A stretch of 64,000 nucleotides of DNA from Apostichopus japonicus (Eukaryota; Echinodermata; Holothuroidea; Aspidochirotida; Stichopodidae): the NCBI RefSeq assembly GCF_037975245.1, contig NC_092567.1, positions 15,741,876 through 15,805,875 on the forward strand, written 5' to 3'. Shown here piece after piece: positions 1 through 64,000 of this stretch; positions within the stretch are counted from its first letter, which is position 1, and every line of letters starts with the position of its first letter. The notes under the pieces were generated by a model, which saw only the letters and a program-made list of their open reading frames with translations, ran no database searches and was not told where the DNA came from. The position numbers were made by a program, and so were the translations under genes.

Positions 1-751
1 GTGCACATATGGACGGCGTTCATTAATAACATAAAACCGAGGTTACCACCTTACGTTAAGACCACTCTTATTTGCTGCTTTTTGCACTATTCTAGATACC
101 TATAGACACTAGGTAAGTTTTGCTATCTGTCCATTCTTAACTCAACATAATTCTTGTTGCCCAACGATTTCCGTGGTTCTCCCTCCCTCTTTCCGAATAA
201 AAATTCATGTAAACAAGACATACTTATATACAGTAGTTAGGATGATGTAGTATAAATTCACAATCAGGGCCGCAACCAAGTATACTTTTTGGGAGGAAGT
301 GAGCCCGCCCAACCCCACCCTTCTTCACGCTGGTAAACAAAATGTAATAACGATCTTTGTGTACAGTTTATAAATTCATAACATGTATATACATGGGGTT
401 CAACCTATACAGTCGAACATTCTTCAACATCGTTTAAAATTTTTCAAAATAGCAACATCTTACACCTGACTTCATGCATTGTCAATACCACATCCCTCAC
501 CCCAGGACAAGAAAAGTGGTTGCTTCTCTGCTCACATTGCATTGCTTCATTTCTTCTTATGCTTTAATGATTATTAAGTGCAGTTCTTAAAGTTCTATTC
601 CGGTACCCATCAAATAGGAATTCAAACGAAATCATGTCCTCAGCGGAAAGAGCATAGGAGTACCATATCCGAGCGTCTAGAGGTGTCAATTACAAATAAA
701 AAACTGTTCCAAACTTAAACCATGATGATCTTGAGTGCGGCGCTTCAGGAT

Positions 752-1000
752 GTTATTTATTTATTTATTTATTTATTTATTTTTCAAATTTTCTATAGCG
801 CCTTATCCAATCAGAAATTGTTTTAAGGCGCTTTACAGTAAAATACATTCAAACATGATATACAAAAATATAAATCGAAAGTGTAATGTATAAAAAGGGT
901 AGAAATTTGTTATATACAATCTGACAATAAAATGGGAAATCGAAAATTATACAAACAAGTTCTTAAAATTTAAAATATATATGTTATGCTAGATGAGGCA
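752..1000 (-). mobile_element. Retroposon-like insertion with (AAAT)n tail
   Basis: A run of TTTA repeats lies at about 752-782, followed by a body containing GCGCCTTATCC and AAGGCGCTTTAC. The paralogous spacer of unit 3 (about 32520-32600) has the same flanks without this block. Read on the minus strand it ends in an (AAAT)n tail, as many non-LTR retroposons do. No coding sequence is visible. The family is not identified and the right edge is approximate. Confidence 0.45.
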
Positions 1001-2687
1001 GTCTGCAAAGAGTATCAATGAATATTCTAGATACAACACCTTTATAAATATGAATCAATAAAAGTAATTCAAGATTCAACACTTTTATCAATTTGGAATA
1101 GTCAACATAATGGTAAAGTATTCCAGTAAGGAGAGTGGTGTTTAGCAGGTTCATCAACCAACTTTCGATGACGATAACGAAGTAAAATAAATTACATTTC
1201 TACTTTTTTTTTCATCCATTTCTACAAATTCATCCATGCTTAGTGTTTATTATCCGCATATTTAAGTGATACAGTATTTGGTTAATTTGATAGTCATTTA
1301 GTGATAACGGTATATCAGGGTCTGACAAATTCAACAAATTAGGCTTCAGAAATACATTTCCCAAGTGGGTCTACTGGGTTTTGTGCACCGATAGCTCATG
1401 TAGTATATCGAGCAGTGCTAAAAGTGAAACAAATAGTTTAATACAGAAGGCTACTGTTGTAAGTTCTTTCCCATATAGCTTGTACATTCGGTGCATTGGC
1501 AGACGACAACGTATTTGTAACTTGTGAATTGTAAAGACTTCCATTCCTGAGTAAATAATGATAACCCACGGTGTTTTAAACATTAATATATATCACAGTT
1601 TACCCATTGACCTTCGTACCGGGATTGTTTGTGTTAGGTAATATGCATAATATCACGTCTACAGCTAACTGTACAGTACTTCTCTTTGTGTTAACTGAAA
1701 CAAATGAAGTACAGTGAGCTCAACGTTATACATTGTAAGTAACATCCGTTCGGTATTTTGGTACTTTTGAACATTATTTACTGCTTCAGGGAGTAATTGA
1801 TCTAACGAATTTGAACTATATTGAAAAATACTGTTACTTTTAAAGTTATTAAGCGTATCATTTAGCTCCAAAGAAATCATTTTATTGGTAAAATAATGTA
1901 CAGTATAATGAACTATGGACGCACATAGTGTACACAAAATATACTGTCCACGGTTGATCAGCAGGCCTCGTTTGTACTCAAGTACACACTGAATTTGTGG
2001 TTTCATAGACCTATGTAACCTGCAGAACGAAAGCAGTAAATTATGTTTAAAGGGATATTCTGGCGGTAGACTATGTAAAACTTGTATCTTTGAGAAGTAT
2101 ATTCCACACTTAATATTTTAGTTGAAACCCTCATTTCAAGTATTGGCACAAACTATGGATTATTTGAATGTTTCCTATCATTTAAACAGCTTTTTCTTGC
2201 TCTTCAAAATATTGTTACGAAAAATGAAGACGTTTTAAAGTATGTTGCTCTGCAGGAGACAACATTCAATTTGCTGTTGCCAGATAGATTCACAAAATAA
2301 CACTAAACTTCACAAATCTAACATATCTACCATACAACATGCTACCCTGGAGACATCCGTCAAAATATTTTGCTAGGTCATGAGCTCTAGCCATCAGAAG
2401 ATCCTCAGATAGGTCTAATAATATATAGTCTTGAAGATGCTTAAATGTAGGTCAACTGGTGACTATACTTTAACCTCAATGTCAATATATCTGGAGATTA
2501 ATTCAAGGCAATAGTTACTTTACCATGGTGATATAAAACAGCATCGAACATTTTGTGCGATTTTCAATTTCAAGTTTATTTTATAAGGAAGTCTTGAAAC
2601 AGATTAATTAAGAAGGAAGCATTTTTCTCCTCTGACAGATGAAACACGTTGTTCCACATTGTGACATAGGAAACCCGATAGTTCACC
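1001..2687. other. 5' flanking region of gene A1
   Basis: No convincing protein-coding gene is seen. The region is conserved in all four units (1371-2687, 20468-21910, 32760-34215, 55980-57241). It holds a TATA-like run at about 1585-1593 and a splice-donor-like GTAAGT at 1735, so it may contain the promoter and a noncoding first exon of A1. A 113-codon open frame on the minus strand (1665-2006) is not kept open in unit 4 and is probably chance. Confidence 0.4.
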
Positions 2688-5600
2688 ATGACGTCATATT
2701 ATATTTTGGCAGTTGCATTTTCCATTGCAACTGCTTTATCAACTAGCTATTCAGGTAAGTATTTAATTGTTTTGCTTTATTTTATTTCTAAACAGTTTCT
2801 TCTAATCACAGTGTAAACGTATCGATTTGACACATTATTACAGAGTAGAATAATGAATGTTACCATAAAACAGTAAAAGGTCATCTTGCTCACAGAGTAG
2901 AAATCTTTATATTATACTTCGGTTTTAAAATATAATGATGATGCTTCATAAGAATGGTATAAAAAGTTCTATAAATGGTTTTTTTTACAAAGCGTCGTCA
3001 CTTAGATGTCCAGAAGAACTGTTAGTTGAAGACGGGAGCATCCAAGTTGTCAACTGTTCACTCACCACGTCTTCACGTACTGACCTATACTGGTACGCAG
3101 GAGCCAGTACGAGCTCATTTCCCATCGCGCAATTGGTATCAGGTGTCAAACACGCTTGGCCAGTGCAACACTACGATATTAGCGACGATGGTTCACTTAT
3201 CATCAAGAGCGTTGGTCGTAATCAGACAGGTCCTTACACCATTTTACACTTTATGGAAGATTACGAGTCGGAACAAGACACTGTGTTTATAAATCTTATA
3301 GGTAATGATCATTTTATACAAGTTAATATGTAAGGCAGATCAAGTTATAAGATAAGATCTAGAAAAATGTTGGAATCAAATAGAACATATTAACTACCTG
3401 TTAAAAATCATTTATCGCATACGTTTTCTCATTATCACTTGTTTTAAGTTATCCAATTATATATGTTTCACCTACAGTGGCGATTCTTTTACTGACACGA
3501 GTCTATGTAGGTGTTCTACCGGTTCTTGTAAATACTCTACTTTCTGAAATTCAGCGAGCGGGTAGGATAATGAACCTTTTATGCCGTTACAATATGCTTG
3601 TTTAATCTTTCTTTTTCAATTTTATTTAATTCCTTAAAAAGATCATTGTCCAGTGATAGACCAGTGTACCTCATGTGAAGATTGTCTAATACAAGCCACT
3701 GAAGACCTTATACTTCTCACGTGTACTATCACCAGTCCAACCACAGAGAAAATATCACCAATCTGGACTTACAATAATGGAAGTATAATTCAAGGTCGAA
3801 TACACGAAGAACGACTGTCGGATAATTCGTGGAACGCCAGTGTCAGTTTGAACATTCAAAGCTTAAACTGTGGATTAACAGTTTTGCTTTGCTCCAGTTT
3901 TATAGAAGAAGAAGAAAATGAACGAATGGGTGCTAGAGTAAATGTAACGTTTGGTGAGTGGTTTTTGTTGTCTTGTTGGCATTTAGGGTATTATGTATAT
4001 CATTACTCAGACCCATTTATATTATGTTACGCTATCTTATGTTATGTTATGTCATGTCATGTTATGTTATTGCCAAACCTGATATTCATACTTTCAGTCA
4101 AGTTAAAAACAGGCAGTGTCAAACGTTGTCAAAGAGACATTCCAAACCGAACTTAATTGATTACCAACACAGATACGCGTTTATTCAATGTCGACGCAAG
4201 TAATTGGGATACTTTATCAAAGGATATTCTCGGATCTTACCTATAGTTAATGCTACCGTACATAATGTGAACCTTTTTTGAAATTTAACTTTTAGATTGA
4301 ACATAATTTGTGCATGAAAAATTAGCTCAAAGCACCGTATTGCGTTTGTAACGTACATTTATGAGCACAGAGTTTAATCGGATGTATAAAGCATGACTGT
4401 ATCTTAAAGCATTCTGAATTAAGTTGGGTTAAGATTTCAAGTGTTTTGCAGTTTCATTAATTGGATGTGTAAACGGTGTCATAAAAGTGTCGCATATATT
4501 CTTTTTCCAAGTTATGGGACAACTAAACAATATTAATTAAAATAATGCCATTATTGTTACAAATTTTCATACAGTTTTGTTATATGTTTGGTTTTCTATC
4601 ATTGTCATTTACATTATATTTACTTATGAACTTATGCGCAAATTTCTTCATTTAATATTAATAGTGTCATGTGATGACTTGGAAATACCTAATGATGGAA
4701 ATGCACCGATTCTCATTGTTGCGTGCGTCATTGCAATCGTGATAATTGTTACTATGACTTTTCTCATTGCACTGTATTGCGGTAAGTGACATTCTACTTA
4801 ACAGTTTTACCATTCTATCAGAAAAAGGCAAAAAACACAATGCTCACATTGCACAGAAAATAGATAAGCAAAGAAATAGTAAGTGCAACAAGAGATGCAT
4901 CTACATATAGGCCTATTTTGCAGTTTACATTTATTCACATGTTGTATACTATCTTCCCGATCCCTTCTGGTAGATGTACATGCAAAGTTGGGTATAAATT
5001 ATAATAGTTCACTTCCTTACATTGGGCACATATTATGTTATACACAGGTTAGGGTATAAAGTACTAATACGCTTAAGATAAACTTTTTACAGAACAATGA
5101 GAAGGTATACAAAAGGCATAAAGTCATGAAATTCATGTAAGTATAATTCCTTCCAATTATACATACATTTCGTGGATAATGATTGATAAATCCAAGTATA
5201 AGAGGCCGCTTGTAACGTTTACATTGCAGTAGAAATCCACAGATTGAAGCATTGTGTATAGCCCCAGGTTTGCCCGATTGGTCTTTGAATTTCAAAGCAT
5301 GTTGCTACGTGCTAACTTGCAATTTATGTAGTCAACCTTTCATCAAAAGATATGGTAGCTTTAACATTTTGTTCTAATACACCTTTTGAAAAACCAAAAA
5401 ATAACGAAATTGTTTCGTGTAACTTGCATCAGTTTGTTATCTTGTGTGTACGTCACAAATTAATTGTGATCAATGACAAACTTCAAAATGAGACGCTTGA
5501 AGAATGGCGGCAATGAGTGATACACGAGTTATGAGAAAAAGCCGATCCAACAAGATCCTAAGAATAAGACTTTCAAAAGTGATCGAGATATTAACCAAAT

Positions 5601-6825
5601 GGTAACAATCCTTAGCTTGCAATTGATGTGCTTGAAAGGAAGCTTAATGCGTTCAAAATGTTAAGATATTAAATTACGTGAGATTGACAGTCTTTGTGAA
5701 AAATAGTACACCATTTCGATATTTGATATATTTGACTAAAATGTAGCCAAAGGTTACCTGAATTCTTTATCACATATATATTTTTTTATTCTTGTCCATT
5801 TATTGATATCAACGAAGACTGTGTGATATGTTGTGGTAATCTATTTAATTTACCGAATTTCACACAGGTCGCCGTTGCAAAAGAAACATGAAGAAAGAAG
5901 ATGGAGATGAATATGAAGATGAAGATGTAAGTTTGCTGGATTCAATGCTTTGATTCATGTTTTAATTACAGCAATTACATTAACGTTTTTCTAATTTGCA
6001 TGTAAGCCCCAAGATTTTCATCATTGTGCAAATTAAGCTTATTTGTAACACTATGGATGATACAAAATGAGCGAAAGTTGCATATGTTACTCGTCGTTTT
6101 GCATGTATAATGTACAATACTATGATTGAAGCAAAGGCTATAGAACATAGGACAATATCTCCACAGTACAGATATCGGAAATAATTTACATTCGTGATAG
6201 GAATAAAATGTTAGAAAACTGCTTAACTACTGCAAACTGTTAAAATTTGTTCATAATCGACGGTAGTGAGTATGATGTTATGTATCTGTCCTTCACATTG
6301 AGTACGTTTGTTATTAATCTCACCTTTTCTGCTTTTCTTAAGGAAATCGATCCGTTGATCGACCGGTTCTTGAAGACACAGTTACAAATTGAAACTCCTA
6401 AAGGAGAACGGAAAGAGATGTCCGCTGCATCTTTGTTTGATTTTGATGTCGAGTGGAACAACACGAAGCGTATTCTCTTTGTAGGGGATTTTTTAACTGA
6501 AGATTCGCCGATTGTAAAACAGGCATTTACGAAGTGCTCTCATAAGAACTTTGATGAACCACTTTTTATAGTTGATATAAAGAAACTAAATTTCGAAGCA
6601 GAATTTGCTAAAGAAATTCATAAACAATTACCTCCAAACAGCAAGTATTCTCTAAAAAAAGTGAATGAAATGTTATCGTTTGAAAAGTGTTGGTTGATAT
6701 TAGATGGTGGTGGTGAACCGTTGGAGCTAACGAAGCCTCCTGTTTCGGAAGAAGATACCTATCTAGATAAACTTACAATATTTGATACGTTATGTAAAAA
6801 TGAGAGTGATTTGCTAAGAGTTTAG
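2688..6825 (+). CDS. A1: Ig-Ig-TM receptor with pseudo-NACHT tail, truncated
   Basis: Six exons are predicted: 2688-2754 (signal peptide, starting MTSYYILAVAF), 2993-3301 (Ig1), 3642-3953 (Ig2), 4665-4781 (transmembrane), 5868-5926 (acidic linker) and 6343-6825 (NACHT-like). All junctions are GT/AG. Introns 1-4 are phase 1 and intron 5 is phase 0, and the joined frame is open for 448 codons. Ig2 has the usual pair of cysteines and a tryptophan. The membrane segment runs [16 protein letters not shown]. Two things are odd. The CAG acceptor used by the other copies before exon 6 is altered, so the AAG two codons later is the likely site. A TGG-to-TAG change at 6823 removes about 35 C-terminal residues that remain readable to about 6932. 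The gene may still be expressed in shortened form or be in early decay. The role is probably a cell-surface receptor, by inference. Confidence 0.72.
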
Positions 6826-7315
6826 GTAACTTCTATACCTTCAGTTCCTAGTAATAATTTCAGTGATTATACGAAAGTATACTTGCCGAAATCTAATGAA
6901 AATGAATCACAGAGCTCAATAACAAATCTTTGAATGCAATGAAAATATGGAAAACGAAACACTCTCCTTTTATAATGGGAACGTACACAGGATATAGTAG
7001 CTAACGTTACAGATCATATTCTCATTACGTTTGAATTATATTTGACAAAGACAATTAACCGACAGATTTTTGCAATGAGCAACCAAGGTCGGAATATGTG
7101 TTTGTCTCCTAGAATTTTTCTATTTGTAAATCATGGAAGTTATATGTTTTTACGTCTTCAAAATATAGCAATCGGGAACATAATGTAAAAATTATCGATT
7201 CTTTATATTAGTAGAAATGATATAAAAACTTAGTTTGATTTAGTTTATAAAAGTATAAAGATTCCGGCCTTACTATCAAATATTTTTTCATTTCATATTA
7301 CTTGGATTATAATCG

Positions 7316-7321
7316 AATAAA
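7316..7321 (+). terminator. Poly(A) signal of A1
   Basis: AATAAA lies about 490 bases after the A1 stop. The surrounding block is conserved at the A2 3' end (27191-27196) but deleted behind A3 and A4. Confidence 0.4.
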
Positions 7322-9020
7322 AAGCTGTTTCGTGAACTTAATGTTAGAAATGAATTAATTGCTTAGAAAGTTATTGTAGTACCTATGCAATTTGCTATCG
7401 AAAATGACCTTGTATGCATACATCATATGTCCTGAAATTTATAGCGATATTCCGTATCAATTTGCGCTCCTTAGTACCATAGCTTTAAGCTGTTCGTTTA
7501 AAACGGCCATAAAACGACGGCCATAAAATTTGCAAAGGTCTATTACAGCTGGATTCCTTAACGTAATATAATAATTACGACACGATCAATCATGATGTGT
7601 CCTACATATTCTCGACATGAAGGTATATTGAATTCACATGACTAAATTTGAAATCATCAAATTGAATTCGTCTTTTGGCATGCAGTATTTGCAATATTCT
7701 GTTAACTATATCAAACTGATCGTTTGGGTCTATATAGTTGTCCTGTAAACAAAAGAAAGATAGGGAGACGGTGAGTAGGCCTACAGTGTACACGTATCAC
7801 AAGTTGCATGTGACGACATGGTGGGTTATTTTCTTTTCACTTTATGAATCAATACCGTAAATAAAATTTGCCTAGGGAGGCAATTTTCCTATTATATTTT
7901 GTCTTGACATGGAATCATGGTATCAATGTAAATGTCTTTCCTTTTAGCAAACATCCATTTTTTCCGAATCTGATTCGAATATGATATGATTGATTGGATT
8001 TTGACGCAGCAAAGTTGCGTGTGCAGCACAACGCCTTACGTCATTTAAACACTTTGGTTCCCACTGAGTGAAGGAACTAGATTACTGTAATGTTATCTCA
8101 AATGATTGGCATATTCTCTTAACACAGACGTCGCTCTGATAAAAATTAAATTCATGATAACTGAAATTTTCCTGGCGGTTAACTGATGTATATACACTAT
8201 AACAGTTACGTAACTCTTTTGTTGTTACGAATCTAAGGTTCCAAGCTCTTTTTAAGAAGCTTTCGATAGGAAAGGGACCTTTCCATACCTCTCAGGAGAA
8301 TCAAATCATCCTGGGTTTTATTAAACTGGACACACTAAGACACTGACTTATACTAATCGATATGACTTTGAATATAAAATTACCTCATTGAGGACAATGA
8401 CTATCAGAAGACGCAATAACATAGAATCGTTAATCAATAGCGTTACGCCATTCACTAACGGGTCAGGGAACGTTTGGCTTAAACCTAGATCATTAACCAC
8501 TTGTATTGGTATTGATGCACCTACACCCCATATAGAACCGAGCATATTACACGGTGCGCATCTGAATACTGAACGTATATCACAGAGCACCCTCTATCAG
8601 ACATCTTATCTGAACCACCAGCCTTTACCTTTCGACGAGCGAAAAGCGACTCTTGCATTAGAACGGGTCCCCTTTCAAAAACAGTCCGACACAGCAACGA
8701 ACCCTGCCACTAAGTACTCTTGCAAGAACCAGTCAAACACAGTACTCGTCCTGTGACACCTTTTTTTGCAATCATACTAAAGTTTGTACCATTCGGCTAC
8801 CGATGGGCACTTTAAGTACATTCTGGCCTGAACATGCATATGTGTATAGTATACCTACGATATACTAGCATGTTGGTAAGTGCTTATTATCAAGTCACAA
8901 TGTAACATTTTCCATTGGTCGTGTGTTTTGATTGTGGTCTAATTATATTTAAATGGTATACTTGATATGTCAAGTGGTGTTTTCTACATGTTTAATGGTT
9001 TGCATGCCTTTACTTAAAGA

Positions 9021-10131
9021 AGTTATAAAATGGACAGATTTTTCTTTATCATCGTATTCTGTACACTCGTTGCTTCCAATGATACCCAATTTGTGGCAAA
9101 CGAAGCTTGCATCCTCGAGGAATAAACGATCAAAAATTCAAGGGAAATTAAAACTTTCTAAAAATTGTGTATATACGGTAATGCGGCGTGACGTCAGTCG
9201 AGGAACTCAGCTCACTTCCGGGACGCTATGTTTACATTCTTAAAGGTCTGGATACACACAACATTACATTTTTGCAACGCTCCGTATTAATTGAGATTTA
9301 GTGTTTGGAGTTCTGTTTTTACGTAAATTTATCTCGTAACTGTTAAATATGCTGAGCCGATGTGTGGTTGCAGGTTGCTCCACCACAAGTAAAGACGGAT
9401 TTCCGCTGCACGCATTCCAAAAGATGACAGAAATCGAAGAATTTGGACATGACTCTTTCAAACACTACACATACACAACGTTACGAATACTTGTGGGCCT
9501 ATGCTATTGCCAAATAATATGTTATGACCTTAGCATAAGCCTCCTTGATACAGCAATGACTTTTTTTTTATTGGTTACCTAATATTTTACACAAAACTTA
9601 AAGCCAGTTGGTTTAAGAACAATCAATACTTGATCTGCATTTTTTCTTTTGTGGTGAACCTGGCGTTGTGCTATGTATTGTGTTATTTTACGTAACAGTT
9701 GAAAGATACAATTACACGGACTAGCCTGTTATACAACGTATATTAGTTAGGTCTAGACCTCATGTTACCACTACTTGCAACTGCACTGTACAGAATGTCA
9801 CACTTTCCTTGCACTGTAAGCAACAACATTATAGAAGCTTCGCTAAGAAGTTAAGTAGCATGATCATCGACATTCGAGATCATTTAATCATATTATGTTC
9901 TTAATAAAGGTGGTTTTTTTTATGCTGACCGACCAGTTTCGGTTCAGGATAGTCCAACCGTTCTGTTCGGGGACTTCGATCAGCAGCGGCGCGTCTCGCC
10001 CATCGGGATCGTTTTACAATTCTTCGAGAGGTCTCTGGGGAATACTTTGACAGCAAATTTCTGACAGTTGTAGTAATGCAGATAAACCATTCCAAGACAT
10101 GAAAACCCACCACTTCAAAACCTTTTCAAAG
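9021..10131. mobile_element. 1.1-kb insertion carrying a THAP-domain fragment
   Basis: Units 2 and 3 run straight from CTTTACTTAAAGAT to ACTAAGATCTAGAG (about 29225 and 42895), while unit 1 is split here by about 1.1 kb. The short sequence AAAGA sits at both edges and could be a target duplication. Inside is a start of a THAP zinc finger (9349-9450). A 70-codon minus-strand frame at 9901-10113 is of unknown meaning. No clear inverted ends were found, so the element class is open; a P-element-like relative would fit the THAP domain. Confidence 0.5.
9349..9450 (+). pseudogene. THAP-type zinc finger fragment
   Basis: The frame starts MLSRCVVAGC and continues to FPLHAFQK. This matches the N-terminal half of the C2CH THAP finger: Cys5, Cys10 and His21 in the usual LHxF context. 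The conserved tryptophan, last cysteine and AVPTIF-like end are absent, so only the beginning of the domain is present. THAP domains bind DNA and are common in P-element-type transposases and their domesticated relatives. It lies inside an insertion missing from the paralogous units. Confidence 0.5.
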
Positions 10132-11452
10132 ATATATGTTTTACTAAGATCTAGAGTCAGTGAAGTTGCTTTATTCAACCATTTCCTTCTGGCAAACGAG
10201 GGTAGGAGGAAGTAATGGGTAAATTAGTGTGGGTAAGTCTAATCTTGTGGTCAAGGCGACAGATGGCGAGGCGACGAGTTGCAATTGAATAGTTTCTTTA
10301 AATATATTATGTTAATGAGGCATAGCTTTCGTTGATGTCGGTTGGTCTGGTATTTGTTGAGTTCATGAGGTAATGCATTGTAGCACTTTTGCTGTTGTTT
10401 TGGAATAATTTTTAATAATGTATCAGTAAAATGTCATTGTTGCTATGTTCAAAAGATGGCGAAAAGTGGATCCGTACCCAGTTTAAAGTCAAGAAGTAGA
10501 GTACAAAATAAAAGTAAAAGAAAAAGAAAAACAATTCATTCCTATGGTAATATTTACATCACACTGCTTCACTTTTAATATAGACTCTTTAAGGTTGAAA
10601 TGTACAAATCTCGTAAACTACATACTTTTAATAATTGACAGAAAATTTTGGAGCAGGAAGCGCAGATTCAGTCCTTCTACATTAACATTTCAAAATCAGT
10701 TAACTTATCGTGGTATTACAGTAAGGCTTGCTTGTGATAATGAAAAAAGTAGAACATCTCATTTATAAGTATATACCGCTTATTTCAGGACATTAATGTC
10801 AGAACTAATGCCAGCATTTGTTGGTTAATCACCCATCAAAATAAAACATGTTTTTAAATTGCAAATTTGAAATATTGTATGGTTAATTAAGTCGAATTTT
10901 CATAATAATAAATTTACTAAAACAAAAGTCTACCGGGTAATTTTCAGACGAGACCCAAAAATATTAAATGTATTCTGTTGGTCACTTGCTGCAGGAGCTG
11001 CATGGAAGGTATTACAGATTAGTGAATAATAGGATACAATAGAATTAATCATATTACTTTGACATTTAGCTTGAACGGTAAACCACATTGAAAAGTGACA
11101 AGTCAGAGAGTAAGTGATAAACGGGGTGTTCTTTCTCAACAACCTCTTTTGTTAAAAAAAAAAAATATTTCCTTGTTTCGATTCAGACAATATTTTGCCA
11201 CGAGTGGTCCTATTATTCGGTATGGAGCATTAATCTTAACATACGATTGTTGTAAAAGCAAAAGTACTTGGCTGACGTTAGTTTCCAAGTATCTCTCAAA
11301 GTACAAGTTTAGCAATACTAATTATAGGTTCATTCTTACTCAACTGATTGATATCTATGAGTACGCAATAAAGTAGTTACTTTCCAATTGAAAGTTGGAT
11401 AGACTACATGAAATTTACCATACATAATATGGTTGCTTATGATAAACCTTAC
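10132..11452. other. Non-coding or intronic stretch of unit 1
   Basis: The stretch is homologous to 29230-30570 in unit 2 and 42900-44180 in unit 3, and probably forms the first intron of the D gene. Short open frames here are not conserved between copies. Nothing else is seen. Confidence 0.35.
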
Positions 11453-12424
11453 CTGCCCATATCAGTGTATGTAACGCCTTAAGTCCATCAAACTGGGGTA
11501 ACGCCATGTTGACCTCATCATGCTTGGCGTATATCAACTGAAGAGCAGTTCAATGAGTTTCTTAACTGAACAAAATAACTAAATCTAATTGCGCTTTTTA
11601 AATGCAAACTACGTCTTTCTGAAATGTTGTGTGAATCTTAACAGATTGCTATGTGATTGGTGAGTATGTGGCTATTAGTATGCCCGTTCTATGAGGAATT
11701 GAGAAAGGAATATTGCGTTTGTCTCTCACCCGACTCCGATCAATAAATCCTATTAAGGTCTACAAGTTTTGCGTTATCTAGTACCTTTTACCAACAATAA
11801 CAACATTGCAATGTATGCAAATCATATCCTGAGAACAACGGACAGGTGGGGGACTAGGGATTTATTTCGTTGATCGAAATTGTAAATTGATATTTAGCAC
11901 ATTTTCCCCGGCAGAATCGAAAGTATCTTTTTCGGAAATGCTGCTGCATTAAGAACTTTAGCAAACCTACCGAATATAAGTCAATCAAAATAAGGTTGCA
12001 CCCATAACTTAAATTGGATTTTCAAATACGTCTACAAAATAACTTATATTAATAAATCCTTTACAAATGTCTTTCATATCATTTTAGCCACTATTAGCAA
12101 ATCTAAAAAAACAATTTATACAAATGACAAAGTGGGTTGGTTGATTAGTTAGTGATGAGATATTAGAATCACAAAACATCGGGAAAACCTAAATGCTGCA
12201 TTAAATCATACGGGTATGAGTCAATTACAAAACAAGAAAATAAAATCAAACAACCAATTCACTTTTTTGCTTGATTGAACTTCGTTACCAGGTGTTATTC
12301 CAATATTTTCACTTTGTTTTTTTCGTTGACAATGAAACGATGGCAAATAACTTGTACACGGACTGTGTAGAAACTCTATAACTCTTACACTCAACATATT
12401 ATCGGAACATTCATTTCTTTTTCA

Positions 12425-12488
12425 ATGGAAGACTTCAGGTTCGCCACTGTGTACAACATACTGGGTTTATTTTGTCTATATGTTGGAG
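12425..12488 (+). pseudogene. B1: orphan signal-peptide exon of Ig family B/C
   Basis: The 64-base exon starts MEDFRFATVYNILGLF and is clearly related to the first exons of C1 and C2 (MAAFRYSTVYNILGLL). The donor has changed from GGT to GGA, so normal splicing is lost. A remnant of an Ig1 acceptor follows near 12580, but the Ig exon is gone. Another Ig fragment at 13090-13190 (KCHVRLVGDGSSSKHT) has stops. This is the decayed plus-strand counterpart of the minus-strand C gene. Confidence 0.55.
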
Positions 12489-12601
12489 GATGTGGAGATT
12501 TAACTACCTATTTACATGCTGCATATCTTCATCTAACAGACCACGGTGTTTCAATCATATGTGATATTTTGTTCTTACAGTTTCCCTACAAGAATGATTT
12601 C

Positions 12602-15600
12602 TTACCTACGAAATAAAATGAAGGATTCGTGATCCTTACTCCTGATTTGAGGAGACCACAGTGGGACAAACCTCATGGTTAATATTGCAATCAATATGGT
12701 TAATATTGCAATCAATAAAACTGTTCCACTGCTGATGAGTATTAATGACAGCGTCTTATCTAATGGAAATTTAATAAACGATAATTGTGTCTGTTCATCT
12801 GTAATTATGGTTGAACTTGTCAAACCCGTAATTTGGAATCAACAACAAAAACAACAAATGGCGTCTTTCCTGAATTTATTATAGCATTATATTGACCTAA
12901 AATTACTGAAAATTCTAATGCCTTTTCCAATGGAGGAAGAGGGAAGTTCACGTACTACTCAGACACTGACCAGCTTCCATAGTTTGGTCCGTCAAGTGCG
13001 TACGTACGTTTGTAGAAGTTCGAAAAGTTACAGTAGTAGTTCCTACAACACCTCAGTATACCATGTCATGTCATTTAGCCCTAAACATATCTTTGATGGC
13101 GTTTAAGTGTCATGTTAGGTTGGTAGGTGATGGAAGTAGCTCGAAACACACTGCAGTCGGGCTCACTTTCAATAAAACGAGCGATGTGGCTGTTTTGTAA
13201 TGTTAGAATCTTAATTTAACGAACAAAATGTAAAAGTCGTACATAAAAAGCAAGTAAGTGTTGCCATTACTTAAAACTATTAATAGTAACTAACCAAGTA
13301 ACTCTATGGTCGAAAGAAAGTGCTTGCCAGGTAAAATTGGCAGTTTTACCATGATTGACGGTTATGAAAGAATGTGCTCTAATAAAATTTGTCTGTCATT
13401 TCAAGGACCAATGTGTTTCATATCGATTGAAAAATGAAATTGCCACAATCGATTTTGATGAGTATCACAAATCTTACGTTATTTGAAAGTCAACGACAAG
13501 AGTTACGTAAATTAAGTTATATGGCGGTTTAAGGTAAGAGGAGATCCGAATATTTTTTTCGCTAAAATCGAACTCACCTTCGTTCCGGACAGGCCCCCAT
13601 AAATGTCACGGATTCTTTTCAAGAGAGCAGTCGACAACGGTGTAAAGACGGACAGAGAGAGCATATGAGTTTCAAAGGTTCGATATAATTACTAACAACA
13701 ACAATAAAATTAATAGCGGTTACATAGAACAATTAAAAGTCATCATTTTCTATATATATATCCTTTTAAACGTTTTAACTTCTATACTTCATATGGCATC
13801 CTTTCCTTCTTATGGTCCTAGTGTTGTTTCGTTGAGGGTTCTGTCAACGTGTATGGTTAATACAAATGAATGTTCTTTCTTTCTATATGAGCGTCGGCCT
13901 TTTCCTTTTCTTAGTTTCACGTTCTGTTTCTTTTCCTCGTTCAAGCTTTAATTTAGCCTCTTCCCTGCCTCTTTTGCCATCTATAAAAGTACCAAAAACA
14001 CCGAATTTAATTCGTAAAGTAATGAGTCCATGTTATCTCAATGAAGGTGGAAATTGGTTTCTTTTGAACTAAAATTCTGAGCTAACATGTTATAATTAAA
14101 CAAGAGCAACTTACGGTTTTGCTTTCGGTTCAAGACCGAGATTGAAAAGAGAGAGCACGTGGCTTTACTGTTCTATTTATACCCGATGCCGACGGAATTC
14201 CGATACTCGTTAACAAAGAAATTATTACGTAATGCTTAAGGATGCACAAAACCATGGCTAAATAATTAGCATCCAATTAAATAAACACGTAAAGCAATCA
14301 ATAAAATACTTGAGGGGGTTATCCCCGAACGGGTTGTGACATTTCACTCCCCTCCTCTTGAAGAAAATGTTTCATTTTCTTAATACTTTTAAACATTTAC
14401 AACACAACTCTTTTCTTAACATTCTTAAACATTTGTAACTTTTTTTGTCTTTATATTCTTAGAATTTGTAACTCAATTATTTCCTTATAGTAAACAATAC
14501 TATTACGATACACTGTTCAACTGTTCATACAATGACTCAATTACGAGATCAAACGACTTAAACAATCTGCACCAACATTTGATGAACCCTTAATTGCTTC
14601 AATTCTCAATTTATAGGGTTGAATACTTAGAGACCATCTCATAATACGTGGATTTGCTAATCTAGCCTTTTGAAGAAATGCTAGAGTCTGTTTGTACGGT
14701 AAATTCTCTACCGTAAAGGTATCGTTGGAATTTGTTAATCCCCCAAACTAAAGCAAGGCATTCCTTCTCCATGACAGAATAAGCCTTCTCTCTTTGTAAC
14801 AGTTTCCTACTTGCGTAAGCCACAGGAAATAACTCGTTATCATGCTCTTGTAAGAGTATGGCTCCTAATCCTAAATCTGATGCATCTGTTCTTAGAATAA
14901 ATTGTTTTGAAAGATCAGGCAGGTGCAAAATCGGAGAGCTGGAGAGCTTATTTCTCAAAGACGTAAAAGCTAATTCTTGACTGTCTCCCCAAACTAGTTT
15001 GTTAGGTTCCCTATTTTTAGTTTTGTCAGTGAGAGGGGATGCTATCGCAGCATAATTAGGTATAAAACCCCTATAATATCCAGTTAGACCCAAGAATGAT
15101 CGGAGTTGTTTCTTGGTCTGTGGTCTTGGTGCAGCCTTAATCTTTTCAACTTTATCCAATTGGGGTTCTAATTTTCCTTTTCCTACAACATGACCTAAAA
15201 ATTCTACCCTTTGCTTTGCAATGCAGCATTTGCTAGGCTTTGCTGTCAAATTTGCTTCTCTGAGTCTCTTAAATACTGTACTAAGTACGTTTAAGTGTTG
15301 TTCCCAAGTTGGAGTATGGACAAGAATATCATCCAAATAGCAGTCTACATGACGTAATCCTTTGAGCAAAATGTCAATAAATCGATAAAATACTTGAGGG
15401 GGTTATCCCCGAACGGGTTGTGACAAGGCGGTCTGGTTATTATCAACATTGTGATAAAACTGTTGTTATCCTAGAGGATTTTGTTGTATATTAGATGATT
15501 GTATACCAGATGATTGTAAACAAGATGAAGGTTGTCCTGAAAAAAGCAAAATGTATAAAATTCGTACACATGATTAACAAGTATTCCCTTTCTCTATACA

Positions 15601-17393
15601 ATTTTATTTCTGTTCTAAAGTATTGAAAAAGTTTCTGAAAATGTAACGTCTTATCCGGAAAAAAAGTAGTGTGATAATTAACCTAGTATATTAAAACACG
15701 TGCTTTTAAGAAACAAACGATTTGCCGTTCCATGGAACGAGATAAATATCAAAATACATATATATCGTTTTAGAATTAGATTTAGTCGCAATAATTTTTT
15801 TCCTCAATTTTTTTTGTTAATGTCATCGGAAATAAACGTTCACAAAGTACATCTTTTATTATCATTCTCTTAACCTTGGGCCTTACAATTGCAAAGTTCA
15901 TTATAGCATACTAGAGATCACGTACGAGTTAAATTGACCAACGACCAACTAAACCATACGCCAAAGACCGTCTTCGCGTTTGCTCTATCGGCAGGGCATA
16001 TGGTTTCAAAATTGCACCCTGTAATTATATTGGAATATCTATCTTCTTAAAAAATAGATTACTTCTTCTCGTAAATTGTGGTTCAATCCACTTAATTTCA
16101 AAGAAAAGGTCGATACCTTGATATCCTACATCGACGTGTTTTATAAATGTAGACTATTTTAATCAAAACTTTGGACTTTCTTTTAAAATCTTGTTTGTAT
16201 CGAAAGGTCGACTTTTTATTCCACAATTTGGCGTATCAACTTTCGAATTTAATCTCGAATATGAAAACGTCAACTATATCCCCGAAGTAATAATTGTATT
16301 AGATATTGAGACATATTCCTAGAAATTACGACTTATAATCTCAAGGAAATTAGTCTTAAAGTGGTACTGCGTAAAGTGATTAGTATAGGTAGGTAAAGGT
16401 AAAATTGCTCCACATTAATGCATTGTTACAATGTGCGGTGTTTTATGTAAAATTTTACTTAGTATGTCAAACGTTTGACTTTTTACTAAGATTTTGAGCA
16501 AAGAGTCCCGCACTTTTGACCGATGTGAGGTATACGAAATACTCTGTAACTCTCTTTACCAATGCAAAGATCCAACTGAATGATCCAGCACCGGCGTGCA
16601 GAGTGAATCTCTAGTTACCAAAGCTTGGGATAGCTACACTTTACTTCTTTGGTTTTTTTATTTATTTTATTCTTTTTTTTTTTTTCTACATGTGTTTTAG
16701 TACTCATTTAACAATAACTGCGAAGATAATTTGAACAAACTATTAAAACTATAGGATTTAATATTTTGTTTCTACATCTTAGCAATTATTGATCGAGCAC
16801 AGTTATATATTTGCTACCGGTTTCCCCCGTTGAAGAACGCCACTGAGCATGATGCATTAGCGTCACAATGCGTTATATTTGTTAACTATAGTATGAAAAA
16901 TCACACATACCTTTTACTTTAAAGAGAAATTTTCCTCTGGTGTAATGTTTGTAAGTACAGGAGAAATTCCTTTCACTCGGTTGATTTCCATGCATTTCAA
17001 CATGTAAACTCCAAAACGTATAGCTGCAATTTCCCATTGAAATCCCGCCTATTGGCAGTTTTGGTACCGAGGTCCTGAAAATAGTCTTCGTATTTTCTCT
17101 CCAAGTAATGTTTGCAGTCGTCTTCTTTACTGGGCAAACAAGACATACTAGTGTGTTTAGCTGTACTGGACAGTCAATCTCATCTGTAAACTCTGCTGTC
17201 GATGGACATGTTATAATTGAATCTTGCAGAAAGGCTGAAAGTGCAAAATATAACATCTGGTTGGAATAAATAAACACTATAATTTTTTGCTCAGGATATG
17301 TAATTTGCAATGAATTGTTAAATACATACCTCTTTCAAATAGGAAAAGTAAGCCCAAGATGTTGTACACAGTGGAGTACCTGAAGGCTGCCAT
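12602..17393 (-). CDS. C1: second Ig-superfamily membrane receptor (partial model)
   Basis: Minus-strand exons: 17393-17330 (signal peptide, MAAFRYSTVYNILGLLF), 17234-16911 (Ig-like domain of 108 codons) and 12798-12602 (transmembrane plus short tail, ending in a stop). All known introns are phase 1. The Ig domain has CLVCPV, then ANITW, then a late FSCTY cysteine. The last exon has the membrane segment LSLILISSGTVLLIAILTIL and a short basic tail of about 20 residues with no recognisable signalling motif. The link between the Ig exon and the distant TM exon rests on strand, phase and domain logic only. A Ty3/gypsy remnant sits in the intervening intron and another Ig exon may be missing from the model. 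A 21-bp tandem duplication (12675-12716) lengthens the membrane helix. Confidence 0.45.
13604..14341 (-). repeat. Long terminal repeat of the Ty3/gypsy remnant
   Basis: 738 bp bounded by TGTCAC and GTGACA on the minus strand. The first 40 bases recur at 15386-15425. A TATA-like GGGTATAAATAG (in minus orientation, about 14175-14190) is consistent with an LTR promoter. Confidence 0.7.
14662..15369 (-). pseudogene. Ty3/gypsy reverse transcriptase-RNase H fragment
   Basis: The 235-codon frame begins just before the reverse transcriptase catalytic motif YLDDIL. It continues through LGHVVG, the connection region FLGLTGYYRGF, and the RNase H start RTDASDLGLGAILLQ with EKECLALVWGI. The fingers and part of the palm of the polymerase are missing upstream. 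The frame ends early at about 14662 because of a small deletion in RNase H, though recognisable RNase H codons continue in another frame to about 14540. It cannot encode a working polymerase. Confidence 0.9.
15426..16910. other. Intron-like stretch of C1
   Basis: No exon was recognised. The stretch is homologous to 46340-47900 in unit 3 with frequent small indels. It includes T-rich runs near 16660-16690. Confidence 0.35.
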
Positions 17394-19900
17394 TCCACCA
17401 GTAAATACTCAGAAATACATTAAGTGAAATATCTACCAATTATCCGAGCGCAGTTGACACTCACGCCAAAGGAAATACTCATAAAAATTGTGCTTATCAT
17501 TTTACAGGCAACTACAAGATAGAAAGTTAATGTAACGTAATACCCGAATGTTAACAAGTATCACTCGAACGATTGTTTCACCTTTTTTTGTGTGTGCTGC
17601 TTCGTGTTCAAGTTGTAAATGTCGTAGGTCGCGAGCTCATTTGATATATCAAGTGTACAGTCGAGTCACTTTACACTCGATAAGTTCGTTAAACACAGTC
17701 AGACGTAATTTTGTGAGCGTTAAAATCACAATATGTCAAGGTTAATTAATGCCAGTATTGATGACTTGTCATAAAACGATATAGGCTCTATACCCCAGAG
17801 AAGCAACCACCTTTTTGTAGTTGGGGGCTGAGATGTTGCAATGAGACATTGGGGTCTAAGAGAAATTGTGTAAAAACTGAGGGTGATTAGATGTAAAATG
17901 GTGTTAAATTTTGCACATTTTGAAACAATGTTGAATGAGTTTCGACTGTAAGTGTTGTAACGCATAGATATTTTCTATTCCTATGTACTTTAGTGATAAT
18001 TATATCTAACAGTAGAGAGTGGGTGGCTTATCCCCTTCCACCTGATTTTTCTGGACGTTAAGCCCAACGAAGTATACGTGATTCTGCCCAAATACTCCAA
18101 ACTCTATATCGATTTAAAATTTTAGTGGGACACACAAAACCTAGTTTACATCTGGTATATGGAGGGGTATGAGTAGATTGATAACAATGAAACAGAACTG
18201 TAATATATATGATAACTCTTTATTTTTGCATGGTTTTGATATGTAACCTAGTTTACATCTAGTATGTGGAGGGGTATGAGTTGATTGATTTCCCCTCCCA
18301 TTTGAATCATTTCGATCAGTTTAAACGCATTTGTGTACTACAACTCTAATGCCAATGTATACGACTTTACGTGCGGATTATATATATTTTTTTGGCCGTA
18401 AGGGTTTCGTCCGTTCTTATTTTCTTTATTATAGGAACTGTTTTGTACATGGTTGTTTTTCCCCTTTTCTTCCATGTTATTTAAGAGACTAGAGACGAGA
18501 GAGGGAGAGGGGATTTTTGTGACATCTATGCAATATGATGAATGATCAGTAGTCAGAGCTGTAACATTTATGATAACTCCTTATATTTGCATGGTTTTGA
18601 TATGTAACCTTTGCTATCAACTTTCTTTGTTATGGCAGCCTTACTTAAGTCTGCATTTCATCAACTGACTGTTTTGTAATTTCATTTCAACTGGCGGTTC
18701 AGTTTACATCTCTATATAGTTGTAAGGCCACACTAAAAACCAGAAGTAGAAAGCTTCAGATTATATGATACGTCAAGTTCCTACAAGATTATATAACGTA
18801 TCGGTTAAATTTTCATTAACTTACAAGTTACTGTCAATAGTTATCAGTCAATATACGTGCGTCAAGATTTACCCTTCAAACAATTTCTCTTGTCAAACAA
18901 AGAAGGGCTTATCATATTTCCTTGTTTCGATTCAAACACTTTAATTTCTCTAAATTTGCTTTTTTTCTTCAGTTATATTAGTACATTTGTTTTTTATAGC
19001 ATCTCATGCAAAGCTAAAGTGCCAACTCTGCTAATCTCGATTGCAGGACAAGATTGCTCTGAGTTAGGCTCTGTATTTGAAGTTAGTTTCCTGTATAACA
19101 ATAAAACAAACATAACAATGTAACTTCCCGATAAGGTGGGGTATCCTGTACATATCTTTGTACTTCATCTCTATTTTATTTATTCAGATATGTTTAGTTC
19201 AATGGAATTGTCAATAATCTGAAATAAACGTCTAACTATAGATTTTAATTTACCATAATGATGCATTTACTTTGAACTCATCATTGTTAACATTTTTGTG
19301 AAACTTCCTCGTGTTCAAACCACACCAATCCTCCCTTCTACTCATCTAAAGAGGAAGAAAAGGAAAAATACAGACGCTATATTATTTTTATAGTAAGGAA
19401 ACCGCATCGTCACAACTCGGAATGACCGATGCAGTATTACACAACCATGTATTCGCGCAGATACATTTTATGTTCGATTTCTTTTGGGGTACATTGATAT
19501 CTATGTAGGTAATCTGGGGTACCACAGTATAGCGTGGCATTTGACCTATAGTTAATATTTACATTGCATAACTCATTTTAATAGAATTATGTCACTGTCA
19601 GAGTCAAATGTATAAAATGTATAAATGTACCTTTATTGGAGAGTTTGTTAGTCAATAGGTTGTGATAAACGGGTTATATGGTAGACGGATAGAAATATAC
19701 TGGTTGAGCTAGCAAAATACATAAAACATAGCAGAGTGGGATCCATGCAACTAACAACATGAGCATTCCAAACAGCAAATGACATGTTATGTTGAATGAG
19801 GGCTGGATTGTAGTTAGAATATGTTGTGGGAGTCACTTAATTAGTTAGTAAATAGTAATATCGAAAGAATATGTAAATGTTCAAGAATCGGTGGGATAAT
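17394..19900. other. Spacer between units 1 and 2
   Basis: No gene is recognised. The spacer is homologous to 48385-48615 plus 52188-52947 plus 55051-55800. It contains a partly duplicated block: a 37-bp motif at 18145-18181 recurs at 18252-18288, and a 57-bp motif at 18194-18250 recurs at 18555-18610. An 88-codon plus frame at 18857-19123 has no domain I know. Confidence 0.35.
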
Positions 19901-20042
19901 TTTGGTGCAGAGTATATAAAGTCATCAACGTGTCCTCTAATTAAGTAAATGTATGGTCACGCAGGCAGAATTATTCTTAAAGATGGTAATATATTTTTAA
20001 ACTGAATTATTATAAAGCAAACTCAATATGCTGGCAGCGGCG

Positions 20043-20125
20043 TAATAAGGCCGGTATCGCTATGATATCCGTGACAATTACCGAAAAATAACGGACCATC
20101 AATCCGCCGAAACCGGCCATTATTA
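20043..20125. repeat. Short foldback, possibly MITE-like
   Basis: TAATAAGGCCGGT at 20043-20055 pairs with ACCGGCCATTATTA at 20112-20125, with one bulged base. The loop contains a smaller inverted pair, CCGTGACAATTACC and TAACGG. No coding sequence is present. Confidence 0.35.
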
Positions 20126-20796
20126 ATACCTATCGTGGAATCAGTAAACCTTTAGTTCCCATTGCTTATTCATCTAGATATAGAGATGGGCCCCTCACAT
20201 ATATTGCCGTCGAGCCCAGCTCAGTATTGACCAACGCCCCTAAGTATGGTAAAGGCCCTTTGAAATCACCAAATCGGCTATAAGATTGGTTGTCTGGACA
20301 ACTAAAGATTGATATTTTAGTAAGTATAGCAAAATAAGTAAGTCAAAATAATGATAAAGTATTCGGTAAGTCGAGGGGTGTTTAGCAGGTTCATCAAGCC
20401 ACCTTCCGATGCCGATAACGAAGCACAATAAAGAAGTACAATTCTACCTATACACACACATTCATCTGTGCTTAGTGTTCATTATCCCCTTATTTACGTG
20501 ATACAGTATTTGGTTAATTTGATCTCATTTAGTGATTGCGGTATATCTAGGGCAGACAAATTGAGCTTCAAAACTGTAAACTACCACCCGTGGGTCCGCT
20601 CGATTTTATGCACCGATCGCTCATGCAGTATATGGAGCAGTGTTAAAGTAGTTTATTACAGTAGGCTACTGTTGTAAGTTCTTTCTTATATAACTGCCCA
20701 TTCGGTACATTGGCAGACGTCAACGTATTTGTACTTTGTGAATGGTACAGGCCGTCATTCCTCAGTAAAATATGATAAGCCACGGTGTTGTGAACA

Positions 20797-20950
20797 TTTA
20801 TATATATCACAGTTTACCCATTGACCTTCGTACCATGATTATTTTTATTGGGTTATATGCATGTATATCACGTCTACAGCTTACTGTACAGTACTTCTCA
20901 ATGTTTCAACTGAAACAAATGCTGTACAGTGAGCTCAACGTTATACATGG
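20797..20950 (+). promoter_or_regulatory. Candidate promoter and noncoding first exon of A2
   Basis: A TATATATA run near 20799-20806 is followed about 145 bases later by a splice-donor-like ATGGTAAGTAAC with GT at 20950. The same pair occurs before A1 (1585 and 1735), A3 (about 33101 and 33250) and A4 (about 56311 and 56457). The next conserved exon is the signal-peptide exon about 960 bases downstream. Conservation could simply reflect recent duplication, so this is a weak call. Confidence 0.25.
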
Positions 20951-21910
20951 TAAGTAACATCCATACGTTATTTTGGTACGTGAGAATTTATTTACTGCTT
21001 AGGGAGTTATAGATCTAAATAAAGTTAAGCTATATTGAAAAAAAAATGTTTCTGTTGAGGTTATTGTGCTTATAACTTATACTTTAAAGAATCATTTTGT
21101 TGCAAAATAAGGAAGTATAATGAACTATATACGCACAAAGTGTACACTATTAACACTGTTTATGGTTGATCAGCAGGCCTCGTTTGTACTCAAGCACTGA
21201 ATTTGTGTTAACATAGATATATGTAACCTGCAAAACGAAAATAGTACATATACAGTAATATTCTGGTGTCACACAATGTTAAACTTGTATATCTTTGAGA
21301 AGAATATTCCATCTTTTAATCTTTTAGTTGAAACCGTCATTTGAAGTATTGGCACAAGCTCTAGAAGCCATCGATTGTTGAATTTAAACAGCTTGGTTTT
21401 GTCCTCCAAATGTCTACCATCTACTGATAAATTATTGCAATATGAATTAGACGAAACATAGACGTTTTAAACTTTATTGCCCTGTAAGTGACAACGTTCA
21501 ATTTGCTGTTGCCAAATGAATTCACAAAATAACAATAAACTTCACAAATCTAACATATTAAGCATACGACATGCTACCCTGGAGACATCCTTCAAAATAT
21601 TTTGCTCAGTTATCGGTTCTAGCCATCAGAAGATCCTCTATTAAATGTGTTCATTATCGTCTTGTAGGTGCTGATGAACTAAATTTAGGTCAACCGATGA
21701 CAATAGTTTAACCTTGTCAATATGGCAATATAGCTGTAAGTTAATTCAAGCCATTGGTTTCTTTACCATGGTTATGTAGAACAGCATCGATCATCTTGTA
21801 CGATTTTAAATTTAATTTTATAGGGAAGTCTTAAGAAGACAGGGTTTCTCTCCTCAGAAAATTGAAACAACTTAATCCACATTGTGACGTACGAAGCCCG
21901 GTAGTTCATC

Positions 21911-24900
21911 ATGACGTCAAGTTATCTTTTGGGAGTTGCATTTTTCATAGCAACTGCTTTACCGACTATCTATTCAGGTAAGTATTGAAGTGTTTGCTTT
22001 ATTTTATTTCTTAACTGTTTCTTCTAATCACAGTTTAACCGAAACTATATGACACAATAGTAAAGCATAGCATGAAGGATGCTACCATAATACAGTAACA
22101 GATCATCTTACTCACTTTAAAGTAGAAATCTTCATATGAGACTTTGGTTTTAAAATATAATGATAATGCTTATTAAGAATGATATTTAAATTTCTATAAA
22201 TCTGTCTTTTTTACAAAGGGTCGTCACTTAGATGTCCAGAAGAACTGTCAGTTGAAGAAGGGAGCATCCAAGTTGTCAACTGTTCTCTCACAACGTCTAC
22301 ACTTACAGAGCTATACTGGTACATAGGAACCAGTACACGCTCATTACCCATCGCGCAATTGGTGTCTGGTGTCAAATACGTTTGGTCAATGCAACACTAC
22401 GATGTCAGCGACGATGGCTCACTTATCATCAAAAGCGTTGGTCGTAATCAGACAGGTCCTTACACCATCTTACACTTTATTGAAGATGACGAGACGGAAC
22501 AATACACCGTGTTTATAAATCTTATAGGTAATGATCATGTTATACAAGTAAATATGTAAGACAGATCAATTGATAATATAAGATCTAGAAAACTGTTAGA
22601 ATCAAATAGAACATATTACCTACCTGTTAAAAATCATTTATCGAATACGTTTTCTCATTATCAGTTGTTTAAGTTATCCAATTATATATGTTTCACCTAC
22701 AGTGGCGATTCTTTTACTGACACGAGTCTATGTAAGTGTTCTACCGGTTCTTGTAAATACTCTACTTTCTGAAATTCAACGAGCTGGTAGGGTAATAAAC
22801 CTTGTATGCCGTTACAATATGCTTGTTTAATCTTTCATTTTCACTTTTATTTTATTCCTTTAAAAGATCATTGTCCAGTGATAGACCAGTGTACCTCATG
22901 TGAAGATTGTGTAATACAATCCACTGAAGAGCTAATATTTCTCACGTGCACTGTCACCAGTCCAACCACAGAGAAATTATCACCAATCTGGACTTACAAT
23001 AATGGAAGTATAATTCAAGGTCGAATACACGAAGAACGACTGTCGGATAATTCGTGGAACGTCAGTGTCAGTTTGGACATTCAAAGCTTAAACTGTGGAT
23101 TAACAGTTTTGCTTTGCTCCAGTTTTACAGAAGGACATGAAAATGAACGAATGAGTGCTAGAGTAAATGTAACGTTTGGTGAGTGGTTTTTGTTGTCTTG
23201 TTGACATTTAGGTTATTATGTATATCATTACTCAGACCCATTTATGTTATGTTACGTTATCTTATGTTATGTTATGTCATGTCATGTTATGCATTCATAC
23301 TTTCAGTCAAGTTAAAAACAGCCATTGTAAAACGTTGTCAAAGAGACATTCCAAACCGAATTTATTTTATTACCAACACATATACGCGTTTATTCAATTT
23401 CGACGCATATAATTGGGATACTTTATCAAACGATATTCCCGGGTCTTACCTATAATAAATGCTGCCGTACATAATGTGAAGCTTTTTTGAAATTTAACTT
23501 TCAGATTGAACATAATTTGTGCATGAAAAATTAGCTCAAAGCACCGTATTGCGTTCGTAACGTACCGTACATTTATGAGCACAGAGTTTATTCGGTTGTA
23601 TAAAGCATGAATGTATCATAAAGCATTCTGAACTAAGTTGTGTTAAGATTTCAGGTGTTTTCATGTTTTGGATGTGTAAGCGGTGCAATAAAAGTGTCGC
23701 ATATTTTCTTTGTCCAAGTTATGGGACAGCAAAAATTTAATAATTAAAATAATGCCTTTATTGTTACAAATTTTCATTCAGTTTTGTTTATTTATTTGGT
23801 TTTCTGTCATTGTCATTTACATTATATTTACTTATGAACTTATGCCCGTATATCTTCATTTAATAATAAAAGGGTCATGTGATGACTTGGATATACCTAA
23901 TGATGGAAATGCACCGATTCTCATTGTGGGGTGCGTCATTGCAATCGTGATAATTGTTACTACGACTTTTCTTATTGCACTGTATTGCGGTAAGTGACAT
24001 CCTACTCAACAGTTTTACCATTCTATCGAAAAAGGGAAAGAAAAATCACGATGCTCATATTGCACGGGAAATAGATAAGCAAAGAAATATTAAGTGCAAC
24101 AGGAGATGTATCTAGTACATAAAGGCCCATGTTGCTGTTTACATTTATTCACATGTTGTATAATATCTTCCCGATCCCCTCTGGTAGGTCTACATGCAAA
24201 TTTGGGTGATAATTATAGCAGTTCACTTTCTTACATTTGGCACATATTATGTCACACAAAGGTTAGGGCATTTAGTACTAATACGTTAAAGATAAATGTT
24301 TTACAGAACAGTGAGAAGGTAATTACAAAAGCGAAGGCATAAAGTCATGAAATCCATGAAAGTGTAATTCCTGCAAGAAATATTTTTGGTAACGCTGCCG
24401 TTGGTTCAAGTTCATTTGCACAGTTTTCAAGTATACATACATTTCGTGGATAACGATTGATAAATCCAAGTATAAGAGACCTATTGTAACGTTTACATTG
24501 CAGTAGAAATCCACAGATTTAAGAATTGCGCATATCCCCAGATTTTGCCCGATTGGTCTTTGAATCTTAAAGAATGTTGTTATGTGCTAACTTGCAATTA
24601 ATGTAGTTAACACTGCATCAAAGTATATGATAGCTTTAATATATTGTTCTTATACATCTTTTGAATTACGCAAAATTAACGAAATTGATTTGTGTAACTT
24701 TGCGTCAGTTTGTTATATTGTGTGTACGTTATAATTAATAGTGATCAATGTCAAACGTCCAAAGAGACGCTTAAAGAATGACGGACATGAGTGACACACG
24801 AGTAACGACAAAAAGCCGAACCAAGAAATATGACTTTATGACGAGATACAAACAAAATAAAAATGGCTGTGCTTGAAAGGAAGCTCAATGCGTTCAAGAT

Positions 24901-25076
24901 GTTAAGAAACTAAAGTACGCTTATAAAAAATTAACAGGTTTTTGATAAAAAGAACACCATTTCACTAATATGTGGCCTGAGGTTACCTGAATTCCTTGAC
25001 CCCCAACACACCCACACACACACATATATATATATATATACATATATATTGTATATGTATACATATATATATATAG

Positions 25077-25108
<32 letters not shown>

Positions 25109-25176
25109 TTATATAGATATACATACATATATACATATATATATATATACACATATATATATATATTTATATATAT

Positions 25177-25219
<43 letters not shown>

Positions 25220-25230
25220 TATATATATAT

Positions 25231-25272
<42 letters not shown>

Positions 25273-26839
25273 TTTGCCCGTCTTTTGATATCAACAAAAA
25301 TTGTGTAATATATTGTGGTTTCCGATCTATTTTACCCGTATTTTAAGCAGGTCGCTGTTGCAAAAGAAACACAAAGAACGAAGATGGAAATGAAGATGGA
25401 AATAAAAGTGGAAATGAAGATAAAGATGTAAGTTTGCTGAAAGCAATAATTTTTATTCATGTTTTAATTTTATTTTCCCTCCGTTTATTAAGATTTGATG
25501 TAATATTTACAGTGATTCTTAGGTAACAGATACAATGATTTTCATATTTACAATGATAGTACACCTGCACCTTGCAGTGTTCTGGCAGAAAAACAAACCC
25601 AACTAATAACCGGAGCCGAAGACAAGCATATAATTTGGGTATATGGATAACAAATCGCTTACTTATGAATGGAATAGACCTTGGCATGGGGCAAAAGCTT
25701 GAAGCAAGTCAGAGAATTTAACACGGTATTTCCTAGATATAGAAAATCTCAAATTATTAAAACGTTCGATATTAATTGCAAACTTGAACTTAAGGAAAAA
25801 CTCGTTTATATCTGGTACGCGACTATTTAGTCTGCGATCATGTTTTAATTACAGCTCCGCCAAAAATTTACGTTTCTAGAATTTCATGTAAGCTCCAAGA
25901 TTTTCATCAGTTTGCAAGTTAAGCTTATCTTTTACAGTATGGATGATTCAAAATGAGCGATAGTAGCAGTTGTTAATCGTCGTTTGCATGTATCAATGTA
26001 CAATACTATGATTGAAGCAAATGCTAGAACATAAGCAAATAACTTCACAAGACAGATATCGCAAAATAATTTACATTCGTGTTGGGAAAAACATGTTAGA
26101 AAACTGCTTAACTATTGCAAACTGTTACGATTTGTTTCATAATCGACAGCAGTGACTACAATATTATGTTATGTCGACCTTTCCTTCACATTGAGTACGT
26201 TTGTTATTTATCTCACCATTTCTGCAGCTTAAGGAAATCGATCCCTTGATCGACGGATCCTTGAAGACTCAAAAGAGAGACTCAGACTCAGAAGAGTCAA
26301 AAATTGGAACTCCTGACGGAGAACCGAAAGAGATGTTCGTTTCATCTGTTTTCGATACTGATGAGTGGAAGAACACGAACCGTATTATTTTTTTGGGTGA
26401 TTTTTTAGCTGGAGAAACGTCGATTGTTAAACAGGCAAATTTGATGTGCTCTCATTGGAACATCGGCGAAACCATTTTTGTTGTTGATATAAATAAACTT
26501 GATTTCGAAGCAGATGTTACTATAGAAATTCATAAACAATTACCTCCAAACAGCAAGTATTCTCCAGATAACATCAATGAAATGTTATGCATTGGAAAGT
26601 GTTTGGTGATATTTGATGGTGATGGTCAACCTTTGGAGCTACCGAAGCTTCCTGATTCGGGACAAGACATAATTCTAGATAAAATTACAACATTTGATAT
26701 TTTATTTACAGATCAGAATCCTTCTCTAAGAGTTTGGATTACTTCTATACCTTCAGTTCCTACTAATCATTTTATTGATTATAAGAAAATATACTTGCCG
26801 AAGGTTAATGAAAATGATTCCCAAAGCTCAACACTTTAG
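21911..26839 (+). CDS. A2: intact Ig-Ig-TM receptor with pseudo-NACHT cytoplasmic domain
   Basis: Exons: 21911-21977, 22219-22527, 22867-23178, 23873-23989, 25351-25427 and 26228-26839. They join into one open frame of 497 codons with GT/AG sites. Residues 1-22 are a signal peptide ([17 protein letters not shown]). Ig1 is at 23-125, and its second canonical cysteine is replaced in GPYTILHF. Ig2 is at 126-229 with cysteines in FLTCTV and VLLCSS. The membrane segment is in 230-268, followed by a Cys-Cys-Lys-Arg stop-transfer, and residues 269-294 are an Asn/Asp/Glu-rich linker. Residues 295-497 resemble NACHT from its start to sensor 1: GDFLAGET at 351-358 in the Walker A place, VIFDGDGQ in the Walker B place, and RVWITSIP. 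The Walker lysine is Glu and the Walker B Glu is Gln. N-glycosylation sites include NCS, NQT and NVS. The protein is probably a type I surface receptor. An 8-residue Ser/Asp/Glu insert (about 311-318) is unique to A2. Confidence 0.8.
23236..23295 (+). repeat. Pentamer repeat TTATG/TCATG in intron 3 of A2
   Basis: Imperfect repeats of GTTATGTCAT type lie shortly after the Ig2 exon. Counterparts lie at 4022-4075 (A1), 35545-35580 (A3) and 58672-58738 (A4), with different lengths in each copy. Confidence 0.6.
25012..25271. repeat. Long TA/CATA microsatellite
   Basis: About 260 bases of TATATA broken by CATA and CACACA lie in intron 4 of A2. The matching intron of A3 has a short TA run (39806-39838) and A4 a shorter one (60597-60616). 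Open frames here are low-complexity Tyr/Ile strings and are not genes. Confidence 0.95.
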
Positions 26840-28478
26840 ATACAATAAAAATATGGGAAACGGAACACTCTCCTGTTATAATTAGAACTTACACAGGATA
26901 TAGTAGCTAGTGTTACATATAGTACTCCCACCGCCAGATTGTTGTAATGAGCAACCAAGGTAGGAATCTGTGTTTGTCTCCTAAAACTTTTTTCTATTTG
27001 TAAATCATGGAGGTTATATGTTTTTAATTCGTCTTCAAATTATAGCAATCGGGAACATTAAGTAAAATTATCGATTCTTTTATTAGTAGAAATGATATGT
27101 AAGCTTGTTTTGATTTAGATTATGAATGTATAAAGATTCCTGCCTCATTGTCAAATGATTGTTCATTGCATATTACTTGGATTATCATCGAATAAAAAGC
27201 TGTTTTTTGAACTTAATGTTAGTTAGTTAGTGTGGCACTTATCTTGAAAATGACCTGATAACCATTCGACCAACACTACATTGAATCAGGTTCGTCACAT
27301 TTACAGTACATGCATGTATACATTACATCATATACCATGAAATTTATAATGATATTCCGTACCAATTTGCGATCCTTGGTACTATAGCTTTGGACTTTTT
27401 TCATACTACAAAAAAGCTGACGGCAATTACATCCGCGTACTATATGAGTTCAAAGTTCTATAACAGCTTGCTTCATCAACGTTATATAATACCAACTGTA
27501 CGATAACATCATGATGAGTCCTACATATTCTCGACATGAAGGTATAGTTGAATTCACATTACTGGTCTTGTATTCATAAAAATGAGTATATTTTGGCATG
27601 CTTGTACTTTGCAACATAACTGTTTTGTTTGTTTGTTAACTATATCACGTGGATCGTGTGGGTGTAAATAGTTGCCTGTGGAAAAGAAAGAGGGACACGG
27701 CGAGTAGGCCCATAGTGTACACGTATCACAATTTGGATATGACAACATAATGGGTTATTTTCTTTACAATTTATGAATTAATACCGTTAATATAATTAGC
27801 CAATCGAAGTTTCTTATTAGTTTGTGGTAACTTTTATGGAATCGTGGAGTCAATGGAAATGTCCTTCCTCTTTGCAAACATCCATTTTCCGAATCTGATC
27901 CGAATATGATATGTTTGATTGGATTTTGACGCAGCAAAGTTACGTGTGCAACACAACGAATTACGTCATTTTGAATCACTTTGGTTCCCACTGAGTGGTG
28001 TTACTAGGTTACACTAATGTTATCTCAAATGATTGGCAAATTCTCTTAACACAGAGGTCGCCCGGTTAAAAAATTAATTCATGATAACTGATATTTCCTG
28101 GTGGTTTACTAATGTATACATACTATGACAGTTACATAGATCTTTTGTTTGTACGAATCTGAGGCTCCAAGCCCTTTTAGAAGTTTTAGATAGGGAAGGG
28201 ATCTTTTCATATGTCTCACGAGAATCAAATCATCATGGGTTTTACTAAATTGGAAAAGCTAAGACACTGATTTATACTAATCGATTCGACTTGAATATAA
28301 AGTTACCTCGTTGAAGACGATCACTATCAGAAGACGTAATAACATAGATCGTATATCAATAGCGTTACGCTATTCACTAACGGGACAGGGAACGTTTGGC
28401 TTAAACCTAAATCATCAACGCATTTATTGATGCATCTTCACCCCTAATTTAACCGAGAATATTACACAGTGTTCACCT
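26840..28478. other. 3' flank of A2 and decayed D2 region
   Basis: AATAAA at 27191-27196 is the likely A2 poly(A) signal. The counterpart of the D last exon (about 27540-27680) has lost its frame and the counterpart of the middle exon (about 28310-28440) is altered. No intact gene is seen. Confidence 0.4.
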
Positions 28479-28745
28479 GGCGGAGGGCGGAGTGTATAGC
28501 CTAGTGGTTAACGCCGGCGTCTCCCAGTCATGAGATCCCCGGTTCGATTCCCCGCCGACAGCAAGGTGTGTCGTCTGGCAAGGGTGTTGTTCAATAACAA
28601 CTTCCCGACATGGACGTTAAATGGATGTGTGCCGAGAGATTGGCTTCGGTCAGCTTGCGAGTCTATAAGCCTCCATGGCTTCTTTCGCGAGTTCCTGCTT
28701 GCGGGAAGATCACATATACATACATACATACATACATACCTAACT
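28479..28745 (+). mobile_element. tRNA-derived SINE
   Basis: This is an insertion relative to units 1, 3 and 4 (compare about 8560 and 42450). It has RNA polymerase III promoter boxes: A box TAGCCTAGTGG at 28497-28507 and B box GGTTCGATTCC at 28541-28551. A tRNA-unrelated body follows and then a CATA repeat tail at about 28716-28739. The tRNA-like head does not form a good T stem, so it is not a working tRNA gene. A truncated copy of the same family lies at 57324-57401. Confidence 0.8.
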
Positions 28746-30577
28746 GCTGAACCTATATCACAGAGTATTCACTATCAGACATCTAAACTTAAGTACCACC
28801 CTTTACCTATCAACTAGCGACAAATGTAAGCTACTCTCGCATCAGAGCGAGTCCTCTTTTTAAAAAAAAAAGTCCTGCACAGCATACAACCCCATTAGGA
28901 CTCAACCGAAAGTGACCTATCCGTGTTACTCCGCCACTTTGCACAAACCAATGTAAAACACACTACTTGTCCCGTGACACCTTTTTTTTGGAATCCATCA
29001 CGATAATTTGTACAATACGGCTACCGATGGGTACTACTGTACCTACTGGCTGAACATGAGTCTAGGTATAGTTTACCTACAATATACTAGGTAGCTGCTT
29101 ATCATCAAGTCACAATCTCACATTTTCCTTTCGTTGTCTTTGTTGCTTGTGGTATAAATTTTAACTGGTATATGGTTGATATGACAAGAGGTGTTTCCTA
29201 CATGTTTAATGGGTAGCATCATGCATGGCTTTACTTAAAGATTACGAAAGACTTAGAGTCAGAGAAGTTGCTTTTAGTACCATTTCTTTCTGGATGTATA
29301 GCGTAAAGTAGTGTGGGTACGTCTAATATTGGGGTCAATGCGACAGATGGCGAGGCGACGAATCGCAATGGAATAATTTCCCATAAACTGTATATGTTAA
29401 TGCCGCATAGCTTTCGTTGATGTCGGTGTCTCTTGTTGTAATGTCCCAAGCTAAGTGTTGAGTTCATGAAGTAATGCTTTGCAGCACTTTTACTGTTGCT
29501 TAGGAATATTTTTTTTATAATGTATCAGTAAAATATCATTGTAGTTAAGTTCAAATGATTGAGAAAATTGGATCCGTACCAAGTTTATTTACATCACTCG
29601 GTTTCACTTTTTATACAGACGATCTTATAGATTAAATGTACAAATCTCGAAAATTTCATACTTTTAGGAATTGAATGAAAATTTTGAAGCATGATGCGCA
29701 TGTTCAGTACTTCTTCATTTACATTCCAAAATCAGTCAAGTGACTTTCGTGGTAGAACACTATAGAGCGATTGCTTTTGATAATGGAAATGTAGAACAGC
29801 TCATTTAATAGTATATACTGCTTGTTTCATACACATTAATGCCAGAACTAATGCAATTTGGTGAATCACCCATCAAACTAAAATATGTTTTTAAATTGTT
29901 TTGTACGGCTAATTAAGTCAACTTTTCATAACAATAATAAAATGCTGAAACAATAGTCTATCGGGTAAGTTTCAGACGAGACCATATTGTATTACATGTT
30001 AAATATTACACTGTTGCGTTCAGTTCGATGTCTTTTGCTGCTTGATCAAAATGTCAAATTATTTAAAATGTAGGTTTTGATGTTCGATACATACAGGAAC
30101 TGCATGAAAGTTATTACAGCTTAGTTGATAATAGAATACAGTATAATCAATATATTACTTTGACATTTAGCTTCATTGGTTAACCACTTTGAAGTGATAA
30201 GTCAGACTGTCACAGTTAGTGATAAACGCGGGTTCTTTCTCAACAACCTCTATTGTGAAGAAAAACAAATCAACTTAACACATATTTCCTTGTTTCGATT
30301 CACACAATATTTTGCCACGAGTGGTCCTATTGTTAGGTCTGGAACATTAATCTTAACCTACGATTGCTTTAGAGCAAAGGTACTTGGCTGGCTAAGGTTT
30401 CCAAGTATCCAAACTATTACTCGAGTATAGCAATAGGCTCTCTGTGTGATTAGTAAACTCATTTATATCTACAAGTACGCAATGAAGTAGTTACTTTCCA
30501 ATTGAAAGTTGGATAGCCTGCCCGAACTTTTACCATTCGTACTATAATTACTTTAGAATACACGAGATTGAACTTAC

Positions 30578-30641
30578 CCTTTGCCCATGTCGGTGTAAGT
30601 ATTCCTAACGTCATAAGTCCATCAAATTGAAGAGACGCCAT
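30578..30641 (-). pseudogene. D2 first exon
   Basis: Starts MASLQFDGLMTLGIL and ends at a GTAAGT donor in phase 1. It matches the first exons of D1 and D3. The downstream D2 exons appear decayed, so this copy is probably non-functional. Confidence 0.35.
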
Positions 30642-31559
30642 CTTGACCTTATCACGCTTGGCTAACGTAACTGAAGAACAGTTCGATGAATTTCTTATTC
30701 TATACTGAGCAAAATAACTAAATTTTACTTGCGCTTTAAATGCAAACTAAATTTTTCTGAAGTATTGTGTTAAACTTAAAAGACTGCTTTGTGATTGGTT
30801 AGTAGGCCTATAAATGTGGCTATTATAGTTGCCGGTATCCTTTGAGAAAATGAACATTGCGTTTGTTTCCCACCCGACTCTGATCAATACATCCTATCCG
30901 GAAAAAAAACGGACAGGTGGGGGACTAGGAATATATTTGGTTGATCAAAATTGTAAATTTATATTTAGCACGTTTTCCCGAAGTGTCCCGACAGAATCGA
31001 AAGTATCTTTTTTCGGAAATGTTGCTGTTTTAAACAGTGCTTTTTTCTGTTTTATATTGAACTTTAGAAAACCTACCGAATATAAGGCAATCAAAATAAG
31101 AGTGCTAAGTAAGCACCCGCATTTCAGATTGAATTGTCAATGCGTCTACAAAATAACTTATATTAATAAATTCCCTTCAAATGTATTTCATTTCAATTTA
31201 GCTACAATTTAAGTATCAAATCTAAAAGACAAACAATTTTGACAAATAACATAAAGTGGGGTATTTACATGGTGACGAGATATTAGACTCACAAATCATC
31301 AGGAAAACAAAATTGCTGCATTAAATCATACGGTTATTTAAATCAATTACAAAGCAAGAAAACAAAATTAAACAATCAATTCACTTTTTTGCTTGGGTGT
31401 ACTTCGTTTCAAGGTGTTATTCCATTATTTTTACTTTGTTTTATTCCGTTGACATTGAAAAAATGGCAAAATAACTTGTCGTACACGGACTGTCCAATTC
31501 CACTGAAACTCTGTAAATCTTGCACTCAACAATTTAGCGGAACATTCATTTCTTTTTCA

Positions 31560-31974
31560 ATAGCAGACTTCAGGTTCTCTACTGTGTACAACATATTGGA
31601 TTATTTTGTCTATATGTTAGTGGTATGGATTCAACTGACTATTAACATTTGCATATCCTCATCTAATAGACCACGGTGTTTCAGTCATATATGATATTTT
31701 GTTTTCTTACAGCTTCCCTACAAGAGTCGATATAAGATGTCCCGTGACGATCGAGTTTACAGGAGCCTAAATTGAATGCATCGTGCAGGGAAACAAAGAA
31801 GTTTGTCTGGTTTGTCCAGTCAACAGGAAGATTGCCAACATAACGTGGACAGGAAATACTGCCACTACTTTTAGGACCTCGGTACAAACACGGCCAATGG
31901 ATGGAATTTCTGAAGGAGGTTGCCATGACTCTTTGGTCTCTAATGGTAGAAATACATGCTTATCAATCTAATGA
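31560..31974 (+). pseudogene. B2: decayed Ig receptor fragment (signal exon and half of Ig1)
   Basis: The first exon (31560-31623) has lost its start codon (ATG to ATA). The Ig1 exon begins after a TTACAG acceptor at 31713 and carries TAA at 31733 and further stops. It still shows CLVCPV, ANITW and DGISEGGC motifs shared with C1 and C2. The similarity stops at about 31975, where the next repeat unit begins. The break marks the unit 2 / unit 3 junction. Confidence 0.7.
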
Positions 31975-31975
31975 A

Positions 31976-34215
31976 AGAATGTTCGTAGTTCTCCCTCCCT
32001 CCCCCGAAACAAATCATGTCAACATGACATACTTGTATACAGTAGTTAGGATGATGTAGTATATATTCTCACAACCAAGTATACTTAAGGGGAGGAAGTT
32101 GAGCCTGCCCAACCCCACCCCTTTTCACACTGGCAAACAGAATGTAATAACGACATTTAGTGAACAGTTTATGAATCTACAAAATGTACATGGATCTCAA
32201 CCTTTACAGTAGAACATTCTTCAACATCGTTTACAATGTTGCAAAATATAGCAACATTTTCCTGCATTGTCAATACCAAATCCCTGGACGTCTTAACATA
32301 TTATCCCTCGCCCAGTACAAGAACGGTGGTTGCGTCTCTGCTCACATTGTATTGCTTCATTTCTTCTTATGCTTTAATGATTGTTCAGTACAGTTCTTAA
32401 AGTTTTTTCCCGGTACCTATCAAATGGGATTTCAAACGAAATCATGAGAGTACCATATCCAAGCGTCTAAAGGTGTCAAATAGAAAATTAAAAAAATGTT
32501 CCAATCTTAAACCATGATGATCTTGAGTGCAGCGCTCCAGGGTGTTGTGCTAGAAATGACAGCTTTCATAGGGTATGGTTGAATGTGATGAATATTCAAA
32601 ATTCAACACATTGATCAATTTGGAAAAGTCAACATAATGGTAAAGTATTCCGGTAAGGAGAGTGGTGTTTAGCAGGTTCATCAAACCAACTTCCGATGAC
32701 GATAACGAAGTATAAAAAAGTAATATTCTACCTTTACATACAAATTTATCCATGATAAGTGTTTATTATTCGCATATTTAAGTGATACAGTATTTGGTTA
32801 ATTTGTTAGTCATTTAGTGATAACGGTTTATCAGGGTCTGACAAATGCAACAAATTAAGCTTCAGCAATACATTTCCCAAGTGGGTCTACTGGGTTTTGT
32901 GCACCGATAGCTCATGTAGTATAGCGAGCAGTGTTAAAGTGAAACAAATAGTTTAATACTGTAGGCTACTGTTGTAAGTTCTTTCCCATATAGCTGCACA
33001 TTCGGTGCATTGGCAGACGTCAACGTATTTGTAATTTGTGAATTGTACAGACCGTCATTCCTGAGTAAAATATGATAACCCAAGGTGTTTTAAACATTAG
33101 TATATATCACAGTTTACCCATTGACCTTCGTACTGGGATTGTTTGTGTTAGATTATATGCATGAATATCACGTCTACAGCTAACTGTACAGTACTTCTCT
33201 TTGTGTTAACTGAAACAAATGGAGTACAGTGAGCTCAACGTTATACTTTGTAAGTAACATCCATTCGGTATTTTGATACTTTTGAACATTATTTACTGCT
33301 TCGGGGAGTAATTGATCTAACGAATTTTAACTATAATGACTAATACTCTTACTTTTAAAGTTATTAAGCGTATCATTTAACTCTAAGTACCTCATTTTAT
33401 TGGTAAAATAATGAAGAGTGTAATGAACTATGGAGGCACATAGTGTACACAATTAATACTGTCCACGGTTGATCAGCAGGCCTCGTTTGTACTCAAGTAC
33501 ACACTGAATTTGTGGTTTCATAGACCAATGTAACCTGCAGAACGAAAGCAGTAAATTATGTTTAAAGGGATATTCTGGCGGTAGACTATGTAAAATTTGT
33601 ATCTTTGAGAAGTATATTCCACACTTAATATTTTAGTTGAAACCCTCATTTCAGGTATTGGCACAAACTATGGATTATTTGATGTTTCCTATCATTTAAA
33701 CAGCTTCTTCTTGCTCTTCAAAATATTGTTTAGAGAAATAAAGACGTTTTAAAGTATGCTGCTCTGCATGTGACAACATTCAATTTGCTGCTGCTGCAAT
33801 TTGCAATTTGCTGCTGAATTCACAAAATAAGACTAAACTTCTAAAATCTAACATATCTAACATATAACATGCTACCCTGGAGACCTCCTTCAAAATATTT
33901 TTAAGTCATGAGCTCTAGCCATAGGAACACCCTCAAATAGGTCTAATATTATCGTCTTGAAGATGCTTGAATGTATTTCAACTGGTGACATTAGTTTAAC
34001 CTCGATGTCAATATATCTGGAGATTTATTCAAGGCAATGGTTTCTTTACCATGGTGATATAAAACAGCATCGAATATCTTGTACGATTTTAAATTTCAAT
34101 TTTATTTTATATAAGGAAGTCTTGAAACAGATTAAGTAAGAAGGAAGCATTTTTCACCTCTGACAGGTGAAACCCTATATTCGACATTGCGAAATATGAA
34201 GCCCGATAGTTCATC
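31976..34215. other. Unit 3 start and 5' flank of A3
   Basis: The stretch is homologous to 170-2687, except that the (TTTA)n retroposon of unit 1 is absent. It carries the same TATA-like and donor-like motifs near 33101 and 33250. No gene is seen. Confidence 0.4.
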
Positions 34216-36074
34216 ATGACGTCATCTTATCTTTTTTCAGTTGCATTTTCCATTGCAACTGCTTTATAGACTATTTATTCAGGTATGTATTTAATTGTTT
34301 TGCTTTATTTCTAAATAGTTCCTTCTAATCACAGTTTAACCGTACCAATATGACACATTAGTGTAGCGTAGAATAATGGATGTTACCATAAAACAGTGAA
34401 AGGTCATCTTGCTCACAGAGTAGAAAACTTTATATGATACTTTGGTTTTAAAATATAATGATGATGTTTATTATGAATGATATCAACATTTTTTTAATGG
34501 TATTTTTACAAAGCGTCGTCACTTAGATGTCCAGAAGAACTGTCAGTTGAAGAAGGGAACATACAAGTTGTCAACTGTTCACTCACCACGTCTACACTTA
34601 CAGACCTATACTGGTACGTAGGAGCGAGTACGAGCTCATTCCCCATCGCGCAATTGGTATCTGGTGTCAAATACGTTTGGTCAGTGCAACATTACGATGT
34701 CAGCGACGATGGTTCACTTATCATCAAGAGCGTTGGTCGTAATCAGACAGGACCTTACACCATCTTACACTTCATGGAAGATTACGAGTCGGAACGAGAC
34801 ACTGTGTTTATAAATCTTATAGGTAATGATCATGTTACACAAGTAAATATGTAAGGCAGATCAAGTGATAAGATAATATCTAGAAAACTTTTCGAATCAA
34901 ATAGAGCATATTACCTACCAGCTTACAATCATTTATCGAACAATCATTAACAAAATCTGTTTTCTCATTACCTCTTCTTTTAAATTATTCGATTATATAT
35001 TTTACTACTACAGTGGCGATTCTTTTACTGACATGAGTCTATGTAATTGTTCCTCTGGCTCTGTAAATACTCTACTCTCTGAAATTCAGCGAGCAGGTAG
35101 GATAATGTTTGTCACAAGATGCTTGTTTAATCTTTCTTTATCAATTTTGTTTTTTCCTTTCAAAGATCCTTGACCAGCGATAGACCAGTGTACATCATGT
35201 GAAGATTGTGTAATACAAGCCACCGAAGATCTAATACTTCTCACATGCACTATCACCAGTCCAACCACAGAGAAATTATCACCAATCTGGACTTACAATA
35301 ATGGAAGTATAATTCAAGGTCGAATACACGAAGAACAACTGTTGGATAATTCGTGGAACGTCAGTGTCAGTTTGGACATTCAAAGCTTGAACTGTGGATT
35401 GACAGTTTTGCTCTGCTCCAGTTCTATAGGAGGACATGAAAATGCACTAAGTGATGCTAGAGTAAATGTAACGTTTGGTGAGTGGATTTTGTTGTCTTGT
35501 TAGCGTTTAGGTTATAATGTATACCATTACTCTGACCCATTTATGTTTCGTTATGTTATGCTATGTCATGTTATGTTATGGTCAAACTTGGTATTCATAC
35601 TTTCAGTCAAGTCAAAAACAGGGAGTGTCAAACTTTGTCAAAGAGTCATTTCAAACCGAATTAATTTTATTACAAAACATATACGCGTTTATTCAATTTC
35701 GACACAAATATCTGGGATACTTTATCAAACGATATTCTCGGGTCTTACCTATAGTAAATGCTGCCGTACATAATGATGAACCTTTTATGATATTTTACAT
35801 TTAGATTGAACACAATTTTTGCATGAAAAATTAGCTCAAAACACCGTATTGCGTTCGTAACATACATACATGCATGAGCACAGAGTTTAATTGGATGTTC
35901 ATTCATACTTAGTAAAGATTCCTAAATCCTATTGGTCCATTCAAGTCAGCTGACCGTGGTTAATCCTGTGAGTAACGCACGGTAAAATTACCGGCTGATG
36001 AATACAATTGTTACCATGTTACCATGTTTTGTCGTCTGCTTTGATGAGCTATCGAAATACATCAAAAACACAAA

Positions 36075-37622
36075 ATGGCTTATATAACGTTTGATTTGAA
36101 CTTCGATTTGCGCACTTTAGACGAGGTAGACACTCAGGAAAACAATGGAAGATTTGCAAACCTGGTTGAGAAAGACTTAGATCGAATTGGAGAAGACAGG
36201 AATGAGGAGTCCACGAAGAAAGTCACGAAATGGGGAGTTAAACTCTTGAAAGGTAAGCTGCTAGAACTTTAGAAGTAGTAGTAGGCGTTCTATTGCCTAG
36301 AAACAGGCCTAGGAACGTAATGTTAGGCCCCCGGCCCTAGACTAGACCTAGGTGTAGTTCCCCAGCCCCCTCCCCATCTTTATGGCTGGTACCAAAGTTC
36401 TGTATACCAAATATTAGCACTTCTCGTAAAGCATGATTTATAAATCATCAGTAAGCTTTAAATATGTCAAAACACTTACTTTCTATTACAGAATGGTGTC
36501 AAGCAAAGGAGCTAACAACTGATTTTGAGCAGCTTAACGTGCCGGAATTGGCTTACCTTCTTCGAAGATTTTATGGAGAAGTTCGAATACAAGATGGTAG
36601 TTCATATGCAAACAAAACATACAGAGGACTGAGGGCTGCGATCCACCGCCATCTGACAGGGGCTCCCTGCAACCGTCATGTAAACATTATGAGAGATAAA
36701 GACTTTCAGAGTGCCAATAACGTCTACATTGGAATGATGAAAAAATCAAGAGAGAAGGCCTAGACGTGAGTTGTCAGAAACCAGCTATTTCTGAAGGCGA
36801 CTTCAAAACCATGTTTGAGAGCAAAGTTTTGTCCACAGATAATCCTTCTCCACTGTTAAACATGGCGTGGTTTTATCTTGAGTACCATTTTTGTCGTCGA
36901 GGACGAGAAGGTCTGCGAAGTCTAAAGAAGTCGTCGTTTAACTTTGGTATCGACGACACAAATAACGCATATGTCTTTCTTAACTTCAACGAAGCACCTA
37001 AAAATCACCCTGGCGACCTCCAAGACGACTTCCAATCCCGGAAACGTATGTATGCCACAGATGACGAAAAATGTCCAGTGAAGGCGATCAAGAAGTATTT
37101 GCAAAAGCTGAATCCAAACTGCGAACACTTTTTTCAACGGCCAAAGGTATATGTTGCTGAATCAGACCAAGTAGGGTATAACAACCAGCCGCTGGGGGTT
37201 AACACCCTTGGGAAAATGATGGTGAAGATTTCCGAAAAAGCAAAGCTGAGTCAGAAATACACAAACCACTGTGTTCGTGCAACAACTATTACAACACTCA
37301 GTAATGCTGGCATCGAGACACTGGTCATTATGGCCATGAGTGGACACAGAAACGAGAGCAGTATAAAAGTTACTGCCAAGATGCATCTAATTCACAGAAA
37401 CGATCCTGTTCAAAAGTCTTGCAAGATGCCATCAGAGGTAAAGGACGCGAAAACATGGATCCGCACTCAAGTCTAGGCCAAAGTGTAGGCTGCACAGCTG
37501 TTGCCTCCAACAATGACATTAACGTTACTGCTGCTGTTAGGGCTGAAACGTCTAACATGTCCAAACTGTTTTCCAAATGTTCTTTCCAAAGTCCTGTGAA
37601 TGTTTACTTCCAAAATTCATAG
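36075..37622 (+). pseudogene. Crypton-like tyrosine recombinase, frameshifted
   Basis: The first exon, 36075-36251, starts MAYITFDLNFDL and ends at a GTAAGC donor. The second, from about 36491, has the core: LAYLLRRFYGEVR, SYANKTYRGLRAAIHRHL, FCRRGREGLRSLKKS, and the catalytic-box residues NHCVRAT and MSGHRNESSIK. This is the recombinase type also found in ZMYM2/QRICH1-like host proteins derived from Cryptons. The frame is broken near 36740-36763 and again at about 37363-37370, immediately before the TAC at 37371 that should supply the catalytic tyrosine. The remaining C-terminus is readable in the shifted frame to 37622. The enzyme cannot be made intact from this copy. Confidence 0.8.
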
Positions 37623-38255
37623 TTATATCCGTATTAAAACACCAAACAGTTGTGGATGCTTTGAGTTTAAATATATCCAGTATCTGTCCGTAATTAAATG
37701 TTCGCAAGGCCGTTATGTTGCTCATAGTGTTATAAAGTTAAAGTTAAACGACCGCAGTACCAAGCACTGTGTAGTGTGTACGTTCAAGTGAGTGTACGTG
37801 TTCAATACAAGGCCTACTATGTTATCGTATGGCTGTATACCATACGTACATGTTTGTCCCTAGAATGGTTGCTATGGGAACCAGAAGCTGTAGGGCATTG
37901 ATATGATGAAGCCAACTAGAAATTGTTTGTAGTTCGTTGTTATTGAGACCTTTCAAAAATAGTTTTATGGCCGCAATATTGCCAAAAATTAGTTAAAATG
38001 TTATTATGGTTCATCTTTTATGAATGACAGCCTTTCAAAGACGTTTCCTTTATAATTATTTACTATCGTTCAGTATTACTTTATAATTGCACATGTACAT
38101 TAATGTTATGCTGGTTGTTAATCGTTAATTTGACTTACGGGGCATCACTTTAATAAATCTTCGGTTATATTTAACCAAAAATGTTTTGTTTTATGATTTT
38201 TCCCCCACACAAATGGTAGTGTATGAATGAACGGGGTTAATCAACGGTCTAGCGT

Positions 38256-38385
38256 GCGTTACTCACATGATTAATGCACTCCGGGTGTTAATGCTATCGC
38301 TGGATGCACTCGGGCTCCGCTACGCTCCGCCCTCGTGCATCGCTTGCATTATCCGCCGATCGTGCATTAATCATGTGAGTAACGC
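38256..38385. repeat. Right-end palindrome of the Crypton-type element
   Basis: A 24-base arm at 38256-38279 is exactly inverted at 38362-38385. The 82-base interior has its own short inverted GAGGGCGGAGC-like segments. Confidence 0.9.
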
Positions 38386-39800
38386 CTTATTTAAAGCAAA
38401 AAAAGTGTCATAACGCATTCTGAATGAAGTTGTGTTAAGATCTCAGTTCTTAAAGATGTTTTGCAGTTTCATTAATTGGATGTGTAAACGGTGTTTATAG
38501 GTGTCGCATATTTTCTTTGTCCAACTTATGGGACAGCTAAAAAATCATAATTAAAATAATGCCTTTATTGTTTCAAATTTTCATTCAGGTTTGTCTATCT
38601 GCTTGTTTTTCTTTCACTGTCATTGACATTATATTTATTGATGAACTTATGCGCATGTTTCTTAATTTAATATTTATAGTGTCATGTGAGGACTTAGAAA
38701 TACATAATGATGGAAATGCACCGATTCTCATTATGATGTGCGTCATTGCAATAGCAATAATTGTTACTACGACTTTACTAATTGCACTGTATTGCGGTAA
38801 GTGACAATCTATTTAACAATTTTATAATTCCTTCAGGAAAAGGGAAAGAAAAATCACAATGCTCGCATTTCACGGAAAAAAGATAAGCAAAGAAATATTA
38901 AGTGCAACAAGAGATGTTTCTACATACAGGCCTATGTTGCAGTTTACATTTATTCACATGTTGTATAATATCTTCCTAATCCCCTCTGGTAGGTTTACAT
39001 GCGGAAGTTGGGTGATAATTATAACAGTTCACTTTTTTACATTTGGCTCATATTTTGTCATACCCGGGTTAGGCGAAGGCATGCGAAGGCATAAAGTCAT
39101 GAAACCCATGTAAGTATAATTCTTCACAACAAGAAACATTTCAGGTAACGCTTCCGTTGGTTCAAGTTCATAAGCACAATTTTCAAGTATACAGACATTT
39201 CGTAGATAATGATTGATAAACCCAAGTATAAGAGGCCTATTGTAACGTTTACATTACAGTAGAAATCCACAGATTTAAGAATTGTGTATAGCCCCAGGTT
39301 TTGCCGGATTGGTCTTTGAATTTTTAAGCATGTTGTTACGTGCTAACTTGAAATGTATGTAGTCAACCTTGCATCAAAAGATATGGTAGCTTTGTCATAG
39401 TGTTGTTGTACACTTTTGAAAATACCAAAAGTTAACGAAATTAGTTTGTGTACTTGCATCAGTTTGTTATCTTGTGTGTACGTTATACATTAATCGTGAT
39501 CAATGACAAACGTCCAAAAGAGACGCTTGAAGAATGACGTCAATGAGTGATACACGAGTAACGACAAAACGCCGAACCAACAAAGATCCCAAGAATAAGA
39601 CTGAAATGTGATCGAGATATTAACCAAATGGTAGCAATCCTTAGCCTGAAATTGCTGTGCTTGGAAGGAAGCTTAATGCTTTCAAGATGCTAAGAAACTA
39701 AATTACATTTATATAAGATTCCGATTTTTGTGATAAAAAGTACACCATTTTGATTTTTTATACTTTTCACTAATATGGACTAAGGTTACCGGAATTCCTT

Positions 39801-39841
<41 letters not shown>

Positions 39842-40979
39842 TTTTATTCTTTGTCCATTTATTGATATCAAAAAAGACTGTGTGATATATTGTGGTTTCC
39901 AATTTATTTTACCCGTATTTCACGCAGGTCGCCGTTGTAAAGAAAACACGAAGAATGAAGATGGAAATGAAGATGAAGATGTAAGTTTGCTGAAAGCAAT
40001 GCTTTTAATCCATGTTTTAGTTACAGCTCCACGAAAATTTACGTTTCTAGAATTGCATGTAAGCTCCAAGATTTTCAGTTAAGCTTATTTGTTACACTAT
40101 GGATGATACAATATGAGTGATAGTTGCAGTTGTTACTCGTCCTTTTGCATGTATCAATGTACAATACTATGATTGAAGCAAATGCTAGAACACAGGAAAA
40201 TAACTCCACAATACAGATATCGCAAATAATTTACATTCGTGTTAGGAAAACATGTTAGAAAAATGCTTAACTACTGCAAACTGTTAAAATTGGTTTCATA
40301 AGCGACAGTTGTGACTACAATGTTATGTTACTTTGACCTTTCGCTCACAATGGGTACGTTTGTTATTTATCTCACCTTTCTGCAGCTTAAGGAAATCGAT
40401 CCTTTGATCGACCGGTTCTTGAAGACACAGTTAAAAATTGAAACTCCTAAAGGAGACCGGAAAGAGATGTCCGCTGCATGTTTTTTCGATTCTGATGAGT
40501 GGAAGAACACGAACCGTATTCTTTTTGTTGGGGATCTTTTAGCTGGAGAAAAGGCGATTGCTAAACAGGCAAATTTGATGTGCTCTCAAGGGAGCATCGA
40601 CGAAACCCTGTTTGTTGTTGATGTAAAGAAACCTGATTTCGAAGCAGATTTTAATAAAGAAATTCATAAACAATTACCTCCAAACAGCAAGTACTCTCCA
40701 GATGAAGTATATGAAATGATATCGTTTCAAAAGTGTTTCTTGATAATTGATGGTGGCGGTGAACTGTTGGAGCTACCAAAGCCTCCTGATTCGGAAGGAG
40801 ACACCATTGCAGATGGATTTACAATATTTGATGTTTTATTTAGAAATATAAATGATCGTTTAAGAGTTTGGGTTACTTCTATACCTTCAGATTCTAGTTA
40901 TCATTTCAGTAATTAGACGAAAATATACTTGCAGAAGTTTGAAGAACATGGATCACAGCGCTCAATTACAAACATTTGA

Positions 40980-41527
40980 ATGCAATGAAAATATGGGAAA
41001 CAAAACACTCTCCTGTTATAATGGGAACGTACAAAGGATATAGTAGCTAATGTCACAGATAATATTCTCAATACGTTTGAAACAGATTTGACAAAGACTA
41101 TTAACCGCCAGAGTGTTGCAATGAGCAACCAAGGTCGGAAGCTGTGTTTGTATCCTTCAATATTTCTATTTTTAAATCATAGGGGTTAGATATTATTCGA
41201 AATTAATGTTAGATTTGAATTGATTGCCTGTTAGTGTAGTACCTATGTAATTTGCTATTGAAAACGAGTTGATACAATTAGACCAACACTATATTGAATG
41301 AGGTTCGTCACATTTACAATACATGCGTGTATACATTAAATCGTATGTCCTGAAGTGTATAACGATATTCCATATCAATTTGTGTTCCTTGTAATATAGC
41401 TTTAGACTGTTTCCATATTACAAAAGCTGACGGCCATAAAATCCGCATATTAGGAGTTCGAAGTTCTATAACAGTTGGCTCCCTTAACGTAATATAATAA
41501 TAACGACAAGATAAATCATGATGTGTC
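40980..41527. other. 3' flank of A3
   Basis: The stretch is similar to the A4 3' flank (61711-62303) and lacks the roughly 200-bp block containing AATAAA that lies behind A1 and A2. No gene is seen. Confidence 0.4.
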
Positions 41528-44248
41528 CTACATATTCTCAACATGAAGGTATATTGAATTCACATGACTTGTTTTGAATTCATCAAATTGAACTCTTCCT
41601 TTGGCATGCAGTATTTGCAATATTCTGTTAACTATATCAAACTGATCATATGGGTCTAAATAGTTCTCCTGTGGAAAAGAGAGAGAGGGAGACGTTGAGT
41701 AGGCCTACTGTGTACACGTATCACAAGTTATATATATGACGACATGATGTTATTTTCTCTTAAATTTGTGAATTAATACAGTAAATATAATTAGCCAAGG
41801 GAGGCGAAGTTTCCTATTATAGTTTGTGTTGACTTTTATGGAATCATGGTATCAATGGAAATGTCCTTCATTTTGGCAAACATCCATTATTTCCGAATCT
41901 GATCCGAATATGATATGTTTGATTGGATTTTGACGTCATTCAGAAACACTTTGGTCCCACTGAATGATATTACTAGGTTACTGGCATGTTAGCTCAAGTT
42001 ATTGGCAAGTTCTCGTAACACAGACGTCGCTCTTATCAAAACTTTAATTCATTATAACTGGAATTTTCCTGGAGGTTTACTGATGTATATACACTATAAC
42101 GGTTACGTAGCTCTTTTGTTGTTACGAATCTAAGGCTCCAAGATCTTTTCAAGAAGCTTTAGATAGGAAAGGGACCTTTTTATACCTCTCACGAGAATCA
42201 AATGATCCTGGGTTTTATTAAACTGGAAACGCTAAGACACTGACTTATACTACCGATTTGACTTGGAATATAAAGTCACCTCGTTGAAGACGATCACTAT
42301 CAGAAGACCTAATAACATAGAATCGTTTATCGATAGCGTTACGCCATTCACTAACGGGACAGGGAACGTTTGGCTTAAACCTAGATCATCAACACTTGTA
42401 TTGATGCACCTGCACCCCTAATTTAACCGAGAATATTACACAGTGTTCATCTGAATACTGAACGTATATCAAAGCACCCTCTATCAGACATCTTATCTGA
42501 ACCACCAGCCTTTACCTTTCCACGAGCGAAATATGTAAGCGACTCTCGCATCAGAGCGGGTCCCCTTTCAAACACAGTCCGGCACAGCATAGAACCCCCA
42601 TTGACGACTCAACCAATGTAAAACACACTAAACGTCCTGTGACACCTCTTATTTTGCAATCATATTGACGTTTGTACCATACGGCTACCGATGGGCACTG
42701 TAAGTACCTTCTGCCTAAACATGCATATGTGTATAGTATACCTACGATATAATAGGTAACTGATTATCATCAAGTCACAATCTAACAGTTTCCATTCGTC
42801 GTGTATTTTGCTTGTGGTACAAATTATATTTAACTGGTATACTTGATATGGCAATAGGTGTTTTCTACATGTTTAATGAGTTGCATACCTTTACTTAAAG
42901 ATACATATATTACTAAGATCTAGAGTCAGAGAAAGTTGCTTTATTCAACCATTTCCTTCTGGCAATTGAGGATAGGAGGAAGTAGGGGGCAAAGTAGTGT
43001 GGGTACGTCTCATATTATGGTCAAGGCGACAGATGGCGAGGCGACGAGTTGTAATTAAATACAATCTCAAAATCTATATATGTTAATGACGCATAGCTTT
43101 CGTTGATGTCGGTGTCTGTTGTTGTAATGCCACAAGGTTGAGTTCATAAGGTAATGCAATGTAGTACTTTTGCTGTTGCTTTGGAATAATTTTGAATACT
43201 GTATCAGTGAAATGTCATTGTTCCTATGTTCAAAAGATGGCGAAACGTGGATCCGTACCCAGTTTAAGGTCAAGCAATAGAGTACAAACTAAAAGTAAAA
43301 GAAAAAAATTCCTAGGGTAATAATTACATCACACGGCTTCACTTTTGATATAGACTCTTTAAGGTTGAAATGTAAAAATCTCGAAAACTATATTCTTTTA
43401 AGAATTGAATGACAATTTTGAAGCAGGAAGTGCAGATTCAGTCCATCTTTATTAACATTTCAAAATCAGTCATGTTACTTTCGTGGGATAAGAGTAAGGG
43501 CTTGCTTGTGATAATGAAAAAAGTAGAACAGCTCATTTATAAGTATATACTGCTTACTTCACGGACATTAATGTCAGCATTTGTTGGTGAATCACTCATC
43601 AAAATAAAACATGTTTTTAAATTGCAAATTTGAAATATTGTACGGCTAATTAAGTCGACTTTTCATAATAATAAATTTGCTCAAACAAAAGTCTACCGGG
43701 TAATTTTCAGACGAGACCCAAAAATATTACATGTATTCTGTTGGTGTACCACTGGCTGCAGGAGCTGCATGAAAGTTATTACAGATTAGTGAATAATATG
43801 ATACAATACAATTAATCATATTACTTTGACTCGGAGAGTAAGTAATAAACGGGGGGTTCTTTCTCAACAACTTCTATTGTGCAAATAACAAACGAACTAA
43901 AATTGATTTCCTTGTTTCGATTCAGACAATATTTTCCACGAGTGGTCCTTTTTTTTGGTATGGAACATTAATCTTAACATACTATTGTTTTAATGCAAAA
44001 GTACTTGACTGGCGTTAGTTTCCAAGTACCTCTCAAAGTACAAGTTTAGCAATTCTAATTATAGGCTCATTTTTACTCAACTGATTTATATCTATGAGTA
44101 CGCAATAAAGTAGTTACTTTCCAATTGAAAGTTGGATAGACTACATGAAATTTACCATATAATATGGTTGCCTATGATAATCTTTACCTGCCCATATCGG
44201 TGTATGTATTCCTAAAGCCTTGAGTCCATCTAACTGGAGTAACGCCAT
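41528..44248 (-). CDS. D3: minus-strand gene of unknown function, best copy
   Basis: Exons: 44248-44188 (starts MALLQLDGLKALGIH, phase 1 donor GTAAAG), 42409-42280 (phase 2 to 0; LSQTFPVPLVNGVTLSIND, then hydrophobic MLLGLLIVIVFNE) and 41668-41528 (47 codons including stop; DQFDIVNRILQILHAK). The exon-to-exon phase between the last two agrees. The phase 1 end of the first does not join the phase 2 start of the middle exon, so at least one exon between 42.4 and 44.2 kb is missing from the model. The protein may be a small membrane protein, since one segment is hydrophobic. I cannot assign a family. Copies occur in every unit, three of which are damaged. Confidence 0.4.
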
Positions 44249-45161
44249 CTTGACCTCATCATGCTTGGCGTGCATAAACTGAAGAACAGGTCAATGAATT
44301 TCTTAACTGAACAAAATAACTCAATTTAATTGCGCTTTAAATGTAAACTACGTCTTTCTGCAATGTTGTGTGAATCTTAAAAGATTGCTATTTGATTGGT
44401 GAATATGTGGCTATTAGTATTCCCGTTCTTTGAGGAATTGAGAAAGGAATATTGCGTTTGTCTCTCACCCGACTCCGATCAAGTTTTGCGTTATCTAGTA
44501 CCTTTTTCAAACAATAACAACATTGCAATGTATGCAAATTAAATTCTAAAAATAACGGACAGGTGGGGGACTAGGGATATTTTTCGTTGATCGAAATTGT
44601 AAATTGATATTTAGCACATTTTCCCGACAGAATCGAAAGTATCTTTTTCGGAAATGTTGCTGCTTTAAGAACTTTGGCAAACCTACCGAATATAAGTCAA
44701 TCAAAATAAGGTTGCACCCATATCTTAATTAATAAATTGAATTGTCAAATACGTCTGCAAAATAACTTATGTTAATAAATCCTTTACAAATGTCTTTCAT
44801 ATCGTTTTAGCCACTTTTAGCAAATCTAAAAGACCAACAATTTTTACAAATGACAAAGTGGGGTTGGTTGATTAAGTAGTGATGAGATATTAGAATCACA
44901 AATCATCGGCAAAACCTATATGGTGCATTAAATCATACGGGTCGTTAAGTTAATTACAAAACAAGAAAAGAAAATCAAACAACTAATTCACTTTTTTGCT
45001 TGAGTGAACTTAGTTACCAGGTGTTATTCCAATATTTTCACTTTGTTTTACTCGTTGACAATGAAACAATGGCAAATAACCTATACACGGACTGTCCAGT
45101 TCCACAGAAACTCTATATAACTCTTACCCTCAACATACTAGCGGAACATTCATTTTTTTCA

Positions 45162-46002
45162 ATGGCAGACTTCAGGTTCTCCACTGTGTACAACATACTG
45201 GGTTTATTTTGTATATATGTTCGAGGTGTGGAGATTTAACTACCTATTTACATGTTGCATATCTTCATCTAACAGACCACGGTGTTTCAATCATATATGA
45301 TATTTTGTTTTTACAGTTTCCTTACAAGAGTGATGTCTTACCTACGAAATAAAATGACGAAAGGGTGGTTCTTATTCCTGATGTGAGGAGAACACAGTGT
45401 CTTCGAATGATACAGCGCAATATGGTTAAGATCACAATCAATAATACTGTTCCACTGCTGATGAGTATTAATGACAGCATATCTTATCTAATGGCAAATT
45501 AAATAAACGATGATTGTGTGTTAATCTGTAATTATGGTTCAACTTGTCAAACCCTACGTAATTTGAAATCAACAACTACATCTTTCATGAACTTATTATA
45601 GCATTATATTGACATATAATTGCTGAAAAATTCGAATGTTTTTTCCAATGGAGGAAGATGGAAGTTCATATACTACTCAGACAATGACCAGCTTCCAAAG
45701 TACGGACCGTCACGTGCGTACGTGCGTTTGTAGAGTTATAACAAGTTATATCAGTTCGATATGTTACAGTAGTAGTTCCTGCAACACGCCACTATATCAT
45801 GTCATGTTATTTAGCCCTACATTCTTGATGTCGTTTACATGTCATGTAAAGTTGGTAGGTGATGGAAGTAGCTCCAAACACACTACAGTCGGGCTCACTT
45901 TCAATAAAACGAGCGATGTGGTTATAATCAGCTTCTGTTGTGTAGTATTAGAATCTAAATTTCACGAGCAATATGTAAAAGTCGTTCATAAAAAACAAGT
46001 AA
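45162..46002 (+). pseudogene. B3: orphan signal exon and Ig fragment
   Basis: The signal exon at 45162-45225 (MADFRFSTVYNILGLF) ends at a weak GTGTGG donor. A separate 127-codon open frame at 45636-46019 contains FTCHVKLVGDGSSSKHTT, which looks like the end of an Ig domain. Then comes VVIISFCCVVLESKF and a GTAAGT donor at about 46003. In B1 the same stretch has stops. No Ig1 exon remains between them. A minus-strand remnant of the C transmembrane exon overlaps at about 45380-45530 with a stop near its acceptor. Confidence 0.4.
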
Positions 46003-46019
46003 GTGTTGCCCTTACTTAA

Positions 46020-47903
46020 AACTGTTAATAGTAACATACCAAGTGACTCAATGGCCAAAAAAAGTGCTTGGGTAAATTTGGCAGTTTTACCATGATTGAC
46101 GTTTATGTAAGAATGTGCTCTAAGCAAACTTGTCTGTCATTTCAAGGACCACTGTGTTTCATATCGATTGGAGAATTAAATTGCCACAATCGACTTTGAT
46201 GAGTATCACAAATCTTACGTTATTTGAAAGTCAACGACGACAAGAGTAACGTAAATTAAGTTATATGGCGGTTTAAGGTATGAGGAGATCCAAATATTTT
46301 TTTTTCGCTAAAAACATACTCACCTTCGTTCCATAAGAAGGTCTGGTTATTATCAACTTCTGTGATAAAAAAATTGTTATACTAGATGATCTTGTTGTAT
46401 TTTAGATGATGGTATACAAGATTGTATACAAGATGAAGGTTGTCCTGAAAAAGTAAAATGTAAAAATTTCGTACACATGTTTAACAAGTATTTCCCTTTC
46501 TCTATACAATTTTATTTCTGTACGAAAGTCTTGAAAAACTTTCTGAAATTGTAACGTCATGTCCGGTAGAAAGTGTGTGGTAATTAACTTAGTATATTAG
46601 AAAACGTGCTTTAAAGAAACAAACGATTTGCCTTTCCATGGATCGAGAAAAATATCAAAATACATATATATCGTTTTAGAATTAGATTTAGTCGCAATTT
46701 TTTTGAATGGTTGATAAATCTAACTTCATCGGAAATAAACGTTCTCAAAGTAAATCTTTTATTATCATTCTATTAACCTTGGGGCCTTACAATTGCCAAG
46801 TTCATGATAGCATACAAGATATCACGTACGAGTTAAACTGACCAACGACCAACTAAACCATGAGTCAAAGACGTTCCGTCGCGTTTCCTCCATCGGCAGG
46901 GCATCTGGTTTCGAAATTGCATACTGTAATTAGTTGGAATATCTATCTTCTTCAAAAAATCGATTACTTCGTCTCGTAAATTGTGGTTTAAGCCACTTAT
47001 TTTTTAAGCAAAGGTCGATACCTTGATATCCTACATCGACGTATGTTATATGTAGACTATTTTAATACAAACTTTGGACTTTTTTAAACTTGTTTGTATC
47101 GAAATGTCGACTTTTTATTCCACAATGTTGGCGTATCAAATTTCGAATTTGATCTCGGATATCAAAACTTCCACTATATCCTCGAAATAATATTTTTTTT
47201 CGATAGTGAGACATATTCCTAGAAATTACGACTTATAATCCCAACTGCGTAAAGTGATTAGTATATGAAGGTAAGGGTAACATTGTGGTCCAGATTAATA
47301 CATTGTTAAATTGTGCGGTGTTCCATGTGAAATTTTACTTAGTATGTCAAACGTTTAACTTTTTATCAAGATTTTGAGAAAAGAATGCTGCACTTTTGAC
47401 CGAGTATGAGGTATACGAAATACTCTAAGTTGTAACTCTCTTTACCAATGCAAAGATCTAACTGAATGATCCAGCACTGGTGTTCAGAGTGAATCTCTAG
47501 TTACCAAAGCTTTGGATAGCTAAACTTTACTTATTTGGTTGTGTTTATCTCAATAATTCCATGAATGAGATCATGAAAGTATTTATTTGTAAACTAAAAT
47601 GATACTTGGCATAAGCACGTTATATCGGTGGCACAATGTGTATAAGTTCGGAACCTAGTGTTTGAAATTTTTTATTCTACATGTTTTTTAATACTCATTT
47701 AACAATAACTGCTGAAGATAATGTGAAACAAACTATTAAAACTACTGGATTTAATATTTTGTTTCTACATCCACTAGCAATTATTGATCGAGCACAGTTA
47801 TATTTTTGCTACCGGTTTCCACCGTTGATGAACGCCACTGAGCATGATTCATTAGCGTCACAATGCGTTATATTTGTGTACTATTATTTAATATCACACA
47901 TAC
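46020..47903. other. Spacer or intron region of unit 3
   Basis: The stretch is homologous to 13260-16910 without the Ty3/gypsy insertion, giving the empty site near 46332. No exon is recognised. Confidence 0.35.
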
Positions 47904-48384
47904 CTTTAACTTTAAAGAAAAATTTGCTGCTGGCGTTATGTTTGTAAGAACAGGAGAAATTCCTTTCACTAGGTAGATTTCCCTGCATTTCAACATTAAG
48001 AGACCATAACGTATCGTTGCAACTTCCCATTGAAATTCCGTCTATTGGCCGTATTGGTACCGAGGTCCTGAAAATAGTCTTCGTAGTTTTTCTCCAAGTA
48101 ATGTTTGCAGACGTCTTCTTTACCGGGCAAACTAGACATACTATTGAGTTTAGCTTTACGGGGCATTCAATCTCATCTCCTGTAAACTCTGCAGTCGATG
48201 GACATATAATCAAATCTTGCAGAAAAGCTGGAATTGCAAAAAATATCATATAACTGTAATTAAACACAATCAGTTTTTGTTCAGGATATGTAATTTTCAA
48301 ATAAATAGTTAAATCCATACCTCTTTCAAATAGGAAAAGTAAGCCCAAGATGTTGTACACAGCGGAGTACCTGAAGGCTGCCAT
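47904..48384 (-). CDS. C2: Ig-family receptor, first two exons
   Basis: Minus strand: signal-peptide exon 48384-48321 (MAAFRYSAVYNILGLLFLF) with a GTATGG donor, and Ig exon 48227-47904 (108 codons) after a TTCCAG acceptor, with a GTATGT donor. Both exons have the same length and phase as in C1. Motifs: IECPVKLNSIVCLVCPV, ANITW, RNFSCSYKH. The intron between them happens to be open in frame, so a single 166-codon frame covers both. No intact transmembrane exon remains at the expected place (about 45.4-45.5 kb), so this copy may be truncated or secreted. Confidence 0.55.
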
Positions 48385-49504
48385 TCCACCGGTAAATACT
48401 TAGATATAATTGTAGTAAAATATCTACTAACTATTCGTCCCAATCACGCGAAAGGAAATACTCAAAAAGACTGTGCTTCTCATTTCACAGGCAACTACAA
48501 GGAAGAAAGTGAATGTAAAGTGATACTCGAACGTAAACAAGTATCACTCGAACGATTGTTTTGCGTGCTGCTTTTGTATTCAAGTTTTAATTGGTCGAAG
48601 GTTACAAGCTCATATTTGGCTTCAGGCGAAGCCCTGGAACTATTGTAGTCGCTCATCTGTTGACCAAGTTTTGACCGCGATGTGACCTCGTCAGAGGTTT
48701 GTGAACCGTTGTTGTTCGGAAGTACAACTCTGTCACAGGCTTGGAAATCGTTATGCGATTGATCAAGTATTGTCTAGTATTTGCCTAAGCCGAACTCATT
48801 GCTGTCAACGCAAATCTGTACTTGTTTAGCTTGTGTGGAAAAAAGGAATGCGCACGATTGTCTAACGTTCGTGGTAGAGTAACTTAGGCATAGGCTCGTC
48901 CATGAAGAGTAGAACGACATTACCACTATCGTTGTAACCTGTGGGCTCTAAGCACTAGGCCGAATCAGCAGTTTAAATTCGTTTGGGGCCTGCAAGGCTG
49001 CACAATTAATAAAGTAAGCAGTCATGTTAGTACTTGCAGTACCAATATAGTAGTTGTAGTACCAATTTCTGAATAGAAAGTATCACTGTGTTCAATAAAA
49101 ACTCTTTCTGGAAAGTATTTATCGTTCATGTTTGGTTTTTATGTAATCATAACCTTCCTAGTCATGCTAGGGTGTGTGTCTATTATCATGGACGTTTCAC
49201 ATGTAAAGCAGTGTGTGGAAACATCAGTTGGGGTCAACAAAGATCAAATAGTTGCAACCTCGTATATAAGTCTACAGATGAGTTTTTGGACAGATCTGGT
49301 GTTGTTTAGTATGGATATGTAAAACATTGGGTACAAGAAGCATATTAGTGGAAGTTGGTGGCCAACATATATCCCTGGGATTATAATTCATGTCACCTTT
49401 AGATGCGTCTTGCTGTACTTCCTACATCAAATATTTTAAAACCATCAATGTACAGCATGTCCTAATCATAACAAAGTAGTGATTGTTTATCATAACAACC
49501 AGTA

Positions 49505-49632
49505 TGAACTGGGTCCAACTGGTTCAACTATGTTTTACTGGGTTCAACTATGTTTTACTGGTTCAACTATGTTTTACTGGTTTCAACTGGGTCAACTATG
49601 TTTTGCTGGGTTAAACTGGGTGAACTATGTTT
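49505..49632 (+). repeat. 20-bp tandem repeat array (left)
   Basis: Three nearly exact copies of GGTTCAACTATGTTTTACTG and several degenerate ones. Confidence 0.85.
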
Positions 49633-51662
49633 CACATGTTATATTTTGAAATAGTTTGAACTGGGATTCTCAACTGGTGTTATCTACACTTATATAACAC
49701 CACACTATAGTTTTCAATTTTTAACAGTAGATCTATACTGTATGTAAGGGTGTTAGCCACTGAAAATAAATGTTTGTTCTTGATCAGAGAACTCTGGGTT
49801 TGGTATGATGACCTAACACAGAGCAAGACACATAAAAAATGGAGAACTCAACAGGATTGGATCAAAAGAAATTATAATTATGAATAACAAACAATGAACA
49901 GCTGATCTGGGCCCAGTCAAAGAATTAAATGAAACAACTTACAGTCGTGAGGTGCGCACCCCAAATATCAAGAAATTAAATTTAAAAGTCTGTTCTGGTG
50001 AGTTGGCCTGCTGGTTACATCAAGTAGTCTTAGACCTCAGATCTTCCACGACATCAGATATTCTACGACATCAGTATAGTTGAACCTAATAAATGGTATT
50101 ATGAATGTCCGATCTCAACAAAAAAGTATCCTTTAATTTATATGAAATAGTGTTCCAGGGTATCCTTTCAGTAACATAATGTCAATATCCTTTATTGTAA
50201 AATAATATCCTTTATAGTAAATAGTATCCTTTATAATAAATAGTGTCCCAGACTGTCAGTTGAATATCACAACTTCCATAAAATAATAAGGTCTACAGTA
50301 ACTTGAACTATGTAAATTAAGGTTTAAAACAAACTATCCAGCCATTAAACTATCTTTCTCTTCTTTGACAACTGCCTTGCTCAGATACTCATAGCCAACT
50401 GCCAACTCCCTATACCCTCACAAAATTCCTTTGTTCCTAAAACATATACACACAGACCCCATTTCCTGTGAGGGCTAATTTCCAGGAAGAACAAGATAGT
50501 TGCCTAGCAACCCAGAAGAGAGAGAGTTGTTATTAAATCGACCCTTTTGCTGCCACAAGACAACATACAAATATACTGTACAAATGTATAGCCCTCTGTA
50601 CAGTGAGCACTGCACAGTGCACTAATAAACAAGTAAAACTATGGTAAAAAACAAAACTTTATGTAGTAAGAGCTGACCATCTTACACTGTACAAATGAAG
50701 CCTCACTTGAAATTAGATTGATAGTTTAATCATATGTTCATAATGTTCAGTGTAGGACATCCTCACATTTGTAGCATATACGTGTATGCTGTACACTTCA
50801 CTAGGCTAATGACTTTTGCAAAGTATGTTATTATGCCGGCAATAGGACACTTCATGTTTGAAACAACAATCACGGCAATTGCGTAAATTTGGAAAATTGC
50901 TAATATGTTTGCTAATTGACGATAACTTTCCTTTCCTAAAATCATGCGGCTAAATATAGGTGTTAACTTGAGTATAACTAGGTTAGGCCCCTATAAGCTA
51001 GGCAACTATAACGTAAGGATATGTCTAACGTTAGTAATTGTACCATGTGATATACCTAGTAGGGAACCGGTTTGTTAGGCCTAGCCTATACTATAGTCCT
51101 AGGTCACTATATATAAAGTTTCTGTTCAATTCAAATATTTATGATAAAGAGCACGTTTACAAACAATTATAATGTTACAAGTATGTGTTAATAATATAAA
51201 GGTACTGCAAGATCACAAAGGAGGTAACTTAGCCGCGGTAATAATAAAATTGTTGGCAAAATCGGTTACAAATTCGATTATTCTGCAAAGCTTCTGTTGG
51301 CGTATGTGGTTTGCGGATTCGGAATTTATAAATTTATCGCTAACGCAAGGGACAAATGTCAAAGTTCAAATTCATACTATTTTGCACTAGGAAGGCATTT
51401 TGCCTACCAATTGTTCAAATCGACGAACAAAGTAAAACATAATTTTTTCAAATTTGTTATATAGTAAATATTTCATATTTTTAATCATTGCGGTACAAAA
51501 ATGTAATCGTTTAATCATACCTGTGATAAATATGACAAAGATTTGTTTTACACCCCTCATAAGTTGGCTAATTTAGCATTTTCAATATATAACGATACGG
51601 TTACTGCTTACGAACTTACATTATAATATTCGTGATAATTACTCCTAAAATAAAAGCAGTCA

Positions 51663-52150
51663 ACATAATGCAACCCAGTTGGGCCAGTGTGAAACCTAGT
51701 TCAACCCCAACAGGGCCAGTTCACCAGTAAACATAGTTCAAACCCAGTAGGGCTTGTGCAAACCAGTGAAACTTAGTTAAACCCCAGCTGGGTCAGTTCA
51801 CCAGCCAATAGTCCAAACCCAGTTGGGCCAGTGCAAAACCAGTTGAAACCTAGTACAACCCTAACAGGGCAAGTTCACCAGTCAACATAGTTCAAACCCA
51901 GTTGGGCTAGCGCAAAAACCAGTGAAACCTAGTTGAAGCCCAACTGGATCAGTTCAAACATAGTTCAAACTCAGTTGGGCCTGAACAAACCCAGTTGAAC
52001 ATTGTGTAAGACCAGTTGAACCTAGCTCATATTCAGCATAGCCCAGTTGGAACCCAGTAAGACCCAGTTAAACACAGTTAAAAACCAGTTAAACATAGTA
52101 GGCCCTAGTAGAACCTAGTTGATTTTTTAACTAGGTTCTACTGGAATTTC
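51663..52150 (-). repeat. Degenerate repeat array in inverse orientation (right)
   Basis: Many copies of CCCAGTTGGGCCAGT-like and ACATAGTTCAAACCCAGT-like words, the reverse complement of the left array core. The array ends in a perfect 14-bp hairpin at 52107-52120 / 52129-52142. Confidence 0.8.
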
Positions 52151-52776
52151 TACCAGGGCATTCAGTAGTGTCGCTTTGCTTGGTGTATGTGATATGTAAA
52201 TGTGTACAGTCGAGTTACTTACTTCTAAAACTTTAGGCAATTAAACGAACATAATTGTGTGATGGGGAAAAGAGTTCAAGTTAAGTAATGCCAGTATTGA
52301 TGACAGGTCTTTTGTGTGGTATCAAATAAGTGGTTAACAATTGTAGCTGAATCATTTTTTAAAAGTTTACTTATGTTTCCTATGTTTATAACCACTCGCA
52401 CGATATTCTTCAAATTTGGTAGAATGTCACGTGCCACATGACACTTAAATATTTCCTTTTCTTCCATGTTATTTGAGAGACGAAAGAGGGGGAGGTGGAA
52501 GGAGAATACTTGTTTTGACATCCAGGCAATATGATGACTGGTCAGTAGTCAGAGCTGTCATAATTGGTATGATAAATTTTAACATTTGCATGGATTTGAT
52601 ATGTAACCTTTGCTATCAACTTGTTGTTTCTTTTGTTATGGCAGCCTTATTTAAGTCTTGATTTCATAAAGTGACTGTTTTGTAATGTAAGGCGGATAAA
52701 TAAATAGTCAATTACATAGTCCCAATAAGTCACATGATTTCTATCGTTGTAACTGGCTGTTCAGTTTGCACCTTTT

Positions 52777-52947
52777 TAAAGTTGTAAATGCCACAAAAGT
52801 AGGCAAAAAGTTAAAAAAGACTTCAGATTATATTATACATCAAGTTCCTGTAGGATTAACGATCGTTTTCCCTTTTCATTAACTTACAATTTAGTTACGA
52901 TAGTTATCAGTCAATGTACGGGGACCAAGATTACCCTTCCCAACAAT
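52777..52947 (+). repeat. 171-bp flanking duplication, left copy
   Basis: Nearly identical (about four differences) to 54880-55050, on either side of the Penelope-like element. The unit 1 spacer has a single related copy near 18710-18885. Confidence 0.9.
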
Positions 52948-54879
52948 GAAAGGGGGTTGTAGGCGGTTCAATTAACACTATCTAACGCAACGTAGTCGCC
53001 AAGAACCTGTAGTAATGAAAGGGGGTGTAGGCGGTTTTACACTATCTAACGCAACGTAGTCGCCAAGAACCTGTAGTATTTTTAAGGGAGGGCCCGAGGA
53101 ACATGAACTTATAGCATGCTCCTCATGGTGAAACATAATTGCACCTTTGAGGTGAATTGAGTGTACTGTTAATAGTAGGAGAGACTAGTGTAGGTTCTTA
53201 TGACCAACTAGACCGGTTTCTGCTCTTAAACCTTATAGGAGGAGCTTCATCAGTAGTAACCTTTGAATATTTTATATTCGGCCTGGGCGTCTCGTTCTCA
53301 AAATGCATCTATTTTCTGTGCACGGGTTTTTATGGACTCATAGTGCAGCTATAAAAGCATCTAAAAGAGCTTCGTGTGAACCTTGAGAGTCAGCTGATTC
53401 TTCGTTAGTACGAAACCTTGAATTAACAAGTAAATCTTTGAGATTTTGGGCCCTTTTGTAGGCTAGAATCGGTTCTTTTGGAAACAGTTTGGATAATGCC
53501 GCGTGTTGCGAGATTAAGTGGCAATGTTTCAAATGTGCTTTTTTCAAATGCGTTTGTAAACCCTTTTTGCTTTTTGTTTTATATGATGAAGCGGATTCTC
53601 ATTATTCTTTTTAGGTCTTTCAATGACTTGAGAAGATCACTTCGTTTAGGGTTTTCTGGAGTTGCTAGGAACCTCAGACCTTTACCTGGCGCAACAAACT
53701 CTATATTGGACATGTTTCTGTCTGATAAGTTCTTTACGAACTTGTTTAGTGTTTCTGCTTCTGTTCGAAGACAATGGGCTTTTGAATGACTACTTGTAGT
53801 CTGTAGCTCCCTGTTGGTGGTGCGGAATTTTTCGGAGCTTTTAGTAGCTTTCACTGATCGGACATATTTGCGTTTTTGGAGGATGGTTGTCAGTAGCCGG
53901 TTTGCCTCAAGAGCTTCTATGGTTGACTCTAGGTCGGTCTCGGCTCTTGATTTCTTTTCTAGAAATCTCTCCCGTTGCCTTTTTGCCTGGCGGGATAACT
54001 CTTCTCCCCAGATTCTACGGAGGGTTCTGCCTGCCCGTTGGAGTACTTGATTCCAAGAATCAAAGAACTCCTTCGAGTGGTTCAGTTGCCCCGGGAGTCT
54101 AGGTGGGTCTCTTAGGACCTTGAGTTGATAGGTGGCGTTTTGATCGCCGTCTATCTGGGTGATTTCTTTTGTGACAATGATGAGCCTTGACTGGAGCTCC
54201 TTCAGCGTATCTGCGTTGTTTATGACCTACTTGTAGGTTTCCTCTTTCAAGTGGATCCTGTTTTCTTTCCTTTTGATAGGAGACATTTGCCCACACGGTA
54301 TGTGTCTTTGTTGACTGGTGAGGCAGGAATATCAGGAATAAGTGTGTACATGACTGGTTATGCCTTTTAGCAGAAAACCCTTGTGCTTAAGTCCATTTTT
54401 ACGGACGTTGTTCAGTCGGAAACCCTTTGTTTGCCTTTACGGACGTTACGGAGCAGCTGTAAACCATTGTTAATGTGCATCAGTAGTAGCCTTTGAATAT
54501 TTTATATTCGGCCTGGGCGTCTCGTTCTCAAAATGCATCTATTTTCTGTGCACGATTTTTTATGGACTCATAGTGCAGATATAAGAGCATCTAAAAAAGC
54601 TTCGTGTGAACCTCGAGAGTCAGCTTCAAAAGGCTACTACTGATGAAGCTCCTCCTAAAGTTTGAGAGCAGAAACCGGTCTAGTAGGTCATAAGAACCTA
54701 CACTAGTCTCTCCTACTATTAACAGTAGACTCAATTCACCTAAAAGGTGCAATTATGTTTCACCATGAGGAGCATGCTATAAGTTCATGTTCCTCGGGCC
54801 CTCCCTTAAAAATACTACAGGTTCTTGGCGACTACGTTGCGTTAGATAGTGTAAAACCGCCTACACCCCCCTTTCATGA
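52948..54879 (-). mobile_element. Penelope-like retroelement (truncated)
   Basis: About 1.93 kb flanked by a 171-bp direct duplication of host sequence. The left end is a tandem repeat of about 69 bp (52948 and 53017). A 250-bp inverted repeat joins 53017-53266 and 54628-54878. A 148-bp direct repeat joins 53248-53395 and 54478-54625. Tandem and inverted partial copies at the ends are typical of Penelope-like elements. Minus-strand fragments of the encoded protein are present between the repeats. Confidence 0.7.
53338..53854 (-). pseudogene. Penelope-like reverse transcriptase fragments
   Basis: Minus-strand frame 53854-53579 contains VKNLSDRNMSN, then GKGLRFLATPENPKRSDLL, which resembles the N-terminal part of Penelope-like polymerases (the SKGLxFxPTP region). 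Frame 53547-53338 contains PILAYKRAQNLKDLLVNSRF, which resembles the stretch between the polymerase and the GIY-YIG nuclease in the same elements. The catalytic core that should lie between them is deleted, and no GIY-YIG motif follows before the stop at 53338. The assignment rests on these two motifs from memory of the family. Confidence 0.6.
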
Positions 54880-55050
54880 TAAAGTTGTGAATGCCACAAA
54901 AGTAGACAAAAAGTTTAAAAAGACTTCAGATTATATTATACATCAAGTTCCTGTAGGATTAAAGATCGTTTTCCCTTTTCATTAACTTACAATTTAGTTA
55001 CGATAGTTATCAGTCAATGTACGGGGACCAAGATTACCCTTCCCAACAAT
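54880..55050 (+). repeat. 171-bp flanking duplication, right copy
   Basis: Right-hand copy of 52777-52947. The host sequence resumes after 55050 in register with the unit 1 spacer. Confidence 0.9.
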
Positions 55051-57241
55051 TTCTCTTCTCAAACAAAGAAGGGCTTATATTTCCTTGTTTCGATTCAAAC
55101 ACTCCGAATGTCTCTAAAAGTGCTTTTATCTTCAGTTACATTAGTTCATTAAGTTTTTTATAGCATCTCATGCAAAGCTGAAGTGCCCAATCTGCCAAAA
55201 TCGATTGTAGGAACTACATTGTTAGTAGATATCTCTAATAATTTGTAGTTGAAGATGAATAACAATAAAACAAACAGAACAATATAACTTCCTGATACGG
55301 TGGGGGTTCTTGTACATACTTTTGTACTTAATGTCCATTTTGTATAATTAGATATCATTGGTACAATGGAATTGTCAGTAATCTGAAAGTATCGTCTAAA
55401 TATAGATTTTAATTTATCATAATGATGCATTTACTTTGAACTCATCATTGTCAACATTTTTGTGAAATTTCCTCGTGTTCAAACCAACCAATCCTCCTTC
55501 TCCTCCCCTAAATAGGAAGAAAAGGAAAATACCGATGCTATATTACTTTTTATAGTAAGGAAACCGTATCGTCACAACTCATGCAGCATACACAACCATG
55601 TATTCGCGCAGATACATTTGAAGTCCGTTTAATTTTCTTTTGGGGTACATTGATATGTTATGTAAGTAATTTGGGGTACCACAGTAGTGGGGTATTTGAC
55701 CTTTAGTTAATAATTACATTTCATACTACATTTTGACAGTTTTATGTCACTCTCAGGGTCACATCATGAAATGTATCGATGTTCCTTGATTGGAGTCAAT
55801 AGGCTGTTATAAAGGGGTTATAGGGTAAATGGATTAAATTGATAGTAAGTGTAGCAAAATAAGTAAGTCAAAATAATGGTAAAGGCGAGTGGTGTTTAGC
55901 AAGTTTATCACACAGACTTTCGATGCCGATTACGAAGTACAACAAAGAAGTACAATTCTACTTATACATACAAATTCGTCGATGCTTAGTGTTTATTATC
56001 CCCATATTGAAGTGATACAGTAGTTGGTTAATTTGGTCTCATTTATGGATTGGGCTATATCGGGGGCGGACAAATTTAGCTTCAAAACAATACATTCCCC
56101 CATGGTTCTGTTAGGTTTTGTGCATCGATCGCTCATGCAGTATAACGAGCAGTGTTAAAGTGCAACAAATAGTTTATTACAGTAGGCTACTGTTTGAAGT
56201 TCTTTCCCATATACCTACACATTCTGTGCATTGGCAGACGTCAACTTATTTGTACCTTGTGAATTGTACAGGCCGTCATTCCTCAGTAAAATATGATACG
56301 GTGAACATAAATATATCACAGATTACCCATTGACCTTCGTACCGTGATTATTTGTGTTAAGTTCTTTGCATGTATATCACGTATACAGCTAACTGTACAT
56401 TTTCTCTTTGTGTTAACTGAAACAAATGAAGTACAGTGAGCTCAACGTTATACATTGTAAGTAGCATCCATACGGTATTTTGGTACTTTTGAACATTATT
56501 TACTGCTTCAGGGAGTAATTGATCTAAACGAATTTGAACTATATTGAAAAATACTGTTTCCTTTAAGGTTATTAAGCGTGTAATTTATGCGCTAAAGAAA
56601 TAATTTTATTGGTAAAATAATGTAGGCCTACAGTATAATGAACTATAGACGCACATTGCGTACACAACTAGTACTGTCCGCGGTTGATCAGCAGGCCTCG
56701 TTTTGTACTCAAGTACACACTGAATTTGTACTTACATAGACCTAGACCTATAACATAGACTGATTAGTTGAATGTAACCTATCATTTGAACAGCTTGGGT
56801 TTTTTCTCCAAATGTCTTCCATCTACTGATACATGATTGCAATATTATTCAGAAAAAAATAGAGACGTTTAAACTATGTTGCCATGTAAGTGACAACATT
56901 TAATTTGCTGTTGCCAGATGCATTCACAAAATAACACTTAACTTCACAAATGTAACGTATCTACCATACAACATGCTACCCTGGAGACATCCTTCAAAAT
57001 ATTTGGTGACAATAGTTAAACCTCGATATCAATATAGCTGTAAGTTAATTCAAGGCTTCTTTTCATGGTTTCTTTACCATGGTTATATAAAACAGCATCG
57101 AATATCTTGTACGATTTTAAATTTAAATTTGATTTTATAAGGTAGTCTTGAAACAGATTATTTAAGACGACAGCATTTCTCTCCTCAGAAAAATGAAACA
57201 AGTTAATCCACATTGCGACATTTGAAGCCCGATAGATCATC
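55051..57241. other. Unit 4 start and 5' flank of A4
   Basis: The stretch is homologous to 18890-21910. The TATA-like run is at about 56311 and the donor-like GTAAGT at about 56457. No gene is seen. Confidence 0.4.
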
Positions 57242-60200
57242 ATGACGTCAACTTATCTTTTGGGAGTTGCATTTTTCATTGCAACTGCTTTACCGACAAA
57301 CTATTCAGGTAAGTATTTGAATGTATTGTATGTATTTTAGATCCTCCTACAAGCCTCATTGGCTTATCGAAGCCGCAAGCTGACCGAAGTCAGTCTCTCA
57401 GATTAATATTCAAATGTTTTGCTTAATTTTATTTCTTAACTTTTTCTTATAATCACAGTTTAACCGCAACAATACGACACAGTAGTATAGCATAGAATAA
57501 AGGATGTTACCATAAGGCAGTAAAAGATCATCTTGCTCACTGTTTTAAATCTTGATATGCTACTTGAAATATAGTGATGATGCTAATTATGAATGATATT
57601 AAAATTTCGATAAATGGTCTCTTTTACAAAGCGTCGTCACTTAGATGTCCAGAAGAACTGTTAGTTGAAGAAGGGAGCATCCAAGTTGTCAACTGTTCAC
57701 TCACAACGTCTTCACTTACAGACCTATACTGGTACGTAGGAGCGAGTACGAGCTCATTCCCCATAGCGCAATTGGTATCTGGTGTCAAATACGTTTGGTC
57801 AGTGCAACATTACGATGTCAGCGACGATGGTTCACTTATCATCAAGAGCGTTGGTCTTAATCAGACAGGTCCTTACACCATCTTACACTTTATGGAAGAT
57901 GACGAGACGGAACAAGATACCGTGCTTGTAACTCTTATAGGTAATGCTCGTGTTATAGACGTAAATGTGCAAGGTAAATCAAGTGATAAGATAAGATCTA
58001 GAAAACTGTTAGAATCAAATATAGCATATTACCTACCTGCTAAAAATCATTTATCGAATCATCAATCGAAAGTGACTGTTTTGACATTACATCTTGCTTT
58101 AAATTATTCAATTACATATTTTTCACCTACAGTGGCGATTCGTTTACTGACATGAGTATATGTTATTGTTCGTCTGGCTTTGTAAATACTCTACTTTCTG
58201 AAATTCAGCGAGCGGGTAGGATAACGAACCTTGTATGTCACAATATGCTTGTTTAATCTTTCTTTTTCGATTTTGTTTTATTCCCTTAAAAGAGCCTTGT
58301 CCATTGATAGACCAGTGTACCTCATGTGAAGATTGTGTAATACAAGCGACTGAAGATCTAATATTGCTCACGTGCACTATCATCAGTCCAACCACAGAGA
58401 AAATATCACCAGTATGGACTTACAACAATGGAAGTATAATTCAAGGTCGAATACACGAAGAGCGACTGTCGGATAATTCGTGGAACGCCAGTGTCAGTTT
58501 GGACATTCAAAGCTTGAACTGTGGATTAACAGTTTTGCTATGCTCCAGTTCTATAAGAGGACATGAAAATGCACTAAGAGATGCTAAAGTAAATGTAACG
58601 TTTGGTGAGTGGTTTTCGTTGTCTTGTTAGCCTTTAGGTATATCATGTGTACCACTACTGCGACCCATTTATGTTATATATGTTATGTTATGTCATGTCA
58701 TGTCATGTTATGTTATGTTATGTCATGGTATGTTATGGCCACAACTGATATTCATACTTTCAGCCAAGTCAAAAACAGGCAGTGTCACATTTTGTAAAAG
58801 AGGCATTCCAAACCATGTAGTTGACGGTTGAGCATTTTCAAAGTCCAATTGGAAGTTATATCTTGATAGAAATTCACGGATGAGTTCAAATGTTTATTAC
58901 CTACACATTTACCCGTTATTCAGTTTCGACACTAATTACTGGGATACTTTATCAAACGATAATCTAGGGTCTTACCTATAATTAATGCTGTCGTATATCA
59001 TGATGCACCTTGAAATATAACTTTTGGATTGAACAGAATTTGTGCATGAAAAAAGCACCGTATTGCGTTCGTAACGTACATACATGAGGACAGAGTTTAA
59101 TCGAATGTACACAGCAAGAAATGTCAGTACGCTTCTGAATTAAATTATATGAAAGGTGTTTTACCATTTCTTAATTGGATATGTAACGGTGTAATGAGTG
59201 TCGCAAATTTTGTTTGTCCAAGTTATGGGACAGCCTAAAAACATAGCTAAAATAATGCCTTTATTGTTTTAAATTTACATTCAGGTTTCTTTTTCTTTCA
59301 CTGTCATTGACATCATATTTACTTATGAACTCAGTTTTATTTATCTGTTTGTTTTTCTGTCAATGTCATTTAAATTATATTTACTTATAAACTAATGCGC
59401 ATGTTTCTTCTTTTAATATTAATAGCTACATGTGATGACTTAGAAATACCTAATGATGGAAGTGCACCGATTCTCATTGTGACGTGCGTCATTGCAATCG
59501 TGATAATTGTTACTACGACTTTTCTAATTTCACTGTTTTGCAGTAAGTGCCATTTTAATCAACAGTTTTACCATTCTATCAGGAAAAGGGAAGAAAATTC
59601 ACAACGCTCACGTTGTATAGAAAACAGATAAGCAAAGAAATATTAATTGCAACAAGAGACGTATCTACATATAGGCCTATGTTGCAGTTTACATTTATTC
59701 ACATGTTGTATAATATCTTCCTGATCCCCACTGGTAGGTCTAAATGCGAAAGTTGGGTTATAATTATAACAGTTCCATTTCTCGCATTGGTCACATATTA
59801 TGTCATACACAGGTTAGGGTATGTAGTACTAATACGTTAAAGATAAATGTTTTACAGAACAGTGAGAAGGTACTTACAAAATGCGAAGGCATCATGTCAT
59901 GAAACTCATGTAAGTATGTTTCCTCCCACAAGAAAAAAATTCTGGTAAAGCTGCCGTTGGTTCAAGTTCATTTGCACATTTTCAAGTATACAGACATTTC
60001 GTAGATAATGATTGATAAACCCAAGTATAAGAGGCCTATTGTAACGTTTACATTACAGTAGAAATCCACAGATTTAAGAATTGTGTATAGCCCCAGGTTT
60101 TGCCGGACTGGTCTTTGAAATTTTAAGCATGTTGTTACGTGCTAACTCGTGAAATGTATGTAGTCAACCTTGCATCAAAAGATATGGTAGCTTTGCTTTA

Positions 60201-61710
60201 TTGTTGTTGTACACTTTTGAAAATACCGAAATTAGTTTGTGTACTTGCATCAGTTTGTTATCTTGTGTGTACGTTATACATTAATCGTGATCAATGTCAA
60301 ACGTCCAAAAGAGACGCTTGAAGAATGACGTTAATGAGTGATACACGAGTAACGACAAAACGCCGAACCAACAAAGATCCCAAGAATAAGGCTGAAATGT
60401 GATCGAGATATTAACCAAATGGTAACAATCCTTAGCCTGCAATTGCTGTGCTTGAAAGGAAGCTTAATGCTTTCAAGATGCTAAGAAACTAAATTACACT
60501 TATATAAGATTTCGATTTTTGTGATAAAAAGTACACCATTTTGATTTTTTATACTTTTCACTAATATATGGACTAAGGTTACCGGAACTCCTTATCGTAT
60601 ATACATATATATATATGGTTTTATTCTTGTCCATTTATTGATATCAAAAAAGACTGTGTGATATATTGTGGTTTTCAATATATTTTACCCGTATTTCACG
60701 CAGGTCGCCGTTGCAAAGAAAACACGAAGAATGAAGATAGAAATGAAGATGAAGATGTAAGTTTGCTGAAAGCAATGCTTTTAATCCATGTTTAAATTAC
60801 AGCTCCGCAAAAATTTACGTTTCTAGAATTGCATGTAAGCTCCAAGTTTTTCAGTTAAGCTTATTTGTTACACTATGGATGATACAATATGAGCGATAGT
60901 TGCAGTTGTTACTCGTCGTTTTGCATGTATCAATGTACAATACTATGATTGAGGTAAATGCTAGAACATAGGAAAATAACTCCACAATACAGATATCGCA
61001 AATAATTAACATTCGTGTTAAGAAAACATGTTAGAAAAATGCTTAACTACTGCAAACTGTTAAAATGGGATTCATAATCGACAGTAGTGACTACAATGTT
61101 ATATTACTTTGACCTTTCACTCACAATGAGTACGTTTGTTATTTATCTCACCTTTGTGCAGCTTAAGGAAATCGATCCCTTGATCGACCGGTTCTTGAAG
61201 TCACAGTTAAAAATTGAAACTCCTAAAGGAGAACGGAAAGAGATGTCCGCTGCATGTTTTTTCGATTCTGATGAGTGGAAGAACACGAACCGTATTCTTT
61301 TTGTTGGGGATCTTTTAGCTGGAGAAAAGGCGATTGCTAAACAGGCAAATTTGATGTGCTCTCAAGGGAGCATCGACGAAACCCTGTTTGTTGTTGATAT
61401 AAAGAAACCTGATTTCGAAGCAGATTTTAATAAAGAAATTTATAAACAATTACCTCCAAACAGCAAGTACTCTCTAGATGAAGTACATGACATGATATTG
61501 TTTCAAAAGTGTTTCTTGATAATTGATGGTGGCGGTGAACTGTTGGAGCTACCAAAGCCTCCTGATTCGAAAGGAGACACCATTGCAGATGGATTGACTA
61601 TATTTGATGTTTTATTTAGAAATATAAATAATCGTTTAAGAGTTTGGGTTACTTCTATACCTTCAGATTCTAGTTATCATTTCAGTAATTATACGAAAAT
61701 ATACTTGTAG
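57242..61710 (+). CDS. A4: intact Ig-Ig-TM receptor with pseudo-NACHT cytoplasmic domain
   Basis: Exons: 57242-57308, 57632-57940, 58293-58604, 59426-59542, 60704-60756 and 61162-61710. The joined frame is open for 468 codons. It has the signal peptide [17 protein letters not shown] and then Ig1 ([16 protein letters not shown] lacks the late cysteine). Ig2 has LLTCTI, PVWTYNNG and VLLCSS. The membrane segment is [16 protein letters not shown], followed by the linker RRCKENTKNEDRNEDED. The NACHT-like exon has GDLLAGEKA starting at residue 335, FLIIDGGGEL and RVWVTSIP. The tail stops about 15 residues earlier than A2 (TTG TAG at 61708). Intron 1 carries a truncated SINE and the TM exon ends in A rather than G at a TGCAGTAAGT donor. 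It is probably a type I membrane receptor. Signalling without ATP hydrolysis is inferred from the lost P-loop lysine. Confidence 0.8.
57324..57401 (-). mobile_element. Truncated SINE in intron 1 of A4
   Basis: On the minus strand it reads GACTTCGGTCAGCTTGCGGC, then ATAAGCC, and a short ACATACA tail, matching the 3' half of the SINE at 28479-28745. The other A genes lack it. Confidence 0.65.
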
Positions 61711-64000
61711 AAGTTTGAAGAACATGGATCACAGCGCTCAATTACAAATATTTGAATGCAATGAAAATATGGGAAACAAAACACTATCCTGTTATAATGG
61801 GAAGGTACAAAGGATATAGTAGCTAATGTCACAGATATTATTCTCAATACGTTTGAAACAGATTTGACAAAGACTATTAACCGGCAGAGTGTTGCAATGA
61901 GCAACCAAGGTCGGAAGCTGTGTTTGTATACTTCAATATTTCTATTTTTAAATCATAGGGGTTAGATATTATTTGAAATTAATGTTAGATTTGAATTGAT
62001 TGCCTGTTAGTGTAGTACCTATGCAATTTACTATTGGAAACGAGTTGATACAACTAGACCAACACTATATTGAATGAGGTTCGTCACATTTACAGTACAT
62101 GCGTGTATACATTAAATCGTATGTCCTGAAGTGTATAACGATATTCCATATCAATTTGTGTTCCTTGTAATATAGCTTTAGACTGTTTCCATATTACACA
62201 AGCTGACGGCCATAAAATCCGCATATTAGGAGTTCGAAGTTCTATAACAGTTTGCTCCCTTAACGTAATATAATCATAACGACAAGATAAATCACGATGT
62301 GTCCTACATATTCTCAACATGAAGGTATATTGAATTCACATGACTTGTTTTGAATTCATCAAATTGAACTCTTCTTTTGGCATGCAGTATTTGCAATATT
62401 CTGTTAACTATATAAAACTGATCATATGGGTCTAAATAGTTCTCCTGTGGAAAAGAGAGAGAGATGGAGACGTTGAGTAGGCCTACAGTGTACACGTATC
62501 ACAAGTTGCATATGACGACATGATGGGTTATTTTCTCTTCAATTTGTGAATTAATACCGTAAATATAATTAGCCTAGGGAGGCGAAGTTTCCTATTATAG
62601 TTTGTCTTGACTTTTATGGAATCATGGTATCAATGGAAATGTTCCTCCGTTTTGCAAACATCCATTTTATCCATATCTGATCCGAATAAATTATGATATG
62701 TTTGATTGGATTTTGACTCAGCAATGTTGCGTGTGCAGCACAACGCCTTACGTTATTTAGAAACACTTTGATTCCCTCTAAGTGATGTTACTAGGTTACT
62801 GTTATCTCAAGTTATTGGCAAGTTCTCGTAACACAGACGTCTCTCTGATCAAAACTTTCATTAATGATAACTGAAATTTTCCTGGCGGTTTACTGATGTA
62901 TATACACCATAAAGTTACGTAACTCTTTTGTTATTACGAATATAAGGCTCCAAGCACTTTTTAAGAAGCTTTAGATAGGAAAGGGACTTTTCATACCTCT
63001 CACGAGAATCGAATCATCCTGGGTTCTATTAAACTGGAGACGCTAAGACACTGACTTATACTAATCGATCTGACTTTGAATAAAACGTTACTTCGTTGAA
63101 GGCGATCACTATCCGAAGACGTAATAACATAGAATCGTTTATCGATAGCGTTACGCCATTCACTAATATAACGGGACAGGGAACGTTTGGCTTAAACCTA
63201 GATCACCAACACTTGTAATGATACACCTACACCCCATATAGAACCGATAATATTACACAGTGTCCACGTGAATACTGAACGTATATCACAGAGCACCCTC
63301 TATCAGACATCTTATCTGAACCACTACCACCCTTTCAACGAGCCAAACATGTAAGAGCGGGTCCCCTTTCAAAAACAGTCCGGTAAAGCAACAAACGCCC
63401 ATTGACGACTCGACCGAAAGTGACCGATTCGTGTTGCCCTGTCACTAAGTACTCTTGCAGGAACCAAGTTAAAACACACTACTCGTCCTGTGACACCTCT
63501 TATTTTTGCAATCATACTGAAGTTTTTACCATACGGCTACTGATGGCACTGTAAGTACCTTCTGCCTATAAAATCATGCATATGTGTATAGTATACCTAC
63601 TTATCATCAAGTCACAATCTAACATCTTCCATTCGTCGTGTAATTTGCTTGTGGTATAAATTATATTTAACTGGTATACTTGGTATGGTAAGAGGTGTTT
63701 TCTATATGTTTAATGGGTTGCATGCCTTTACTTTAAGATGTATGTATAAATAAGATATAGAGTCAGAGAATTTACTTTATTCAACCATTTCCTTCTGGCA
63801 AATAAGGGTAGGAGGAAGTTGGGGGCAAAGTAGTGTGGGTACGTCTCATAGTGTGGTCAATGCGACAGATGGCTAGGCGACGAGTTGCAATTGAATAATT
63901 TCTCATAAATCTATACATGTTAATGACGCATAGCTTGCGTTAATGTCGGTGTCTCTTGTTGTAATGTCACAAGGTATGTGTTGAGTTCATGAGGTAATGC
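61711..64000. other. 3' flank of A4 and start of D4 (runs off window)
   Basis: The D last exon (62444-62304, minus) is open and ends HVNSIYLHVENM. The middle exon counterpart (about 63226-63090, minus) carries an insertion of about 5 bases that creates a stop. The D first exon would lie beyond the window. Confidence 0.4.

Follow-up and report, generated by a model that had tools for sequence, protein, structure and literature searches.

The first paper on AjNLRC4, a receptor of the sea cucumber Apostichopus japonicus, reportedly appeared in Dev. Comp. Immunol. in 2020. In a 2021 report, AjNLRC4 (MN607598) is presented as a membrane receptor with an Ig-like and an Ig domain outside the cell and a NACHT domain inside, which binds Vibrio, dimerises and is internalised, and whose inner part binds beta-actin (PMC8699970). 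According to a 2025 paper, AjNLRC4 and caspase-1 form an inflammasome-like complex leading to MLKL cleavage, in which caspase-1 is contacted through the Ig domains and not through the NACHT domain (PMC11932488). AjNLR-new (PIK48001.1) from 2026 combines Ig, TM and NACHT in one A. japonicus protein, and the same source mentions that the species has a set of Ig-TM-NACHT genes (PMC13133943). NLRs with extra domains including V-set are described for the sea cucumber Chiridota heheva (PMC8913654). The membrane Ig-TM-NACHT concept, in which a surface Ig receptor may bear a NACHT domain and lead to an inflammasome-like complex, has been in the literature for A. japonicus since 2021 (2021 to 2026), contrary to an earlier sequence-only reading of this locus, which knew of no established family with such an architecture. 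Its suggestion that outside recognition may feed an inflammasome-like assembly is likewise in print for AjNLRC4, although through the Ig part.

Here we describe four tandem gene copies (A1 to A4) in a 64,000-nucleotide stretch of DNA, hereafter the window. A literature search, which missed most subscription papers, found no paper on this family. We see about an even chance that the copies encode tandem single-pass surface receptors whose alpha/beta tail, perhaps a decayed NACHT domain, makes no use of ATP and recruits partners by surface contacts.

Gene structure and receptor anatomy

The A2 gene (21911-26839) comprises six exons whose borders are GT/AG and whose phases match (exons 2-4 are symmetric, phase 1); they join in frame into a single open frame of 497 residues with no stop, as had been proposed from the sequence alone for both A2 and A4 (Table 1). 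The predicted product comprises, in order, a signal peptide, two Ig-like domains (D1 and D2), one membrane helix, a linker and a tail of about 200 residues. The A4 product has 468 residues, or 479 with a longer exon 2; NCBI isoform X1 uses the second donor of that exon (57941-57973, +) and thereby gains 11 residues between the Ig domains. Two of the four copies in the window are fully open (A2 and A4) and in the other two (A1 and A3) the tail is interrupted by a stop; A1 is also without the usual exon 6 acceptor. Of the strings quoted in the sequence-only reading, LPPNSKYS is present in all four copies, and FLIIDGGGEL and RVWVTSIP were recovered in A3 and A4 but not in A2, which has RVWITSIP together with a different ten-residue string.

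When compared to 5.8 billion proteins, the family returned ten relatives at E<=0.01, each listed under the name Apostichopus japonicus; a profile search gave the same ten at E<=1, and a search with only the tail gave nine of them at E<=10. The receptor family thus appears, so far, in A. japonicus only, in searches that reach relatives with shared exact five-residue words and 0.55-1.75 times the length, so that absence outside this species is not proof. Membrane and tail exons are joined in the annotation of P0001-P0007, that is, of paralogues including A4, and we infer the A2 tail from these paralogues. NCBI's own model of A2 (P0009, 326 residues) aligns with A2 but lacks the tail because it runs into intron 5. 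Reading from exon 5 into intron 5 (25351-25530, +), this model gives a short-tailed receptor, which may be a genuine tailless form or a mistake in the gene model. The tail is open past the sensor-1 strand in eight of the ten database members (P0001-P0007 and P0010), although gene models are chosen for being open.

D1 matched Pfam V-set in all eight full-length members scanned (E 8.9e-6 to 2.4e-4), above the curated cut-off in one of them, and its second canonical cysteine is missing by eye. A whole-protein profile gave 34 PDB matches at E 0.0073-0.099, all to T-cell receptor alpha chains and covering part of D1. For D2, no Pfam match was found in the members scanned; the usual cysteines and tryptophan are present by eye, and the single PDB hit of a six-sequence profile at E<=10 was to an antibody CH3 domain (E 0.41). 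A single hydrophobic stretch exceeds 1.6 on the Kyte-Doolittle scale, with its peak at residues 245-264 and basic residues after it. By profile, D1 assigns the proteins to the immunoglobulin superfamily, and the predicted layout is that of two Ig-like domains outside, a helix and a cytoplasmic domain, with D2 the weaker element in both respects. Judged from its sequence, the A1-A4 cluster is a set of real A. japonicus genes for immune-type surface receptors, and the anatomy proposed earlier is correct as to signal peptide, paired Ig-like domains and membrane helix; its NACHT-like tail fared less well, as described below.

Table 1 Positions of the receptor copies and other elements in the window, with the basis of each assignment
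Feature	Position	Strand	Basis or remark
A2 exon 1, signal peptide	21911-21977	+	In-frame join, GT donor; start equals P0009 start in alignment
A2 exon 2, Ig-like domain 1 (V-set-like), phase 1-1	22219-22527	+	Pfam V-set E 2.4e-4, residues 29-107, under curated cut-off
A2 exon 3, Ig-like domain 2, phase 1-1	22867-23178	+	Cysteines and tryptophan by eye; single PDB match of profile, Ig CH3, E 0.41
A2 exon 4, predicted transmembrane helix	23873-23989	+	Kyte-Doolittle maximum 2.95, windows from residues 245 and 246
A2 exon 5, juxtamembrane linker with basic followed by acidic residues	25351-25427	+	In-frame join
A2 exon 6, cytoplasmic tail, 203 residues and stop	26228-26839	+	NACHT-like in motif order only
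A1 copy, tail stop, exon 6 read from 6343	2688-6919	+	Exons reproduce P0008 letter for letter
A3 copy, pseudogene	34216-40965	+	Stops in exons 1, 3 and 6
A4 copy, open	57242-61710	+	P0004 (NCBI isoform X1) letter for letter if exon 2 ends at 57973
A4 exons	57242-57308, 57632-57940 (or -57973), 58293-58604, 59426-59542, 60704-60756, 61162-61710	+	Open frame, as in A2
Second family loci	16909-17393, 47902-48384	-	Signal-peptide / Ig-like exons
Second family loci	31560-32025, 12425-12490, 45162-45227	+	Signal-peptide / Ig-like exons
Tyrosine-recombinase-like frames, in A3 intron 3	36455-37473	+	QRICH1, DUF3504 and phage-integrase matches
Retrotransposon fragment	14665-15402	-	Reverse transcriptase and RNase H

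A second family, combining signal-peptide and Ig-like exons, lies between the A copies at five loci. In these exons two copies are open and one has stops; a further two have the signal-peptide exon only, and one member of the open pair matches C1-set weakly (E 0.036). The recombinase-like frames in intron 3 of A3 are perhaps a Crypton-type element, which may explain the length of this intron.

Divergence of tail and ectodomain

Across 36 pairs of nine members (P0009 and P0010 were left out of identity and rate tests), mean identity was 65% in the tail (residues 338-470; 67% for residues 295-490), compared to 84% in D1, 82% in D2, 85% in the membrane exon and 74% in the linker. Among the four window copies (six pairs each, stop-bearing codons removed first), dN/dS was 0.80-1.49 for the tail and 0.36-0.68 for the ectodomain, with bootstrap ranges that include 1 in six of six and two of six pairs, respectively; in D2 alone, dN exceeded dS in A1-A2.

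It is possible, if somewhat unlikely, that the tail is losing its function under relaxed constraint and that the receptors rely on their ectodomain and membrane part, for example as tailless or decoy forms. The nucleotide comparisons are consistent with this, as exon 6 identity is 80-83% in every pair except A3-A4 (five pairs, about 480-490 aligned bases), within the 72-94% of introns and flanks and under the 90-95% of exons 2 and 3 in the same pairs; in rate of divergence the tail is close to introns and flanks, and the ectodomain is more conserved. Exon 6 has diverged further than intron 5 in A2-A4 (82.4 vs 88.9%, p 0.008) and A2-A3 (p 0.009), and the tail stops of A1 and A3 as well as the ending of the NCBI A2 model in intron 5 point the same way. 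The difference between exon 6 and intron 5 is, however, not clear in A1-A2 (p 0.25) and A1-A4 (p 0.053) and is reversed in A3-A4 (97.5% in exon 6, 95.1% in intron 5); A1-A3 was left out of this significance test. Loss of function also fits poorly with rate variation among tail sites, which is supported in nine sequences (lnL from -2025.0 to -2013.4, a gain of 11.6), and with the eight of ten database members that keep the tail open, gene models chosen for being open notwithstanding. In neutral simulation, branches stayed stop-free in 8-20% of runs, and because of this and of that choice of models the stop-free tails are only modest evidence of constraint. Invariant columns number 41 of 207 across ten tails, a further hint at some constraint.

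The pattern in the tail fits selection for change or relaxed constraint alike. A stable ectodomain combined with a pseudo-NACHT tail diversifying under selection, in conflict with intracellular pathogen factors or with shifting partners, seems unlikely to us.

The 3' flanks of A3 and A4 are 97.3% alike, close to the value for their exon 6, yet exons 2 to 4 are 87-95% identical, a patchy similarity as after recent conversion or unequal crossing-over. Large tandem duplicated blocks are found at 38452-43157 and 59152-64000.

Relation of the tail to known domains

Pfam NACHT (PF05729) was matched by none of 12 sequences from ten genes (A1 left out, the A3 tail ended before its stop), in a scan asked to E 10 in which HMMER filters discard most matches above 0.1; six vertebrate NACHT domains, used as positive controls, scored 120-189 bits. 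An HD1 or winged-helix domain, or a sensor or effector domain, likewise had no Pfam match in the sequences scanned.

Walker A, the DGxDE Walker B and sensor-1 are motifs which we take to carry the nucleotide-binding role. At the lysine site of the Walker-A GxxxxGK[ST], none of ten tails has a lysine, with glutamate in seven and aspartate in three, and P0004 has a lysine one position past this site. In Walker B, the first aspartate and a glycine as fourth residue are found in all ten tails and the last acid is kept as glutamate in five, and the sensor-1 arginine is missing in nine of nine. If the motif register is correct, the nucleotide-binding residues would be absent from the tails. The NACHT-like order noted earlier holds for spacing, which at 72-73 and 42 residues is near the 76-82 and 45-47 (29 in NLRC4) of five vertebrate domains, but not for the residues presumed essential for nucleotide binding. 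The proteins end 19-35 residues past the sensor-1 position (nine of nine tails), which leaves no room for HD1 or winged helix.

The comparison with NACHT proposed in the sequence-only reading did not establish the match: hhalign scores against the plain NACHT set were reached by 30/40 and 41/100 shuffles, and those against extended sets, at best marginal, by 6/100 and 11/100. The alignment with a FISNA-NACHT set was collinear over 136 columns with the motif positions in register. Global hhalign runs gave meaningless three-column alignments, reached by 38/100 and 33/100 shuffles. In a local hmmsearch with a six-sequence NACHT profile, the ten tails averaged 0.12 bits, a value reached by 8.6% of the 1520 nulls reported (2010 made), and the best two tails (5.3 and 2.8 bits) aligned out of register. 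Searches of the PDB by sequence gave three matches for the A2 tail (E 0.57-0.62) and four for a ten-tail profile (E 0.27-0.31), none of them NACHT. An AlphaFold model of the tail (mean pLDDT 51.9, pTM 0.42) shows, with low confidence, alternating strands and helices, and its VIA-align list contained no NACHT or NLR chain, at a model quality too low to tell; a full-length model (mean pLDDT 30.5) was discarded. Scans with PHROGs, NCBIfam and PADLOC gave nothing useful. On these comparisons, the tail is not established as a NACHT domain.

IL-1 receptors combine Ig domains with a single helix and an alpha/beta tail. That architecture and the alternating strands and helices of the low-confidence model would suit an alpha/beta signalling domain with no relation to NACHT, either TIR-like or new, which we nonetheless find unlikely. 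Pfam TIR was not matched and the hhalign scores against four TIR domains were reached by 96/100 (local) and 33/100 (global) shuffles, results that speak against TIR and leave a wholly new domain conceivable. Highly improbable is a working NACHT module by which recognition outside leads to nucleotide-dependent, inflammasome-like assembly inside, since the order and spacing of the three motif positions, the collinear FISNA-NACHT alignment and the A. japonicus Ig-TM-NACHT receptors already described, one of them in a caspase-1 complex (PMC8699970, PMC11932488), are set against the Pfam result, the scores attained by shuffles, the missing key residues, a C-terminus that HD1 and winged helix do not fit, and the finding that the caspase binds the Ig part of AjNLRC4 and not its NACHT part (PMC11932488).

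Proposed mode of action and comparison with known receptors

In our preferred reading, that of surface receptors with a tail that may be a decayed NACHT, two Ig-like domains would face outwards on a single membrane pass, and the tail of about 190 residues would probably be an alpha/beta domain that has ceased to bind or hydrolyse ATP. Binding of a ligand or neighbour by the conserved ectodomain would cluster the receptors, and the tails would recruit partners (cytoskeleton or caspase-like, by analogy with AjNLRC4) via surface contacts and not by ATP-driven assembly. The copies may then differ mainly in the intracellular partner that is engaged or evaded. With a dead NACHT as tail, the receptors would have no need of a nucleotide switch; a tail other than NACHT would mean that a surface receptor carries a domain of unrecognised fold. 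The reversed divergence pattern and the acid at the Walker-A lysine site in every tail seen are worth attention.

The IL-1 receptor family resembles the A2 family in architecture, but the A2-family tail has no detected TIR similarity. The Chiridota heheva proteins combine NACHT and V-set in another holothurian and were detected by a Pfam NACHT search, with no membrane helix mentioned in the portion available (PMC8913654). AjNLR-new shares species, Ig and TM with the A2 family; it differs in its 1197 residues, in two helices about the Ig part and in a topology reported as NACHT outside and Ig inside (PMC13133943), in contrast to the Ig-like domains placed outside here. AjNLRC4 is, like the A2 family, a surface receptor of the same species with two Ig-type domains outside, a helix and then a cytoplasmic domain, but by its published description it is longer, with a recognised NACHT at 600-757 and two predicted helices (483-503 and 776-795). 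By description, the A2 family is set apart from it by a tail of about 200 residues with no recognised NACHT and no Walker-A lysine, and one published AjNLRC4 primer is absent from the 64,000-nucleotide window. The A1-A4 cluster is a tandem branch of a layout similar to that of the published receptors, with a fast-diverging, unrecognised tail.
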